This document shows positions 1 through 64,000 of a DNA stretch of 64,000 nucleotides, one piece after another (position 1 is the stretch's first letter; each line of letters opens with the position of its first letter). This DNA is from Rosistilla oblonga. Its GTDB lineage: Bacteria; Planctomycetota; Planctomycetia; Pirellulales; Pirellulaceae. The position numbers and the translations under genes were made by a program. The stretch lies in the NCBI RefSeq assembly GCF_007751715.1, contig NZ_CP036292.1:5277339-5341338 (forward strand). The letters are read 5' to 3'. The notes under the pieces were generated by a model. That model was given only the letters and a program-made list of their open reading frames with translations. It did no database searches and was not told where the DNA came from.

Positions 1-113
1 CCGTCGCCTACGCTAACGAGACGTTCAGCACGCCCCTGGTAATCGGGGGGGCCCTGGTCCTAGCCGCCAACGCGTTGGCGCTGTGGCCCCAACGCCGGGC
101 CGGCTCACGCTGA
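1..113 (+). CDS. C-terminal fragment of an EamA/DMT-family transporter (partial)
   Basis: Reading from base 3, 36 codons run to a TGA at 111-113. The peptide begins with a Tyr-Ala-Asn-Glu segment, then a hydrophobic helix rich in Gly, Leu, Val and Ala, and a short basic tail (PQRRAGSR). This matches the last transmembrane helix and cytoplasmic end of EamA (drug/metabolite transporter) proteins, where the final helix is followed by a few basic residues. The rest of the gene lies outside the window, so substrate and length cannot be judged. Family assignment from so short a piece is tentative. Confidence 0.45.
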   Translation, partial: VAYANETFSTPLVIGGALVLAANALALWPQRRAGSR

Positions 114-229
114 TCGTCGCTGGCCACGAGCCGGATGCCCTCGCGACAACCCTGGTAATTTAGGGGCACTAGGCAGCACCATCCCTCAATAAAGTGCGAT
201 TAACTCACTTTAAGCTGCCATTTGTTTTC

Positions 230-257
230 TTGACCCCCCCTTGGATCGGCGTACAAT
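230..257 (+). promoter_or_regulatory. Putative sigma-70 promoter for ispE
   Basis: TTGACC at 230-235 and TACAAT at 252-257 are separated by 16 bp. It is the best -35/-10 pair in the 309-bp gap between the transporter end and ispE, and predicts a leader of about 160 nt. Within that leader CAACGCGCG (277-285) and CGCGCGTTG (319-327) form an inverted repeat with a long loop. The start site is predicted, not known. Confidence 0.45.
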
Positions 258-422
258 CCGTTCTTAGGTTTGCTGGCAACGCGCGGATAACTCCAGCTTG
301 TATTCTCCTTATATCGGTCGCGCGTTGGTAACAGATCTCGGGCTTGCAACTGAACACCTTGTCCGCAGCCCCATCGTTATGTCGGTGGCATGAACATCAT
401 TGACGCTAGGTAGCAACTTGAC

Positions 423-1385
423 ATGCATGCGAACCAACCCCAAGCGGTTGAGATCAATACCCCCGCCAAGCTGAACCTGTTTCTCGAGCTGCTGGATCGC
501 CGCGCCGACGGTTTCCATGAACTCGAAACGGTGATGGTTGCGATCAATCGCTTCGATCGCATCCGCGTAGCGTTATCCGATTCCGACGATGTGCGCGTCG
601 AATGCGGTTGGCTGCCACATCAAGCCGCCGTTGTCGAGCGCTATCGAGGTTCCCAGGCTGTCGCCACGCTACCTCGCTCGCAAGACAATCTCGTGACCCG
701 AGCTCTGGAACAATTCCGCCAGCGGTTTTCCATCGCCGACGGTTTTCGCGCGTCGATCGCCAAGACGATCCCGGCGGGAGCGGGGATGGGCGGTGCCAGC
801 AGCGATGCAGCCGGCGCGTTGCGAGCCGCCGCTAAGTTGTGCCAGATCGACCAGCATGACCAACGCCTATTGCAGCTTGCGGGAGAACTGGGGAGCGACA
901 TTCCGTTCTTCTTTGGTTCGCCGCAGGGATCGATGTCTGCGGCGATCGCGACAGGACGTGGCGAACGGATCGATCCGGTTTCGATCGGCGGCAAGCTGCA
1001 CTTTGTCGTCGTCCATCCGCCGGAAAGCGTTTCGACGGCGGAGGTCTATCGCCGCTGCCAAGTCCCCTCGCGGCCCAGCTCCGCCGCAGCGATGCTCGCC
1101 GCACTTGTCGGGGGCCGCGGCACTCAGATCGCATCCCAGTTATTGAATCGGTTGTCGGAGCCCGCTCGCGCGACCAGCGAGTGGATCGACCGCGTTCTTT
1201 CGGCGATCGCTCGAACGCCCGTATTGGGATATCAGGTGACCGGCAGCGGATCAGCATGTTTTGGCGTCTGCCCCAACGCAGCGGTCGCATCGAGAATCGC
1301 TCACAATCTACAAGCCGCCGGCATCGGCAGCGCATTTGCAGCGCATTCGGTTTGCATTGCCAGCCCCACGCGGGATATGGGATAA
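423..1385 (+). CDS. ispE: 4-diphosphocytidyl-2-C-methyl-D-erythritol kinase
   Basis: IspE phosphorylates CDP-methylerythritol at the 2-hydroxyl with ATP, the fourth step of the MEP route to isoprenoids, in the cytosol. The 320-residue protein has the GHMP-kinase signature: an N-terminal PAKLNLFLELL segment that forms part of the substrate pocket, and a glycine-rich ATP-binding loop (PAGAGMGGASSDAA) near residue 120. A C-terminal GSGSACFG motif is also present. Length is slightly above the usual 280-310. The gene is followed 33 bp later by spoVG in the same orientation, a neighbourhood also seen around ispE in Firmicutes. Another MEP gene, dxr, lies about 32 kb downstream. Assignment is firm. 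Confidence 0.95.
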   Translation: MHANQPQAVEINTPAKLNLFLELLDRRADGFHELETVMVAINRFDRIRVALSDSDDVRVECGWLPHQAAVVERYRGSQAVATLPRSQDNLVTRALEQFRQRFSIADGFRASIAKTIPAGAGMGGASSDAAGALRAAAKLCQIDQHDQRLLQLAGELGSDIPFFFGSPQGSMSAAIATGRGERIDPVSIGGKLHFVVVHPPESVSTAEVYRRCQVPSRPSSAAAMLAALVGGRGTQIASQLLNRLSEPARATSEWIDRVLSAIARTPVLGYQVTGSGSACFGVCPNAAVASRIAHNLQAAGIGSAFAAHSVCIASPTRDMG

Positions 1386-1418
1386 TTTTAACAGCACTCG
1401 GTTAGGGAGGGTCGGACA

Positions 1419-1985
1419 GTGGATATCACCGAAGTACGCGTCAAGCTGATGGAAAACTCAGAGGATCGATTGCGAGCGTTTTGCTCGATCACCTTTGATT
1501 CCTGTTTCGTCATCCGCGACTTGAAAATCATCGACGGCACCAACGGGCCATTTGTCGCGATGCCCAGCCGTAAACTGACAGGTCACTGCAACCGATGTGG
1601 CCACAAGAATTATCTGCGCGCCCCGTTCTGCAATCAATGCGGAACCAAACAGCGTGGTGGCAATGGCGACAACGACGGGCCTCAGAAACTGTACGCCGAC
1701 GTCGCTCATCCGATCAATTCGGAATGTCGCGAACAGATCCAACGACACGTGATCGAAGAGTTCGAACTGGAACTGCAACGCGCGCAACAGCCCGGTTACC
1801 GTTCACGTTACGACGACGATTTTGACAGCGAAGATGTCGCCGCGGCCGCCGCACCGCAAGCCTCTGAATTGCCCGCCAAGCTTCCGCCTCCGGCGCCGCA
1901 TTTCCATCAACGTCCCAGCGGGGAAGCCAGCTCGCAGCGAGGCGGGAACGACAACGACGACAGCTTCGGCGCCGGCGTTTTCTAA
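1419..1985 (+). CDS. spoVG: SpoVG family protein with inserted zinc-ribbon-like motif
   Basis: The start is GTG at 1419, preceded by a GGAGGG ribosome-binding site at 1406-1411. SpoVG proteins are small site-specific DNA/RNA-binding regulators, usually 85-100 residues. The N-terminal part (ITEVRVKLM, then FVIRDLKIIDG and FVAMPSRK) is a clear SpoVG core, and the end of the core (YADVAHPI, then IEEFELEL) is also present. Between them, at about residues 53-75, sits an insertion with two Cys-x2-Cys pairs (CNRC and CNQC) that looks like a zinc ribbon. The protein continues to 188 residues with a low-complexity Pro/Ala/Asn/Asp-rich tail. It probably shares a transcript with ispE. Its target here is unknown. 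Confidence 0.85.
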   Translation: MDITEVRVKLMENSEDRLRAFCSITFDSCFVIRDLKIIDGTNGPFVAMPSRKLTGHCNRCGHKNYLRAPFCNQCGTKQRGGNGDNDGPQKLYADVAHPINSECREQIQRHVIEEFELELQRAQQPGYRSRYDDDFDSEDVAAAAAPQASELPAKLPPPAPHFHQRPSGEASSQRGGNDNDDSFGAGVF

Positions 1986-2049
1986 AGCACGGCGCCCTAC
2001 ACCACAGGAACGCTCAACCACTAGTGCTTCATCCACTTTTGACTTTAGC

Positions 2050-2115
2050 GTGGTGGACGAGGTCACGAGTCCTTTCGCGCCAAAGATTATTGGGACTCGT
2101 AACCTCGTCCACCAC
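2050..2115. terminator. Long near-perfect hairpin between convergent genes
   Basis: A 23-nt arm at 2050-2072 pairs with 2093-2115 with one mismatch, around a 20-nt loop. It lies between the 3' ends of spoVG (+) and the coiled-coil gene (-), so it can serve as a bidirectional terminator. There is no strong T-tract. Arms this long are more typical of a dispersed intergenic palindromic repeat; no second copy occurs in this window. Confidence 0.5.
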
Positions 2116-2147
2116 CAACAGTCCTAAGATCGAAGTTTGACAAACCG

Positions 2148-2372
2148 CTAGTGTCGCGAGCGGCACTCATTGATCAAGATCACGAAGAAGTCGCGAATCG
2201 ACTGCAGCGAAATCTCCGCATGTTTCATGTGGTCTTCCAGATGATCGATCTCCGAGTCCTGGGCAGCTTCCTCGCGATGGTGCAGCTCGGTTTTCAATTC
2301 ATCGAGCGTTAATTCGGTTTTCGCAATCAGTTCGCGGAGACTCTTGATCGACATCCGAGGCAGGTCCGACAT
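2148..2372 (-). CDS. Small conserved coiled-coil protein
   Basis: A 74-residue protein of unknown function. It is strongly charged with heptad-like Leu spacing across residues 10-60 (LRELIAKTELTLDELKTEL, then a His/Glu/Asp-rich second helix), so it should form a short helical hairpin or dimeric coiled coil. There is no signal peptide or membrane segment. It lies 94 bp downstream of the Na/Pi cotransporter on the same strand and may be cotranscribed with it. Codon use matches neighbouring genes and it ends against a strong hairpin, which support a real gene. I do not recognise the family. Confidence 0.6.
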   Translation of the reverse strand: MSDLPRMSIKSLRELIAKTELTLDELKTELHHREEAAQDSEIDHLEDHMKHAEISLQSIRDFFVILINECRSRH

Positions 2373-2466
2373 TTATAAATCCCTTCCTAAATGTGGGTTG
2401 GTAAATCGTTCGCCGCGCCCCCGGCGACCGCGGATAGAACAGGCCGCTCCCGACCATTGCAAAAGG

Positions 2467-3630
2467 CTACAGCATGCTGGTGACGCCCAAGAACATTCCT
2501 GGGATGACAAAGAAGACGCTTAAGATGTAAGCCAACGCGACCAGTTTGTTCTCCGACGCCGTTTCGCCCAGCCACTCCGCCGCCTTGACCGGTAGATACC
2601 GCAGCATCGGCACCCCAAAGATGAACAACACCCCGAGGACGTTGTAGGTTAAGTGAATGAAGGCGATCTGCAGCGCCGCCGCAGAGTTCCCATCGACCGC
2701 CGTAGCGGCTAACAGCGCAGTGATGCACGTTCCAATGTTGGCCCCCAGCGTAAACGGATAGATCTGCTTCAGCCCAAAGGCGCCCGATCCTGCCAGCGGC
2801 ACCATCAGCGAAGTCGTCGTCGAGGAGGACTGCACCAGAACGGTCACCAGCGTCCCCGAACAGATTCCCGAAACCGGGCCCTTGCCGATCGCCGAATGCA
2901 ACAGTTCCTTGGCCTTGCCAACCATCAACGTCTTCAAAAGCGTGCCGACAAAGTGAATCGAGAGAAAGATCAGCACGATCCCACATAGGATCAAGACGAT
3001 CCCGCCCGCCGTCGTCCCCATCCCAGCGACGCCATCTTTAAAGAACACAACGACCGGCGTGGTCGCAGCTTTGACGAAGTTCAAGCCTCCCATCGAGGCG
3101 TCGCCAACGACGAAGATGCCAGCCAGCCCGCTGCCGATTTTCTCCAGGAACCCCGTCGCCATCTCGAGCGGCAGGAAGATCACCACGGCCAATAGATTGA
3201 AAAAATCGTGCACCGTCGCCGCTGAAAAGGCGCGGGCAAACTCCTTCTTCTCGCGGACATGCCCAAGCGACACGATCGTGTTGGTGATCGATGTTCCGAT
3301 GTTCGCTCCCATCACCATCGGCACAGCGACCGATACGGGCAGGCCTCCGGCAACCAGACCAACGATGATCGAGGTCACCGTCGAGGAGGATTGGATCAAC
3401 GCCGTGGCGACCGTACCGACCACCAAGCCCGCAAATGGGTTCGTGGCGAATTCGAACATCTGCTTCGCCTGGCTGCCCGTCGCGGTCTTAAACCCCGAGC
3501 CGATCAAGCCGACAGCGCAGATCAATAGATAGACAAGGCAAACGACCATCAGCCACTGACGCCAAACGCTTTGATTCGACGCCGCTTCGGCAGCTTCTTC
3601 CGGTACTGCAATGTCCATGCGATCCCGCAT
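2467..3630 (-). CDS. Na+/phosphate cotransporter family protein (NptA/PF02690)
   Basis: An inner-membrane protein of 387 residues expected to import phosphate coupled to sodium. The two inverted Na/Pi-cotransporter repeats are visible, each with the QSSS motif of the family: ALIQSSSTVTS in the N-terminal half and VLVQSSSTTTS in the C-terminal half. Each is followed by a GANIGT loop. About eight to ten hydrophobic segments are present and there is no C-terminal PhoU domain, so it is the short form. The first ATG (3630) is used; a second ATG four codons later is equally possible. Substrate specificity is inferred from family only. Confidence 0.85.
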   Translation of the reverse strand: MRDRMDIAVPEEAAEAASNQSVWRQWLMVVCLVYLLICAVGLIGSGFKTATGSQAKQMFEFATNPFAGLVVGTVATALIQSSSTVTSIIVGLVAGGLPVSVAVPMVMGANIGTSITNTIVSLGHVREKKEFARAFSAATVHDFFNLLAVVIFLPLEMATGFLEKIGSGLAGIFVVGDASMGGLNFVKAATTPVVVFFKDGVAGMGTTAGGIVLILCGIVLIFLSIHFVGTLLKTLMVGKAKELLHSAIGKGPVSGICSGTLVTVLVQSSSTTTSLMVPLAGSGAFGLKQIYPFTLGANIGTCITALLAATAVDGNSAAALQIAFIHLTYNVLGVLFIFGVPMLRYLPVKAAEWLGETASENKLVALAYILSVFFVIPGMFLGVTSML

Positions 3631-4107
3631 CTATATAAGAGGTATAGCGATACCAGGGGTGCGAGGCGGAGAGCCTTCAACCTCCCGCTGGGTGGCCGAG
3701 TTTAGTTCTTTTCCGAAAGCCAGCAATTACCCAAGACGGGGTACCTAACCACCTGAGCGTGTCCGCACGGAAAGAACCGCATCAACGATTCGCAAGGTTT
3801 CGCAAGAATCAGCCGCCCGAGAAACGCCTCTCACAGACCGATCCGTTTTGCCATTTATTCGCCAAAAACTTATCCAGTTCTCGCGGTCGGGAAGAGTTTG
3901 CATCCCCCCTCCAGCAGAGATACCGCCGCATAAGCTAGCATTTCGAGCAGGAATTTTCTTCCCTCGATTTCCGTTATGTCCCAAAACAGATATTGGTAAA
4001 GATTCCATATTTTCGTTAAACTCTGCGACTGATAATACCGACAGAGCGCGCCGCACGGCTGTGGCAGACGTGGTAGATTTGAAAACCGATCGGGCCAGGA
4101 GGGAACG
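3631..4107. other. Intergenic region, divergent promoters expected
   Basis: 477 bp between the divergent Na/Pi transporter and the SbcD-like gene. It must hold both promoters, but no -35/-10 pair stands out. TATATA near 3632 on the minus side lies too close to the ATG to be convincing. A minus-strand reading frame of 135 codons here (3745-4152) runs into the SbcD-like gene and shows no recognisable protein features. Confidence 0.4.
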
Positions 4108-5367
4108 ATGACTGGCGAATCCTTTCGATTTATACATGCCAGCGACTTTCATCTGGAACGTCCTTTGGGCGACCTAGACGAAGTCCCGCAGCACTTGCGC
4201 GAAGCGATGGCGGGAGCGGCATGGAAGGCGGCAGCGACGGTCTTCGAAACCGCGGTTCTCGAAAACGTCGACTTTGTGTTGCTCTCGGGCGATCTGTTCC
4301 ATCCGATCACCGCCGGGCCACGTGGGATGGCGATGCTGGTCGAACAGTTTGAACAGCTGCATCAACAGAACATTCAGGTCTTTTGGACGACAGGGCAAGT
4401 CGACGATCTCGCTAAGCTAGGCGATGGACTCGCGTTGCCTCCCAACGTGACTGTCTTCCCAAGAGACCGATCCGAACAAGCCTACGTCCGTCGCGCCGGC
4501 GATACGATCGCCGTTGTCGTCGGTCGCAGCAACGATGGGCGCAGCGGTCTGCACGTCCCTAGTTTCCGGCACGATCCCGTCGAAGAGTTCACGATCGCGT
4601 TGGGCTACGGCACCAGCGACGCAACCGCATTGGCGGAAGGCCGCTTCGATTATTGGGCACTCGGTGGCGAACATCAACGCCGCACCTTGGACGGTGCCGC
4701 GGGCGTCGGTGCAAGCTATTGTGGTTCGCCACAAGGGCGCAGCCTCAGCGAAACCGGAGCCCACGGGTTCCACTTGGTCGACATCGACGCCGATGGCAGC
4801 AGCCGCGTTCACTTCATCGAATCGGACAGCTTCCGTTACGTCAACGTCGAACTTGGCGGAGCCGACTTGGGCACCGCAAGCGATTTGCGCAGCCTGCTGT
4901 CGCAGCGAATCGCTCGCTTGCAACACGAACATGGCGACCGGCATCTGCTGGTCGGCTGGGAAATCCACTTGGGAGCCGATTCGCCGATGGGCGCTGGCGA
5001 CCCGACAGAACTGCTGTCGTGGTTGCGTCGCGAATTCGGACACGGCAGCCCGGCAGCTTGGTCGGTGAAACTGGATGTGATTGCACCACCTCAGTTTCCC
5101 CAATCGTGGCTCGAAGAGGATACGATCTTAGGTGACTTTCTGCGTGCTGCGGGAACACACCGTAAAACAGGCGGGCGCGACCTACAATTGGCGTCATTGA
5201 CCGAAGAACATCCGGGATTGGCACCCGCCATGGAAGCCGCGTTGGTCGAGGCAGATCCTGCCAGCCGCGCAGCGACTTTGGACCACGCAACGCTGTTGGG
5301 GGTGGAATTGCTGCGCGGCGGCAAACCACGGCTCGCGATGGTTGGTGACGGCAAAGAGTATCGATAG
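4108..5367 (+). CDS. SbcD/YhaO-like metallophosphoesterase, probably catalytically degenerate
   Basis: By family this is the nuclease partner of the SMC-like ATPase encoded next. The calcineurin-like fold starts at once: motif I is intact (SDFH, Asp13 and His15) and so is motif II (SGDLFH, Asp62). Motif III, normally GNHD, reads GQVD at 96-99, and the late GHxH motif reads GGEH at 186-189. A His-containing motif expected between them is replaced by ALGYGT. The rest still aligns with YhaO, including GSPQGRS. With several metal ligands and the catalytic His missing, it is likely a structural rather than nucleolytic subunit, although 419 residues is a normal length. The ATPase gene starts 49 bp downstream. 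Confidence 0.8.
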   Translation: MTGESFRFIHASDFHLERPLGDLDEVPQHLREAMAGAAWKAAATVFETAVLENVDFVLLSGDLFHPITAGPRGMAMLVEQFEQLHQQNIQVFWTTGQVDDLAKLGDGLALPPNVTVFPRDRSEQAYVRRAGDTIAVVVGRSNDGRSGLHVPSFRHDPVEEFTIALGYGTSDATALAEGRFDYWALGGEHQRRTLDGAAGVGASYCGSPQGRSLSETGAHGFHLVDIDADGSSRVHFIESDSFRYVNVELGGADLGTASDLRSLLSQRIARLQHEHGDRHLLVGWEIHLGADSPMGAGDPTELLSWLRREFGHGSPAAWSVKLDVIAPPQFPQSWLEEDTILGDFLRAAGTHRKTGGRDLQLASLTEEHPGLAPAMEAALVEADPASRAATLDHATLLGVELLRGGKPRLAMVGDGKEYR

Positions 5368-5416
5368 TTTCATCATGGCGAAATGATCGCGCCACCGGTC
5401 ACAGGGAGGTCTACCG

Positions 5417-8400
5417 GTGAAGGTAAAAGATTTACAAATAGATGGTTTTGGCGTCTGGACGGGTTTAAGCGTCGACAGTCTGCCCGATGGCATGACGTTG
5501 TTCTACGGTCCCAACGAGGCTGGCAAGACAACGCTGATGCAGTTTCTGCGCGCGATGCTGTACGGCTTTACCAGCGAACGCCGCGAGCGTTACCTGCCAC
5601 CGGTCTATGGTGGTTCGCCGGGTGGGGCGCTGCGCGTCACCGGTCCCGGCGGCGGTTACGAATTGCGGCGTCGCGCCCAATTGACCGATGCCGATGGCAA
5701 CGGCAGCTTGACCGTCACCGGAACCGACGGGCTGGCCCAGGGAGAGCATCGTTTGAAGATGCTGCTGGGACAGATCGACGAACCGATCTTCAAAAACGTC
5801 TTTGCGATCGGGCTCCGCGAATTGCAGGAACTCGGCACGCTCGACGACACCTCCGCGGCCGACGAACTCTATAAACTGTCCAGCGGTCTGGACCGCGTTT
5901 CGTTGGTCGACGTCACGCGACAATTGCGCGATGCCCGCTCGCGAGTCCTCGGTAGCGAATCGTCCAATCGCAGCGGCCAGCAGCTGGCCGATCTGATCAG
6001 CCGTCGCGATCGACTTCGCGAAGAGGTCGATCAACTCACCCGCCGCGGTCGACGCTGGGCGGAACTCGCTACCCAACGACGCACGCAGATCCAAGAGATC
6101 GAACATCTGCGGAGCAAGCTGGGACAATGGGAACACGACGCTCGGGTTACCGAAGTCGGTTCGACAGCGCGGGAGACATGGGTCAAACGGCAGGAGCTGC
6201 GAGATCAGATCGAACGGACCGAACGCGGCCTCGATCTCCCCGAAGACGCTCCGATGCAATTGGTGCATATCGAAGCCCAGGTCGAAGAGCGAAAAGCGAA
6301 GTTGGAAGAGGTGAAACGCCAGCGTCGCGAGCTGCGCGACAAAGCCGCCGCGCTGCCGCTGAGCCAACGCTTGTTGGCCCTTCAATCGCGGATCGAAGCT
6401 GCATCGCAGCAAGCGACCTGGATCGAAGCCCTCCGCGACCAGATCGCCAAGCTCGACAAGCAGGTTGAAAAGGCGGAGCAACAACTCGATGCCGACGCGC
6501 ACCGTTTGGGGCTGACCGACGAAGAACGCAAATCGTTGATCGAAGGCTCCAAATCGGAGATGCCCGATCTATCGCGAGCCACGTTGGCGACGCTGGGCGG
6601 CCCGGCGCGAACCGTCAAAGAATTCCTGTTCCAAGCCAAACAAGCTCGCGACGAGAGCTTGAAGGATCGCCAAGAGATCCAGGTCCAGGAGAAACAGCTG
6701 CGCGAGAAAATCGGCCACCTGCAGAGCGACGATCTGCACGAATCGATCAAACTGCAAGGCGCCGTGATCGCGCGGTTCCGCAAAGCGATCCAGACCGAGG
6801 AACACCTCGACAAGCTGCGTCGACACTACAAGGAACTCGAAAACGAAGCGATCAACCTAACCACCGCCGAAGCGCTTCCGGTCGATCGATCGATCTTCAT
6901 GGCGGCACCGTTCCTGTTTGGTGGCGTCGGATTGATCTACGGCCTGGTTAAGACAACAGGCATCTGGAACGTCGCCGAACGCGACCCAACCTTCGGCATG
7001 TTCTCGATGCTGATCGGCATGGCCTGCTTGGCGATGTGGTACATGGGCCGGCAACTGTTCGACCGCGGTACCAGCAGCGACCTGCACGACACCGAACGTC
7101 AGATCGAAGTCGTTCGCAAACAGATCCGCGAAACCGAACGCGAGCACGAAGAGACTCAAAAGGATCTGCCCGCCGGATCCGGTCCGCTGGAATCGCGATT
7201 GCGTGAAGCGCTCGCGGAACTGCAAGCTCAAGAGGATGCACTGCCACTGTATCACGCCAACCAAGCGTTGGTGCAACGCTACAAGGCTGCCCGTAAGCGT
7301 GCCGAAGAAGCTGTCGAAGGACTGAAGCGAGCTCGTGCCGATTGGAAGCGCACGCTGTTGAAACTGGGGCTGTCCGAATCGCTCTCGCCAAAGAGCATTC
7401 GCGAGATGAGCGACGGTTACGAAACGCTGCAAGCTTCGCGTCGTCGCGTCGACGAATTGCGAGACGAGAAGGCGGAGCGGAAGCGAGAACTCGCGGCGCT
7501 CGGCAAACGCGTCGAATCGCTTTATCGCGAAGCGTTGGGCGAGGAAGAGCCTGAAAATGCGCTGGCCTCTGCGACGCAGCAGGACTTCAAAGATCCGATC
7601 CAAGCCGTCAAAGACTTCATCAACGATGAAGACGAGGCTGAAGATTACCGCCCCTCGCGGCGTGGCAACGATTCGCGTCGCCAATCCGATTCGGGACGAT
7701 CCAGCGAACCGCGGGTCTCGCGACGCATTCCTAGCGATCCGTTGGAGCAATTGAATCAGATGATTCAAGAACTCGAACGCCAACAGCACTGGATCAAGAA
7801 GCGCCGCGAGCTCAAAGAGCACGACGCACAGTTCCGCAAGGCGAGCGCCAGCCACGCCCGAGCGATCGAACGCTACGAACAGAACCGTCGCTCGCTGTGG
7901 GCCCAATGTGGTGTCGCAACGCAGGAACAGTTCTACGCGTTGGTCGATCGCAAGACTTCGCTGCTGGAAATGCGGCAGAACTTGGAAGCGACGCAGACCA
8001 AGCTCGATTCGTTGATCGGCACCAAGATCGATTCCGGCGAAGTGATTCGTTTGCTGGAAGAGACCAAGGCGGAAGATCTCGATCGACGCTGGGAATCGTT
8101 GAACCAGAAGATCGAACAGACGAAGGAACGAATCGGCGGATTGCAAACTCGGCAGGGCGAATTGACCGCCGAGATGAAGCAATTGACCGAAGACCGCCGT
8201 CTGACCGAAGCCCAACTGGAACTCGGTTGCATCGAGCTGCAAATCCGCAAGTGCATCGAACAATGGCAAACGCTTGGCATGACCAGCAAGCTGTTGGACG
8301 AAGTCTGTGCAACGTTTGAAAAGGAACGCCAACCAGAAACGCTCCGCGAGGCGTCGTCGTTCCTCAAGCAGCTGACCGATGGTAAATACCTACGGATCTG

Positions 8401-9289
8401 GACTCCGCTTGGCACCAATCGCTTGAACGTCGACAATCGCGACGGCAAAGCGTTGCCGATCGAAGTTCTCAGCCGCGGTACTCGCGAAGCTGTCTTCATC
8501 GCGCTGCGATTGGCTCTAGCCGCCGCCTACGCTCGCCGTGGCGTGATGCTGCCGCTGGTCCTGGACGACGTGCTGGTGAACTTCGACCGTCGCCGCGCCG
8601 TGCACGCAGTCCGCACCCTGCAGCACTTCGCCGAACTCGGTCACCAAGTGATGATGTTCACCTGCCACGAACACATCGTCGAGATCTTCCACGAAGTTGC
8701 CGCCGAAGTGCGTCTGCTGCCGCCACAAGGTACGCCGGGAGTCGCCACAGTGCTGCTGCCCGAACCGCCAGAAGAGATCGTTGAAGAAGTGGTAGAAGAG
8801 GTCGTCGAAGAGACTCCTGAAGAGGAACCAGTCGCCGAAGTCGCTGAGGTGGTCGAAGAGACTGTCGAAGAGGAGACTTGGGAGGAACCCGAGGTCGAAG
8901 AGGTTGCCGAGGAAGAACCGGTCGAAGAGGAGATCGTGGAAGAAGTGATCGAAGAGATCATTTCGGAAACGCCCGAACCGGAGCCCGAGCCCGAGCCGGA
9001 AATCATCGACGAGATCGAGGAAGAGGTCGAAGAGTTCTACGAAGAACCCGAGCCGGTGATCGTGACCAAGGTGGAGCGTCATCGACGGCGTCCTACTCCC
9101 GTCATCGAAGACGATCTCGAACCTGTCGATCTCAATTGGGTCTGGTTCGACACCGATCCGCTTCCGCAAGACGATGACGAATCGGACGAAGAGCATTCCG
9201 GTCCACGGAACGCCTGGGAACACGAAGACGCATGGTGGGCCGGCAAACCGGCGGGCGTCGGGCAAGCCGACGACGAGGACCTGCGATAA
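5417..9289 (+). CDS. SbcC/YhaN-like SMC-type AAA ATPase with acidic C-terminal tail
   Basis: The start is GTG at 5417 after GGGAGG. Residues 1-190 form the ATPase N-lobe with Walker A GPNEAGKTTL at 31-40. A long coiled coil (about 190-930) follows, and the C-lobe near 1018-1065 carries LSRGTREA and Walker B LPLVLDDVLVNFD. The coiled coil is broken at about 490-545 by two hydrophobic segments and has no CxxC zinc hook, as in YhaN rather than true SbcC, suggesting membrane attachment. After the ATPase, residues about 1113-1225 are a repetitive Glu/Val/Pro tract with many EEVVEE-like units, then an Asp/Glu-rich end. The 1290 residues exceed the 900-1050 usual for the family. Role: probable DNA-end or repair ATPase, pairing with the SbcD-like protein. 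Confidence 0.85.
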   Translation: MKVKDLQIDGFGVWTGLSVDSLPDGMTLFYGPNEAGKTTLMQFLRAMLYGFTSERRERYLPPVYGGSPGGALRVTGPGGGYELRRRAQLTDADGNGSLTVTGTDGLAQGEHRLKMLLGQIDEPIFKNVFAIGLRELQELGTLDDTSAADELYKLSSGLDRVSLVDVTRQLRDARSRVLGSESSNRSGQQLADLISRRDRLREEVDQLTRRGRRWAELATQRRTQIQEIEHLRSKLGQWEHDARVTEVGSTARETWVKRQELRDQIERTERGLDLPEDAPMQLVHIEAQVEERKAKLEEVKRQRRELRDKAAALPLSQRLLALQSRIEAASQQATWIEALRDQIAKLDKQVEKAEQQLDADAHRLGLTDEERKSLIEGSKSEMPDLSRATLATLGGPARTVKEFLFQAKQARDESLKDRQEIQVQEKQLREKIGHLQSDDLHESIKLQGAVIARFRKAIQTEEHLDKLRRHYKELENEAINLTTAEALPVDRSIFMAAPFLFGGVGLIYGLVKTTGIWNVAERDPTFGMFSMLIGMACLAMWYMGRQLFDRGTSSDLHDTERQIEVVRKQIRETEREHEETQKDLPAGSGPLESRLREALAELQAQEDALPLYHANQALVQRYKAARKRAEEAVEGLKRARADWKRTLLKLGLSESLSPKSIREMSDGYETLQASRRRVDELRDEKAERKRELAALGKRVESLYREALGEEEPENALASATQQDFKDPIQAVKDFINDEDEAEDYRPSRRGNDSRRQSDSGRSSEPRVSRRIPSDPLEQLNQMIQELERQQHWIKKRRELKEHDAQFRKASASHARAIERYEQNRRSLWAQCGVATQEQFYALVDRKTSLLEMRQNLEATQTKLDSLIGTKIDSGEVIRLLEETKAEDLDRRWESLNQKIEQTKERIGGLQTRQGELTAEMKQLTEDRRLTEAQLELGCIELQIRKCIEQWQTLGMTSKLLDEVCATFEKERQPETLREASSFLKQLTDGKYLRIWTPLGTNRLNVDNRDGKALPIEVLSRGTREAVFIALRLALAAAYARRGVMLPLVLDDVLVNFDRRRAVHAVRTLQHFAELGHQVMMFTCHEHIVEIFHEVAAEVRLLPPQGTPGVATVLLPEPPEEIVEEVVEEVVEETPEEEPVAEVAEVVEETVEEETWEEPEVEEVAEEEPVEEEIVEEVIEEIISETPEPEPEPEPEIIDEIEEEVEEFYEEPEPVIVTKVERHRRRPTPVIEDDLEPVDLNWVWFDTDPLPQDDDESDEEHSGPRNAWEHEDAWWAGKPAGVGQADDEDLR

Positions 9290-9342
9290 TCGATCCCCTT
9301 CGACCAGCGAACGCTCGCTGAGAACATGAAGTCCAAAACGCG

Positions 9343-9380
9343 AACAACCCGCGACATCCTCGATGGTGCCGCGGGTTGTT
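9343..9380 (+). terminator. Hairpin terminator after the YhaN-like gene
   Basis: AACAACCCGCG at 9343-9353 pairs perfectly with CGCGGGTTGTT at 9370-9380 around a 16-nt loop, 54 bp after the ATPase stop codon. The 3' arm ends in TTGTTGCGTTG, a weak T-rich run. The esterase gene converges from the other side, so it may act for both genes. Confidence 0.6.
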
Positions 9381-9492
9381 GCGTTGATTCAAGCGTCGGC
9401 TGATTCAAACATGCAGCTTCGATGGATAATCGAATCCGCCCGGCAACGCTTCACACGCGAAGCATGAAGCGTCGGCCGGTCGATGTTACTGC

Positions 9493-11016
9493 CTATTTCC
9501 GGTCGGCGGTAACACCCTTCCAATCGTCGGTGCGGAACGGAGTCAGTGGCAATCCGTTGCGAGCTGTTACGTTGGCAACCGGGTTGGTGGCCCAGGCGTA
9601 ACGTACGGCAACCGGTTCGGAAACCTCATCGCTCCAGACAACAACTTTGTCCTTGCCAACCAGCTTCGCTTGGGCATCGACAAACTTTTGATCCTCGCCG
9701 GCGATCGTGAAGCCGATCGGATGCTTGACGTCGAAGGTATAAAGGCCTTGGGCGCCGACGTGATCAAACGTCAGCGTCATCTTGTTCCCTTCGGTTTCTA
9801 CCGATTTGTAACGTGGACTTTGGTGTTCGATCTCCAGTCCGTAATCCTTCGCCAAAGCCCAGCGAGCCAACCGTTTGGCAACATCTTGTTTGTTGCGTGG
9901 ATGGATGTCGCGGCCTTCGCCGATGTCGATGATCACCGCTTCGCCGGTGTTGGGCAAACGGTCCATCGTCATCGTTTGCGCTTCGCGCAATTCAGCCCAG
10001 TCGCTGTCGCCAGGCTCGCTGACTTCGTCGCGGAAGTCGGCCAATTGAACCCAGTAGAACGGGAAATCGCCCTGCTTCCATTCGTCCCGCCACGATTGAA
10101 TCATCAACGGAAAGAGGTCGCGATATTGGTACGCGCGGCTAGCATTGGATTCGCCTTGGTACCAGATTGCACCGCGAATCCCGTATCCCAAGATCGGATG
10201 CAGCACGCCGCAGTAAAGGTTGCCGGGACGATGCTGCCCCGTCATCCGACTCTTAAGATTCGCCAACTGCTTCGCCTGTTTTTCGTCGTCCGAATCGGCG
10301 GCGCTCAATTCTTCAAACTTCGCTTCTTCGTTGCTCCAACGCTCCATCAAAGGCGCGTAAGCTTCGTCCGCCTCCAACAGATCGCGGTTCACCCAAGCTT
10401 CGCACGACGAACCGCCCCACGCGTTGTCGATCAGACCGATCGGCACACCCAGCGATTGGTGCAATTGACGGCCGAAGAAATACCCAACCGCCGAAAACGA
10501 CCCGACGGTATCGGAGGTGCACTGCAGCCACTCGCCATTAAAGTTGTCCTGCGGTTCTTGCACGCCAACGCGTGGGACCGTGATCAGTCGAATGTGAGGG
10601 TAATTGGCCGTCATCTTCTCGAGGTCGGCGTCGTTCGACTGATCGACCGCCCACTGCATGTTCGATTGGCCGCTGCACAACCAAACTTCACCGATCAGGA
10701 CATCGGTGAACTCCAGTCGGTTCTTGCCTTCGATGACCATCGTCTTGGCGTCGCCCAAAGTCAGCGGGTCCAACGTCACGCGCCATTTGCCTTGATCGTC
10801 GGCCTTCGTCTTTTTGGTTTGACCGGCAATCGTCACGACGACCTCTTCCCCCGGTTCAGCCCAGCCCCAGACGGGATTGGCTTGGTCGCGTTGCAACACC
10901 ATGTTGCTGCCGAAGATCGCTGGCACGCGAACGTCAGCCATCGCGGAGGTGGCGATGGTTGCGGAAACGAGCAATCCGAAAATTGCCCGTCGAATACTCG
11001 GAAAGTCACTTGTCAT
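9493..11016 (-). CDS. Sialate O-acetylesterase (SASA/DUF303 family), exported
   Basis: A 507-residue esterase expected to remove O-acetyl groups from sialic acids or other acetylated sugars. A signal peptide covers about residues 1-27 (basic start, hydrophobic core, cleavage after SAMA). The SGNH-type nucleophile block [10 protein letters not shown] places the catalytic Ser at 118. A second block (IWYQGESNA) and the C-terminal GRDIHPRNK motif supply the other conserved residues, including the Asp-x-His pair. The N-terminal 100 residues form the usual beta-sandwich domain. It stands alone, divergent from comEC, and probably contributes to polysaccharide scavenging. Exact substrate is not determined. 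Confidence 0.88.
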
Positions 11017-11185
11017 TGTGGGTCCGTAGCTCTCTGAAGGTTGTGAAGGTGGGAAAAAACTGTCGCTGAAACGATAACGAATTCAAAACCGAAAAGAAAC
11101 GGTCCCCCTGTTTTCGCGAGGCGTTTTTCGCAGTTCCCCCCCGTCGCGCCGGAACCTTGAAAACTGCCGTCCGGGCATCCGCAGA

Positions 11186-11194
11186 TGTTATACT
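11186..11194 (+). promoter_or_regulatory. Extended -10 promoter for comEC
   Basis: TGTTATACT at 11186-11194 is an extended -10 element (TG-N-TATACT) with only a poor -35 (TGCCGT, 11165-11170). Transcription would begin near 11201, which makes an upstream GTG start at 11204 unlikely and favours the ATG at 11270 for comEC. Confidence 0.4.
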
Positions 11195-11269
11195 CAACCT
11201 AGCGTGCGCATCCGGCACGCCGACCTCGGCACAGGCTTTGTTTTTTCAGGCCGCGCGGGATATCGCACC

Positions 11270-13786
11270 ATGAGTTCGCAGCACAGCCCCGGTTGCCCAG
11301 CGCGACTGGGGCGAGAGACGCGTTTGCTCAACGCTCCACGGCAACCGATGCTGATGATCGCCGTGGCCGGCTTGATCGGGATCCTGGCCGATCATCGCTT
11401 GGGGATTTCGTCGGACCATTGGCCGCTGCTGGTCGCCGTCGCGATCGCGGTGCTAACGATTGCTTGGGTCTGCCAGCCGCTCCGCATCGCAGCGATCCTG
11501 CTGGCAACCGCAGGCAGCTTCGGCTTCTATCACCATCAACAACTGTACCAATACGAACGCCAAACGTTGGCGGGTTTCTTGAGCGACGCTTGGCAACCGA
11601 TCTGGGTCGAAGCGATCGTCCGCTCCCCGATCCAACGGCGGCCCGATGTGCTCGCCGAACAGCGATCCGAACATCCGGCGGAGGCGTGGCAATCGCTGAT
11701 GAGGATCGAAGTGGTGGCCGTTCGCGATGGGGCCAGCTACCGCGCCGCCAGCGGCACAGCGCGAGTGATCGTCGATGGCGAGGTGACTGGCCTGCTGTAC
11801 GGCGATCGAATTCGTTTTGCAGGCCACGCCCAACGCATTCCCGCCGCGTCTAATCCGGGCGAGGTCGATTTGCAACAGGCCTATCGTGCGCGTCGCCAAC
11901 TGGTTCGCATGCACGTCGATTCGCCCGCGCAAATCGACGTCGTCGCTGCAGGCAATTGGTCGCTACGCCGCGCGATCGATGCGATTGGAAATCGTGGTCA
12001 ACTGGCGCTTACGGCGAACCTGAAACCGGAGCAAGCTCCGCTCGCCGAGGCGCTGGTTTTAGGTCGCCGCGAAGCTGTCGACCGATCGATGCGAGATCGT
12101 TTACTGGAAACCGGCACGATCCATCTGTTGGCTGTCAGCGGTTTGCATGTCGGCATCGTGGCGATTGCAGCCTCCTGGCTGGCGATCTTTCTGGGCGGTT
12201 CGCGAACCACGAACCTGATGTTTGTGATCGGCGTCTGTTTGGCCTACATGCTTGTCACCGGAGCGCGACCGCCAGTCGTTCGGGCGGCGACGTTGATCAG
12301 CATCTTTCTGATCGGCCGCTTGATCGGCAAACGCTCCGATCCGTTGAACGCCTTGGCCAGCGCAGCGGTCTTGCTGATGTTGATCGATCCATTGTCGATC
12401 GGCCAGATCGGAACACACCTCTCGTTTCTCGCGGTCGCGACGATCGTATTGTGCAGCGGTCTGCCGGACCCGCGGCCTCAATTGGACCCGCTGGATGAAC
12501 TGTTGCAAAGCCGCTGGGCGATGCTACTGGCCCTAGGGCAAACCGCGTGGCAGAGCATCCGCCAGCTGATCTCGATAAGTTTCTGGATTTGGATCATCGG
12601 ACTGCCTATCGTCTGGCACCACTTCCACGTCATCACACCGATATCGGTCATCGCCAACGTTCTGTTGTGGATCCCGTTGACAGTGGCCCTCGTCTCGGGA
12701 TTGGTGACCGCGGTGCTGGGCGGAATCTGGCTCCCACTGGGTGATGTGTCGGGAGAGATCTGCAGTAGGTCGCTGCAAATCATCGTTCGCCTGGTCGACG
12801 GATTGGCGAACATCGACGGCGCGTTCTTCTGGCTCCCCTCGCCACCGCACTGGATGTTGCCAGTCTTCTATCTTGCGATCGTCGCCACAGCGTTTCTGAT
12901 CCCCCATCGATATAAGAGACCTGCAGTCATGGCCTGTGCCGCTCTCTGGTTTGCTGTCGCGATAGGGCTGGCAACTCGGCGAGCCGATCCCGACCGTATG
13001 ATCGCGACCTTCATCGATGTCGGGCACGGAACAAGCGTCCTACTGGAGTTTCCCAACGGCGAAAACTGGTTGTACGACGCGGGCCGGTTAGGCGATCCGG
13101 CATTCGCTCGCTGGCCGATCGAAGCTGTCCTCTGGAGCGAAGGGATTCGGCATCTCGACGGCCTGATCGTCTCGCATGCCGATTCGGACCACTACAACGC
13201 GATCGCCGGATTAGCCGAACGATTTTCGATCGCACGCGTCGTGGGATCTCACGAATTGTTCGAGGACAAACAGCAAGGGATCGCAGAAGTCGGTCGGGTC
13301 TTAAAAGCCAAAGGGATCCCGATCGAAAGCCTAGCGGCCGGAGACCTGTTGTTGCAGCAACCTCATTGCCGTGTCACGGCGCTACATCCACCAGCCAAAC
13401 ATCTTCCGGGAAAGGACAACGCCAACAGCATCGTGCTGCGAATCGATTGTTTCGATCGCACGATCGTGCTGCCGGGCGATTTGGAACAACCGGGGACCGC
13501 GATGTTGTTGATCCAATCGCGACCGCGACCTGGCGGCGTGCTGATGGCACCGCATCACGGCAGCCTGTCGCAGGATATCTTTCCGATCCTGCAGTGGGCC
13601 GATCCCTCGGTCGTCATCGCCAGCGGCGGCAAGCGCGCCGCGGGACCGCGGGTGCGGAAGATACTGACCGAAACGGGAGCCCGCGGATTTGTGACTCACC
13701 GCGACGGAGCGATCCGGGTTAGCATCGCCCGAGATGGAATCGTGGTCCGCTCGTGGCGGCAGAACCCTTGGCCCAAGGGCGGATAA
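11270..13786 (+). CDS. comEC: ComEC/Rec2 family DNA-uptake channel
   Basis: An inner-membrane protein that carries transforming single-stranded DNA into the cytoplasm in competent bacteria. The order of parts is standard: N-terminal membrane helices and a soluble DUF4131-type region, then the Competence domain with LLAVSGLHVGIVA near residue 290, more helices, and a C-terminal metallo-beta-lactamase-like domain (DVGHGTSVLLE, then SHADSDHYN near residue 635). The ATG at 11270 gives 838 residues; an in-frame GTG 66 bp upstream is disfavoured by the promoter position. No other competence genes lie nearby, so uptake is inferred from family only. Confidence 0.9.
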   Translation: MSSQHSPGCPARLGRETRLLNAPRQPMLMIAVAGLIGILADHRLGISSDHWPLLVAVAIAVLTIAWVCQPLRIAAILLATAGSFGFYHHQQLYQYERQTLAGFLSDAWQPIWVEAIVRSPIQRRPDVLAEQRSEHPAEAWQSLMRIEVVAVRDGASYRAASGTARVIVDGEVTGLLYGDRIRFAGHAQRIPAASNPGEVDLQQAYRARRQLVRMHVDSPAQIDVVAAGNWSLRRAIDAIGNRGQLALTANLKPEQAPLAEALVLGRREAVDRSMRDRLLETGTIHLLAVSGLHVGIVAIAASWLAIFLGGSRTTNLMFVIGVCLAYMLVTGARPPVVRAATLISIFLIGRLIGKRSDPLNALASAAVLLMLIDPLSIGQIGTHLSFLAVATIVLCSGLPDPRPQLDPLDELLQSRWAMLLALGQTAWQSIRQLISISFWIWIIGLPIVWHHFHVITPISVIANVLLWIPLTVALVSGLVTAVLGGIWLPLGDVSGEICSRSLQIIVRLVDGLANIDGAFFWLPSPPHWMLPVFYLAIVATAFLIPHRYKRPAVMACAALWFAVAIGLATRRADPDRMIATFIDVGHGTSVLLEFPNGENWLYDAGRLGDPAFARWPIEAVLWSEGIRHLDGLIVSHADSDHYNAIAGLAERFSIARVVGSHELFEDKQQGIAEVGRVLKAKGIPIESLAAGDLLLQQPHCRVTALHPPAKHLPGKDNANSIVLRIDCFDRTIVLPGDLEQPGTAMLLIQSRPRPGGVLMAPHHGSLSQDIFPILQWADPSVVIASGGKRAAGPRVRKILTETGARGFVTHRDGAIRVSIARDGIVVRSWRQNPWPKGG

Positions 13787-13848
13787 AACGAAGCGCCGAC
13801 CGCCGCCAGTCGCAGCCTGCCATTAGCTTGCCGCTGGCCTGCGAGAAC

Positions 13849-14595
13849 TTACTCCTCGCTGTCATCCGCGTCGGCTGGTTCTTTGACAAACCGATACCCA
13901 GCATCGCGGATCGTCAGCAGATGCCTTGGGTTCGACGGATCGACTTCAAACACTTTCCTCAACCGCACGATAAACTGATCGACGGCGCGGGTTTGCAGTT
14001 GCCCGGGCAGCTCCCAAACCTCGGTCAACAATTCCTGGCGGCTGATCACGCGGCCTTCGTTTTCGACGAAGTACTTCAGCAGGCGAAGCTCTTTGGGAGT
14101 CATCCGCGCCGGTTTGTCGTCAACTTCGACCTCGAAGGTTTCGAAGTTCACGAACGTCGTCGCAAAACGGACCTCTTTGACCGGCTCGGGTTTCGGTTTT
14201 CGCGGCGTTCGATTCGGCCGCGACAGCTGCAACAGGTTCTTCACGCGGCTGAGCAGTTCGTCCAGGTCAAACGGCTTCGCCAAATACTGATTCGCCCCGA
14301 CATCGAAACCGCGGGTGCGATCTTCGGCCAAGGTGCGAGCCGACAGCATTAAGATCGGCAGAGTCAGCCCCCAGTCGCGGACGGTTTCGCAAACGGTGTA
14401 GCCACTCATTCCGGGCAGCATCAGATCCAGAACCATCAGGTCGATCGATTCGGGCATCTGTTCGATCAACTTCAGCGCCGTCGGCCCATCGGCGCACAGC
14501 GTCACACGATAACCTTCCTGTTCCAGGTTGTACTTGATGCCAACCCCCAGGTGTTCTTCGTCTTCGACGATCAATATATGAGTGGAACCTTTCAT
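13849..14595 (-). CDS. OmpR/PhoB-type response regulator
   Basis: A 248-residue DNA-binding response regulator. The receiver domain (1-120) has the acidic pair at Glu11-Asp12, the phospho-accepting Asp57 in VLDLMLPG, and the conserved Lys in YLAKPF. After a Pro/Lys-rich linker comes a winged-helix domain (about 140-240) with LTPKELRLLKYFVENEG and a recognition-helix region VDQFIVRLRKVFE. The gene lies 77 bp downstream of its probable kinase and converges on comEC with a 62-bp gap. Targets and stimulus are not visible from the sequence. Confidence 0.92.
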   Translation of the reverse strand: MKGSTHILIVEDEEHLGVGIKYNLEQEGYRVTLCADGPTALKLIEQMPESIDLMVLDLMLPGMSGYTVCETVRDWGLTLPILMLSARTLAEDRTRGFDVGANQYLAKPFDLDELLSRVKNLLQLSRPNRTPRKPKPEPVKEVRFATTFVNFETFEVEVDDKPARMTPKELRLLKYFVENEGRVISRQELLTEVWELPGQLQTRAVDQFIVRLRKVFEVDPSNPRHLLTIRDAGYRFVKEPADADDSEE

Positions 14596-14672
14596 TGCCT
14601 TCTTTGTCTGCGCGGTTTCGGAGTCGCCATTGTGTTGGATTGAGTGCCGGGTCGATAGGGACCGTCGATGCG

Positions 14673-15647
14673 TTACAGCAGCGCCGTCGGTGCGACATGC
14701 GATTGTTCCGGCGGTTCGTTCTCGGGAGGTTCGATCCGCAGCCCCGGCAGGATCACTTCGAATTCGGTCCCCGTCGTCCCGCGACGATCTTCGACACGGA
14801 TCGTGCCGCGCAGCGACTTCACCAACGTCCGGACCAGATACAGTCCCAGCCCAGTCCCCGGCTTGGCTCGTTCCAGTTCATTGCCGACGCGAATGAAGCG
14901 GCCAAAAATTCTCCGCCGCAGCTCCTTCGGAATCCCCGGCCCGTTGTCGGTGATCCGAATGCACAACTTGCCCGCGGACATCGGCCGCAAGCGAACGATC
15001 ACCTCCGGCGGGGAACCGCTGTATTTGACCGCGTTGTCGATCAGATTCCGGAATAGAATTCCCAGATCGACCGGCGGGGCGGTGATCGTCGCCGGTTCGG
15101 CATGCACCGTCACCGTCTCCAACGGTTGCCGATATCGCAGACAGACCGCGTGTGCACATTGGTTCAGGATCTGATCGACGCGACAGTCCTCAGCCGGATT
15201 CGGTTCCGCTTCGCGATCCAACCGAGCCGCATCCAGCAGATGGTTGATCAGGTTATCCAAACGTTCGACATCCTCCATCATGAAACGATGGAAGTCCTGC
15301 CGCTGTTCTTCGGTCACCTGCCGTCGGCTGAGCGTCTGTAGATACAACTTCAAACTCGCGATCGGGCTCTTCAGCTCGTGCGTCACGCTATCAATGAAGT
15401 TCGATTGCCGTTGATTCAGTTTGATCGCTTTGACGGTTACCGTCAGGTAGACGATCACGCCGGCCAACATGCAGACCAACAGCACCGCCCCGATGCTCAA
15501 GCTGACCCAATAGATCGGCGCACTCTCAGGGTCTTTTAGTCCGCCGATAACTGTCAAAATCACCCAGCCAACGGTCAACGTGACCACCAACAGGATCATC
15601 ACGACGCCCAGGATGACAGGCCATTTAATACTGCGACGCTCGAACAT
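14673..15647 (-). CDS. Membrane sensor histidine kinase
   Basis: A 324-residue kinase, partner of the response regulator that follows. Two transmembrane helices (about 10-36 and 48-75) bracket only a short loop of some 12 residues, so there is no sizable external sensor domain. The phosphorylated His is His90 in SVTHELKSP. The ATPase part has the N box (LFRNLIDNAVKYSG), G1 (DNGPGIP) and G2 (GTGLGLYLV). With so little outside the membrane it probably senses membrane state or works with another protein. The gene is divergent from a small membrane-protein gene. Confidence 0.92.
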   Translation of the reverse strand: MFERRSIKWPVILGVVMILLVVTLTVGWVILTVIGGLKDPESAPIYWVSLSIGAVLLVCMLAGVIVYLTVTVKAIKLNQRQSNFIDSVTHELKSPIASLKLYLQTLSRRQVTEEQRQDFHRFMMEDVERLDNLINHLLDAARLDREAEPNPAEDCRVDQILNQCAHAVCLRYRQPLETVTVHAEPATITAPPVDLGILFRNLIDNAVKYSGSPPEVIVRLRPMSAGKLCIRITDNGPGIPKELRRRIFGRFIRVGNELERAKPGTGLGLYLVRTLVKSLRGTIRVEDRRGTTGTEFEVILPGLRIEPPENEPPEQSHVAPTALL

Positions 15648-15704
15648 GCGGTGATTCGCGAGAGGGAAAGAGGCGGAAAACGGGACGATTTTTCAAAACC
15701 AAGC

Positions 15705-15734
15705 GTGACGTGAAAGAATCGCCTTCTCTATAAT
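15705..15734 (+). promoter_or_regulatory. Putative sigma-70 promoter
   Basis: GTGACG at 15705-15710 and a perfect TATAAT at 15729-15734, spaced by 18 bp, lie 70 bp upstream of the small membrane-protein gene starting at 15805. Confidence 0.5.
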
Positions 15735-15804
15735 AGCGGGTCGGGGATCAGGTCTGGATCGACTCTCAGCATATTTCGTTGGCAGATCCTTGGAGGGACA
15801 GCCG

Positions 15805-16248
15805 ATGCCATCACATGCCAGTAAACAACATTATTCCGAACAAACGCTTCGACAAGTAGCGGCGGATTGTCGCCGCTCGCTGCAGCGCGGGCAATTTGAT
15901 GTGGAGCAGTCGCGTGTCGAGCGATTGCGTTGTGTTGACGACCAACTGGAGACGGAAGAGCAATTTGGTCGTCAATTGTGGTACTTCGAAGGACGAGCGT
16001 TTTCGAGCGACGATCGCCGCGTGCGAGTCTACGGCGTGATCGAATATTCGCTGCAATATGGGCTGCAAGAACTTGTCGAAGATGGTGTCTTCGATGCCCC
16101 CGATCAACGCGATCGTTTTCGCGAGATCTACCATCACACTCCCTCCCGTTTTTCCTGGCGTCACCCGTCGATCCGGATGCTGATCGCCGGAACCTTTGGC
16201 GTCGGAGCAGCCTACTTGGCATACGTCGCTTCGCGTTTGATCGGCTAG
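15805..16248 (+). CDS. Small membrane-anchored protein of unknown function
   Basis: The ATG at 15805 has GGAGGGA seven bases upstream and is preferred over a TTG 15 bp earlier that overlaps that site; it gives 147 residues. The body is soluble and charged, with many Arg, Gln and Glu, and a single hydrophobic segment at the C-terminus (about 127-145, with a Gly-rich start) suggests a tail-anchored protein facing the cytoplasm. I do not recognise the family. It is followed 100 bp later by the ABC transporter pair on the same strand but probably has its own promoter. Confidence 0.65.
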   Translation: MPSHASKQHYSEQTLRQVAADCRRSLQRGQFDVEQSRVERLRCVDDQLETEEQFGRQLWYFEGRAFSSDDRRVRVYGVIEYSLQYGLQELVEDGVFDAPDQRDRFREIYHHTPSRFSWRHPSIRMLIAGTFGVGAAYLAYVASRLIG

Positions 16249-16348
16249 CTTCTCTCTCTCTTGATCTCACCGGGTATTAGGATGCAAACGTGAGCGAATC
16301 GCTCGGTGCATTTCTCAGAGCTTCGCAACACGCAGATATCGGCCGACC

Positions 16349-17317
16349 GTGCAATCGCATCACGCTATCGACATCCAAGACCTTCGCAAAACCTATCGCT
16401 CGGGGATCTTTCGCAGACGAGGGCAACAGGCGCTGCGCGGCGTTTCGTTAAACGTCCGCCCCGGCGAAGTCTTCGGTCTGCTGGGCCCCAACGGCGCGGG
16501 CAAGACGACACTGATCAAGATCCTGTTGGGAATCGTCCACAAGTCGGCGGGTTCCGCGACGATGCTGGGACACGCTGCCGGCAGCCAAGCCAGTCGCAGC
16601 CGAGTCGGTTACCTGCCCGAAAGCCTACGTGTCGCCAAGCATCACACCGCACGAACGGCGCTCAATTTCTACGGCCGGCTGAGTCGGATGTCCTCCCAAC
16701 AGATCGCTCGCCGCAGCGATGAACTGTTGGATCTCGTCGGCCTGCGACAGCGCGATCGCGAATCGGTCCGCGGATTCAGCAAGGGGATGGGGCAGCGACT
16801 GGGACTCGCCCAAGCCCTGCTGCACGATCCCGACCTGTTGATCCTCGACGAACCGACCGATGGGCTCGACCCGCTGGGCCGTTCGCAGGTCCGCGACATC
16901 ATTAATGAACTCAAAGGCCAGGGCAAAACGATCTTCCTGAACAGCCATATTTTGCAAGAGGTCGAAATGATCTGCGACCGGTTTGCGATCATGGCTCAGG
17001 GGGAACTCAAAGCGATCGGTTCGATCGATGATCTCCGCGGCACCAACGGCCGATCCTCGGCGACATTGATCGTCAGCCGCTTGTCTAGCGAAACGGTCGC
17101 GGCGCTGAACCAAGGCGAGGCCGCGGTCCGAACCGAAGCGATCGATCCCGATCTGCAACGCTTGCTTGTCGACGAATGCCCGCAAAGCGAACTGGATCGG
17201 ATCGTCGACCTGTTGCGCGGCGCTGGTGCCAGCATCCATCAAATCCAACGCGGTTCATCGACGTTGGAACAAATCTTCCTCTCTCTGGTCCAGCCTCAAC
17301 CGCTCGAGTCATTGTGA
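16349..17317 (+). CDS. ABC transporter ATP-binding protein
   Basis: The start is GTG at 16349. This 322-residue cytoplasmic ATPase has Walker A GPNGAGKTT, a Q-loop region, signature FSKGMGQRLGLAQAL, Walker B LLILDEPTDGLDP and the switch His in LNSHIL. The C-terminal extension after the nucleotide-binding domain is typical of ABC-2 type ATPases such as those of gliding or Cu-processing transporters. Its stop overlaps the GTG start of the permease (GTGA), so the two are translationally coupled. The ATPase gives no clue to substrate. Confidence 0.93.
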   Translation: MQSHHAIDIQDLRKTYRSGIFRRRGQQALRGVSLNVRPGEVFGLLGPNGAGKTTLIKILLGIVHKSAGSATMLGHAAGSQASRSRVGYLPESLRVAKHHTARTALNFYGRLSRMSSQQIARRSDELLDLVGLRQRDRESVRGFSKGMGQRLGLAQALLHDPDLLILDEPTDGLDPLGRSQVRDIINELKGQGKTIFLNSHILQEVEMICDRFAIMAQGELKAIGSIDDLRGTNGRSSATLIVSRLSSETVAALNQGEAAVRTEAIDPDLQRLLVDECPQSELDRIVDLLRGAGASIHQIQRGSSTLEQIFLSLVQPQPLESL

Positions 17318-19605
17318 AACCGTACATCGCCGTTGTCACCGACGCGTTTCGCGAAGCGCTCGCCTCACGCGTTCTGTGGATCGTCTCGTTAGGCGTCTTC
17401 GTCTTCCTAGCCGTCCTTGCGCCGCTGGGACTTCGCGACGAAGTCACCACGCAATTCAAACGCTTCGACGTCACCAGCAGCCAGCGGCTGAAGTCGCTGC
17501 TGGAAAATTCGGCTCGCTCGACGCGTGATACGGCGGCATCGCAAGTCGTCAACGCGTTGGATCCCGACTTGCAAACGCGGCTCCGCGACGCTGGCAAACC
17601 GAATGTCAAACGCCTGCGAACGCATGAGGTTCTCGACGGGCTAAACAATCTTTTGGATGAACAGGATTGGTACGACGCGGAGCTTTGGAAATCGACGACA
17701 CGGCTGAGCGAACTGCGAGAACTCGACCAAGCCGACGCGGAGAGTCTGAACGAGGTTCAACAGCGTCGGCGGAACCGCTTGCGATTGGAAGCGGCTCTGC
17801 CGGGAGCGTTCCATCCGCGATCGGGCGATTCGGTCCGACTGCGGTATGCGATGTTCGATTTCCCCGATGCGTTTGTGCTCACGCGAACTCAGTTCGTCGA
17901 AATCCTCAACAAGATCGCGCTCCCGTTGATCGTCAATCTGTTGCTTGGCGTGCTGGGTGTCTTTATCGCGATCCTGGTCACCGGATCGATCATCCCCGAA
18001 ATGTTCCAAAGCGGTTCGCTGCAACTGCTGCTCAGCAAACCGATCGGCCGCTCGCTGTTGTTCCTCTCCAAATTCCTTGGCGGATGTTCGTTTGTATTCG
18101 TCAATATCACGTTGATGATCGTTGGACTTTGGTTGATCGTCGGCTTTCGCTTGCAGATCTGGAACCACAACCTGCTGCTCTGCATCCCGTTGTTCGTCTT
18201 TCTGTTTATCGTCTACTACAGCGTTTCCGCCGTGGCGGGATTGATCTGGCGAAACGCGATCGTATCGATCGCCGTGACAGTGATCTTCTGGATGGCCTGT
18301 TTTCTTGTCGAAGTCACCCACGAGATCTTCGACCAATTTGTCGCTCAACCCGCGACGATCCGACAGATCGCTGAGACCGACGGCGACCTGTTTGCCACGA
18401 CGCAGAAGGGAGAAGTGATTCGGTACGGCCAATCCGATTCGCACTGGCAGACGGTTTTGGAAGCGGAGTTTGGCAGCGGTACGCGAGCGATGGGACCGCT
18501 GGTGATACCGCAAGCCCAGCAGGTTCTGGTCGCCCAGATCCGCGGCGGGCGATTCAATCCGTTTTCGGGAAGCAACGACACCTTGCAACTGTTGACCGAA
18601 CAGGAGAACTGGAAACCGATCGACGGGATCTCACTGCCGCCGGGGACCCGCGAGATGTTCGCCGGTGCCGACGGATCGTTGATCGTGTACGGAACTCGAG
18701 GCATCTCCCGCGCCGGCAACACGCTCGAATCCGAATCGACCGAAGCTCCCGCCACCGGAATGCTCTCGGGTTTGTTGTCGATGCTGAAATCGGAAACCGC
18801 CGGCTTTACGGTGATCAGCCCGACCGATCTGAGTCTCGACACGCCGATGAGTGTCGCTGGTGTGCCGACGTCGCAGTCCTTTGTTGTCTACACTCGCGGC
18901 CGCCTGATCCGATTGGTCGCCGGCGACGATCAAAAACTGACGATCGATCGAGAGATCAACCTGTCTGGAGCGGCGAACCAACGCGCAGCGATCGCCGCAA
19001 CCGCGCGGCAGCTTGTCATTGCAAGGGAGGACTCGGGCGTCGAGATCTACGATCTGCAATCGCTCGAAAAACTGCACGACGTTCCGCTCGACACCGTCGG
19101 AAAACCGACTCAACTGAATACGCCCGCCGACGGAGGCGATCGGGTTGCGATCCGATTTGCCGACAAGACAGTCCAATTGTTCGACACGTCGACCGGCAAA
19201 CCACTGAGCGTCTCGGTTCCAAAGCAGGGATCGATCACCAGTCTCGATTGGATCGATTCGCAGCAGTTATTGATCGCATACGATCTCGACCGCGCACTGA
19301 CGCTCGACGTCACCACCGGCGAGGTGATCCAGCAATGGCAACCCGGACGCGACGTCTGGCGGATCGTCCAGGACTGGATCGTACGACCGCTGCATGCTGT
19401 CTTCCCCAAGCCTGGCGAATTGGGAGAAACAGTCGAAGGGATCGTGATCGGCGAGCGTGAGATCGAAGCGGGGCCACCATCGGAAGTCGATTTGGCATAC
19501 GACCGCCGGATATTAAAGATCTGGCAACCGCTGCTGAACTGCGGGGTCTTCACTCTGTTGATGCTCGGCTGTGGATGTTATTACGTCTCGCGACAAGACT
19601 TTTAG
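17314..19605 (+). CDS. ABC-2 type permease with large inserted beta-rich (propeller-like) domain
   Basis: The start is GTG at 17314, overlapping the ATPase stop by 4 bp, giving 763 residues. TM1 lies near residues 10-35, followed by an external loop of about 150 residues, and a cluster of four or five helices at about 195-340 that forms the ABC-2 core. Residues about 345-730 are not membrane: they hold repeated short beta-type units with Gly-Asp turns (GDLFATTQKGEVIRYG, DSGVEIYDLQSLEKL, DKTVQLFDTSTGKPL, LALTLDVTTGEVIQQW-like), resembling WD40/PQQ propeller blades. A last helix ends the protein. Ordinary ABC-2 permeases are 250-550 residues. The domain should face the periplasm; a role in substrate capture or contact with an outer partner is inference. 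Confidence 0.85.
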   Translation: MKPYIAVVTDAFREALASRVLWIVSLGVFVFLAVLAPLGLRDEVTTQFKRFDVTSSQRLKSLLENSARSTRDTAASQVVNALDPDLQTRLRDAGKPNVKRLRTHEVLDGLNNLLDEQDWYDAELWKSTTRLSELRELDQADAESLNEVQQRRRNRLRLEAALPGAFHPRSGDSVRLRYAMFDFPDAFVLTRTQFVEILNKIALPLIVNLLLGVLGVFIAILVTGSIIPEMFQSGSLQLLLSKPIGRSLLFLSKFLGGCSFVFVNITLMIVGLWLIVGFRLQIWNHNLLLCIPLFVFLFIVYYSVSAVAGLIWRNAIVSIAVTVIFWMACFLVEVTHEIFDQFVAQPATIRQIAETDGDLFATTQKGEVIRYGQSDSHWQTVLEAEFGSGTRAMGPLVIPQAQQVLVAQIRGGRFNPFSGSNDTLQLLTEQENWKPIDGISLPPGTREMFAGADGSLIVYGTRGISRAGNTLESESTEAPATGMLSGLLSMLKSETAGFTVISPTDLSLDTPMSVAGVPTSQSFVVYTRGRLIRLVAGDDQKLTIDREINLSGAANQRAAIAATARQLVIAREDSGVEIYDLQSLEKLHDVPLDTVGKPTQLNTPADGGDRVAIRFADKTVQLFDTSTGKPLSVSVPKQGSITSLDWIDSQQLLIAYDLDRALTLDVTTGEVIQQWQPGRDVWRIVQDWIVRPLHAVFPKPGELGETVEGIVIGEREIEAGPPSEVDLAYDRRILKIWQPLLNCGVFTLLMLGCGCYYVSRQDF

Positions 19606-19819
19606 TGAGTTCCGAGGTCCCGGCGGAGCTTGATTTTTTGAAAGCCCACTTACGCGAATCAGCCGGCTCGAGCGATCGCGGTAGCGGCTGATAACTCAAA
19701 TTGAAACACAGCTTAGCCCGTTTGAGGCGTCTCGATTCATCTGTTGTTTCCGCCGCGATGCGTTACGATAGATGAACGCCTACTCGGCACGCCAATTTCC
19801 CGAATCGTAACACTTGGTG

Positions 19820-22588
19820 ATGTTTCCGATGATCCTGCGATTGCTGCACCCCAAACGAAGCTGGTTACCGGCCGCGGTTCTGATCCTGTGTTGGATGCCT
19901 GTAACGCCTGCGTTGGCTCAGTCGACGCGAGGTTCCGAGCCAGCCGAACCGCTGCAACAACAGCTATCCAGCGACGAATACTCCGACCGCCAGACAGCGA
20001 TGCATCGGATGTGGGAAGAGGGGAATGAAGCCGCGGTCCAGGCGGCCGAACAGAGCGACGACCCCGAGGTAAGGTTGCGGGCGCGTTGGATTCAGGAGCA
20101 GTGGAAGCTGGGGATTCGTCAACAAACACCTGAGAGCTTGGCGAGCCTGCTGCGTGGAAACGGCTCCGACAACTCGCCCAGCTTGGCCGATCTGATCTCG
20201 GCGAAACAGTTGAGTCGCTTGAACGTTGCCCTTCGCGAATCGCAATCCAAAGCCTTCCAGCAACGCGTGCAGATCGATCTGTTAAAGAACTTCCCTGCGC
20301 TCTCCTACCAAGCTTTGCAGCACGGCCTGTCCGAAGCGTTCATCGAACTGTTAGGCGAGATGTCGCAGATGCCGATCGTGGCGCTTCGCCGCAGCCAAAT
20401 GATGTTTCAAATGGGATACAGCCGCGACGAGTGCCTGGCGCTTCCCAGCACCGCCGACGCGATGCAACCCGCCACTCGTTTAAAGGTCGAAGTCTTTATT
20501 CACTGGACGATGGGCATGCACGCCGAAGCCATCCAGATTGCGGCGAAAGAGAATCCGGAACTGGCGGCGCGATTGCAATTGGCGGCGATGAATTGGAACG
20601 GCTTGGTCAAGTCGGCGCGGGTCTGGTCCGATACGATCGAACTGCCGGTGCCAACCGATCTGGACAACTCGCAAAACGCAGCGACCTACCTGCTTCAGTG
20701 TCGCAAAAAATCGGCAGCGTTGTCGTTGGAAGTGGTTGGACTGCATCGCAGCCAACAAGTCGAACAGTGCGACGCGGCGGTCAATCAGCTGATACAACTG
20801 GTTTCCTCGGCTGAATTTAATCGCGCGGTCGATACGCTGCAGCAGGAATCGCGGCGGTATCGCAGCGATCTGACGACGGCGGTGTTTGAAGCGGCGGAGA
20901 TCTTGATTGCCGTCGACCGCTCCGACCGAGCGATCGAGATCCTGTCGCACCAATTGCCGTTGCAGGCAGCCGAACTGTTGGTGAATCAAACGCAATACGA
21001 GCGTGCCCTGAAAGTTCTCGGCGTCGATCCGGCGCGGCTCGAACCGGGCCTGTTGGAACTGGCTGACGAGGCGCGGCAACAGAGCGATTACGAACGGGAC
21101 GACGATCTGCGGACGCCCGATACACAAGCCTTCGAACGCTGCCTGGCGGCGAGCTCACTGGCCTATCAATTGGGTTATGCCCCCGCCGCGCGACAAGCTC
21201 TGCGACGCGTTGCTGCTCTGACGCGTAACCAAGGGATTCAGCAGCGGTTGGAAGTGATTGAAACCGTGCTGCAACGCAACGATCCAAGGTTTGCGATCGA
21301 GCTTGCCGAGCCGCTGTTGATGATGCCATCGAGCGACGGGCGAGCGACCGCTACGCTGTTCGGGACGTCGGCCGGGAATGAACTTTGGCACGCCCTGGGC
21401 CAGCTGGAACCAAGCTGGACGGTACCACAGCGGGCTCGCGTTTTGATCGATCTGTCGCACGGAAAATTGCCGGCGGGCTGGAACCGCAGCATCGATCTGA
21501 ATCGCTTGGCCACCTGGTTGTACGATCAACTGGACAGCGACGATGGTCAGTTCAACGCGGTGTTGTGCCGCGAGATTGCTCAGTTCTTCCAAACGTACGC
21601 TCGCGACGATTGGTCGACTACGTTTTTTGAACTCGCCGCGCAACATAACGACTACGATGCCGCGATCGCTCTCGCCTGGCGTCTGTTTCAACAGGGCAAC
21701 GTCCGCGCCGCAGCCGACCTCTACCAAAACGTCTGGGAACGTTTCCCCAACCATCCCGAGACGCTTGTCGGTTTGTCGAAGTCGCGGCAACTGGTCGGCT
21801 GGGAGGATGAAGCTCAACAGATCGCCAAGAGGCTCGACATGCTGGCTCTCGATGCCGGCCAATACTTCGATATCGCGATCGCTTACAGCCAGTTCGACGA
21901 CGTGGCCAATGCCAAGCGATTTGCCAACAAAGTCATTCGCGACACGCCAGAGAATTCTGCCGGTTCGTATCACTACCGCGCGATCCGATTCCTGTTGGGA
22001 CTGGAAGACAACCAATCGCCTCAGGAGATCGCCAATCTCAACCTGCGTCTACTGGACCGTACGTTAAGCAACACGATGTTGCGTGACATGGGCTCCTACG
22101 AAGGGATCGTGTTCGATCACTACCAAGCTGCCGCCCGGCAAGCGATCCTGGATCAAGACATCGACAAAGCGAATCAACTGATGGATCAGGCGCTGCGAGC
22201 CAGCCCCGCGAACATCGATTTCGCCGAGCAACAGTTGCTGCAGCTGCGTGAACAAGGCCACATCCAATTCGCCGACCAAACCCTGGACAAGATTTTCACA
22301 AGAGCGGATGCTCATCTGACCCAATTCCCGCAGAACGCCAACATGGCGAACAACATCGCTTGGGTCGCGGCGATTCACAATCGCCACCTGGACCGCGCGT
22401 TGGAACTGTCGATGTCGGCGGTCTCCGAATTTCCAGAGTCTTATTCGTATCGCGACACGCTCGCCGAAGTCCTGTTTCGGATGGGCGAAGTCGAACAAGC
22501 GATCCAAATCGAAGAGAATTGCCTGATCGATGTGCCCGACGACTACCATCTGCACGAACAACTGAAACGTTTTCGCGGTGGCAATTAA
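19820..22588 (+). CDS. Exported TPR-repeat protein
   Basis: The ATG at 19820 is chosen over TTG/GTG codons just upstream, giving 922 residues. A signal peptide covers about 1-34 (two basic residues, hydrophobic core, cleavage after ALAQ). The rest is almost entirely helical and Ala/Leu/Gln-rich; helix-turn-helix pairs with TPR spacing are clearest in the C-terminal third (YQNVWERFPNHPETLVGLSK, IAYSQFDDVANAKRFANK, LMDQALRASPANIDFAEQQ). An early segment resembles HEAT-like units. The likely role is a periplasmic scaffold. It may be terminated within the repeat array downstream. Confidence 0.82.
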   Translation: MFPMILRLLHPKRSWLPAAVLILCWMPVTPALAQSTRGSEPAEPLQQQLSSDEYSDRQTAMHRMWEEGNEAAVQAAEQSDDPEVRLRARWIQEQWKLGIRQQTPESLASLLRGNGSDNSPSLADLISAKQLSRLNVALRESQSKAFQQRVQIDLLKNFPALSYQALQHGLSEAFIELLGEMSQMPIVALRRSQMMFQMGYSRDECLALPSTADAMQPATRLKVEVFIHWTMGMHAEAIQIAAKENPELAARLQLAAMNWNGLVKSARVWSDTIELPVPTDLDNSQNAATYLLQCRKKSAALSLEVVGLHRSQQVEQCDAAVNQLIQLVSSAEFNRAVDTLQQESRRYRSDLTTAVFEAAEILIAVDRSDRAIEILSHQLPLQAAELLVNQTQYERALKVLGVDPARLEPGLLELADEARQQSDYERDDDLRTPDTQAFERCLAASSLAYQLGYAPAARQALRRVAALTRNQGIQQRLEVIETVLQRNDPRFAIELAEPLLMMPSSDGRATATLFGTSAGNELWHALGQLEPSWTVPQRARVLIDLSHGKLPAGWNRSIDLNRLATWLYDQLDSDDGQFNAVLCREIAQFFQTYARDDWSTTFFELAAQHNDYDAAIALAWRLFQQGNVRAAADLYQNVWERFPNHPETLVGLSKSRQLVGWEDEAQQIAKRLDMLALDAGQYFDIAIAYSQFDDVANAKRFANKVIRDTPENSAGSYHYRAIRFLLGLEDNQSPQEIANLNLRLLDRTLSNTMLRDMGSYEGIVFDHYQAAARQAILDQDIDKANQLMDQALRASPANIDFAEQQLLQLREQGHIQFADQTLDKIFTRADAHLTQFPQNANMANNIAWVAAIHNRHLDRALELSMSAVSEFPESYSYRDTLAEVLFRMGEVEQAIQIEENCLIDVPDDYHLHEQLKRFRGGN

Positions 22589-22703
22589 GACAGCGGTGCA
22601 CCCGTCGGACGAAACCAGCCAGGGTTGGAAGCTACGTTGAGCGAGCTTTCTGACGAGGGCACATCACAAGATCACACCGTCACAGTTTTACACCGTGGAC
22701 TCT

Positions 22704-23510
22704 CCTCCCCGAACAACGCAGCGCTCGTTCGACCCTCCCCCGCAAACTGCGTTTGGGGAGGGTGAAGAACGCGCAACTTCACCCGCCCGGCAACGCCGCA
22801 AAGGTCGAAAAACGAGCGCCGAGCAAGTTTTTCGGGGAGGGCTGTCCGTGAGTCAAAGACGCAGAAGTCGATCTCACGCAAAGCCTCCCCGAACAACGCT
22901 GCGCTCGTCCGACCCTCTCCTTCAAACTGCGTTTGGGGAGGGTGAAGAACGCGCAACTTCACCCGTCCGGCAACGCCGGGAGGGTCGAAAAACGAGCGCC
23001 GAGCAAGTTTTTCGGGGAGGGCTGTCCGTGAGTCAAAGTCGCCGAAGTCGATCTCACGCAAAGCCTCCCCGATCAACGCTGCGCTCGTCCGACCCTCTCC
23101 TTCAAACTGCGTCTGGCGGAGGGTGAAGAACGCGCAACTTCACCCGCCTGGCAACGCCGGGAGGGTCGAAAAACGAGCGCCGAGCAAGTTTTTCGGGGAG
23201 GGCTGTCCGTGAGTCAAAGACGCCGAAGTCGATCCCACGCAAAGCCTCCCCGAACAACGCTGCGCTCGTTCGACCCTCTCCTTCAAACTGCGTCTGGCGG
23301 AGGGTGAAGAACGCGCAACTTCACCCGCCCGGCAACGCCGGGAGGGTCGAAAAACGAGCGCCGAGCAAGTTTTTCGGGGAGGGCTGTCCGTGAGTCAAAG
23401 ACGCAGAAGTCGATCTCACGCAAAGCCTCCCCGAACAACGCTGCGCTCGTTCGACTCTCTCCTTCAAACTGCGTCTGGCGGAGGGTGAAGAACGACAAAC
23501 TTCACTCGCC
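22704..23510. repeat. Tandem array of 180-181-bp units, about 4.4 copies
   Basis: The marker CTCCCCGA[A/T]CAACG recurs with the unit A or T starting at 22711, 22891, 23071, 23252 and 23433, giving periods of 180, 180, 181 and 181 bp. The last copy is partial and runs into the 3' end of hisH. Copies differ by few substitutions. Each unit contains inverted repeats: GGGTGAAG/CTTCACCC, GAAAAAC/GTTTTTC, and TTCGGGGAGG near the end of one unit paired with CCTCCCCGAA at the start of the next. Frames stay open on both strands over the first units because 180 is divisible by three, but the 181-bp period later breaks them, so I read it as non-coding. Unit length rules out CRISPR. Confidence 0.9.
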
Positions 23511-24122
23511 GGGCGCATCCACCGAGACGAAGTTCTTCAGCAACTTCATCCCGTTGCCTTGGCTCTTTTCCGGGTGGAACTGAGTCGCGTGCAGATTGTT
23601 ACGCCAGATCGCTGCACAGAAGGGAGCCCCGTAGTCGGCTTCGATCGCAACGACGCTGCGATCGGTTGGTTTGACGTAATAGGAGTGAACGAAGTAGAAG
23701 TGCGTCCCTGGCTCGATCCCCTGCATCAGCGGCGTCGGTTGCGTGATCTGAACCTGGTTCCAGCCCATGTGCGGCACCTTCAACGCGGGGTCGGCGGGAA
23801 AGCGAACGACTTCTCCGGGAATGATTCCCAGCCCCTCGTGCTGTCCCCCTTCTTCGCTACTGTCGAACAGCATCTGCAGCCCCAGACAGATTCCGAGAAA
23901 GGGGCGTCCCGAATCGATGAAATCGCGGATCGGATTGGCTAGGTCGCGACGATTCAGTTCTGCGATCGCATCTTTAAAACCGCCGACGCCCGGCAGAATC
24001 AACTTCTCCGCCGACGCGATCTCGCCCGGGTCCGACGTGATCAGCGTCTCTTCCCCCACGCGTTGGATCGCCTTACTGACGCTGCGGAGGTTGCCCATTT
24101 GGTAATCGACAATCGTGATCAT
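23502..24122 (-). CDS. hisH: Imidazole glycerol phosphate synthase, glutamine amidotransferase subunit
   Basis: HisH hydrolyses glutamine and passes ammonia to HisF, which forms imidazole glycerol phosphate in histidine synthesis. The 206-residue protein has the class I amidotransferase triad: Cys79 in FLGICLGLQ, His183 and Glu185 in FHPEKSQ. The oxyanion strand PGVGGF is also present. hisF is not adjacent, unlike in many bacteria, so the his genes are scattered here. The tandem-repeat array abuts the 3' end and overlaps the last few codons. Confidence 0.96.
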   Translation of the reverse strand: MITIVDYQMGNLRSVSKAIQRVGEETLITSDPGEIASAEKLILPGVGGFKDAIAELNRRDLANPIRDFIDSGRPFLGICLGLQMLFDSSEEGGQHEGLGIIPGEVVRFPADPALKVPHMGWNQVQITQPTPLMQGIEPGTHFYFVHSYYVKPTDRSVVAIEADYGAPFCAAIWRNNLHATQFHPEKSQGNGMKLLKNFVSVDAPGE

Positions 24123-24346
24123 GATGACTTGGCCGGTGGAGTTTCGTTTGACGGATGCGTTGATTTCGGGCCTGTGCCGCGTTGCTCGGCGATTTTAACC
24201 CGATAGACGACATTCGCGAAGGGTTGGTTCGCGGTGGCCCAACGCTGCAAGCTCTCTCACCAACGGCACTGGTCGCTTTGCGATGGCGGCTGCGCTGTGG
24301 CGGGTATCCCATCCGACAGCGTCCAACAACGGACGAATTGTCACAG

Positions 24347-24375
24347 TTGACATCGTTCCCCAGAAGACCTACAAA
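24347..24375 (+). promoter_or_regulatory. Sigma-70 promoter for the DUF3365 gene
   Basis: A perfect TTGACA at 24347-24352 and TACAAA at 24370-24375 with the optimal 17-bp spacing sit about 75 bp upstream of the ATG at 24449. It lies in the 326-bp gap between the divergent hisH and the heme-protein gene; nothing else is seen in that gap. Confidence 0.6.
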
Positions 24376-24448
24376 AGCTGCACCAAACATGCATCTTTAG
24401 CGATCGATGCGAACCTTGCTCCCCTTTCTGCGAACAGGAGACTCTGGA

Positions 24449-24991
24449 ATGAAACGAATCTCACTTAAAGTCCGTCTGGCGACACTGGCCGTCGCTGCGA
24501 TTGGTAGTTTTCAGGTGATCACCTCCCCCACCGCACCGGCTCAGGACCCGGCACCCAACGCGAAAGCGGTTCAGCGGTCGCGGCAGACCGTGCAAACGCT
24601 CGACAACATCTTCAAGCAAACGATCGTTTTGGTGACCGACAAATACGTCAACGACGATGACGACTTTGCCGCCGGAAGCGCCGCAGTCCTGCTGTTCAAA
24701 AACATCTCCGAGGGGAGCGACAATACGATCCGCTTGATCGACGCCACCGGCGATCCCTACGATTCGGACAACGTCGCCAAAGACGACTTTGAAAAATCGG
24801 GTATCAAGAAATTGAAAGCGGGTGCGAAGACTGTCGATCAAGTGGTCGTCCGCGACGGCAAACATTATCTGCGCGCGTTGACTCCCGTCCCCGTGGTGAT
24901 GCAAAAATGTGTAATGTGCCACGCGCATTACGCTGACGCCAAACCAGGCGAACCGATCGGAGCGATCAGCTACACCGTGCCGATCCAATAG
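24449..24991 (+). CDS. Exported mono-heme DUF3365 protein
   Basis: The ATG at 24449 follows CAGGAG. Residues 1-32 are a signal peptide ending in an APAQ cleavage site. The 180-residue protein has the DUF3365 (Tll0287-like) pattern: a helical start, a central segment on a changed residue state (IRLIDATGDPYD), and the single c-type heme site CVMCH at 154-158 near the C-terminus. In this family it acts as a periplasmic heme sensor or electron carrier, often fused to kinases or PAS domains. Here it stands alone, upstream of sulfite reductase and a separate PAS protein. Redox sensing is inference. Confidence 0.8.
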   Translation: MKRISLKVRLATLAVAAIGSFQVITSPTAPAQDPAPNAKAVQRSRQTVQTLDNIFKQTIVLVTDKYVNDDDDFAAGSAAVLLFKNISEGSDNTIRLIDATGDPYDSDNVAKDDFEKSGIKKLKAGAKTVDQVVVRDGKHYLRALTPVPVVMQKCVMCHAHYADAKPGEPIGAISYTVPIQ

Positions 24992-25044
24992 TTCGGCAAC
25001 CACTCAGGCAATGCCGCTTGCGATACCGCGACGCGGCAACAACC

Positions 25045-25071
25045 AGACGCTTCGTTTTCCCCGGAGCGTCT
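25045..25071 (+). terminator. Possible terminator after the DUF3365 gene
   Basis: AGACGCT (25045-25051) pairs with AGCGTCT (25065-25071) around a 13-nt loop and is followed by TTCC. The T-run is short, so it may only attenuate transcription into the sulfite reductase gene. Confidence 0.3.
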
Positions 25072-25133
25072 TTCCATCAACTCGACAACAACGAGACATT
25101 CCACCGCCACACCCACAACGAGGAACACGACAC

Positions 25134-26912
25134 ATGTCGGAACCGGAGCCAAAAAAATCAAAAGTCGAAGTGATCAAAGAGGCTAGTTGTGGGTTGCGTG
25201 GTTCGATCGCCGACGAATTGGCCGATGCCGCTACCGACCATGTTGCCGATGCCACAACCAAGCTGCTGAAATTTCACGGCACCTACCAACAGGACGACCG
25301 CGACCTGCGAACGCCTCGCCGAAAAGAAGGGCTTGGCAAAGCCTATTCCTTCATGGTTCGCAATCGCATCCCCGGCGGCAAGATCACCGCCGCACAGTTT
25401 CTCGGGGAACTGGACATCGCCGATGAACTGGGCAATGGAACGATCCGGATCACGACGCGACAGAGCATCCAGTTGCACGGGGTGGTGAAAGCCAATCTCT
25501 GGAGCACGATTCATCGCATCAATGAGATCAAGCTCTCCACGCAATCGGCTTGCGGCGACGTGACGCGCAACGTCTGCTGTTGCCCGGCACCGCTGCGCCA
25601 CAACGGGCTCCGCGATCGCTTGCAGGAAATCGCCGACGAGATCGCTGTCCACGTGCGGCCAAAGACGCAAGCCTATCATGAAATCTGGATCAAGGATCCG
25701 CAGTCGGGTGAACGCCAGCAGGTCGTCGGCCCGCCGGATGAACCCGAACCCGATCCGATCTATGGCAAAGCCTATCTGCCGCGGAAATTTAAGATCGGCC
25801 TCGCCCTCAGCGATGACAACTGCATCGACGTCTACGACAACGACCTCGGCCTACTGGGCGTTACCAACGGGGACGAACTGGTGGGATTCAACGTTTTGGT
25901 TGGCGGCGGCATGGGGACGACTCCCAGCAAGAAGAACTGCTTCCCCGCGCTCGCGCATCGGTTGACTTTTGTCACGCCCGACCAATTGCTTCCGATCATC
26001 ACCGCGATCATCCTGGTGCAACGCGACTTCGGCAACCGCGCCGACCGCAGCCAAGCCCGGATGAAATATCTGATCCACAACCTGGGTCTCGCGGCGTTTA
26101 AGGCGAAAGTCGAATCGTACCTTTCCACAGCCGAATCGATCTGCGGCGTCCCCGATGGCAGCTTGCCACGTCCGCTGCCCGCTCCCGATCCGGCCGACGT
26201 GACACGACACGATGATCACATGGGCTGGCACGCTCAAGGAGACGGTAAGTTCTTCTTGGGTCTGCCGATCGAAAACGGTCGAGTCAAAGACGATGGCCCG
26301 CTGCAACTGAAGACAGCTCTTCGCAAGCTGTTCACCGACCATGTCAGCAACGCTCGACTGACCGCTCAGCAAAACATCTTGTTGTGCGATCTCGAAGAAG
26401 ATCAACGCGACACGATCCAACAACTGTTGGCCGAACACGGCGTTGTCACCGTCGATCAGATCAGCAACGCCCGGCGGTTTTCTTTCGCCTGTCCCGCGCT
26501 GCCAACCTGCGGCTTGGCGATTACCGAAAGCGAACGCGTGTTGCCGACTGTGATCGGCGCGGTCGAAGCCGAACTCAGCTCTCTTGGGTTGGCGGACGAA
26601 CAGTTCACGATCCGGATGACCGGATGTCCCAACGGCTGTGCCCGACCTTATAACGCCGACATCGGTCTGGTTGGCCGTAGTGCCGACGGCAAGACGGGCG
26701 AAGGCCGCTACACGGTGTTCATCGGTGGCAACCTGCTGGGAACGCGAATGAACAAAGTCTTCAAGGATCAGGTTCCGATGAGCCGGATCGTCGACGAATT
26801 GCGTCCCGTGCTGGTTCATTTCAAACAGCACCGAACCGCGGGGGAGAGTCTTGGCGATTTCTGCAATCGCGTCGGCGTCGAAGCGTTGTTGCAGTTAGAT
26901 CAAGAAACGTGA
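25134..26912 (+). CDS. Assimilatory sulfite reductase hemoprotein (ferredoxin-type siroheme reductase)
   Basis: It reduces sulfite to sulfide with six electrons, for cysteine synthesis. The ATG at 25134 gives 592 residues; an in-frame start 123 bp earlier would add an Arg-rich, unlikely N-terminus. Both halves of the nitrite/sulfite reductase fold are present. The [4Fe-4S]/siroheme ligands are the four Cys in CPALPTCGLA (about 454 and 460) and TGCPNGCARPY (about 498 and 502). The CPALPTC form with TGCPNGCARP favours sulfite over nitrite reductase. An Arg-rich siroheme-contact segment (RITTRQSIQ) lies near residue 105. No flavoprotein partner is nearby, so ferredoxin is the likely donor. Confidence 0.88.
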   Translation: MSEPEPKKSKVEVIKEASCGLRGSIADELADAATDHVADATTKLLKFHGTYQQDDRDLRTPRRKEGLGKAYSFMVRNRIPGGKITAAQFLGELDIADELGNGTIRITTRQSIQLHGVVKANLWSTIHRINEIKLSTQSACGDVTRNVCCCPAPLRHNGLRDRLQEIADEIAVHVRPKTQAYHEIWIKDPQSGERQQVVGPPDEPEPDPIYGKAYLPRKFKIGLALSDDNCIDVYDNDLGLLGVTNGDELVGFNVLVGGGMGTTPSKKNCFPALAHRLTFVTPDQLLPIITAIILVQRDFGNRADRSQARMKYLIHNLGLAAFKAKVESYLSTAESICGVPDGSLPRPLPAPDPADVTRHDDHMGWHAQGDGKFFLGLPIENGRVKDDGPLQLKTALRKLFTDHVSNARLTAQQNILLCDLEEDQRDTIQQLLAEHGVVTVDQISNARRFSFACPALPTCGLAITESERVLPTVIGAVEAELSSLGLADEQFTIRMTGCPNGCARPYNADIGLVGRSADGKTGEGRYTVFIGGNLLGTRMNKVFKDQVPMSRIVDELRPVLVHFKQHRTAGESLGDFCNRVGVEALLQLDQET

Positions 26913-26931
26913 GCCCTCGAGAACTGAGTTA

Positions 26932-27318
26932 ATGAAAACCGATTTGGACCTCGCCCAATTCGTTCAATGTGTTGGCGATGCCATCATCGCCGTCGATCGC
27001 CGCGGCGAGATCATCTTGTGGAATCCCGGAGCCGTTCGCTTGTTGGGGCACAGCGCCGACGAAGTCCTCGGCAAATCGATGGACTTCTTTATTCCCCACG
27101 CTTCGCGAAAACCACACTGGGACGGTTTTCATAGTGCGATCGCGTCGGGGCAGACGCATCTGGGGACCAACCTGATCCGCGTTCCAGCACTCCACAAGAA
27201 CGGCCAGACGATCCGGATCGCGCTGACCGTTGGGATCTTGCGCGACGCGGAGGATCAAATCGAAGCGATCGGTGCGATCATCCGCGAAGACCTGCAAGCA
27301 CCGAAACAAACGGATTAG
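26932..27318 (+). CDS. Stand-alone PAS domain protein
   Basis: A 128-residue protein consisting of one PAS domain (about 8-120): DAIIAVDRRGEIILWN at the start, then ALRLLGHSADEVLG-like and HKNGQTIRIALTVG, the usual PAS strands. There is no kinase, HTH, GGDEF or membrane part. The ATG is 19 bp after the sulfite reductase stop, so the two are almost certainly cotranscribed. PAS domains bind heme, flavin or small ligands, or pair with other PAS proteins. A role as redox or sulfite sensor is inferred only from position. Confidence 0.8.
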   Translation: MKTDLDLAQFVQCVGDAIIAVDRRGEIILWNPGAVRLLGHSADEVLGKSMDFFIPHASRKPHWDGFHSAIASGQTHLGTNLIRVPALHKNGQTIRIALTVGILRDAEDQIEAIGAIIREDLQAPKQTD

Positions 27319-27340
27319 TCCTGCCGGCTCTGGTCCCTCG

Positions 27341-27949
27341 CTACGCTTGATCATTCGCTGTGGGCGGAGGGGATTCGGCAGCATCGCCGGGAAAGATCGG
27401 ATGCAACACGACCGGCAGCACCCGCAGGACAGGTTGCGGCGTGGGATCGATAGTGCTTGCCGCGGCATCCAATACATTCATGCTGTTCTGGCGCATCAAC
27501 TGACACGAAAGCCCAAACTGCCACTCGCTGGAAAAGCTCCGATCGTCGGCAGCTTGCTGAAACAGCTCCGCCGCTCGCCGCGCGTGCCGGCGCACGCCAA
27601 CCAGTTTCCCCTGCCGCGCTTTGACACCGGCCGCGGCGAGTTTGATCAGCCCCTTCAGAAACGTCGCCGCAGGGCCGACGCGGCCAGCAGCGATCCACAG
27701 CGACTCCCACGCTTCATGCGCTTCCCAGACGTAGCCGTGGTTAAACAGATCGACCGCCCAACAATAAACGTTGTGACATTCCGCCGCGTCGGCTGGATCG
27801 AGCGAATCGTCCGACGATCCCCAACTGTGCCCACGTGGATCCGAAATCGGATGAGGATGCATGCCGGGCACAAACGCATAACAAGGAAATGGCAGGGACG
27901 TTAACCGCGCTGGCAAGGGCGGCAACGCGGACGGTTCGGATTTGTTCAT
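27341..27949 (-). CDS. DUF309 domain protein
   Basis: A 202-residue cytoplasmic protein with a DUF309 domain at about 55-130: an FNHGYVWEAHEAWESLW segment with conserved Glu-Ala-His-Glu, followed by FLKGLIKLAAAGVK. These are the two helices that define this small all-alpha family. The function of DUF309 is not established. The first 45 residues are Pro-rich and divergent. It converges on the PAS gene with a 22-bp gap. Confidence 0.78.
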   Translation of the reverse strand: MNKSEPSALPPLPARLTSLPFPCYAFVPGMHPHPISDPRGHSWGSSDDSLDPADAAECHNVYCWAVDLFNHGYVWEAHEAWESLWIAAGRVGPAATFLKGLIKLAAAGVKARQGKLVGVRRHARRAAELFQQAADDRSFSSEWQFGLSCQLMRQNSMNVLDAAASTIDPTPQPVLRVLPVVLHPIFPGDAAESPPPTANDQA

Positions 27950-28359
27950 GTAGCTTTCTCGCGGTCAAAAAGCCCCACCGACCACACACCCCCACAACAG
28001 AAACAACCTGGCCGCCACTAGAGCGTAAACTCGTTGTTACTCGGATGCCTGAGTTCTAAGCAATACTCTGCTTACGGAGAAGGCAGAGGGCGACAACAGC
28101 TTGTTTTTTTACCTTTTGCGAATATAACTAATTAGTGAAGTGCAAACGATCAAACGGCTGACCGAACCACCCTAAACCGGCACACGGTAAACGATCGATC
28201 CAACGGCCAATTGCCAAGCACTCCCTCACCTCCCGCACGCTACAGTGCTCCCCTCCCCCACACGAACCAAACGCTGATTCTTTGGCATTCAACGTGCTTA
28301 TTTCTTTTGGTTCCAGTCTACGCTTACTTCCCCCTATCCGTTAATCAGGAGCTGCCTTC
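27950..28359. other. Intergenic leader region upstream of the DUF1559 gene
   Basis: 410 bp without a gene. It contains TTGTTT (28101-28106), 16 bp, TATAAC (28123-28128), a mediocre sigma-70 promoter, and a better-placed sigma-54-like element described separately. A T-rich tract at 28101-28115 and a CAGGAG ribosome-binding site before the ATG are also visible. The region looks less GC-rich than the genes around it. Confidence 0.35.
28282..28299 (+). promoter_or_regulatory. Candidate sigma-54 (-24/-12) promoter
   Basis: TTGGCA-N7-GTGCTT places GG at 28284-28285 and GC at 28296-28297 with exactly 10 bp between them, the spacing sigma-54 requires. It lies 61 bp upstream of the DUF1559 start. The match to the consensus is partial (TGGCA and TGC), so the call is tentative. 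Confidence 0.3.
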
Positions 28360-29412
28360 ATGAGAAAACTGTCTCATTCCCCCACCACCCCACGCCTGCA
28401 ATCCCCCCACGCCCCTCGTCCCACCTTGGGTTTCACGCTTGTCGAACTTTTGGTCGTGATCGCGATCATCGGCATCTTGGTCGGACTGTTGCTGCCCGCC
28501 GTTCAAGCCGCTCGCGAAGCCGCCCGTCGGATGTCATGTTCCAATAACATGAAGCAGATCGGTCTGGCGCTGCACAACTATCACGACACGCATCAAGTCT
28601 TTCCCTACTCCACTTCGGGTGACGGTTCGGTCACCGCCGAAAGTGCCGCTCCCGCAGCAAACGGCGTTTTGAACCATCGCGGTTGGATGCTGTTGCTACC
28701 CTTTATCGAACTGCAAAACCTGCAGGATCAAATCGACATGAACCTCCCCACCGGCGGCTACGATCGTGGTGGCGTTGGATTCGCCGGCCCTAAACCAGGT
28801 GAAGCGGGCAACGCCAACGATGTCGTCGTCAGCACATCGGTCGAAGCCTTCTTGTGCCCATCGGATCCCAACCCAACCCACTACCCCTCCGACTCGTCGG
28901 CCTATTCGATTTCGGCCGGTACGACCAGCTTGTTGGGTGCCTACACGAACTACGACTTCAGCATGCGTCGGTTGTCCAGCACCGCCGAGAAGTGGAGCCG
29001 TGACACCGGGTTCACCAGCAAACGTCTGTTTGGACAAGATGAATCGTCGCGGTTTCGCGATATCACCGATGGAACCAGCAACACCGTTGCGGTAGCCGAA
29101 ACGCTGCGTGCGGTCGTCGATGGATCGGTCCCAACTTGGGGCTATGCCAAATGGGCCGGCCAGGGAGCTGACCTGGGATGGTCCCGCGGTATCAACGACA
29201 ACGAGTGCTGCAACTGGGATTCGCCTCCCAATTCGCGAACCCCTCGCTCTAGCCAATTGGGCGAATGGGGAACCGTTGGCAGCACGCATCCCGGTGGAGC
29301 CCAAGCGGTATTCGCCGATGGATCGGTCCATTTCTTGACCGAAACCACCGACCAAGTGATCCTAAACAACATCGCCGCTATCTCCGACGGAAACGTCGTG
29401 GGCGAATTTTAA
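28360..29412 (+). CDS. DUF1559 pilin-like protein
   Basis: A planctomycete family of exported proteins with a type IV pilin-style start. Residues 1-28 are a basic leader, then Gly-Phe-Thr-Leu-Val-Glu, the prepilin peptidase site with Glu at position +5, and the hydrophobic helix ([20 protein letters not shown]). The motif CSNNMKQIGLALHNYHD follows at about residue 65. The C-terminus has the family's HPGG-x-FADGSV block. At 350 residues the length is typical. Members are thought to be surface or pseudopilus proteins; the role is not established. It is followed by a strong hairpin and a small lipoprotein, an arrangement repeated at 56.7-58.2 kb. Confidence 0.9.
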   Translation: MRKLSHSPTTPRLQSPHAPRPTLGFTLVELLVVIAIIGILVGLLLPAVQAAREAARRMSCSNNMKQIGLALHNYHDTHQVFPYSTSGDGSVTAESAAPAANGVLNHRGWMLLLPFIELQNLQDQIDMNLPTGGYDRGGVGFAGPKPGEAGNANDVVVSTSVEAFLCPSDPNPTHYPSDSSAYSISAGTTSLLGAYTNYDFSMRRLSSTAEKWSRDTGFTSKRLFGQDESSRFRDITDGTSNTVAVAETLRAVVDGSVPTWGYAKWAGQGADLGWSRGINDNECCNWDSPPNSRTPRSSQLGEWGTVGSTHPGGAQAVFADGSVHFLTETTDQVILNNIAAISDGNVVGEF

Positions 29413-29517
29413 TCGCTTGCGATGCCCAATGACCTCGTCGAATTCCGCACCGGACTCGGCTTCTATTGTCATGAGCATATTTTTAACGTGCGTCGCCCCC
29501 AGTGATGCACTGGCATT

Positions 29518-29543
29518 GAGGATCGGCGGGAGCGCCGATCCTC
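29518..29543 (+). terminator. Strong intergenic hairpin after DUF1559
   Basis: GAGGATCGGCG (29518-29528) pairs perfectly with CGCCGATCCTC (29533-29543) around a 4-nt GGAG loop. No T-tract follows, so it may stabilise the upstream transcript or attenuate rather than fully terminate, with the lipoprotein gene starting about 95 bp later. Confidence 0.55.
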
Positions 29544-29637
29544 ACAGCACTTGGACCGCTAGACACACCTGCAACTAGCGGCCAAACCAATCCACTACAT
29601 TTCTTCTTTGAACTTTGCCTTTAGGAGTCCCTATTCG

Positions 29638-30105
29638 ATGGGCCTTGGTTGTAAAAATCGCTTCATGCGTGTCGCTTCTTTGTTTGTTATTGCTCTAGCA
29701 GTTGGATGTGGCGGCGAACCGCCGTTGCCTGACGCCTATCCCGCATCGGGCCGCGTTTTGCTTGATGGCAAGCCGATCGAAGGTGTCTCGGTCACACTGT
29801 TGCCTCAGGCAGGCGTCCCCGGACGCGGTGGTTATGGCGTTACCGATGCAAATGGCGCGTTCAGCATCACGTCGGTCGAAGGCCAAGACGGCGTCCAGCC
29901 TGGCAAATACAAAGTCGTCTTTCAAAAGCTGGCTCAACCCGATGGATCGCCGATTCCTCCGGGAGCTACCGCCGCCGATGTAGGCGCCGAAAACATCTTG
30001 CCCCCCGCTTACAACAGCCCGGAAATGTGCACGATGTTTGCCGACATCCAAGCCGGCACCAATCCCGAAATGGAATTTGATCTCGATTCCAAACGGAAGC
30101 GATAA
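29638..30105 (+). CDS. Small lipoprotein with carboxypeptidase-regulatory-like domain
   Basis: The ATG at 29638 follows AGGAG; another ATG at 29665 is possible. The peptide has a hydrophobic stretch ending in a lipobox-like ALAVGCGG, so it should be lipidated at Cys and placed in the outer or inner membrane. The body has the beta-sandwich pattern of transthyretin-like/CarboxypepD_reg domains (ASGRVLLDGKPIEGVSVTL, then GYGVTDANGAFSI and GKYKVVF). It is 155 residues. Such proteins follow DUF1559 genes repeatedly in planctomycetes, and a second case is present in this window. Function unknown. Confidence 0.75.
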   Translation: MGLGCKNRFMRVASLFVIALAVGCGGEPPLPDAYPASGRVLLDGKPIEGVSVTLLPQAGVPGRGGYGVTDANGAFSITSVEGQDGVQPGKYKVVFQKLAQPDGSPIPPGATAADVGAENILPPAYNSPEMCTMFADIQAGTNPEMEFDLDSKRKR

Positions 30106-30120
30106 GCCAACGCGATAGCG

Positions 30121-31353
30121 TTAAGCAAGCGGTCCCACGCCACGCGAATAGTCTGTCATCAGCCGGACTATCGACGTGGCTTTGGGGACCAGCGACGCGG
30201 TGTCGACCCATTCTTCGGGGTTGTGCAAATTGCCGCCGCGAGGGCCCAAAGTGTCCACGTTGGGCAGCCCATAAAAAGCGAGCTTGCTGCCGTCGCAAGC
30301 TCCGCCGGTCGACTGCCAACGGATCGCCGCTGCGGCAGGGTCCAACGAAGCCTCGACAGCGAGTTGAATCTTCCGCGTGCGATCGTCGACACTCTTTGGC
30401 GGCGCGTGAAAACCGCCGTGCAAGCGGACCTCAAATCCTTCGCGCTCATTGGCTTGGTCGACGATCTGCCCCAGCCGATTCTCAAAGTCCGCTAGGGCCG
30501 ACGCATCCGAAACACGGACGTTCAAGCGACCGATCGCCAGGTCGGGAACACGGTTCAGCGGACCACCTCCTTCGATGCGGCCAACGTTGACCGTCGTGCC
30601 AGCTTGGGGATCGTTCAACCGATCGACCTCACCGATCACCTGCGACAACAACACGATCGCGTTGCGACCGTTTTCAGGATCGCGTCCGGAGTGTGCCGAG
30701 CGGCCGCGCACGACGATCGTAAAGTTGCCCGAGCCCTTTCGCTGTGAGACCATCGCGCCATCGGGCAGACAGGGTTCGAACAGCAGGCCAAAATCGTGCT
30801 GCCCCGCCTGTTGTTGGAACAGCGCCGCGCTGGCCGGAGAACCGATCTCTTCATCGGGATTCAGGATCGCAGTCCAACCGATCTCTGCCGCGAGATCAAA
30901 CTTCTCGATCGCAGCCAAGGCCCACATCATCACCAACAGGCCTCCCTTGGCATCGACGACGCCCGGGCCGCGCAAGCGATCGGCATCGAGCCACTGGCAC
31001 TTCCGGAAAGAGCTCTCCCGTTCATAGACGGTGTCGAAGTGGATCGCCAACAACACCCGACGGGCGGCTTCGGGACGCTGGCGAGCGACCAGCGCGTCGA
31101 CTGTCTTCCAGCAGAGAATGTCGCCATGGGAATCGATCTCTTCGATCGACGGCAGCGAGGTCGGCTGCAAGATCAGCCCATGCTGTTGCCAATCGGATCG
31201 CAACCGATCGGCCATCTGCTGCAAGCCCTCGGTATCGTGCGACCCCGAAGCGATCTCGGCCCACTCGACCAATTGCTGCGTTATCACCGACTTCTGAGAT
31301 TCCAACCAGCGACAGGCGTCGTTCAATCGATCGGCAGAACTGTTCACTGGCAT
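30121..31353 (-). CDS. M20 family metallopeptidase (carboxypeptidase G2-like)
   Basis: A 410-residue cytosolic hydrolase of the M20/M28 dizinc family. The metal ligands are visible in order: His in AIHFDTV, the bridging Asp in GPGVVDAKGG, the catalytic Glu pair in NPDEEIGS, a Glu in LFEP, and a C-terminal His in GGNLHNPEEW. The dimerisation domain lies between about 200 and 310. Related enzymes cleave terminal Glu, acylamino acids or dipeptides, and the exact substrate cannot be told. It lies 84 bp downstream of ftsH on the same strand and could be cotranscribed. Confidence 0.86.
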   Translation of the reverse strand: MPVNSSADRLNDACRWLESQKSVITQQLVEWAEIASGSHDTEGLQQMADRLRSDWQQHGLILQPTSLPSIEEIDSHGDILCWKTVDALVARQRPEAARRVLLAIHFDTVYERESSFRKCQWLDADRLRGPGVVDAKGGLLVMMWALAAIEKFDLAAEIGWTAILNPDEEIGSPASAALFQQQAGQHDFGLLFEPCLPDGAMVSQRKGSGNFTIVVRGRSAHSGRDPENGRNAIVLLSQVIGEVDRLNDPQAGTTVNVGRIEGGGPLNRVPDLAIGRLNVRVSDASALADFENRLGQIVDQANEREGFEVRLHGGFHAPPKSVDDRTRKIQLAVEASLDPAAAAIRWQSTGGACDGSKLAFYGLPNVDTLGPRGGNLHNPEEWVDTASLVPKATSIVRLMTDYSRGVGPLA

Positions 31354-31437
31354 GCCTCCGAACCGCTTGCCTTATCCGGCCGAGAAACTCCGCCGGTTGC
31401 AATTATCAAAAGAGGATCCGCGAGTCGCGGCCTGGGA

Positions 31438-33516
31438 TCAACCGCTGTTGGATCCGCCTTGCGTACCGCTCTCACCGCCGGAACCAGTGTTGGCTGGCCG
31501 ATCGCGACGGTTGCTGACCGTCCCGGGGACGACGCGTGGACCGGGCGAATGGGTTTCGATGATCTTCAGCAACTCGTCTCCATCCATCGACTCGATCTCC
31601 AGCAAACGCTGGGTGATCGCTTCGAGCGCGTCGCGGCGAATCGCCAAGATCTCGTTGGTCGCTCGCAACGCTTCGTTGATGATCCGCTTCACCTCTTCAT
31701 CGATTTCCCGAGCCGTCTGCTCGCTGTGCATCCGGGCGTAGCTGCCTTCGCCGCCAGTCGCCAGAAACGCCGACTGATTGCTCTGCCGGAAATTGATCCG
31801 CCCCAACCGACTCATGCCATAATCCATGACCATCGATCGGGCGGTCTGGGTGGCGCGTTCGAGGTCGTTCTGAGCGCCGGTACTGATGTCCGAGAAGACC
31901 ATCTCTTCGGTCAGCGTGCCTCCCAACAAGACCTTGATCTGACTCTCCAGTTCACCCTGCGTCATCAGATAGCGATCCCCTTCGGGCCGCTGCATCGTGT
32001 AGCCCAACGCAGCCAGACCGCGCGGGATGATCGAGACCTTATGCACGCGATGCGTGTTGGGCAGACTGCACGCGACCAACGCATGGCCGGCTTCGTGATA
32101 GGCGACGCGGACCTTTTCGTCCTGATCCATCACGCGGTTCTTCTTTTCCAAACCGGCGGTGACTCGTTCAACCCCTTCGTTGAATTCGAACATCCCGACC
32201 GATTTCTTCCCTGCTCGAGCGGCCAACAAGGCGGCTTCATTCACAAGGTTGGCGAGGTCCGCACCAACAAAACCGCTGGTGATCGAAGCGACGCCCTTCA
32301 GGTCGACGTCTTCGTCCAGCTTGACGTTTTTGACGTGAACCTTAAGGATCTCTTCGCGGCCACCGATGTCGGGACGGTCGACCAGCACGTGGCGATCGAA
32401 TCGGCCCGGTCGCAACAACGCGGGGTCGAGCGTTTCGGGACGGTTGGTCGCTGCGATCACGATCACGCTGGTGTTGCTGTCGAAACCATCCATCTCGACC
32501 AGCAGAGCGTTCAGCGTTTGCTCACGCTCATCGTGTCCACCCATCATGTTGTTGCCGCGGCTTTTGCCTAACGCATCCATCTCATCGATAAAGATGATGC
32601 ATGGAGCGCGACTGGCCGCTTGCTGGAACATATCGCGAACACGAGCCGCTCCGACACCGACAAACATCTCGACGAAATCGCTTCCCGAAAGCCCAAAAAA
32701 CGGGACTCCCGCTTCGCCGGCGATCGCTTTGGCCAGCATCGTCTTGCCGGTACCCGGAGGCCCGACCAACAAAACTCCCTTGGGAATCCGGCCGCCCAAT
32801 TTCTGATACTTGTCGCTGTGCTTTAAGAAGTCGACAACTTCGCTCACCTCTTCGACAGCTTCCTCGATCCCAGCGACGTCTTTAAACGTGATCGCGAGAT
32901 CCTCTTGAGCGTACAACTTGCCTTTGCTGCGGCCGAACGACATCGGCGAACCGACGCCGCCGATCTTGCGGAACATAAAGACAGTCAAGGCGATGATCAC
33001 GGCGATCATCAACAGCGGCGGGCCCCAATCGGAAACCAAGTCGGACCGCTCGCTGTGCCCCCAGGAGATGTTGGCATCGTTGAACATCGCCGTCAGCCGC
33101 TGTTCTTCGTCGGAATTCAGAGCCGATCGAATCGTCTTGAAGCTGACTTCTTTGGGTTCGCCAACCGGTTTGCCATCTTTCATCGGGCGATAGAAGACTT
33201 CGCCGGTGATCACGTTTTGGGCGAGACTGATATTGTGCGGTTTGCTGTATTCGCCACGCTCCTTCGGATCGCGGACCAACGCGACGACCAACCGACTCTG
33301 TTTGTCGGGGGCGTCGACGAGCGCCAACGAGTTCTTTTCGACGTATTGCGTCGATTGAACCAATTCGACGAAGTCGGAATAGCGGATCGCGTATTGGGTG
33401 CTGTTGACCAGATAGGCGCACGCGACGACCGTTGCCGTCACGGCAAGCAGCAACCACAGGACCGCTCCGCCACCGCGGTTTTCTTCGTCTTTGTTCTCTT
33501 TACGATTGTCGCTCAT
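31438..33516 (-). CDS. ftsH: ATP-dependent zinc metalloprotease FtsH
   Basis: FtsH is a membrane-bound hexameric AAA protease that degrades misassembled membrane proteins and some cytosolic regulators. The 692-residue protein has a first transmembrane helix at about 20-40, a periplasmic domain to about 160, a second helix near 168-185, the AAA module with Walker A GPPGTGKT near 250, Walker B and the second region of homology ([20 protein letters not shown]), and the zinc site HEAGH near 473. The C-terminal tail is Gly/Ser-rich and disordered. The gene is divergent from dxr. Confidence 0.96.
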
Positions 33517-33744
33517 CGAATTTCTGATGCACCTTTGCGTGTGGTGGACGTATCTCGTTTCAAGGGTTTGGGTTGCGGCGGAACCGCTGCAATCCTAGAA
33601 TCCCTTCGAAGCGGGCGTGTCTTCAATCAACGATTGATTGTTTGGCCCCAAGTGGCAATCGGCAACCCCTGTATCGTTCATACTACATAGGTAGGGAAGT
33701 TTCCTACCTCTCAGCGACATTTCTTTTCCCTATTGAACGCATTG

Positions 33745-34923
33745 ATGGCCGTATCAACTCGGAATGTCGCTATCCTTGGCGCAACCGGCAGCATCGGGAG
33801 AGCGACCCTCGACGTGGTCGCTTCGCTTGGAGACTCTTGGAACGTCTGGGGCGTATCGGGACATTCGCGTTCCGAAGAGCTCAGCCAGATCGCGCGGCAG
33901 ACGACTCCCGAGATGGCTGTCCTCACCGGCGATGCCGATCCCAAATCGCTCGACCTGCCTGGCAAAACTCGTTTATTGACCGGCGCCGATGCCTTGGTCG
34001 AACTGGCCACAGCCCCCGAAGTCGATGTCGTGATGGCGGCGATCGTCGGTCGCGCCGGGTTGGAAAGCACTCTGGCGGCGCTGCAAGCTGGCAAACGCGT
34101 GGCGCTAGCAAATAAAGAAGCTCTCGTCGTCGGCGGCCCTTTGGTTCACGCGATGCGGCAAAACGGCGGCGAACTGCTGCCTGTCGACAGCGAACATTCC
34201 GCGATCTTCCAATGCTTGACCAGCGGTGGCGGTTCACTCGCCGAAGGGAAGAAGAGCGTCCGCAAGTTAATTCTGACCAGCAGTGGCGGGCCGTTTCGAA
34301 CCTGGACAACCGCTCAGATGCGCGACGCATCGATCGAGGATGCGCTGAAGCACCCGACTTGGAACATGGGGCGTAAAATCTCCATCGATTCGGCTACGAT
34401 GATGAATAAGGGGCTGGAAGTCATCGAAGCCCGCTGGCTCTTCGACATCCCAGCCGATCGGATCGAGGTGGTTGTGCATCCGCAATCGATCATCCACTCG
34501 ATGGTCGAATTCGAAGACGGATCGATCCTGGCTCAATTGAGTCCCCCCGATATGCGTTTGCCAATCCAATACGCGTTGACGTATCCTGAACGCTTGCCCT
34601 GCATCGCCCCGCCGTTGGATCGGTCGCGGGCTTGGGATCTCTCGCTGGAACCTGTCGATCACGACCGCTTCCCAGCACTAAATCTTGCGTTTGAGGTCGC
34701 CCGCGTCGGGGGAACCGCCGGAGCGGTCGTTAACGCAGCAAATGAACAAGCCGTTGCCCTGTTTCTCGACGGGCAGATCCGGTTTACTGATATTGTGCCA
34801 GCATGTCGTATGGCACTCGAAAATCATCAACATGAAAGTGAGCCTTCGCTACAGCGGCTGTTGCAGCTGGATCGATGGGCTCGCGCGGAGGTGCAGCGGT
34901 GGAGCTGTGGAATGCAGGCATAA
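33745..34923 (+). CDS. dxr: 1-deoxy-D-xylulose 5-phosphate reductoisomerase
   Basis: Dxr converts DXP to 2-C-methylerythritol 4-phosphate with NADPH, the committed step of the MEP pathway. The N-terminal Rossmann motif NVAILGATGSIGRATLDVV, the ALANKEALVVGG block, metal-binding DSEHSAIFQC and the flexible-loop region (SGGPFRTW) are all present. The ATG at 33745 gives 392 residues; a TTG 12 bp earlier is also in frame. A short inverted repeat (33690-33708) lies in the leader. rseP follows 35 bp later on the same strand, a classic pairing in many bacteria. Confidence 0.96.
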   Translation: MAVSTRNVAILGATGSIGRATLDVVASLGDSWNVWGVSGHSRSEELSQIARQTTPEMAVLTGDADPKSLDLPGKTRLLTGADALVELATAPEVDVVMAAIVGRAGLESTLAALQAGKRVALANKEALVVGGPLVHAMRQNGGELLPVDSEHSAIFQCLTSGGGSLAEGKKSVRKLILTSSGGPFRTWTTAQMRDASIEDALKHPTWNMGRKISIDSATMMNKGLEVIEARWLFDIPADRIEVVVHPQSIIHSMVEFEDGSILAQLSPPDMRLPIQYALTYPERLPCIAPPLDRSRAWDLSLEPVDHDRFPALNLAFEVARVGGTAGAVVNAANEQAVALFLDGQIRFTDIVPACRMALENHQHESEPSLQRLLQLDRWARAEVQRWSCGMQA

Positions 34924-34958
34924 TCGAACTTCTGGCGGATACCGACCCGTCTTTGCTT

Positions 34959-37046
34959 ATGGCCATCCTGACAAAGGTTGGTCTGTGGGCAAAGGTCGCC
35001 ATCGGCATCGGCTTAGTCATTTTCGTCCACGAACTGGGGCACTTCGTTGCCGCCAAAAGTTGTGGCGTGAAGTGCGAGAAGTTCTACGTCGGATTTGACG
35101 TGCCTATCAACATTGGCCCGATCAAGCTGCCCCGGACGCTGGGGAAGTTCACCTGGGGGGAGACCGAATACGGACTCGGCATCATCCCGCTGGGGGGCTA
35201 CGTCAAAATGCTCGGCCAGGACGACGATCCGCGCAAAGCGGCCGAGGAGAACGAGCGGATCAAGCTCGCCAATAAAGATGCGACTCCCGGCGACGAGACC
35301 GCCCCAACCTACACGTTGGATCCTCGCAGCTTCCAAGCCAAAAGCGTTTTGCAGCGGATGTTCATCATCAGCGCCGGTGTGATCGTCAACGTGATCACCG
35401 CAGTGATGTTCGCCGCGGCGGCATTCTGGTACGGCGTGCCGTATACGCCCGCGATCGTCGGATCGACTCAGCCAGGCGATCCCGCTTGGTTGGCTGGCAT
35501 TCAGCCCGGTTCGCAAGTCGTTTCGGTAGGATCGATCGAAAATAACGATCAACTGCAGTTCCGCGACATGCGGTCGGAGATCCTCGAACACGGGCTCGAC
35601 GACAAGACCAAACCGGTTTCCTTCACAGTCCGCAAGAACGGCGAAGACACCGCATACCAATTGATCCCCACGCTCCGTTACGACCCTAAAAAGGTAGCCG
35701 TTGCGATCGGCGTCGTTCCACAGCTCTCGACCACGCTCGATTCCGAAATTGCGGTTTATCCGAACAGCGCCGCCGCCGAAGTTGTCGACAGCAGCTTTCG
35801 CGGTGCTACAGCGATCGCGATGGACGGAACCGAGCTGCCCAAAAACGGCGACGAGATCTATCTGACTCCGATCACCCAACAGATGCGTCTGAAGGCTTCC
35901 GAGCCGATCGAGCTGACGTTTCTGCTGACCGATAAGTCGGAGAAGACGGTGAGCCTGCCGCCGCAGCAACTGAAATCGCTCGGAGGCACCTTTGCCGTCG
36001 GTCCGATCACCGGCTTGGTTCAGGGTGGCAACGCGGAAAAGGCGGGGCTGAAACCGGGCGACCAGATCATCCGCTTTGACGGCCAGGACCAACTGTCCGC
36101 CTTCGCGCTTCGCGACCTCGCGTATGAACGCGACAGCGAAGTCAAGATCGTCGTCCAGCGAGCCAAAGAGGATGGCGAATCGGAAGAACTCACCTTTACC
36201 GTCGCTCCCGACGCCGTCAGTTCGACGCCCGAAGCCAGCGGCATCGACCTAGCGCTTGATCGCTACGGGATCGCCTACACCGCTTCGAATCGCTTAGCCA
36301 GCGTTGACGAAGGGGGCCAGTTGGCCGCGGCGTTTGAACCGGGAGATCTGATCACCCGCGTGACAGTTTCCTGGGCCGACGACGCCCAAAAGAAGGAACT
36401 CAGCGGGTTCATTCCTCCCAAAATGCTGAACGATTCCTGGGACATCGACGACTTTTACACCGTCCCAATGTTGGTCGCGAACCTGCAGATGCTGCCGACT
36501 GGAACCGAGATCCGCGTGCTGGGCGCTAAAGGAGCCGCCGCCGATGGCAAAGTCATCGACACCGTAGTCAAACTGAAGGCCGAATCGGACCAGTACTGGC
36601 CCGAACGAGGGCTGCGGTTTGAAACGGTTAAGCGGATCCATCGCGCCGAATCGCTGGCCGCCGCCTTCAGCCTGGGCTACAACGAAGCGGTCCATCGCGG
36701 CAAAGGCGTGCTCCGGTTCTTGAAGATGTTAGTCACCGGACGACTGAAAGCCGATCTGCTGGGCGGCCCGGTAGCGATCTTCACCATCGCCGGCTCGCAC
36801 GCCGCCGAAGGAATTCCTCGCCTGCTGATGTTCCTGACCTTCTTGAGCATCAACCTGGCGATCCTCAACTTCCTGCCGATTCCAGCTTTGGACGGTGGAC
36901 ACATGGTCTTTTTGATCGCTGAAGCTGTCCTCGGCCGCCCGGTCGACGAGGAATGGCAAGCCCGCCTGACAATGGTTGGCGTGCTGATGCTGCTGGGACT
37001 GATGGCGTTTGCGTTCTACAACGACATCGCCCGCCTGGTCGGCTGA
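34959..37046 (+). CDS. rseP: RseP-type site-2 metalloprotease with extra PDZ-like domains
   Basis: An inner-membrane M50 protease that cleaves anti-sigma factors and leftover signal peptides. The zinc site HELGH is at 24-28 when counted from this ATG, and the second signature NFLPIPALDGGH lies near the end, both in transmembrane helices. Between them are about 500 residues with two or three PDZ-like units (GDPAWLAGIQPGSQVVSV, GNAEKAGLKPGDQIIRFDG, and a third near 430), making it 695 residues against about 450 in E. coli. In-frame starts at 34899 (GTG, with GGAGGT upstream) and 34875 overlap dxr and are possible. The 34959 start best fits the usual distance to HELGH. Confidence 0.9.
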   Translation: MAILTKVGLWAKVAIGIGLVIFVHELGHFVAAKSCGVKCEKFYVGFDVPINIGPIKLPRTLGKFTWGETEYGLGIIPLGGYVKMLGQDDDPRKAAEENERIKLANKDATPGDETAPTYTLDPRSFQAKSVLQRMFIISAGVIVNVITAVMFAAAAFWYGVPYTPAIVGSTQPGDPAWLAGIQPGSQVVSVGSIENNDQLQFRDMRSEILEHGLDDKTKPVSFTVRKNGEDTAYQLIPTLRYDPKKVAVAIGVVPQLSTTLDSEIAVYPNSAAAEVVDSSFRGATAIAMDGTELPKNGDEIYLTPITQQMRLKASEPIELTFLLTDKSEKTVSLPPQQLKSLGGTFAVGPITGLVQGGNAEKAGLKPGDQIIRFDGQDQLSAFALRDLAYERDSEVKIVVQRAKEDGESEELTFTVAPDAVSSTPEASGIDLALDRYGIAYTASNRLASVDEGGQLAAAFEPGDLITRVTVSWADDAQKKELSGFIPPKMLNDSWDIDDFYTVPMLVANLQMLPTGTEIRVLGAKGAAADGKVIDTVVKLKAESDQYWPERGLRFETVKRIHRAESLAAAFSLGYNEAVHRGKGVLRFLKMLVTGRLKADLLGGPVAIFTIAGSHAAEGIPRLLMFLTFLSINLAILNFLPIPALDGGHMVFLIAEAVLGRPVDEEWQARLTMVGVLMLLGLMAFAFYNDIARLVG

Positions 37047-37076
37047 TCCCTCAGGCTTTTCTATCGATGTTCACGC

Positions 37077-37135
37077 GGCAACAGCCCCCACAGAGCGGCT
37101 GTTGCCACGGCGTAGGGCTCCACGAAATGGAGCCC
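37077..37135 (+). terminator. Two hairpins in series after rseP
   Basis: GGCAACAGCC/GGCTGTTGCC (37077-37086 and 37097-37106) and GGGCTCCA/TGGAGCCC (37115-37122 and 37128-37135) are both perfect stems with short loops, directly after the rseP stop. Neither has a T-run, but together they are a plausible end to the dxr-rseP transcript. Confidence 0.5.
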
Positions 37136-37686
37136 CATCCCGCCGGAGTCCAACGCGACGTCGGCCCTCTCTTCCGCTTCGATCTTCTGCGTCGAAGGGC
37201 TCGCTTAGAAACAGCCAAATGCGCTCGGCGATGCGACTTCGCGCGGCGGCGACACCATTATGGGCGAAACCGCTCGCTCAAATCGGCTGGTTTTCTTCAG
37301 TCCTCAACTTTTTCGAAGCGTTAATTCTCGTTGAACTTTGCTAGCGGTAGCGTTTGCGCCGGATCGACCGAACGGGCATTTGAAGCACTGCTTCGGGGGA
37401 CGTCTTCGCCGTCACAAGCTCCTAGGAGTTCAGGATTTGCGGATTGTCGCGGCGACCGTTGCGGGAGATCAGATGGCGAGGAATCAGCTTCCTCGACGGG
37501 GCCGCTGGCGGTGGTCAGAGCCTTGGACGCGAATAAATTTGCTGGCTCGATCCACTGAATTCCGGCCGACATACCGTCGCATCACGCATCTTAGTCCGAT
37601 ATGATGGCCGGTTGGCGGCAATTCACCGGGACGCTTTTGTTTCGGGATGTGCTGCAGACTTAAATACTTGGTACAGGAATCGACTG
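37136..37686. other. Non-coding region upstream of the cold-shock gene
   Basis: 550 bp without a supported gene. Short open frames on both strands lack protein-like composition. TATGAT at 37600-37605 could be the -10 of the cold-shock gene promoter, with no clear -35. That would give a leader of about 80 nt, as is common for cold-shock mRNAs. Confidence 0.35.
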
Positions 37687-37884
37687 ATGGCTGAAGGCAC
37701 AATCAAACGCGTAACCGACAAAGGGTTCGGATTTATCGACACTGGAGGTGCAAAGGATTTGTTTTTCCATTCCTCCGCATTGGAAGGTGTAAGATTCGAC
37801 GACCTACGCGAAGGCCAACGCGTTTCGTTTGAAGAAGGCCGCGGCCCTAAGGGTCCTTGCGCCGAGAACGTAAAGGTTCTCTAA
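37687..37884 (+). CDS. Cold-shock domain protein
   Basis: A 65-residue single-OB-fold protein that binds single-stranded RNA and DNA and melts RNA structure. The RNP1 motif KGFGFI lies at about 11-16 and the RNP2-like DLFFHSSAL at about 24-32, with the C-terminal GPKGPCAENV. The ATG at 37687 is the family start. It stands alone between rseP and the dnaA upstream region, so it need not be cold-inducible; many planctomycete homologues are constitutive. Confidence 0.92.
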   Translation: MAEGTIKRVTDKGFGFIDTGGAKDLFFHSSALEGVRFDDLREGQRVSFEEGRGPKGPCAENVKVL

Positions 37885-37900
37885 ATCGGATATCCGATTT
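37883..37900. repeat. Perfect 18-bp palindrome at the cold-shock stop codon
   Basis: AAATCGGATATCCGATTT is its own reverse complement and begins inside the stop codon. As RNA it can fold into a 7-bp stem with a GAUA loop and may act as a weak terminator or mRNA stabiliser. As DNA it could be a protein-binding site. Confidence 0.5.
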
Positions 37901-38295
37901 GAGGTCTCACGGTGAATGACACCGCTGGCTGGATCGATCTCGTGCCACGAGATCTGCAAGGAGGACTCGCCAGCGGAAACCGGTTCACCGAGAAACCGGA
38001 CAACCCGCGTTCAGGATCGATCATGACGAACGATCGATGAACGCCTCTTCTCGCCTGGCCGCGCCAAGCGATGTTGCAAAACGGTTCGGCGGCGGCGCTT
38101 CGCACCGCCGTCAAACCCTGCTCGGCGACACAGACTGCTTGCCCCGCAGATCCCTCCGCGACGGCACATCTTCCGGCTCGCCCACCGCAGCATCGGGTGC
38201 ATCTTACCCAGGTTAGAAAGGCCGCTCATGCGGCGCTGTCGGGCTATCTTTCGGCAGCTTTATCTCGCGGCGATGACAGAATCGTTGTTGACAAG

Positions 38296-38304
38296 TTATC
38301 CACA
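38296..38304 (+). promoter_or_regulatory. Consensus DnaA box
   Basis: TTATCCACA at 38296-38304 matches the DnaA-box consensus exactly, 313 bp before the dnaA start. It could serve origin function or autoregulation of dnaA. Related but imperfect words such as TATCCATGA (38585-38593) occur nearby. Confidence 0.6.
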
Positions 38305-38418
38305 TCGCGATGATAGTGGTTCAGCCGCCGAAATGAGTTTTGCAAACGGGGAAAAGTCCGTTTCTGACTGGGTTTTGGCGGAGGATCGCGGAACGTTCGG
38401 AAAAGCAGTGCGTAAGAC

Positions 38419-38446
38419 TTGAAGAGAATGCTAGCTATCCTACAAT
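38419..38446 (+). promoter_or_regulatory. Putative sigma-70 promoter for dnaA
   Basis: TTGAAG (38419-38424), 16 bp, TACAAT (38441-38446). It has the same spacing and -10 as the ispE promoter in this window and gives a leader of about 165 nt. Confidence 0.5.
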
Positions 38447-38616
38447 CGGCCCATCAAAGCGAAACCGATGGAAATCGCGTAGGCTCGCATCCAGCGGACG
38501 GATGCCATCAAGGATGGCGATCTGCCCAGGTTGTTCGACCTGTTAGGCTTACGCAAGGTGAAGCATCGGACAGGGTTGTTTATTTGGCTATCCATGATGG
38601 AGAGTAAGTCCTCGGA

Positions 38617-40140
38617 ATGTCGGTAACGGAAACGGCAGGTGCGAAGGATCTCACCGGTGAATTACAGGATGCACTGATAAATCGTGTGGGACGAGATCGT
38701 TTCCGAATGTGGTTCGGCCAGATCACCCAATGCCACCGCGTCGGTCGTGACGTCGTGGTCGATGTCGCAGCGCAATTTGCGTTGGATCGGATCGGCTCGC
38801 GATACATGATCGATCTGCGGCAAGCGGTTGTGGATGTCTGTGGTGAAGGCGTAAGCGTCTCGCTGCAATTGGCACCCGACAAGCCTGCCCAGCCGGTCGA
38901 AGCAGACGATGCGCAAGCAGATTCGCAAACCGAATCGGCGGCGACGCTTCGCAGCGATAAACCAAGCGAAACAGCGACGCCCGCGGCGGCCGCTCCTTCG
39001 CGACGTCGATCTCGCGGCGAAGCACCTCGCGACAACGTACAACCGTTGCTGCAGGTCTCGTCGTTTCAATCCGCCAGCAGCGACGATCCGGTACCGCCAC
39101 GGCGGCGGCGCGTCGCTTCTTGGGATCAGATTGTCGTCGGCAAATCGAACAAACTCGCTGCCACCGCGGCGCGAATGATCTGCGATACACCCGGATCCGC
39201 CTCGCCACTGTTCCTGTGGGGCACTCACGGAACCGGCAAGACGCAACTGATGGATGTCGTTGCGACCGAACTGCGCCGCCGCCATCGCTTGCGACGCGTG
39301 ATCTCGATGACCGCCGAAGAATTCACCAACGACTTTATCGGATCGGTCACCGGCAGCGGCCTGCCCGGCTTCCGGCGACGTTATCGCGACGTCGATGCGT
39401 TGCTGATCGATGAGGTTCAATTCCTGCCGGGCAAGCGGGCGACGTCGCGTGAAATGTTGTACACGATCGATTCGATCGTGCGAGCTGGCAAGCAGTTGGT
39501 CTTCGCAGCCGACCGTCCGCCGATGGAGATCCCCGGTTTGGGGCAAGATCTCGCTGGCCGGATGGCTGGCGGAATGGTCTGTTCGCTGAGCCCGCTGGAT
39601 CACGAGATGCGAACGCAGATGCTGCAGCAGTTGTGCGACGCCGAAGACCTGGGAATCGATCACCAAATGCTCGCGGATATCGCTGGCAACGTCTGTGGCG
39701 ATGGCCGCGTCGTATCGGGAATCGCCTGTCGCTTAAAAGCGTTGGTGAGCATGCACGACGAACCTGTCACCTACGACCAGATCACGGAGATCCTGAGCGA
39801 TCTGATCTCGATCGGCAGTTCGTCGTACGGATTTGCCGATATCCAAACCGCGGTCTGCAACACGATGGGGTTGCCCAAAGACGCGTTGCAGTCGAAGGGG
39901 CAAAGCCGCAATGTCAGCCAGGCGAGGATGTTGGCGATGTATTTGGCTCGCGAACACACCGGAGCGACTTACGGCGACATCGGCAAATATTTTGGCCAAC
40001 GCAGCCACAGCGCGGTGATTGCGGCGACCCGTCGGATCGCTGGCGACGTACAGGATGGGAAGACCTTTGCGATCGGTAATCGCAGCATTCCAGCGAAGCA
40101 GGTACTAGAGTCGGTGCAAAATATGTTACGCTCGGGTTGA
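38617..40140 (+). CDS. dnaA: Chromosomal replication initiator DnaA (divergent)
   Basis: A 507-residue protein with the DnaA domain order: a small N-terminal domain (1-85, with RFRMWFGQI), an Ala/Pro/Ser-rich linker (about 90-165), an AAA+ domain with Walker A GTHGTGKTQL near 202-211 and Walker B LLIDEVQF near 261, and a C-terminal DNA-binding domain (about 425-505) with SRNVSQARMLAMYLAREHTG. The AAA loop GTHGTGKT replaces the usual G-x-x-GLGKTH, and the DnaA-box recognition signature GGRDHTTV reads GQRSHSAV. It is clearly DnaA-family, but whether it is the sole initiator or a paralogue cannot be told. It is preceded by a perfect DnaA box. Confidence 0.85.
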   Translation: MSVTETAGAKDLTGELQDALINRVGRDRFRMWFGQITQCHRVGRDVVVDVAAQFALDRIGSRYMIDLRQAVVDVCGEGVSVSLQLAPDKPAQPVEADDAQADSQTESAATLRSDKPSETATPAAAAPSRRRSRGEAPRDNVQPLLQVSSFQSASSDDPVPPRRRRVASWDQIVVGKSNKLAATAARMICDTPGSASPLFLWGTHGTGKTQLMDVVATELRRRHRLRRVISMTAEEFTNDFIGSVTGSGLPGFRRRYRDVDALLIDEVQFLPGKRATSREMLYTIDSIVRAGKQLVFAADRPPMEIPGLGQDLAGRMAGGMVCSLSPLDHEMRTQMLQQLCDAEDLGIDHQMLADIAGNVCGDGRVVSGIACRLKALVSMHDEPVTYDQITEILSDLISIGSSSYGFADIQTAVCNTMGLPKDALQSKGQSRNVSQARMLAMYLAREHTGATYGDIGKYFGQRSHSAVIAATRRIAGDVQDGKTFAIGNRSIPAKQVLESVQNMLRSG

Positions 40141-40171
40141 GTTTGAAGATCGAACCCCTAGGATCTCCTGC

Positions 40172-40897
40172 GTGGCAGAACAAGTTTGGCATCTGAAGTC
40201 GTGCGAGCTATTTGCCAATCTGGCCACCGACCAGATCCGTCGGCTGGAAATGCACAGCCGTGTTCGTTCGTTCACCGCACGCAGTCTGGTCTATCTGCCG
40301 TATCAAGCCGCCGACAGCGTCTTCCTGCTGACTCGCGGAATGGTCAAAGTCTGCCACTCGACGCCCGATGGGAAACAGTCGACGCTGGCATTTATCGAAC
40401 CCGGTGAGCTCTTTGGCGAACTGGCGTTGTTCGATCCCTCCCAACGCGATGAATTTGTCGAAGTCGTCACCGCAGCGACCGTTGTGATGATTCCCGCCGA
40501 CCAACTGATACAATTAATGTCCGAAGCCAACGCGTTTGCCGTTGGGATCACCAAGTTGGTTGGGCTCCGACGACAGCGGATCCAGCGACGATTGCGGAAC
40601 CTGTTGTTCCAGTCCAATCGCGATCGCTTAACGCATCTGCTGTTGGAACTGGCCGAACAGTTTGGCGTCCCGGCGGAGCAGGGCGTGCGATTGCGGATCA
40701 AACTGTCACACCAAGAGCTAGCCAATTTGATCGGCAGCACGCGCGAATCGGTTACGATCGTACTAGGGCAATTAAAAGCGGAGGGCTTGATCGAATCGGG
40801 ACGACGCCAGATCGTTCTGCTGCGCCCACAACAGATGGCCGAAGGTGTCGGTCAATCCTACCGTCAAACACCGCCACAAGGATTACCAACTCGATGA
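40172..40897 (+). CDS. Crp/Fnr-family transcriptional regulator
   Basis: The start is GTG at 40172. The 241-residue protein has an N-terminal cyclic-nucleotide-binding-like barrel (about 10-130, with EPGELFGELALFD, the phosphate-cassette region) and a C-terminal Crp-type winged helix (about 155-230: LSHQELANLIGSTRESVTIV). The four cysteines of an Fnr iron-sulfur cluster are absent, so oxygen sensing through a cluster is unlikely. A downstream gene overlaps its stop codon by 4 bp, so they form an operon. Confidence 0.9.
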   Translation: MAEQVWHLKSCELFANLATDQIRRLEMHSRVRSFTARSLVYLPYQAADSVFLLTRGMVKVCHSTPDGKQSTLAFIEPGELFGELALFDPSQRDEFVEVVTAATVVMIPADQLIQLMSEANAFAVGITKLVGLRRQRIQRRLRNLLFQSNRDRLTHLLLELAEQFGVPAEQGVRLRIKLSHQELANLIGSTRESVTIVLGQLKAEGLIESGRRQIVLLRPQQMAEGVGQSYRQTPPQGLPTR

Positions 40898-41496
40898 ATA
40901 CAATCATGCGATGGACAACATTGCTGGTATTTTGTTGCGTCCTCTCCTCCTGGGCAGTGGCTCAGCCGACTAACCGTTCGCGCGGCGGAGGCATGCAGCG
41001 GTTCTTTAACAGCGGGATCATGTCGCTGTTCCGGATCCCCGACGTACAAGCCGAACTGGCCCTGTCGCGCGACACCGCCGAACTGATCTTCGCGCTGCAA
41101 GCCGATCTGTTTTCAGAATATCGCAACGCCCGCCGCGACAAGTCGCCCAGCGAGGAATTGCCTTCGGCCGACGACGTCGCAGCCCAATCGGGACCGGTCG
41201 CCGAGCGGTTGCTTTCGACTATCCTGGATCCCAATCAATATAAACGGCTGCAGGAACTGTGGCTGCAACGCCGCGGGCTCCGCGCGATCGCGATGGACGA
41301 CCTCGCCGACGCATTGCAGTTGGACGAATCGCAGCGGGAGACGACCGGAAAGTTGGTCCAACAGCTCAGCCGCAATTACGGCCGCGGTAAGATCAGCGAC
41401 GAGGATGCCGAGATCGCAAAAGAGATCACCGCCACGCTGACTCCGGAACAGCAAAAGCAATGGGAAAAGATGCTCGGCCGGCCATTCAATTTCTAA
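40894..41496 (+). CDS. Exported helical protein of unknown function
   Basis: The ATG overlaps the regulator stop (ATGA), showing translational coupling. Residues 1-23 form a signal peptide with a hydrophobic core and an AVAQ cleavage site. The mature protein is helical and rich in Leu, Gln, Arg and Glu, with a repeated pattern such as LDPNQYKRLQELWLQRRG, LDESQRETTGKLVQQLS and LTPEQQKQWEKMLG, resembling Spy/CpxP-type LTxxQ helices. I cannot name the family with confidence. Position after a Crp-type regulator suggests a regulated stress function. Confidence 0.7.
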   Translation: MNTIMRWTTLLVFCCVLSSWAVAQPTNRSRGGGMQRFFNSGIMSLFRIPDVQAELALSRDTAELIFALQADLFSEYRNARRDKSPSEELPSADDVAAQSGPVAERLLSTILDPNQYKRLQELWLQRRGLRAIAMDDLADALQLDESQRETTGKLVQQLSRNYGRGKISDEDAEIAKEITATLTPEQQKQWEKMLGRPFNF

Positions 41497-41618
41497 CCAG
41501 CCCTAGCTTTCCACTTCGCGTCCGACAACACCTTCTCAGGTTGTACAGTCTGCAAAGATTTGGAAAATGGAGCGGCAAGCACCCACTGCCCCGCTCCACA
41601 AATCGGTGACTCCGCCCA

Positions 41619-41993
41619 ATGAAAGTCCTGCAACTCAATCACATCGCGCTGCATGTCGCCGACGTCGATACAAGCGTCGCGTTTTATCGAGACGTCTTGC
41701 AATTGGAACCGTTGCCGCGGCCGGCGTTCGATTTCCCAGGAGCTTGGTTTCGCCTGGGTATCGATCAGGAACTGCATCTGATCGGCAACCGCGACAGCGC
41801 CGTGCATTCGGCAAGCCGCGGGAATCACCTGGCGCTGAAGGTCGACGATCTCGACGCTTGGGAGAGTCACCTGCAACGACTGGGCGCTCGGCACAACCCG
41901 CGCCAGGTTCGCCCCGATGGTGGGCTGCAAGTCTTTTTACCCGATCCCGACGGACACTGGATCGAATTGTTAGGGACCAGCGACGGGGCGTAG
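41619..41993 (+). CDS. VOC superfamily (glyoxalase-like) protein
   Basis: A 124-residue single-chain protein with two beta-alpha-beta-beta-beta modules. The putative metal ligands are His at LNHIALHV, His at GNHLALKV and Glu in GHWIELL, the placement expected of glyoxalase/dioxygenase-type VOC members. It could be a lyase, isomerase, or resistance enzyme; the substrate is not predictable. It is on its own, about 120 bp after the secreted-protein gene. Confidence 0.85.
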   Translation: MKVLQLNHIALHVADVDTSVAFYRDVLQLEPLPRPAFDFPGAWFRLGIDQELHLIGNRDSAVHSASRGNHLALKVDDLDAWESHLQRLGARHNPRQVRPDGGLQVFLPDPDGHWIELLGTSDGA

Positions 41994-42044
41994 ATCGCCA
42001 ATCGATAGTTTGCGTGCCAAACCGGTCCCGCTGGCAGCGATTTG

Positions 42045-42401
42045 CTATCGCCAACGCCACTCGGTGTAGGCCTGTTGATGCCCAAAGCTGCGGTAGGGAT
42101 GCTGACGCGGCTTGGCTCCGAAATACCCATACGCATACGGCTCTTTCCAAACCGGAACGGCGGTTGCGCCCGGAATGATCGCCGAATTGTGGTGCAGGTG
42201 AGACGATTTTTGCGGCGATCGGATCACCAGGTGCGGCGCAGGAGGCGCGGCCCACATCCCGAGCCCCACGGGATCGATGGCATAATTGGAAGAGTAACCT
42301 GCCGCCGGGCCTTGCGCTACCGCGGGAACAGCCCAGCCGCAAAAGCCAATGCTAGCAAGTGGAAGCAATTTCAACCATTTCACGGGACGGTCCCTCTTCA
42401 T
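42045..42401 (-). CDS. Small exported Tyr/Gly/Trp-rich protein
   Basis: The ATG at 42401 starts a signal peptide (basic start, hydrophobic core, cleavage near AVAQ at about residue 31); an ATG four codons upstream is also possible. The mature part, about 87 residues, is rich in Tyr, Gly, His, Trp and Pro and ends in a YAYGYFGAKPRQHPYRSFG and WRWR pattern. Planctomycete genomes carry similar small secreted proteins with this ending, but the function is unknown. It converges on the VOC gene. Confidence 0.65.
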   Translation of the reverse strand: MKRDRPVKWLKLLPLASIGFCGWAVPAVAQGPAAGYSSNYAIDPVGLGMWAAPPAPHLVIRSPQKSSHLHHNSAIIPGATAVPVWKEPYAYGYFGAKPRQHPYRSFGHQQAYTEWRWR

Positions 42402-42752
42402 TCCACAAGCCATTCAAAAAGCGAAGGGCTTGCGACGCGCCGGCGACTCGCTTCAGCCCACCTCTCTGGTATCGGGTGGGCAAGCCTATTAATCCAGGCC
42501 AAATTTAACGGTTGTAGGAATCGGGATAGGCGAGCGTCGGCAGGGACGTTAGGATCGGTGGGACATTGCGATCGACTGGCTACACGCTGCGCTGCTGCTT
42601 CGCTGAGGAATATGCAACGCAGCGCTAATCTAACGTCTATACTGGCTGTGCTTCGCCCAAAGAAGAAGATGGATCGGCGAGTATCGAAGGGCGATATTGA
42701 TAGCACGTAAGCTAATCAACGGACGTCGGCCTAACACGGAGGATGGCCTTCC
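42402..42752. other. Intergenic region between divergent genes
   Basis: 351 bp between the small secreted-protein gene (-) and the DUF1571 gene (+). A GCCCACC/GGTGGGC hairpin lies at 42456-42481, and TATACT at 42638-42643 could be a -10 without a -35. Nothing else is evident. Confidence 0.35.
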
Positions 42753-43628
42753 ATGAATCATTCACGACGACAAATCTTATCGATGCTCGCCGCAGCTACT
42801 GCTGGCGCAACCAGTTCCGCGTTCGCACAAGCTCCGCAGAGCAAGTTTCAAGAGCCGGTCTTTCGGATCGCAGCCAACAACAGCTTGACGCCCGCGACTC
42901 ATCCGTTGGATGAAGCGTTGCGGATCGCGCATGAAGGCCTGCAAGAGATCCGCACCAACATCAGCGACTACACCGCCACGCTGGTGAAACGCGAATTGGT
43001 TGGCAACACGGTCGGGGAATACGAATACATGTTCATCAAGGTCCGCAATCGCCGGGTCGAAGATGGACGCGTTGTCGTTCCCTTTAGCGTCTACCTGGCC
43101 TTCTTGAAGCCAGCGACCGTCAAAGGCCGCGAAGTCATCTATGTCGAGCAGCAGAACGACAACAAGATGGTCGCTCACGAAGGCGGCTTCAAAGGACGCT
43201 TCCTGCCGACGGTCTGGTTGAAGCCCGAAGGTGCGTTTGCGATGCGTGGCCAGAAGTATCCGCTGACCGAGATCGGAATCGAGAACCTGGTCTTGAAGTT
43301 GATCGAGCGCGGCGAGCAGGATCGGCAGCACAAAGACGTCAAAGTAGAGTTCCGCAAGAACGCCAAGATCAACGGCCGCGATTGCAGCGTGATCCAAGTC
43401 ACGCATCCCGAGTACCGGCCCGAGTTCGATTTCAGTCTGGGACAGATCTTCATCGACGACCAGATGAATATCCCGGTCCGCTACGTCGCTTACGGCTGGC
43501 CCAAAACGCCGGGCCAAAAGCCTGAGATCAACGAGGAGTACACCTACCTTAACGTCAAGTTAAACGTGGGCCTAACCGACGCCGACTTCGATCCCAACAA
43601 CCCGAACTACTCGTTCTATTCGAAGTAA
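42753..43628 (+). CDS. DUF1571 domain protein, exported
   Basis: A 291-residue planctomycete protein. The start has a twin-arginine-like signal (RRQILSML, then an Ala-rich helix ending near AFAQA). The DUF1571 domain begins with the recognisable DYTATLVKRE and continues to the C-terminus, with a family pattern of paired lysines and MFIKVR, VYLAFLKP and EGGFKGRF. The role of the family is unknown; outer-membrane lipid or lipoprotein binding has been suggested for related LolA-like folds, but I cannot support that here. A clear terminator follows. Confidence 0.85.
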   Translation: MNHSRRQILSMLAAATAGATSSAFAQAPQSKFQEPVFRIAANNSLTPATHPLDEALRIAHEGLQEIRTNISDYTATLVKRELVGNTVGEYEYMFIKVRNRRVEDGRVVVPFSVYLAFLKPATVKGREVIYVEQQNDNKMVAHEGGFKGRFLPTVWLKPEGAFAMRGQKYPLTEIGIENLVLKLIERGEQDRQHKDVKVEFRKNAKINGRDCSVIQVTHPEYRPEFDFSLGQIFIDDQMNIPVRYVAYGWPKTPGQKPEINEEYTYLNVKLNVGLTDADFDPNNPNYSFYSK

Positions 43629-43679
43629 CCCCGCAGCGACACGTCGGATCAATGGAACTGATCCAACGGTCGTAGGACC

Positions 43680-43712
43680 AACGTCCTGGCAGTCGTCGCC
43701 AGGGCGTTTTGT
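43680..43712 (+). terminator. Rho-independent terminator after the DUF1571 gene
   Basis: AACGTCCTGGC (43680-43690) pairs with GCCAGGGCGTT (43698-43708) through 11 bp with one G-U, loop of 7, followed by TTTTG. It also faces the 3' end of the DUF1501 gene. Confidence 0.6.
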
Positions 43713-43816
43713 GGCAGCCGAGCGAAATCCGTTCTGGCATGTCGCGAAACCTCGATCTGTTTTCCAGGAGTCTTTAAAAGACTTGGAACCTGTCGCGTCG
43801 AACGATTGCGACCATT

Positions 43817-45259
43817 CTAAATCAGGTCGCGAATGACGTGGCCGTGGACGTCGGTCAGGCGGCGGTCGACGCCGTCGTGGCGGACCGTTAGCCGTTTGTG
43901 ATCGATCCCCAATTGGTGCAGGATCGTGGCGTGAATGTCGTAGACCTGTGTCGGATGCATCCGGTCCAGCGGCTTGTAGCCCCATTGATCCGATTCGCCG
44001 TAGCTGACGCCGCCGCGGATCCCGCCGCCACACATCCAGTTGGTGAAGACGTAGGGATTGTGGTCGCGTCCCTTGCTCCCTTGCGTGCTTGGCATCCGGC
44101 CAAATTCCGTGGTCCAAAGCACGATTGTGTCTTCTAGCATGCCGGTTCGTTTGAGGTCTTTCAGCAGCGCCGCCGTCCCGACCGCCATCCCGCGAGCCAG
44201 CGGACCGTGATCTCGCTCGATATCTTCATGGGAGTCCCAGTTGCGTCGAGGGAATCCGTTGTCGTTCCCCGACCAGATCTGCACGAAACGTACGCCCCGT
44301 TCCAACAATCGCCGGGCGATCAGGCACTTGCGACCAAAATACTCCGCCTCTTCCGCCGGATTGATCGCATCGGGATACGTCGCCCCAATCCGATCCAATC
44401 CGTACATCTTCATCGTCTCTGCCGTCTCGCCTGAGATGTCCAACGCTTCAGGAGCGCTCAACTGCATCGCAGCCGCCAATTCATAAGAACGTATTCGAGC
44501 TTCCAGTCGCGAATCGCCGGCGTGTTGCTGTAGATGGCGACGGTTCATGCGATCGAGTACCGCCAACCCGTCGCGGTCTCCTGCTGCGGTCACAAAATCA
44601 GCTTGAGCGGTCAGGTCATCGATCGGATTTTCGCGTTGCGGAAAGATCGTGGTCCCTTGAGCACTGGCGGGCAGGAATGCGGAGCCCCAGTTCTTCGGTC
44701 CGTTACTGGCAAATCCGCGGTGGTCGGGAAGAACGACAAAAGTCGGCAGGTTCTCGTTGATCGCCCCCAAGCCATAGCTGACCCAAGCTCCCATTCCTGG
44801 GAACCCGGGGCGTTGGAAACCTGTGGCCTGCAGATACGTCGCCTGTGAATGGACTCCCGTTTTGCCAACCATGTTGTGGACGAAGGCGATGTCATCGACG
44901 CATTCTCCAAGCGGCGCAACAACTTCGCTCAACTGCTTTCCCGATTTGCCATAACGGGCAAACTTGAAAGGGGATTTCATCCACGGCCCCAAGCCGTTTT
45001 GAAACGCTTCGACCGGTTCGCCGAAGTCCGATTCCTGACCGTGGAATTTTTCCAGCAGTGGTTTGTGATCAAACAGATCGATGTGACTGGCGGCACCGGC
45101 CATGAACAACTGCACCACGCGTTTGGCTTTGAGTGGATGGTGCAGCACTTCGACCGCGCCGCCGCTGGCCGATTGCGCATCGCGGTGCAGCATTGCCGCC
45201 ATCGCCAACGCACCAAAATTTGTGCCTGCTTGGCGGACGAATTCTCTTCGGTTTTGCAT
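43817..45259 (-). CDS. DUF1501 protein (operon A), exported
   Basis: A 480-residue member of the planctomycete DUF1501 family, distantly related to sulfatase/alkaline phosphatase-like folds. The start at 45259 gives a Tat-like signal peptide (NRREFVRQAG). An in-frame ATG 30 bp upstream is less likely. Features typical of the family are the VQLFMAGAASHIDLFDHKP block, GKQLSEVVAPLG, and the WTTEFGRMPS-type segment near residue 390, followed by GRDHNP. It begins 7 bp after the stop of the DUF1553 gene, so the two are translated together. Enzymatic activity has not been established for the family. Confidence 0.85.
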   Translation of the reverse strand: MQNRREFVRQAGTNFGALAMAAMLHRDAQSASGGAVEVLHHPLKAKRVVQLFMAGAASHIDLFDHKPLLEKFHGQESDFGEPVEAFQNGLGPWMKSPFKFARYGKSGKQLSEVVAPLGECVDDIAFVHNMVGKTGVHSQATYLQATGFQRPGFPGMGAWVSYGLGAINENLPTFVVLPDHRGFASNGPKNWGSAFLPASAQGTTIFPQRENPIDDLTAQADFVTAAGDRDGLAVLDRMNRRHLQQHAGDSRLEARIRSYELAAAMQLSAPEALDISGETAETMKMYGLDRIGATYPDAINPAEEAEYFGRKCLIARRLLERGVRFVQIWSGNDNGFPRRNWDSHEDIERDHGPLARGMAVGTAALLKDLKRTGMLEDTIVLWTTEFGRMPSTQGSKGRDHNPYVFTNWMCGGGIRGGVSYGESDQWGYKPLDRMHPTQVYDIHATILHQLGIDHKRLTVRHDGVDRRLTDVHGHVIRDLI

Positions 45260-45266
45260 TTTCACT

Positions 45267-48263
45267 TCAGTCCACAAACACGAATTCACTTAGGTTAAAC
45301 AAAAACCGACACAAGTTTTCCAAGCCGTAAGCATTGGCGTAGGCGATCAGATCGTTCCGTTCCTCCACAGTCGCAGGCCGCTGGACCAGCAACTGGAGCG
45401 CCCGGTCGACCTGTTCTGGCAGCCCATCCCGTTCGTTTTGAAGCCGCCCCACAAATGCTTCCGCCATCACGAGATTGAACTTGTTATTCATCAAGGACAA
45501 CGCTTGCAACGAGGTCAGCGTTTCGTTCCGCCGTGGAGTGCTCTGCGATGAATCGGCACAATCGAGCGTCGTCAGGAAGGGATTTGGCTGCGATCGAGCG
45601 ATGAAACGGTAGATGCTGCGGCGATGCGATCGCTTGTCGGCCGGATCGAATTTGTGATATTGAAAGTGAGGCGAATGAGCTGTCTTTTCCAATTCGAACA
45701 GATAGTACCCGGGACCGCCCATCGTCGGATCCAGCGTGCCGCTGACCGCTAGGATCGAATCCCGCAGCTCTTCGGCCGACAGACGCCGCCGTTCGGAACG
45801 CCATCGATATTGGTTGCTGCCATCGATCGCCGCGTTTGCCGCGTTATCTGCCGAGGACTGTTTGTAGACATTGCTGTGGACGATCATTCGATGCAGCGAT
45901 TTCATCGATTGCCCGCCGTCGCGAAACTCGACGGCTAACCAATCGAGCAATTCGGGATGCGTCGGTTCGGCTCCCATCCGACCGAAGTCGTTTGGCGTGG
46001 CAACAATTCCTTGGCCGAAGTGGTACTGCCAAACGCGATTGACGATCGACCGCCAGACCAAAGGGTGTTCGCGGTCGGTCAACCATGCGGCCAATTGAGC
46101 TCGTCGCTCCGATTCGTTTAACGTCGCGTCGAACTGCCACTGCGCATCACCGCTCAGCGGGATCACGCCTGGCACGGCGGGATCGCCCGGCAGCGAGACC
46201 TCTCCGCGATGCAGCACAAACACCTCGCGCGGCTTGCCGCCGGTCGGCTTAAAATTTCCTTGCCGGGTAAAGTTGGTCGCCGCTGCGTAAACGGTTTGCT
46301 GCGGTGGCAAGGCAGCGATCGCTGCCTCGGTCTCGGCGATCTTCCGTTTCGCTTCATCGCGACGCTGCGCCATATCGGGTGTGGTCACATTTGCGAGGAT
46401 CGCATCTCGCTGCTCGGTTGCTTCGGCGATCTGCCGCTTCGTGTCGGGCTCTCCAATTTGCGGCCACTTATCATCGATCAGATTCTGGCGACGCCAGCGA
46501 GGTGCTGCTTCGATGGAATCGAGCGAATGGACGGTTGCCCCGAGCGCCACGTTTTGATCCGCCGCGAAGACTTGCAATTCAGCCAATGCAAAAATGAAGT
46601 CATCCTTCCGCTCCGCCAATCGTGTTGCGGTCACGCGAACGCGACGGACCAGATGATCGTCCAAGGCGATTTCGACGGGCATCAAGCCTGGATTGGCAAA
46701 GTCCTCCATCGTCGCATCGCGAACCGTCGTCCAGTTGCCCGCGTCGTCAGCGACAGCCACTTTGAATCGCATCGGGAATCCAAAGCCGGCGCCGATGTTG
46801 TTGTAGCTGTCTTTGCACGCATGCAAAACGATGCGAGATGCCGACACCTCCTCCTTCAACTCAACCTCGACCCACTTTTCAGTATCTTGGGCAGCGACGA
46901 TCGCACTGTGGTATCCATACTCGGGAAACTCGACAGGTTTTAATTCTTTGTTCAGCTTCGCCAACAACGCCGTGAGCTCGGCCAGTCGTTTTCCGCCAGC
47001 GGTGGCGATCTGGTCGTCGATCGCTTTCAGGATGGCGCTGCCGTCTTCCAACCGATCGTTCAATTCGCTCCGCTTTTCGGCAACCTGGGGATCGAGGTCG
47101 AACTTTCGATCGGCTCGATCGACTGCCGCGAAGATCGCTTGCAAGCCGTAATACTGCCGTTGCGTGATCGGATCAAATTTGTGGTTGTGGCATCGCGCGC
47201 ACTGTACCGTCACACTGCAGAATGTATTTAGTGCGCCGGAAACCATGTCGTCGCGATCGAGATTACGAGCGACTTTGCCATCCAGCTTCGCTTCAGAAAC
47301 CTCGACGTGACCGATGAAGTCCCAGGGACCGGCGGCGATAAAACCTAAACCGAGTGTGCCGTCAGCCGTTCCGGGAAACAACACGTCTCCCGCGATCTGC
47401 TCCTGAACAAAGCGGGCGTACGGTTTGTCTTCATTGAACGATCGAATCACATAGTCGCGGTAGGGCCATGCGTTGGGACGCAATTTGTCTTTGTCGTAGC
47501 CGTTCGAATCGGCATACTTGGCGACGTCCAACCAGTGCCGCGCCCATCGCTCGCCGTAATGCTTCGATTCCAGCAAACGATCGACAAGTTTTTCGTAAGC
47601 CTTGGGATCGGGATCGGCGACAAAATCAGCGACCTCTGCTGGCGTTGGCGGCAGCCCGATCAGATCGTACGTCAGACGGCGGATCAGCGTCCTTCGATCG
47701 GCTGGCGGCGAATAGGTCAGCCCTTTCTGGTTCAACTTTTCCAAAACAAATCGGTCGATGGGATCCTTCGCCCACGGATCGTTCAGCTCGGGAACCGGCG
47801 GTCGCGACAGCGGCTGGAACGACCACCAATCGAAATCATCGACCAACGCTTCCTGCACAACAAACCCTTCGGGCCACCGGGCTCCGGCGTCGATCCAGCT
47901 TGCGATCGTTGCGATCTCCGCGGCCGATAGCGGGTCGGCATCCTTGGGCATCGCAGCTTTGCCGTCGACCGGAGTGATCAACTCGATCAAATGGCTCGCC
48001 GCCGAATCGCCCGGTTCGATGTATCCGTCGGCAAAAAAGGCTGCGGAGTCTTCAATCGAAAAGCCGCCTTCGGGCGAACCGCCCGCATGGCAGGAGAAAC
48101 AGCGTTGGGCAAGCAGCGGCGCCACGTGAGCCTCGAACTGAGAATCGTCGGCCAATAGTTCGGCGACGCCAAGCGAAAGAGAGATCGCGCCCCAAAGAGC
48201 CAACCGAATCGCAAATCGTTCTGCTGCTGCCAACAACAATCTCTCAACCCTCGTTCGAGTCAC
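45267..48263 (-). CDS. PSCyt1-DUF1549-DUF1553 protein with inserted F5/8C-like domain (operon A)
   Basis: Three planctomycete domains in order: PSCyt1 near residues 40-110 with heme site CFSCH at 55-59, DUF1549 at about 145-350 (PADRRTLIRRLTYDLIGLPPTP), and DUF1553 at about 700-985, ending SEFVFVD. Between the last two, about 440-590, is an extra domain with F5/8C (discoidin)-like beta segments (EKWVEVELKEEVSASRIVL, RFKVAVADDAGNWTTVRD), probably carbohydrate-binding. The start is GTG at 48263; the frame stays open for 189 bp upstream into the divergent sigma-factor gene. A hydrophobic segment after the start suggests export. Redox chemistry on polysaccharide is a hypothesis. Confidence 0.85.
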   Translation of the reverse strand: MTRTRVERLLLAAAERFAIRLALWGAISLSLGVAELLADDSQFEAHVAPLLAQRCFSCHAGGSPEGGFSIEDSAAFFADGYIEPGDSAASHLIELITPVDGKAAMPKDADPLSAAEIATIASWIDAGARWPEGFVVQEALVDDFDWWSFQPLSRPPVPELNDPWAKDPIDRFVLEKLNQKGLTYSPPADRRTLIRRLTYDLIGLPPTPAEVADFVADPDPKAYEKLVDRLLESKHYGERWARHWLDVAKYADSNGYDKDKLRPNAWPYRDYVIRSFNEDKPYARFVQEQIAGDVLFPGTADGTLGLGFIAAGPWDFIGHVEVSEAKLDGKVARNLDRDDMVSGALNTFCSVTVQCARCHNHKFDPITQRQYYGLQAIFAAVDRADRKFDLDPQVAEKRSELNDRLEDGSAILKAIDDQIATAGGKRLAELTALLAKLNKELKPVEFPEYGYHSAIVAAQDTEKWVEVELKEEVSASRIVLHACKDSYNNIGAGFGFPMRFKVAVADDAGNWTTVRDATMEDFANPGLMPVEIALDDHLVRRVRVTATRLAERKDDFIFALAELQVFAADQNVALGATVHSLDSIEAAPRWRRQNLIDDKWPQIGEPDTKRQIAEATEQRDAILANVTTPDMAQRRDEAKRKIAETEAAIAALPPQQTVYAAATNFTRQGNFKPTGGKPREVFVLHRGEVSLPGDPAVPGVIPLSGDAQWQFDATLNESERRAQLAAWLTDREHPLVWRSIVNRVWQYHFGQGIVATPNDFGRMGAEPTHPELLDWLAVEFRDGGQSMKSLHRMIVHSNVYKQSSADNAANAAIDGSNQYRWRSERRRLSAEELRDSILAVSGTLDPTMGGPGYYLFELEKTAHSPHFQYHKFDPADKRSHRRSIYRFIARSQPNPFLTTLDCADSSQSTPRRNETLTSLQALSLMNNKFNLVMAEAFVGRLQNERDGLPEQVDRALQLLVQRPATVEERNDLIAYANAYGLENLCRFLFNLSEFVFVD

Positions 48264-48307
48264 AAATGCAAGTCTACTGTTATAGATCGAGTGACCCGGC
48301 GGATGCG

Positions 48308-48357
48308 GATTTGGTACCCGAACTTCGAAATTTTTGTTTTGCGGGAGGTACCAAATC
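48308..48357. promoter_or_regulatory. Perfect inverted repeat between divergent genes, possible operator
   Basis: GATTTGGTACC at 48308-48318 and GGTACCAAATC at 48347-48357 are exact inverse copies, 28 bp apart, in the 173-bp gap between the DUF1553 gene and the sigma-factor gene. The spacer is A/T-rich (48321-48340). The position fits a shared operator controlling both operons. Confidence 0.5.
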
Positions 48358-48436
48358 GCCACGCCGCGCGCCATTCTTTGATACAGGCCACGTGCCCGGA
48401 CATTAATTCCAACTGCTGCAACAGAGATCCTGCGGG

Positions 48437-48973
48437 ATGGACGACAAACCAAGCGATCCCGACGACTACGAACTCTTTCTACGCTTGTTTGCGCGAGACC
48501 AATTGCGGGTTCTCGCTTATATACGGTCGTTGATCTATCAACCCTGCGCCGTCGACGATGTGTATCAGGAGACGTGTTTAGAGTTGTGGCGCAGCTTTTC
48601 CACGTTCCGCCGCGATCAAGATTTCGCCGCTTGGGCGTTGGGAGTGACTCGGCATCAAGTGCTCAAGCATTGGCGGACCCGCGACCGCGACCGGCACGTC
48701 TTCAGCGAAGCGTTGATCGATGAACTCTCGGCGACGGCACTAAAGCTTGGCCCGGAGATCAACGTCCGCCAGGAAGCGATCGACCAATGCGTGCAGTTGC
48801 TGAGCGAACGGCAGCGGGAATTGGTGCAACTGTTTTACGGCGAGAACCATTCGGCGGCGACGATCGCCCAACGATGGCAGCGGTCGGTGCACGCGGTCTA
48901 CAAATCGCTGAAGGTGATGCGTCGCTCGCTAGCCGATTGTGTCGAATCGAAACTGCAGAACGAACCAGTCTAA
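48437..48973 (+). CDS. ECF-type RNA polymerase sigma factor (Rhodopirellula/Verrucomicrobium type)
   Basis: A 178-residue sigma-70 family protein. Region 2 (about 15-85) contains the RDQLRVLAYIRSLI and DVYQETCLELWRSF helices that contact RNA polymerase and melt the -10, and region 4 (about 115-165) has the AATIAQRWQRSVHAVYKSLKVM helix-turn-helix. There is no zinc-binding anti-sigma in this operon; instead the next gene encodes a FecR-type protein with an anti-sigma-like N-terminus. It is divergent from the DUF1553-DUF1501 operon A. Confidence 0.93.
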   Translation: MDDKPSDPDDYELFLRLFARDQLRVLAYIRSLIYQPCAVDDVYQETCLELWRSFSTFRRDQDFAAWALGVTRHQVLKHWRTRDRDRHVFSEALIDELSATALKLGPEINVRQEAIDQCVQLLSERQRELVQLFYGENHSAATIAQRWQRSVHAVYKSLKVMRRSLADCVESKLQNEPV

Positions 48974-49003
48974 AATCGCTTGCTCCAGAGAAACTACAAG
49001 CCC

Positions 49004-50641
49004 ATGCAACCTGATGACGAAGCACCCGATCGGCAAGCTCTTTTGGACCTGGCCGACTTGCAGATCCAAGGGACGGCGACTGTCGACCAGACGGCTCAAT
49101 TGGAAGCGATGCTGACCAACGATCCCGAAGCACAGCGGGAGTATCTGCGGTACACGTTGGTTCACGGTCAATTGGGGCTGACGGTCCCGGCGATGCCCGA
49201 CATCTCGGCCTGTCTGCCACCGGCAACGCAAAGTGGTAAAGCAGTTTCCCTCAAGTCGACCGACGATCGTCGATCGACTTGGCCCGCGCTGGTTGCCTTT
49301 GCTGTAGCGGCTTCGGTGCTTGTTATCGTTGGAATCCGGTTGGCTCGCGAGCCGATCGAACCACGACAACCGATCGCGGCGACAGCGCCAAAGCTGCAGA
49401 CGCAGCCGATGGCTTTCAGTTACGACCACCGCAAACCGCCACTGGGAATGGTTGGCACGATTGGAAATCGACGGGACGCCACCGGGCCGCTGACCTTGAC
49501 CGTCGAGCAAGGAGCAACCGACTTTCAAACCCAAAGTGGTGCGAGCTTACGTGTTCAGGGGCCGGCATTATTTGGGATCAACGCAAGGGACAGCGGCGTG
49601 CTTTTCCGAGGTTTGGTGCATGCCAAGCTGAGTGACCCGGCGTCCCGATTTTCGGTGACGACAGCCAACTTGAGGATTCTCGACTTGGGAACCGAATTCG
49701 AAGTCGACGTGATCGATGATCAACATATCGCCGTCCATGTGATCGATGGTCAAGTCGACGTGCAGAGACGTATCCGATCACCGCTGTTCTATTGGAACTT
49801 CGATTCCCCCACGACGACGACGGCGGACCTCGCGAAGGCAGGTTCTCGCTTGTCGTATGGCAGTCGAGCGACGCGAACCGGCGGGATTGTGGGTGATGGC
49901 GCGGTCCAGTTCGACAACTCTCCCGACGCCTTTATCGATATCGACGACGGCTTGGGAAGCACTGCCGGAACGGGAGCGATGGCCTGCAGCAGCGGGATTT
50001 CGATCGAAGCAATGTTCATCTCCGCGTGGAGCGGAAACTTCAAAGACTACGACGAGATCTTTCGCAAAGAGGATGGCGAATATCGCTTTCTGTTGAGCTT
50101 TCAAAACGACGCCAACGTCGGCAACTATGCGATGCCGCCAGTTCCCGACGGGCCATGCCTCTCGTTTGGCCTACACCTGGAAGAATTTGGCTACAGCGAA
50201 CTCGACATGCCGCTGGATGGCCGCGAGGGGCGGCCGTCTAAAGCCGATTTGACCGATGGCAAACCACACCATGTCGTGGCGACCTACGATAGCTTCAGTG
50301 GGAAGAAGAGCCTCTATATCGATGGCCGATTATGTTTTGAGCACCAGTTTCCCGTTGGCGTTCTGGCGATCAGCGGCGGGTCGGCTCAAGCTTGCATCGG
50401 CAACAACGGCTGGGTCAAGAGCGAAGCCTTCCAAGGCACGCTCGATGAAGTCGCCTTCTACGACTTTGCCTTGACCGCCGATGAAATCGCTGCTCACCAT
50501 AGTCGCGCCGCTCGCGGCGAATCCTATTTCGCTCCGAGCACGACTCCACAATCGGACCAGCGATGGCGATCGATCACTCCCGTCAGCGCTGGCACCCGAC
50601 AGGTGTTGAACGTTCAAACAGGGCTGCCGACCGATCAATGA
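49004..50641 (+). CDS. FecR-like membrane protein with LamG-type domain
   Basis: The ATG at 49004, 30 bp after the sigma-factor stop, gives 545 residues. The cytoplasmic N-terminus (about 1-85) has the helical anti-sigma-like pattern (LLDLADLQIQGTATVDQTAQ-like), followed by a single transmembrane helix (about 93-113) and a periplasmic FecR domain (about 130-245, with VTTANLRILDLGTEFEV). A LamG-like sandwich follows at about 255-490 (YWNFDSP, KKSLYIDGRLCFEH, GTLDEVAFYDFALTADEI). FecR proteins receive an outer-membrane signal and hold or release a sigma factor. A LamG domain in the sensor position would suggest direct sugar or matrix sensing. Confidence 0.85.
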   Translation: MQPDDEAPDRQALLDLADLQIQGTATVDQTAQLEAMLTNDPEAQREYLRYTLVHGQLGLTVPAMPDISACLPPATQSGKAVSLKSTDDRRSTWPALVAFAVAASVLVIVGIRLAREPIEPRQPIAATAPKLQTQPMAFSYDHRKPPLGMVGTIGNRRDATGPLTLTVEQGATDFQTQSGASLRVQGPALFGINARDSGVLFRGLVHAKLSDPASRFSVTTANLRILDLGTEFEVDVIDDQHIAVHVIDGQVDVQRRIRSPLFYWNFDSPTTTTADLAKAGSRLSYGSRATRTGGIVGDGAVQFDNSPDAFIDIDDGLGSTAGTGAMACSSGISIEAMFISAWSGNFKDYDEIFRKEDGEYRFLLSFQNDANVGNYAMPPVPDGPCLSFGLHLEEFGYSELDMPLDGREGRPSKADLTDGKPHHVVATYDSFSGKKSLYIDGRLCFEHQFPVGVLAISGGSAQACIGNNGWVKSEAFQGTLDEVAFYDFALTADEIAAHHSRAARGESYFAPSTTPQSDQRWRSITPVSAGTRQVLNVQTGLPTDQ

Positions 50642-50684
50642 TCGCTCGACGTACTGGTTTCCGAAGCCATCCAACACCGATGCA

Positions 50685-51899
50685 TCAAAGGCTGGTGATG
50701 CGATGTTGACCCTGGCCGCTTTGGAACAGTTCGGGTTGCCAAGCGGCTCCGATTCCAGCTCGCTCGGGAACGGTGATCCTTCCCTTTTCGATCGTGACTT
50801 CCGTATCGATCAACTTCGGATACAGCATTCGCACATGGGCTCGCACGCTTTCCTGCCAAGCCACGTTGTTCGATGTCGCGGCAACTTGTACGCCCGACAA
50901 CAACGTCAGCGGCCCGGTGCAATCGTGCATCACGACCGGCACGTTGTAGAACTGGGCCAGGCGAGTGATGTTGCGCGTTTGCGAGATCCCACCAACCCAA
51001 GTCGGATCGATCATCACATAATCCGCGGCACGCTTTTCCAGCGTCAATCGGAAATCATCGGGGCCGCTGAACATCTCGCTCACGGCCAACGGGATTCCGG
51101 CTTTGTCGCGGAAGTCGGCTAAGGTGTCGATCGAATCGACACGCAACAGATCCTCGGCCCACAGCAGGTCGAATTCACGCAGGTGTTGGGCGAGTCGAAG
51201 CGCCATCGGCAGCTGGAAGAAACCATGCCCATCGAGAATCAGCTCGATCTTGTTTCCCAACGCTTCGCGAATCTTGCGGAACGGCTCGACAGCCTTCTCC
51301 ACATCCATCAGCGAAACGTGCAGCGGACCGTTGGTTTTGTGAGCAGCGAAGTCGGTCGACCAGGTCTTCAGCGCCGTGTAACCTTCGCTGATCAACTCCT
51401 CCGCCAATTGAACCGGTTCATGAACGATCGACCAATAATCGTTCAGTGGCCCCTGGTTCCCCATCGGTCCATGGCCGGGCCAAATATGGCCGGAACTATC
51501 CTCTGTTTTGCCACCATACGAAGGACCGCCACAGCTGTTGTAAGTCGGGATCGAATCCTGGACACGGCCGCCCAACAGTTGCCAGACCGGCATTTTGGTG
51601 ACTTGCCCAAGGATGTCCCAGAGGGCGAGATCGATCGCCGAGATGGCTCGCAGTTCGGCACCGCGCGATCCAAAGTTAGTCGTCCGTTCGTACAGAAACC
51701 GCCAGTGCCGTTCGATATCCAACGGGTTCTCGCCCAGCAGATGATGGTGCATCCAATCGTGCAACATGCTGGCGACCGATTCGGGAGCGTAATAGGTCTC
51801 GCCGCAACCGACGATCCCATCGCTGGTATGGATTCGCAACAACAGCAAGCCCGGCATGATCTGGTCGGGAATTGCGGTTTCGATTTTTGTTATCTGCAT
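50685..51899 (-). CDS. Mandelate racemase/muconate lactonizing enzyme family protein (enolase superfamily)
   Basis: A 404-residue (beta/alpha)8 enzyme acting on a carboxylate by proton abstraction. The N-terminal capping domain has the NFGSRGAELRAISAIDLALWD segment. In the barrel, the metal ligands are Asp in LILDGHG, Glu in LLWAEDLL and Glu in VSEMFSG, and an active-site His lies in VMHDCTGPL. The ATG at 51899 is preferred; an in-frame start at 51965 would abut the DUF1501 stop. It follows the DUF1553-DUF1501 operon B on the same strand, so a sugar acid, possibly from polysaccharide, is a reasonable substrate but is not shown. Confidence 0.88.
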   Translation of the reverse strand: MQITKIETAIPDQIMPGLLLLRIHTSDGIVGCGETYYAPESVASMLHDWMHHHLLGENPLDIERHWRFLYERTTNFGSRGAELRAISAIDLALWDILGQVTKMPVWQLLGGRVQDSIPTYNSCGGPSYGGKTEDSSGHIWPGHGPMGNQGPLNDYWSIVHEPVQLAEELISEGYTALKTWSTDFAAHKTNGPLHVSLMDVEKAVEPFRKIREALGNKIELILDGHGFFQLPMALRLAQHLREFDLLWAEDLLRVDSIDTLADFRDKAGIPLAVSEMFSGPDDFRLTLEKRAADYVMIDPTWVGGISQTRNITRLAQFYNVPVVMHDCTGPLTLLSGVQVAATSNNVAWQESVRAHVRMLYPKLIDTEVTIEKGRITVPERAGIGAAWQPELFQSGQGQHRITSL

Positions 51900-51967
51900 G
51901 TCGTTTCCATCGATTTGGATCGCGTCGTTGAATTGGATATTGAGAGCGCCAGCGGCGATCCCCAAGA

Positions 51968-53365
51968 CTATGCGATGATGTTATGAACCACTTCACCATG
52001 CACATCGGTCAACCGGAAGTCTCGCCCGGAATAGTGATAGGTTAGCTTCTGATGGTCAATGCCCATCAGATGCATAATGGTTGCGTGCAGATCATGCACA
52101 TGCACCTTATCTTGGACTGCACGGAAACCGAAATCATCGGTGGCTCCATGTATCGTCCCACCCTTGATTCCACCTCCGGCCATCCACATCGAAAATCCAT
52201 ACGGATTGTGATCGCGTCCGCTGCCACCCTCGACAGTCGGCGTGCGGCCAAATTCGCCACCCCATACGACCAGCGTTTCGTCTAACAAGTCGCGTTGCTT
52301 GAGATCGGTCAGCAGTTGTGCGATCGGTCCATCGATATCTTTGCACAGTTTGCCGTTGAGTTTCTGGTGGTTGGAATGCGTATCCCAAGGCTGACGGTTG
52401 CCATAATAAACCTGCACCATCCGCACACCATGTTCGCTGAGCCGTCGGGCGAGCAGGCACGATTCGGCAAATTCACTGCTTCCATAGGCATCCCGCGTCG
52501 CCTGAGTTTCCCGCGAGATATCGAAGGCTTCCATCGCTTCGAACTGCATCCGATAGGCCAGCTCCATCGAGGAGATCCGCGTCTCCAGATCGACCGCATC
52601 GGTTCGCTGTTCCATGTGTTGGCGATTGATCGCAGCCACCAAGTCCAATTGTTCCTTCTGTAACTTCGGCGACAGTTCGGTGTTCCGCAGATGAGGAATC
52701 ATCGCTTCGGGCGACGTCTTTTTTGTATGGATGTAGGTGCCCTGAAACTCACCGGGAAGAAACGCATTTCCCCACAGCTTGGGACCGACGACGGGCAAGC
52801 CAGGACAAAGCGCAAGGTACCCAGGCAAGTCTTGGTTTTCGCTTCCCAATCCATACGTCAACCACGATCCGACGCTTGGCCGCGTCGGCGTCATCGCCCC
52901 CAGATTCATCAGACAAAGGGCGGGAGCGTGGTTTGGATTATCGGTGTACATCGACCGGATAATTGCCATCTCATCGGCATGTTTGGCCAACCGAGGAAAG
53001 TACTCGGGGAACGGGATCCCCGACTCACCCGCCGGCGTGAACTTGACGGGCGACGCCGACAGTCCCGATGTCGGTCGCTCTGTCCGGATATCGACAGCTG
53101 CCGGGCGCTGTCCTTCGTATTTGTGTAGATCCGGTTTGGGATCGAAGGTGTCCAACTGCGATGGTCCACCGCTCATGAACAAAAAGATCACGCGTTTAGC
53201 TTTAGCAGGAAAGTGCGGCAGCCCAAGCTTCTCCGCATTGCTGCTGGCACTCGCATCTTGGGACAACAAATCGGTTAGTCCCAACATTCCAAACCCGCCG
53301 CCGGCGGAGCGTAAAATGGAGCGTCGTGAGAGCAACGAAGTTGTTGGATCGAACGGGGAATTCAT
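51968..53365 (-). CDS. DUF1501 protein (operon B), exported
   Basis: A 465-residue DUF1501 protein, a paralogue of the one in operon A. The N-terminus is a twin-arginine-type signal (LLSRRSILRSAGG). Shared family blocks are VIFLFMSGGPSQLDTFDPKP, VVWGGEFGRTP and GRDHNPYGFSMWMAGGG. It lies 57 bp downstream of the DUF1553 gene and 69 bp upstream of the racemase-family gene. As with operon A, the fixed pairing of DUF1501 with DUF1553 suggests that the two proteins act together outside the cytoplasm. Confidence 0.88.
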   Translation of the reverse strand: MNSPFDPTTSLLSRRSILRSAGGGFGMLGLTDLLSQDASASSNAEKLGLPHFPAKAKRVIFLFMSGGPSQLDTFDPKPDLHKYEGQRPAAVDIRTERPTSGLSASPVKFTPAGESGIPFPEYFPRLAKHADEMAIIRSMYTDNPNHAPALCLMNLGAMTPTRPSVGSWLTYGLGSENQDLPGYLALCPGLPVVGPKLWGNAFLPGEFQGTYIHTKKTSPEAMIPHLRNTELSPKLQKEQLDLVAAINRQHMEQRTDAVDLETRISSMELAYRMQFEAMEAFDISRETQATRDAYGSSEFAESCLLARRLSEHGVRMVQVYYGNRQPWDTHSNHQKLNGKLCKDIDGPIAQLLTDLKQRDLLDETLVVWGGEFGRTPTVEGGSGRDHNPYGFSMWMAGGGIKGGTIHGATDDFGFRAVQDKVHVHDLHATIMHLMGIDHQKLTYHYSGRDFRLTDVHGEVVHNIIA

Positions 53366-53422
53366 AATATGCTCAACTTGGCGTTCAAAAATCGGAACTC
53401 GACAATCGGGTCAGGGCCTCGA

Positions 53423-56400
53423 TTAGTCCACGTACAGCAATTCGTTACTACACAACAACGCATGGCAATAATAGATCCAGCGATTCGGAACCGCATAAGC
53501 GTTTTTCGTCGCTGCTTCATAGGTTGCATCATGCATTCCGGTCGCAACATCGCGAATCACTTGCGGCAGTCGCTTTGATTCGTACAGCGGCCAATAAGCG
53601 GCGGGCTGGCCATCGAGGATGGCATGCGAATAATCCGCAAACCTGACGTCTTCGTTTTCAAACTCTGCCGCTTGAAAATGGTGCCCGATCTCCGCTCCCG
53701 AAAGCACGCGGTTGTAGACAGCAACGCTGGCGATCTGGCCTTGGAAATTTGCAAAGTTATCGGACCGACCTGCGATGAACATCTGCCCCACCGCAGCATC
53801 GAACACGGGACTAGCGTTTCCGACGAGTTCGGGTTCGGCGTTCCCATTCAAATAGACACGCACGTTGGCTCCCTCGCGAACCATCACAACATGATGCCAC
53901 TGGTGCGGTGCCAGGACGCTCCGACCCAGGATCGAAACTCGAGCGCCGTTGCCATTAAAGAACAGCAACCGACCGGGGCTGTTGGGCGTGTTCGAGCCTC
54001 CGATTCCCAAATGGTCCCCGTCGACATACGGCGAATCGGCATTGCCACGCGAGAAAAAATAGCCTGTCACGGGGCGTTTATCGTTCGGCAATTCGTTTTT
54101 GATCCACATCTCCACCGAATAGGTCTCACCCAACTGCGGCATCTTCGCCGAAATCCGACGGCCGGCGAAGCGAGGTGGATGATGTAACTGTGGCGTGGAG
54201 TGGTCGGTGCCAGCGGCAAGATAAGCTTTCCCCAGTCGCAATTCCTCGGCTGTTGGATCGCGAGCAAACAGCAAACGATGAACTTCACGAACCCGCGTTT
54301 CGGGATCTTCCGAATCGATCCGCTGCGCAAGCCGAACCGCTTGAGCTTTGGCAAACTCGGAATTCATCACAAACAACTGTTGCAAGGCAGTCGTTGTTTC
54401 GCCGCGTCGTTCGGCGTGGATCGTCGGGTCGGGGAAATCAAAAACCTGCAGATACTGGCTGGGGCTTTGGCGAGAAATCTTGGCGTAGATCGCACGCCGA
54501 AGAAACTTGGCGCTATCGATCTCAGCGGACGGACCGCCCAGCTTGAGGTCGTACGAATCGCCAGCGAACAACAGCGTATCATGGAACGCTTCGGCATCGA
54601 TCCGGAGACGATTGAACCGACTCAGCAATCGATTCTCGGGATCGACCTTATCGGCTTCCGCTATCGAGCTGACGCTGGAGGCCTGTTGGTAAGTCGCCGA
54701 AAGAACGATCTCTCGATGCAGCCACTTCAGCGACCAGCCCGCGTCCATAAAGCGGACAGCCAGATCGTCCAGCAGCTCGGGGTGACTTGGCAGCGAGCCC
54801 ATCGATCCAAAGTTGCTCGGCGAATCGACGATCCCTTCTCCGAAGTGCCACAGCCAAACGCGGTTCACAATCACGCGAGCAGCCAGCGGATTATCGCGCG
54901 ACACGATCGCATCGGCCAGTTCCAAACGTCCACTCCCTTGTTGGAACGCTTGCGAAGCGTCGGACGAAAGGACTTCCAAGAATCCTCGCGGCGCGGGATC
55001 CCCGGGCGTTGCAACATTGCCGCGGATGAATACCGGTAAGTCGCGTGGCTTCTCGGGATAGAAGACGATCTTCTGATGCGATTCGCTTAACGGTTCGATT
55101 CGCACCTGTTCCTCGGTCACGGCATCGGCGACAGGAACTTCGAAGTTGGGCGTCGTCGATTTAATCCGATCGATCGTCAATCGCTTTTGCGTGATTTGCT
55201 CGCGGAGCTTTTTAGCTTCCGCATCGAGAGTAGCTCGCTCGGACTGAGCAGCTTTCTTGATCTTCGCCTCGAGCGGCTTCAACTCCTTTTGAATCTTTTT
55301 GGTTTCCGCTTCGAGCGCAGCAACTTGGTCGCGGGCAGGTTGAGAAGCAGCGATCGCTTCATCGGAAATCAGAGGCCGAGTCGTTTGCCGAATCGAAGCA
55401 AAGACGCCAGCCAAAGCGTAGTAGTCTTTTGCCGAGATCGGATCGTATTTGTGGTCGTGACAGCGGGCACACGCAACCGTCAATCCCAGCAGACCGCGGC
55501 TGATTACATCGACGCGATCTTCCCATTCGTCGGCGTATTGTGATTCCAACGTCAGCTGGGACAGCTTCAACTCTTTGTGATACTGAGGCGACATTCCCAG
55601 CAGCCCCAGGGCTGGCAGATCTTCGCGACCGGTCTGCTCCAAGAAATCGGTCGCCAATTGACGCCGAATGAATTCGTCGTAGGGGACGTCGTCGTTGATC
55701 GCCGCGACCACCCAATCCCGATAGCGGTAAGCGTTTGGATAGGGACCGTTGTGTTCGCCCATGTTCACATTGTCTTCGGCGTAACGCACGACATCTAACC
55801 AATGTCGGCCCCAGCGTTCGCCGTAGTGCTGCGATGCCAAAAGATCATCGACCAGATTTTTGTACGCTTGCGGATCGGGATCGGCAACGAAGCGTTCAGT
55901 CTGTTCGTACGTCGGTGGGATGCCAGTCAGATCGAGACTAACGCGGCGAATCAGCGTGCGACGATCCGCTGGCGGAGCGGGTGTGAGCCCGGCCGCTTCG
56001 ATCTTCGCCAAGATAAAGTGATCCAGCGTTTGCTGTGGCCAATCCGAATCCCTAATTTCGGGGAGCGCTGCTCGTTGGGGCACGACAAAAGACCAAAACT
56101 CGCGGCGCGAATCGATATCAAATTCTTTCCGCAGCTGCCCCATCTCTTCGGTGCGTGGGTCGGGTGCGCCCATCGCGACCCATTTCTCGAAATCAGCGAT
56201 CACCGAATCGGCGAGCTTTCCCTTAGGAGGCATCTGATAAGTCGAGTCATCGTATCGCAGCGTCTCGATCAACAGACTCTCATCCGGTTTCCCCGGCACG
56301 ATCGCTTCGCCGGAGTCACCGCCCAGCAGCAAGCCGGCTTTGGAGTCGACTTGCAGCCCCGCTTGCAGCGGATTGGAGTCGGCCGCGTGGCAGGAATAGC

Positions 56401-56560
56401 AGTGCTCGACAAGCACGGGACGGATCTTCTGTTCGAAGAATCGAATCCCCGCCTCCTCGTTCTCCTCGGCTGAAAGTTCTTGGATCGAAGCCGAACCAGC
56501 CAACAGAACAGCGGCCCAGACGGTCGACCAGAAGAAACAACAGGTGCTTGCTTTTCTCAT
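53423..56560 (-). CDS. PSCyt1-DUF1549-DUF1553 protein with inserted LamG-like domain (operon B)
   Basis: A 1045-residue exported protein. A signal peptide (about 1-30) is followed by PSCyt1 with heme site CYSCH at 54-58 and a second conserved patch ending SVIADFEKWVAMGAPD. DUF1549 covers about 160-370 (PADRRTLIRRVSLDLTGIPPT), then a Lys/Glu-rich coiled-coil stretch near 400-450, and DUF1553 from about 500. Unlike the operon A protein, the extra domain is C-terminal: a LamG-like sandwich at about 800-965 (HQWHHVVMVREGANVRVYLNG) set between the DUF1553 body and its usual last segment, which ends CSNELLYVD. It thus splits the domain's terminus. Confidence 0.86.
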   Translation of the reverse strand: MRKASTCCFFWSTVWAAVLLAGSASIQELSAEENEEAGIRFFEQKIRPVLVEHCYSCHAADSNPLQAGLQVDSKAGLLLGGDSGEAIVPGKPDESLLIETLRYDDSTYQMPPKGKLADSVIADFEKWVAMGAPDPRTEEMGQLRKEFDIDSRREFWSFVVPQRAALPEIRDSDWPQQTLDHFILAKIEAAGLTPAPPADRRTLIRRVSLDLTGIPPTYEQTERFVADPDPQAYKNLVDDLLASQHYGERWGRHWLDVVRYAEDNVNMGEHNGPYPNAYRYRDWVVAAINDDVPYDEFIRRQLATDFLEQTGREDLPALGLLGMSPQYHKELKLSQLTLESQYADEWEDRVDVISRGLLGLTVACARCHDHKYDPISAKDYYALAGVFASIRQTTRPLISDEAIAASQPARDQVAALEAETKKIQKELKPLEAKIKKAAQSERATLDAEAKKLREQITQKRLTIDRIKSTTPNFEVPVADAVTEEQVRIEPLSESHQKIVFYPEKPRDLPVFIRGNVATPGDPAPRGFLEVLSSDASQAFQQGSGRLELADAIVSRDNPLAARVIVNRVWLWHFGEGIVDSPSNFGSMGSLPSHPELLDDLAVRFMDAGWSLKWLHREIVLSATYQQASSVSSIAEADKVDPENRLLSRFNRLRIDAEAFHDTLLFAGDSYDLKLGGPSAEIDSAKFLRRAIYAKISRQSPSQYLQVFDFPDPTIHAERRGETTTALQQLFVMNSEFAKAQAVRLAQRIDSEDPETRVREVHRLLFARDPTAEELRLGKAYLAAGTDHSTPQLHHPPRFAGRRISAKMPQLGETYSVEMWIKNELPNDKRPVTGYFFSRGNADSPYVDGDHLGIGGSNTPNSPGRLLFFNGNGARVSILGRSVLAPHQWHHVVMVREGANVRVYLNGNAEPELVGNASPVFDAAVGQMFIAGRSDNFANFQGQIASVAVYNRVLSGAEIGHHFQAAEFENEDVRFADYSHAILDGQPAAYWPLYESKRLPQVIRDVATGMHDATYEAATKNAYAVPNRWIYYCHALLCSNELLYVD

Positions 56561-56717
56561 TCAATACGTTTTCGGTAGGAGACGGATCGACGCGACGATT
56601 GGCCGCGTCGGATCGCTTGCGTGTCGAAGCAAAAGGCGGGATGTCGAATGGACGATATGAGAAACCGACCGCGATCGCAACTTCGATCGCGGCTCTCAAA
56701 TATCACCGTTGATGAGT

Positions 56718-57140
56718 CTACATCTCTTGCAAACTGAATTGCAGCGTGTCGGTTCCGGGAACAACGATCTCGGTTGTGAGTTCCGACTCCGAGTTGTATT
56801 TCGCTGGAATATACGCCTCGGTCAACGGCACCTGTTCTCCCGAAGGCCCGACGCCAAACTTGCCCGGGACTTCGCGCATCGCAGTCACCTCGACTGTCTT
56901 TTTGCCGGGCTGAATCTTGACGACAAACTTCCCATCTGTGATCGGCGCGGCGACGTTCCGCTCACTTGGATCCGAACCGCGGAAGATGATCATACCATCC
57001 TGAACCGGTTCGCCATTCCAAGTCACTTCGCCTGGCAATTGGACAAACCCTTCGGCATCCGTTCCACCACTGCATCCCGAAAGCAACATCATCAAAACTA
57101 CAGTTCCAGCGGCCAACTTACTATTCAACGTTTTACTCAT
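56718..57140 (-). CDS. Small lipoprotein following DUF1559
   Basis: A 140-residue protein with a lipoprotein signal (hydrophobic run, then LLSGCSGG) that lipidates Cys23. The mature part is beta-rich, with GEVTWNGEPVQDGMIIFRG, KFVVKIQPGKKTVEV and ITDG-type segments, resembling the transthyretin-like protein of the same kind at 29.6 kb. It lies 97 bp downstream of the second DUF1559 gene, repeating the DUF1559-lipoprotein arrangement. Role unknown. Confidence 0.78.
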   Translation of the reverse strand: MSKTLNSKLAAGTVVLMMLLSGCSGGTDAEGFVQLPGEVTWNGEPVQDGMIIFRGSDPSERNVAAPITDGKFVVKIQPGKKTVEVTAMREVPGKFGVGPSGEQVPLTEAYIPAKYNSESELTTEIVVPGTDTLQFSLQEM

Positions 57141-57237
57141 GAAGAAAATGACAAAAAATCAGACAGGTACAATTCACATTCGGACCGGTGCCGCTTCATC
57201 GAACGAGAGGAAGCGACACATCGATTTCCCGGTTCGA

Positions 57238-58209
57238 TCACCACTCGCCAATGACTTGCGAGTCGGCTTTATCGCCGAGGTTCTGATAGATCTGTTGGTC
57301 GATCGTCTCCGCTGCAAACCGCACCGAACCATCAGCCAACGTGACCTGGATACCACCGGGATGATAGCTGCGTGAGAAGTTGAACTGCTCGCCTCGCGTC
57401 GACGTCGTGCCCAAACAAGGCGCTTCCAGGACCGTCGTCGATTTGCAGCTGAGCGGTCGGTCGGGAAGCGAGGTGTTCGGCGGTTCCGCAGTCGTAAACC
57501 CAGCGGCTCCCCACGTTGCACCACCCCAGTACTGTCCTAAGTCGCCGTGTGCGCCGACGTTGTCCATCGGCCGTGCGATCCCTTCGCCCACCATGATCGT
57601 ATTCGTCGTGCCGTCGAGGATGTCGCGGAACTTGGTCTTCGACGCGTTGTAGAACATTCCCTTGCCGTTGGTTGTGATCGTAATGCCTAGCGTCTCCGAA
57701 CCGCTCATGCAGACACCGTAGGTTCCTTGGAAACCGTTGGCTTGATTGGCGGCACCGCCACCGTATCCAGGATTTGTTGGACAGACAAATGCGGGGACAA
57801 CCGTTTCGATCAGCAATTTGAGATTCGCTTGATTGATAAACTGCGAATGATCCGCCTCGTAGGAATCGTAGAGCGCACGTTGTTCGACCATTGGCAGCAA
57901 GCGATGAAACCAAGTGTCACGGGCATGAGTACTTCCGGCGGGAACCCCCGTTGGGCCTGGTGGATTGTCAAACGTCCGATAGGCATACGGAAAACGCTGA
58001 TGCGTATCGTGATAGTTGTGCATCGCCAATCCGATTTGTTTCAGATTGTTCGAGCAACTCATTCGACGCGCCGCTTCGCGAGCTGCTTGGACTGCGGGCA
58101 AAAGCAAGCCGACCAAAATTCCAATGATCGCGATCACGACTAACAACTCAACAAGCGTAAACCCGGCACGCAAGCGTTTCGAACGAACCGAACCTTTACA
58201 ACAAAACAT
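57238..58209 (-). CDS. DUF1559 pilin-like protein (second copy)
   Basis: The ATG at 58209 gives 323 residues and a short basic leader ending at Gly-Phe-Thr-Leu-Val-Glu, then the pilin helix, as in the copy at 28.4 kb, and [17 protein letters not shown]. The middle differs strongly from the first copy, with a Cys-containing segment (VCPTNPG) and a [16 protein letters not shown] block; the C-terminal [14 protein letters not shown] is conserved. The two are therefore paralogues, not a recent duplication. An upstream in-frame ATG at 58242 is less fitting. Likely a surface or pseudopilus subunit. Confidence 0.9.
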
Positions 58210-58956
58210 AACGACACCTATACGAGGCAAGAGGAAAGACAAAAACGAACGATAGAGGCAACGGCCAATTCGACGGTTGCTTCAAAGTCTCAACGGACCA
58301 TGCCAAGGAGAGAGATCGGCCCCCGCAAAGGGCGATACAACAAACTTCATCAAAGACTTCATTGCGGAAGGCGACATTGCGGCTCTAAATGCCCAGTCTG
58401 GCAGTCAATATCTCACCAGACCGTTAGACGGCAGAGCACGTACAACTTGGGGTGGGTAGGGGATTTGGCAGGGACCACGTACAGTATTGCAAGACATAAG
58501 ACATGTCAACAAACATCGCGGGGCACTTTCTGGGAATTATTAAGAATTGACGAAACTCTGACGGTTACGCCGAGATATCCCAAAATGCGAGAACGCCCTC
58601 CCCCCAAACAGATTCACCGTACCGTAGCAGAGGTCATCGAGACGTTCGATCGACGACTAAAACCGAAGCAAATCGTTTACCCGCGGCGGCAACGCCCCGC
58701 GCGTTTGAGGCGAGCGTTTGGGGGGCGCGAACACGTGGCCCGTTGGGCACGCGGTTAAACGACGCAGTAGATACACCTCACGTTGAAACTCTTGACGTGT
58801 TCCGCTGCGGAGGTTGGCGGTAGAGCGCAATGCTTTACGGACGCGGGAACTTGGGGATCTCGCGAGCCGATGAGACGGGAGTTCCGGCTGGTACGGAACA
58901 ACGATCGGCACGATAAGGTTCCGCTCCGAGCGAGCGAACTAAGAAAAAAAAGAAGG
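58210..58956. other. Long intergenic region with inverted repeat
   Basis: About 750 bp without a supported gene. CCCCCCAAAC at 58600-58609 and GTTTGGGGGG at 58716-58725 are exact inverted copies, about 106 bp apart. A 152-codon frame on the plus strand (58300-58758) crosses this repeat but is Arg-rich and unlike a real protein. The region also contains the DUF1559 promoter, which I cannot locate. Confidence 0.4.
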
Positions 58957-59031
58957 GGTGGATAAGGGGACTTGAACCCCCGATCTCCGGAACCACAATC
59001 CGGCGCTTTAACCAACTAAGCTATATCCACC
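58957..59031 (-). tRNA. tRNA-His (GTG anticodon)
   Basis: Read on the minus strand, an 8-bp acceptor stem GGTGGATA/TATCCACC includes the extra G at -1 paired with C73, the hallmark of tRNA-His. The anticodon loop TTGTGGT holds the anticodon GTG, and the T-arm is GGGGGTTCAAGTCCCC. The 3' CCA is not encoded (CCT follows), then a long T-rich run that can serve as terminator. Confidence 0.95.
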
Positions 59032-59058
59032 GTCATATCGCTTGGCGATCTCAATAAT

Positions 59059-60411
59059 TTAGCGACGGGCTGCAGAGTGGTCAACGGGTTTTCCGCCATC
59101 GGCGAGATCGTTAAGCAATTGTAGGACCTGATCGGCCATACGATCGACAGTACGCTCACCAACTACCGATCGATAACCCCGCTCGGCCAGCTTTTCTCGG
59201 CTCGCCGCGTCGCCTGCCAGCGTCCGGATCGCTTCGGCAAGAGCCGCCGCGTCGCCGGGAGGAACCAAATGGACCGCTGAATTTTCTCCCGCCAACTCGG
59301 GAAAGACGCCGTGCCGCGGAAGGATCACGGGCAATCGCGTCGCCATCGCTTCGAGAGCGTACAGTCCCTTGGGCTCTTCATATTCTGTCGGAACGCAAAA
59401 CAGATCCAAGCGACGCAGAAAATCCAACTTGCCGGCGTGATCGGGACTTCCGTGATAGGTGTACCGCCCGGCCAACCCGGCTCGATCGAGCCGCGCCCAC
59501 TGCTCCGCCGCATACGCATGATGCTGTTCGCCCAACCAACCGGCGACATCCAGATGGATCGCCCGATCCGACGGCTGACGCGTCCTTTCGAATTCGATCA
59601 TCGCGTCGACCAGACGATGCAATCCCTTGGCCGGATCGATTCGGGCCAGGTAACCGATCCGTAGCGGAGACGCCGCGTCCGCAACCGGGTATCGCGGCGC
59701 ATCGGAGTCACCGGACAAGAAGCCGGTCGTATCGATCCCCAGCGGAATCACATGCATCTTCTCTTCGGGCAGCCCCAGCAGCGCCGCCATCTTCTCGCCA
59801 TAAAAGCGGCTGTTGACGATAAAGCCATCGACGTCGGCCGCCAGGGCACGCATCCGATCGATCGCCATCGCTCGATACTTGGCTGGCAGGAAGTCGAGAA
59901 AGATATCGTCTCCCTGCAACGTAACAACCACCGGAACGCCGAGCCGCCGTTTGAGTTCGGTCACGCAGCCGCCGATCAAAAAATTACTGAGCACGATCGC
60001 ATCGGGAGCTGCGTGCGTCTGCAACCAACGACACAGTCGATCGACTTCGGTTCGCTGACGTCCCTGCATCCCCTGCAACATCGAAACGGTAAGCGCTCCC
60101 AAAAGATGCGGGCTGGTCGAACCGGTCTTGCGCGTCGCCAACCGCAGCAGGCCGGGGCGGTCCAACCAAGCGGTCAGCCAATGGGGCAAGCGACCCCAGA
60201 GCGGAAGCTTCTGTTCCAGGAAGATATTGATTCCGCCAAAGAAGACGACATCGTCGCTGATGTCTTTTTCATCGGTCCGAATCGGCGTGTAGGTGGGGAC
60301 CAACAGACAGTCCGCGCCGCGGGCGATCATCGCCCGGGCGAGGGTGTTGTCGTGCATGCAGCTGCCGCAGTACATGCCTGCGGCACCGGCCGTCAAATAT
60401 GCGATTCGCAT
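59059..60411 (-). CDS. Glycosyltransferase family 4 protein
   Basis: A 450-residue GT-B glycosyltransferase. The N-terminal Rossmann domain opens with RIAYLTAGAAGMYCGSCMHDN, and the C-terminal domain has the family 4 nucleotide-sugar signature (EEPKGLYALEAMATRLPVILPRHG) with the two Glu residues of the EX7E motif. The region between has RIDPAKGLHRLVDAM. It should transfer a hexose or hexosamine to a cell-envelope or exopolysaccharide acceptor, but the sugar cannot be predicted. It lies 54 bp downstream of aceF, an odd partner that may simply read through. Confidence 0.9.
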   Translation of the reverse strand: MRIAYLTAGAAGMYCGSCMHDNTLARAMIARGADCLLVPTYTPIRTDEKDISDDVVFFGGINIFLEQKLPLWGRLPHWLTAWLDRPGLLRLATRKTGSTSPHLLGALTVSMLQGMQGRQRTEVDRLCRWLQTHAAPDAIVLSNFLIGGCVTELKRRLGVPVVVTLQGDDIFLDFLPAKYRAMAIDRMRALAADVDGFIVNSRFYGEKMAALLGLPEEKMHVIPLGIDTTGFLSGDSDAPRYPVADAASPLRIGYLARIDPAKGLHRLVDAMIEFERTRQPSDRAIHLDVAGWLGEQHHAYAAEQWARLDRAGLAGRYTYHGSPDHAGKLDFLRRLDLFCVPTEYEEPKGLYALEAMATRLPVILPRHGVFPELAGENSAVHLVPPGDAAALAEAIRTLAGDAASREKLAERGYRSVVGERTVDRMADQVLQLLNDLADGGKPVDHSAARR

Positions 60412-60465
60412 GGCGTCTGTTGCGTCCCAAAGAACGGTGAATCAACGCCGCGGATAACCGGCTGG

Positions 60466-61884
60466 CTACAGGGCCAACAGCAGGCGGCTTGGCGCTTCGA
60501 GGTAGCCGATCACGTCGTTCAGGAACCGAGCGGCGGTGCCACCATCGACCAAACGGTGATCGTAACTGAGGCTCAACGGCATCATCAGCCGCGGCTTGAT
60601 CGAATCGTCGGGCATCACGCATGGCAACTTGCGGCTGCGTCCAACCAACAGAATCGCGACCTCGGGAATGTTGACGATCGGCGTGCTGTACTGACCACCG
60701 ATCGCACCGAGGTTGCTGATCGTGAAGGTTCCGCCGCGAAGATCGCTAACGGCAAACTGACCGCTTCGCACCTTAGCCGCCATCTCGGCGAGCGAGCGGG
60801 CGATGTCGGGGATTCCCATCCGGTCGGCGTTTTTCATCACGGGGACAACCAAACCACGCTCGGTGTCGACAGCGATTCCGATGTTGACGTAATCCTTGTA
60901 GATCAGTTGGCCGTTGGCTTCGTCGATGACCGCGTTGACTTCCGGGTTGTGCTTGAGCGCCGTCGCGATCGCTTTGATCAAGAACGGCATCGTCGTCAGC
61001 TTCAGCCCTTGCGCGGCATAGTCGTCTTTGCTCGATTGACGCAGGTGTTCCAGATCGCTGATGTCGGCGTCGTCAAAGTTGGTCACGCGAGGAACCGTCG
61101 ACCAGCTCTCGTGCATCTGCGACGCGATCGTCTTGCGGATCTTGCTCATTCGCTCGACGCGAATCGGGCCGTATTCATCCTGTTCTGCTCCCGCGTCGAC
61201 AGGTGCCGCTGCAGTCTTGCTCGGTGCAGCCGCGGTTCCAGTCGCTGCGCCGCCGCGAGATTGACTCGCCGAGCGAACGATCGCCAATACGTCTTCTCGC
61301 GTGATCCGTCCACCTTCGCCCGTGCCTTGAACACCTTGCAAATCGACGCCGACTTCGCGAGCGAAGCGGCGGACAGCAGGCCCTGCGGCGACGATCGCGT
61401 CGCTGCTGGCCGGTGCCGGTGCGGGCGGTGCGGCAGGAGCAGGAGCCGCCGGTGCTGGTTTGGGAGCTTCCGCAGCAGCGGGTGCTGGTGCGGCAGGTGC
61501 TGGCTTTTCGGGAGCCGCTGCAGGAGCTGGCGTTTCAGGAGCTTTCGCCTCCGGTTCAGGAGCTTTCGCCTCCGGTTCGGGAGCCTTCGCGGGCGCTTCG
61601 GCTGCCGGTTCCGCTGGAGTGCTCGCGGCGGGCGTTTCCGCAGCGGCAGCGGCTTCGATCTCCAGGATCACTCCGCCAACGGCGACGGTGTCACCTTCGG
61701 CGACAAGGATCTTGGTGACGGTCCCGGCCGCGTTGCTGGAGACGGGAACGGTCGCCTTGTCGGTTTCCATTTCAACGACGTCTTGCCCAGCCGTGATAAC
61801 GTCGCCGACGGATACAAAGATCTCCAGTACGTCGCCTGATTCGATGCCATCGCCGAGTTCAGGAAGTTTTACTTCGGTAGCCAT
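60466..61884 (-). CDS. aceF: Dihydrolipoyllysine acetyltransferase, pyruvate dehydrogenase E2
   Basis: The E2 core of pyruvate dehydrogenase accepts the acetyl group from E1 on lipoyl-lysine and passes it to CoA. The 472-residue protein has one lipoyl domain (1-80, modified Lys in VEMETDKATVP), an Ala/Pro/Glu-rich linker with repeated PEAKAPE units, a peripheral-subunit-binding domain at about 170-205 (RRFAREVGVDLQGVQGTG) and the catalytic domain with active-site DHRLVDGG. One lipoyl domain rather than three matches actinobacterial-like and alpha-proteobacterial types. It follows aceE with an intergenic hairpin; the E3 gene (lpd) is not in the window. Confidence 0.95.
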   Translation of the reverse strand: MATEVKLPELGDGIESGDVLEIFVSVGDVITAGQDVVEMETDKATVPVSSNAAGTVTKILVAEGDTVAVGGVILEIEAAAAAETPAASTPAEPAAEAPAKAPEPEAKAPEPEAKAPETPAPAAAPEKPAPAAPAPAAAEAPKPAPAAPAPAAPPAPAPASSDAIVAAGPAVRRFAREVGVDLQGVQGTGEGGRITREDVLAIVRSASQSRGGAATGTAAAPSKTAAAPVDAGAEQDEYGPIRVERMSKIRKTIASQMHESWSTVPRVTNFDDADISDLEHLRQSSKDDYAAQGLKLTTMPFLIKAIATALKHNPEVNAVIDEANGQLIYKDYVNIGIAVDTERGLVVPVMKNADRMGIPDIARSLAEMAAKVRSGQFAVSDLRGGTFTISNLGAIGGQYSTPIVNIPEVAILLVGRSRKLPCVMPDDSIKPRLMMPLSLSYDHRLVDGGTAARFLNDVIGYLEAPSRLLLAL

Positions 61885-61962
61885 AGAGTGTATCGGAGGT
61901 TCGATGAGGATGTGGTTGTTTTGTGATTGTCAGAAGTTCACGCGCGACATGGTTCGATCGGT

Positions 61963-61986
61963 CCGCCCGCCACCTGCGGCGGGCGG
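61963..61986 (-). terminator. Intercistronic hairpin between aceE and aceF
   Basis: CCGCCCGCC/GGCGGGCGG (9 bp, 6-nt loop) occurs in the gap between the aceE stop and aceF start. With no T-run it may partly attenuate transcription or stabilise the aceE message, setting the E1:E2 ratio. Confidence 0.45.
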
Positions 61987-61998
61987 TCCCCACGCAAC

Positions 61999-64000
<2,002 letters not shown>

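Follow-up and report, generated by a model that had tools for sequence, protein, structure and literature searches.

The closest described systems differ in how much of the present arrangement they contain. In FecI-FecR surface signalling an ECF sigma factor acts with a membrane regulator carrying a FecR domain that is encoded directly downstream, and FecI-like sigma genes are described as not autoregulated (available parts of PMC8103513 and PMC3817407). For the PSD1/PSCyt2 protein RB10051 of Rhodopirellula baltica, RB10049, an ECF gene, has been proposed as regulator (Studholme et al., as cited in the available part of PMC2754498). Equally, DUF1501 genes of PVC bacteria occur in genomic clusters with signal peptides in several members (Kamneva et al., 2012, as cited in the available part of PMC4452313), while freshwater Verrucomicrobia possess PSCyt genes with PSD, LamG or F5/8C domains, whose functions are given as unknown, and their PSCyt2 and PSCyt3 genes mostly adjoin families of unknown genes (available part of PMC5615132).

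The window, the stretch of 64,000 nucleotides of Rosistilla oblonga that was analysed and within which all positions are given, can be set against each of these. The FecI-FecR order recurs, with an ECF sigma gene directly followed by the gene of a membrane regulator with a FecR domain. The sigma gene of the window has, however, a predicted promoter of its own, so it would depart from the non-autoregulated pattern; furthermore, its FecR protein ends in a LamG domain and no outer-membrane transducer, such as a TonB-dependent one with an N-terminal signalling domain, was found among the 13 window genes scanned (the seven discussed below and six further ones). As in the available account of RB10049/RB10051, where a sigma gene is proposed to control a PSCyt2-PSD1 gene of nearby locus number, sigma and PSCyt2-PSD1 genes are close to each other, but the window, compared by description, adds an anti-sigma gene, DUF1501 and a divergent, near-unique pair of predicted promoters. 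Clustered DUF1501 genes and signal peptides are shared with the PVC clusters as far as these are covered by PMC4452313. With respect to the Verrucomicrobia, on the other hand, a term search finds mention of neither sigma nor FecR in the available main text of PMC5615132.

Gene content of the locus

The layout that an earlier note had proposed from the sequence alone, seven open frames with their coordinates and domains, was borne out by Pfam: two PSCyt/PSD1(DUF1553)-DUF1501 operons lie on either side of an ECF sigma gene (TIGR02989) and the gene of a FecR-LamG protein, and an MR/MLE enolase gene comes after operon B. On the minus strand, operon A begins with an exported PSCyt1-PSCyt2-(F5/8C)-PSD1 protein (DUF1549/DUF1553; 45267 to about 48263), whose GTG start at 48263 agrees with the one previously proposed, followed by a DUF1501 protein with a Tat-like leader (43817..45289; Pfam E 1e-141); the two frames share 23 bases when translation is taken to begin at the first start codon. 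Operon B, also on the minus strand, encodes a PSCyt1-PSCyt2-PSD1-LamG protein (53423..56560), a neighbour judged to be outside the switch proposed below, a DUF1501 protein (51968..53365; Pfam E 4e-151) and a sugar-acid-dehydratase-like protein of the MR/MLE enolase superfamily (50685..51965; MR_MLE_N and MR_MLE_C), with 2pod_A as its nearest solved chain (E 4e-90). Both PSD1 proteins contain two CxxCH motifs and belong with PSCyt/PSD1 (DUF1549/DUF1553) proteins by a CxxCH-bearing PSCyt2 followed by PSD1, the PSCyt2 CxxCH being invariant in 32/32 aligned stretches. Equally, both DUF1501 proteins match PF07394 over its full length (profile positions 1-390 of 390) and start, as judged by eye, with an RR-type, Tat-like leader.

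Between the operons, on the plus strand, lies the sigma gene (48437..48973), assigned to the TIGR02989 (Rhodopirellula/Verrucomicrobium) subfamily with 148.7 bits against NCBI's curated cut-off of 124.55, and downstream of it the gene of the FecR and Laminin_G_3 (FecR-LamG) anti-sigma protein (48980..50641). The latter combines an N-terminal anti-sigma-type domain (residues 23-65, by a profile built in this analysis), a single membrane helix predicted by eye at about 104-125, a FecR domain barely above the PF04773 threshold (24.2 versus 24 bits) and a C-terminal, lectin-like LamG domain, apparently its most conserved region among three orthologues compared. A FecR or anti-sigma-type gene adjoins the sigma gene at 73 of 80 TIGR02989 loci, hand-picked among the matches listed above the family cut-off, with 98 genomes drawn. 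This selection leaves out all matches of G052 (genus of G036), 12 of the 32 of G042, two of G057, one of G095 and single or few matches of G003, G006, G040, G049, G081, G082 and G094.

Operon A and the promoter-like pair

The PSD1 gene of operon A (PSD1A) is kept at 26 of 31 orthologous sigma-FecR loci, divergently at 23 and co-directionally at three, and is missing from five; the operon A-sigma-FecR block is retained across genera and families. Matches of six genomes (G052, G316, G334, G371, G440, G457) are excluded from the orthologue set, and three of the 32 loci fetched (L153-L155), with a LamG match alone and sigma and FecR absent, were dropped. Locus L073 of G089, with a two-operon layout mirroring the window, was rejected as an orthologue, its proteins being absent from the best matches to those of the window; in that genome the real counterpart is L075.

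PSD1 and DUF1501 genes are very common in this genome of 7.25 Mb, with 57 PSD1 matches (55 genes after merging two split ones) and 60 DUF1501 genes, and a second PSD1-DUF1501 operon close by is therefore unremarkable in itself. Carried further, this abundance might mean that sigma genes often fall near such operons by chance, and the 55 PSD1 genes, which put 8.4% of random places within 5 kb of one, can indeed account for operon B. For operon A such a reading is already disfavoured and its probability is next to negligible, given the conservation of the block and the presence of PSD1 within 5 kb of seven of the eight TIGR02989 sigma genes that score strongly in this genome (E up to 1e-30; binomial P 2e-7), with additional enrichment in G036 (8/18, P 0.0003) and G089 (4/9, P 0.0035), though G078 gives 2/5 with P 0.07. 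The corresponding figure for weaker ECF hits of this genome is 2/33. In five further genomes of the class, a PSD1 gene lies no more than 5 kb from 18/36 strong sigma loci, and outside the class from 0/44, so that the sigma/FecR sensor pair is not specific to PSD1 operons.

The gap between operon A and the sigma gene (48264-48436, 173 bp) contains two back-to-back ECF-type promoter motifs of the form GGTAYYAA-N13-GSGYCA. The predicted promoter toward sigma-fecR (GGTACCAA-N13-GCGCCA, 48347..48373, plus strand) and the one toward operon A (GGTACCAA-N13-GGGTCA, 48292..48318, minus strand) are the only exact matches in the entire 7.25 Mb, one per direction. With 10 of its positions fully and 4 half specified, the motif is expected, by arithmetic, to match exactly about once by chance in a genome of this size, and the weight of the motif evidence is thus its position and conservation. 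An exact motif occurs on at least one strand at 17 of the 31 orthologous loci and as an exact divergent pair at 11, with no exact match at 14. Seven other genomes contain 15 exact matches, 12 of them at the orthologous locus, with a count of one for the reversed-pattern control; of the three matches elsewhere, one precedes a DUF1559 gene by about 180 bases. In one genus, a DUF1559 gene oriented as PSD1A is situated between the gap and PSD1A in four of eight loci (L050, L138, L140, L143), with the exact promoter pair in two of these (L138, L143), and the motif site in G176 may be non-intergenic because a small unlabelled frame overlaps it. A motif-blind k-mer search of 24 out of 25 upstream regions (L150, with its sigma hit absent, was dropped) recovers the motif in 15/24 on the forward strand and in at most three after shuffling, a control that leaves the relatedness of the loci uncorrected. 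By motif and conservation, a predicted promoter of the sigma factor's own class is thus located 5' of the sigma gene, consistent with autoregulation. No motif shared by the upstream regions of paralogous sigma genes was found, the scores being at or barely above those of shuffles, which fits private promoters, but gives them no general support. Upstream regions that are only weakly related, aligned in five groups and with partly unreliable start codons, gave no result, and a scan for consensus sigma-70 promoters and terminators gave background level only.

A second sigma lineage, represented by the 18 best loci among the matches listed, carries a different motif, TAACC-N14-GGTA, in 15/18 loci, and FecR-LamG and PSCyt1 genes follow sigma at all 18. 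The longer form of this motif has one hit each in seven genomes, at the respective sigma locus, and two second-lineage promoters have a 15-base gap. At the level of predicted promoters, this lineage shows a repetition of the private-promoter logic with another motif. It equally bears on whether the inverted repeat ATTTGGTACC...GGTACCAAAT in the window, in which the -35-like boxes mirror each other 28 bases apart, might be an operator or an RNA hairpin instead of paired sigma promoters. This is improbable: 13 bases after each box follows its own -10-like box (GCGCCA or GGGTCA), outside the repeat and recurring separately in orthologous loci, and the second lineage has a single box pair, which is spelled differently.

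What was computed directly is which genes are present, that their neighbourhood is conserved, and that the promoter-like motifs form a near-unique pair. As to sigma-promoter binding, signal direction, ligand and chemistry, we infer a model in which the sigma factor, together with FecR-LamG, probably acts as a private switch that induces itself and, of the two operons, operon A only. With no signal, the cytoplasmic N-terminus of FecR-LamG would tether the sigma factor to the inner membrane, while binding of a ligand, probably a glycan or envelope polymer, to the outer LamG domain would release it to fire both predicted promoters of the gap. The sigma-fecR promoter would provide positive feedback and the opposite promoter the exported di-haem PSCyt-PSD1 protein together with DUF1501, which might jointly oxidise, outside the cytoplasm, most likely sugar polymers or their fragments. 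The LamG ligand, once found, would suggest the class of substrate on which the cytochrome/DUF1501 pair may act, and a predicted two-promoter regulon with a ligand-binding outer domain would give a direct handle on the numerous PSD1 (55) and DUF1501 (60) genes.

Operon B as a neighbour

The earlier note had read the locus as one surface-sensing oxidative system with the sigma factor inducing both flanking operons. In the window the sigma/FecR-LamG pair is indeed flanked by both, and the PSD1 protein of operon B has a LamG domain too. However, none of the 31 orthologous loci (24 of them with sequence extending 5 kb or more past FecR) has operon B beside the module, and the common motif that had been suggested upstream of 48263 and 56560 is present at the former position with no GGTAYYAA-N13-GSGYCA copy upstream of operon B. 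Furthermore, Blastopirellula marina (L223) has operon B in the same PSD1-DUF1501-enolase order, and there neither a sigma nor a FecR gene lies closer than 8 kb to the enolase. On these three grounds sigma control of operon B was rejected, and induction of both operons by one sigma factor is very unlikely. What is retained of the former claims is the half concerning operon A, with conservation of the module beside it, the divergent like motifs and the anti-sigma-PSD1 fusions described below; the first reading is corrected in that the switch would include one operon of two.

Operon B would then be a separate, independently conserved unit that is located alongside the switch by happenstance, a part of the private-switch explanation which, taken as a whole, has a good probability. 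Within three genes of the enolase, raw counts in 80 neighbourhoods, many on short contigs, are 13 for DUF1501, 13 for PSD1 and two for sigma.

Protein chemistry and possible fused sensors

Formylglycine sulfatases have a conserved C-x-P/S-x-R nucleophile motif, and sulfatases have a metal-binding Asp-Asn in the C-terminal half. The mature part of the operon B DUF1501 protein was modelled by AlphaFold2 with a mean pLDDT of 91.6, and the best Foldseek hits of the model are sulfatases (E 1e-7, probability 1.00), with whole-chain TM-scores of only about 0.4 and a large rmsd; the model thus indicates a common core and not full superposition. While the best PDB matches and an aligned profile stretch are in common with sulfatases of the alkaline phosphatase superfamily, DUF1501 differs by the lack of an invariant Cys or Ser and by altered active-site positions. 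Among 33 DUF1501 proteins, the best Cys and the best Ser each reach 76% and two Thr (318, 383) reach 90%, with no conserved nucleophile motif of the formylglycine type, and the sulfatase Asp-Asn position aligns with E325-F326 in 33/33. A fold comparison of the PSD1 core with the PDB gave nothing at E 0.001 or below; by sequence, the 11 PDB matches listed at E up to 1, of which FoxE is the best, fall on the N-terminal haem part. A reported activity of PSD1 or DUF1501 proteins was not found in the literature.

Scanning of the genes after FecR, which covered 15 of 19 loci in G042 (L087, L093, L097 and L101 omitted) and 30 of 46 in the remaining genomes (short, distant or duplicate ones omitted), identified galactose-oxidase-like genes next to sensors of this type at 13 of the 15 G042 loci. 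Together with LamG, F5/8C and the sugar-acid-dehydratase-like enolase, these neighbours point only indirectly to polysaccharide oxidation. The carbohydrate-type domains and these neighbours also suit substrate sensing better than an envelope-stress circuit, in which LamG would recognise a wall or surface polymer of the cell itself and the cytochrome pair would repair or protect the envelope. Such a circuit is rather unlikely, but has in its favour that ECF sigma factors are often involved in stress responses (available part of PMC8103513) and that RB10049 of Rhodopirellula baltica, likened to the window sigma factor by description, is upregulated under heat, cold and salt (available part of PMC2754498).

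The private switch might have a variant in a single polypeptide. The anti-sigma N-terminus with its membrane helix was also found fused onto PSCyt2-PSD1 proteins, with full-length matches to the fused form in at least 65 of 297 genomes, a hand count among the matches listed (query start at or below 9, three candidates per genome) that includes one row, G462, with an internal stop. Five fused proteins were looked at in detail; the anti-sigma N-terminal profile had originally been built with fused sequences included, and a profile rebuilt without them still detects all five (E 1.5e-8 to 2.3e-11). L042 of the own genome (744 residues, adjoining a sigma gene) has a similar layout with no hit to the anti-sigma profile and is uncounted. 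The fusion, which appears new to us, ties sensor and PSD1 together and suggests enzyme-as-sensor signalling. Tentatively, and with somewhat less than an even chance, PSCyt2-PSD1 itself can act as sensor, its haem part being held outside the inner membrane by one membrane helix that leads from a cytoplasmic anti-sigma domain, and its redox state or substrate occupancy freeing the sigma factor, with the LamG-type anti-sigma protein as the split version and one private promoter set per sigma factor. One genome would then hold many insulated circuits in which an enzyme reads its own substrate.

As a separate observation, set aside as evidence, L135 contains a single PSD1-DUF1501 frame of 1497 residues, which may be due to a frameshift or sequencing error and not to fusion, because an internal Tat-like motif is retained.

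Gene content and the operon that accompanies the sigma factor

The host genome is that of a planctomycete in one contig of 7.25 Mb, in which the seven genes described in the earlier note were confirmed by frame check and domain scan as open frames carrying the expected domains. On the minus strand, operon A encodes a PSCyt1-PSCyt2-F5/8C-PSD1 protein (PSD1A, 45267-48263; PSD1 is DUF1553) and a DUF1501 protein (43817-45289), and operon B a PSCyt1-PSCyt2-PSD1-LamG protein (53423-56560), a DUF1501 protein (DUF1501B, 51968-53365) and an MR/MLE enolase (50685-51965), the closest named relative of which, in a search that may omit the window's own record, is found in Blastopirellula marina DSM 3645 (83% identity). 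Between the operons, on the plus strand, stand an ECF sigma factor of subfamily TIGR02989 (48437-48973) and a protein with a short N-terminal domain, one predicted membrane helix, FecR and LamG in this order (48980-50641). A DnaA-like protein (38617-40140) followed by a Crp-like regulator (40172-40897) and, upstream of operon B, a DUF1559 pseudopilin-like protein (57238-58242) are also encoded.

A profile from three FecR-LamG orthologues served to search 149 family genomes and 297 class genomes; 31 orthologous loci, L050 and L075 together with 29 newly fetched ones, were examined. PSD1A is present in 26 of them, 23 times divergent and three times co-directional, and operon B genes occur in none of the 31, 24 of which extend 5 kb or more past FecR. 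Equally, both loci from within the same genus (L125, L126) retain operon A and are without operon B, and the row of PSD1-LamG, DUF1501 and enolase genes in Blastopirellula marina (L223) has neither a sigma nor a FecR gene up to 8 kb from the enolase. Operon B is therefore an independent unit, and the earlier interpretation, a ligand-sensing FecR-LamG protein with a sigma factor inducing both flanking operons, is supported in part, for operon A and not for operon B. The layout of the window is mirrored at one locus (L073, genome G089), where two PSD1-DUF1501 operons surround a sigma/FecR-LamG pair; the proteins are not orthologues. Three further loci (L153, L154, L155) encode double-LamG proteins, about 895 residues long and 43-46% identical to the window's sensor protein, sigma and FecR genes being absent from the fetched stretch.

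Predicted promoters of two sigma lineages

The 173-base gap between operon A and the sigma gene (48264-48436) holds two back-to-back copies of GGTACCAA-N13-(GCGCCA or GGGTCA) with a T-rich stretch between them. Exact matches to the predicted ECF promoter GGTAYYAA-N13-GSGYCA are present at least once in 17 of the 31 orthologous loci, as a divergent pair in 11, and absent in 14. An open search with any 5-mer, gap and 4-mer recovered the same boxes in 15 of 24 upstream regions versus at most three in shuffles (forward; the shuffles ignore relatedness). The whole R. oblonga genome contains exactly two exact matches, both in this gap; matches with a single mismatch show no excess (11, where the reversed pattern with one mismatch allowed gives 22), and upstream of operon B there is no match even at two mismatches. 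The check proposed in the earlier note, a motif shared by the two operons, is positive for operon A and negative for operon B. In seven other genomes, 12 of 15 exact matches are located at the sigma-operon A locus (control, 1). Two of the others lie inside frames (G225) and the third (G176) some 180 bases ahead of a DUF1559 gene, overlapping a small unlabelled frame. This last predicted site is credible, because four of eight loci of one genus have a DUF1559 gene inserted between gap and PSD1A and co-directional with PSD1A (L050 by Pfam; L138, L140 and L143 by N-termini), two of the four with the exact pair, although DUF1559 genes are probably common in these genomes.

For a second sigma lineage with a co-directional operon, the best 18 loci of the listed matches were used, all of which encode FecR-LamG and then a PSCyt1 gene. 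TAACC-N14-GGTA was found upstream of sigma in 15 of the 18 (shuffles at most 3), in two more loci 15 bases separate the same boxes, and L182 lacks both. Since the longer TGTAACC-N14-GGTAA, with 10 occurrences in seven genomes (control, 7), is found once at each sigma locus, and three more times in G440, this lineage possesses its own, different and nearly unique predicted promoter. Among paralogous sigma loci no common motif was found. Insulated sigma factors with one operon each are predicted from sequence for two lineages and would be an extrapolation for the rest.

Association of the proposed sensor switch with PSD1 and other exported proteins

R. oblonga has eight strong TIGR02989 genes, 60 DUF1501 matches and 57 PSD1 matches, merged into 55 genes. 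PSD1 lies within 5 kb of seven of the eight versus 8.4% of random places (P 2e-7), and of two of 33 weaker ECF matches. The one strong sigma-FecR-LamG pair without such a neighbour (L039:8633-10758) has its nearest PSD1 at 13 kb. At five loci of this genome (L036, L037, L038, L040, L041) sigma, FecR with or without LamG, PSD1 and DUF1501 are all co-directional, an order of which the divergent layout in the window is a variant. A set of 80 sigma loci was selected from elsewhere in the phylum. Sigma is adjoined by a gene of FecR or anti-sigma type in 73 of them; of the 36 from the same class, which come from five genomes, 18 have PSD1 no more than 5 kb away, as against none of the 44 from outside the class.

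The gene product behind sigma repeatedly opens with the N-terminal domain seen in the FecR-LamG protein. In five cases (L051:5813-7969, L065:5863-8157, L068:5774-7933, L080:5890-8007 and, in R. oblonga itself and also with PSCyt1, L035:4018-7629) an N-terminal anti-sigma-type domain and a membrane helix, assigned by eye, precede PSCyt2-PSD1, with the PSCyt2 CxxCH kept; a profile built without the five still detects them (E 1.5e-8 to 2.3e-11). The first four loci share the order PSD1, DUF1501, sigma, fused protein, and at least 65 of the 297 class genomes contain full-length matches to their type (start at profile position 9 or earlier, counted by hand), those listed all belonging to one family. 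Judged from this fusion after the sigma gene, a haem protein can apparently take the place of FecR-LamG. Sigma/anti-sigma switches are a familiar kind of system, which limits the novelty of the window's pair; of note are the divergent pair of predicted promoters, nearly unique in the genome, and the fusion of enzyme and anti-sigma domain, neither of which was found described in the literature searched, most subscription papers lying outside its reach. Equally, no paper treating DUF1553 and DUF1501 together was found there. The idea of sigma-PSD1 regulation is not new, as Studholme et al. are reported (PMC2754498) to have proposed that an ECF factor, RB10049, regulates a PSD1 protein, RB10051.

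Outside the class, the 4.4 Mb genome G042 has 33 strong sigma genes of the TIGR02989 subfamily among the matches listed, 20 loci of which were fetched (L085-L104). Sigma-FecR-LamG is often followed there by a very large protein, and a galactose-oxidase-like domain is present in 13 of the 15 gene products scanned behind FecR, a copper-binding domain in five. In loci without PSD1 outside G042, DUF1559 pseudopilin-like proteins make up nine of 30 scanned FecR neighbours, L053:5005-5922 among them; L170:6856-7752 is another such protein after a sigma-FecR pair. With these two sets of neighbours, unrelated exported proteins, some of them probable oxidases, recur behind the sigma/FecR sensor switch.

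Possible functions of the DUF1501 and PSD1 proteins

The DUF1501B model (mean pLDDT 91.6) resembles sulfatases or sulfamidases in all 50 listed PDB matches (best E 1e-7, probability 1.00), all but a few of them so titled; whole-chain TM-scores against PDB sulfatases are low, near 0.4. Against eight sulfatases chosen from the fetched loci by the C-x-P-x-R motif, the DUF1501 profile aligned over 116 columns (probability 87.8, E 3e-6). Glu325-Phe326, kept in 33 of 33 DUF1501 proteins, is aligned onto the metal-binding Asp-Asn of sulfatases, and no Cys or Ser is invariant across the 33. On these grounds, DUF1501 most likely has an alkaline phosphatase/sulfatase-type core and is not a formylglycine sulfatase.

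The model of the PSCyt1-PSCyt2-PSD1 core (mean pLDDT 87.7) has no counterpart among solved folds at E 0.001 or below, and its first 95 residues show likeness to haem domains such as that of FoxE. Two haem motifs and the association of the genes suggest that the PSD1-DUF1501 pair may be an oxidising system. MR/MLE sugar-acid-dehydratase-like genes adjoin PSD1-DUF1501 in nine of 80 loci (L223, L229, L239, L243, L259, L266, L272, L287, L296; planctomycete, verrucomicrobial and other records, by our own reading of the neighbourhood table), which gives a hint to the substrate. At L135:10000-14493, a single frame of 1497 residues runs across PSD1 and DUF1501; since a Tat-like motif persists inside it, a frameshift or the loss of a stop codon seems likelier than a genuine fusion.
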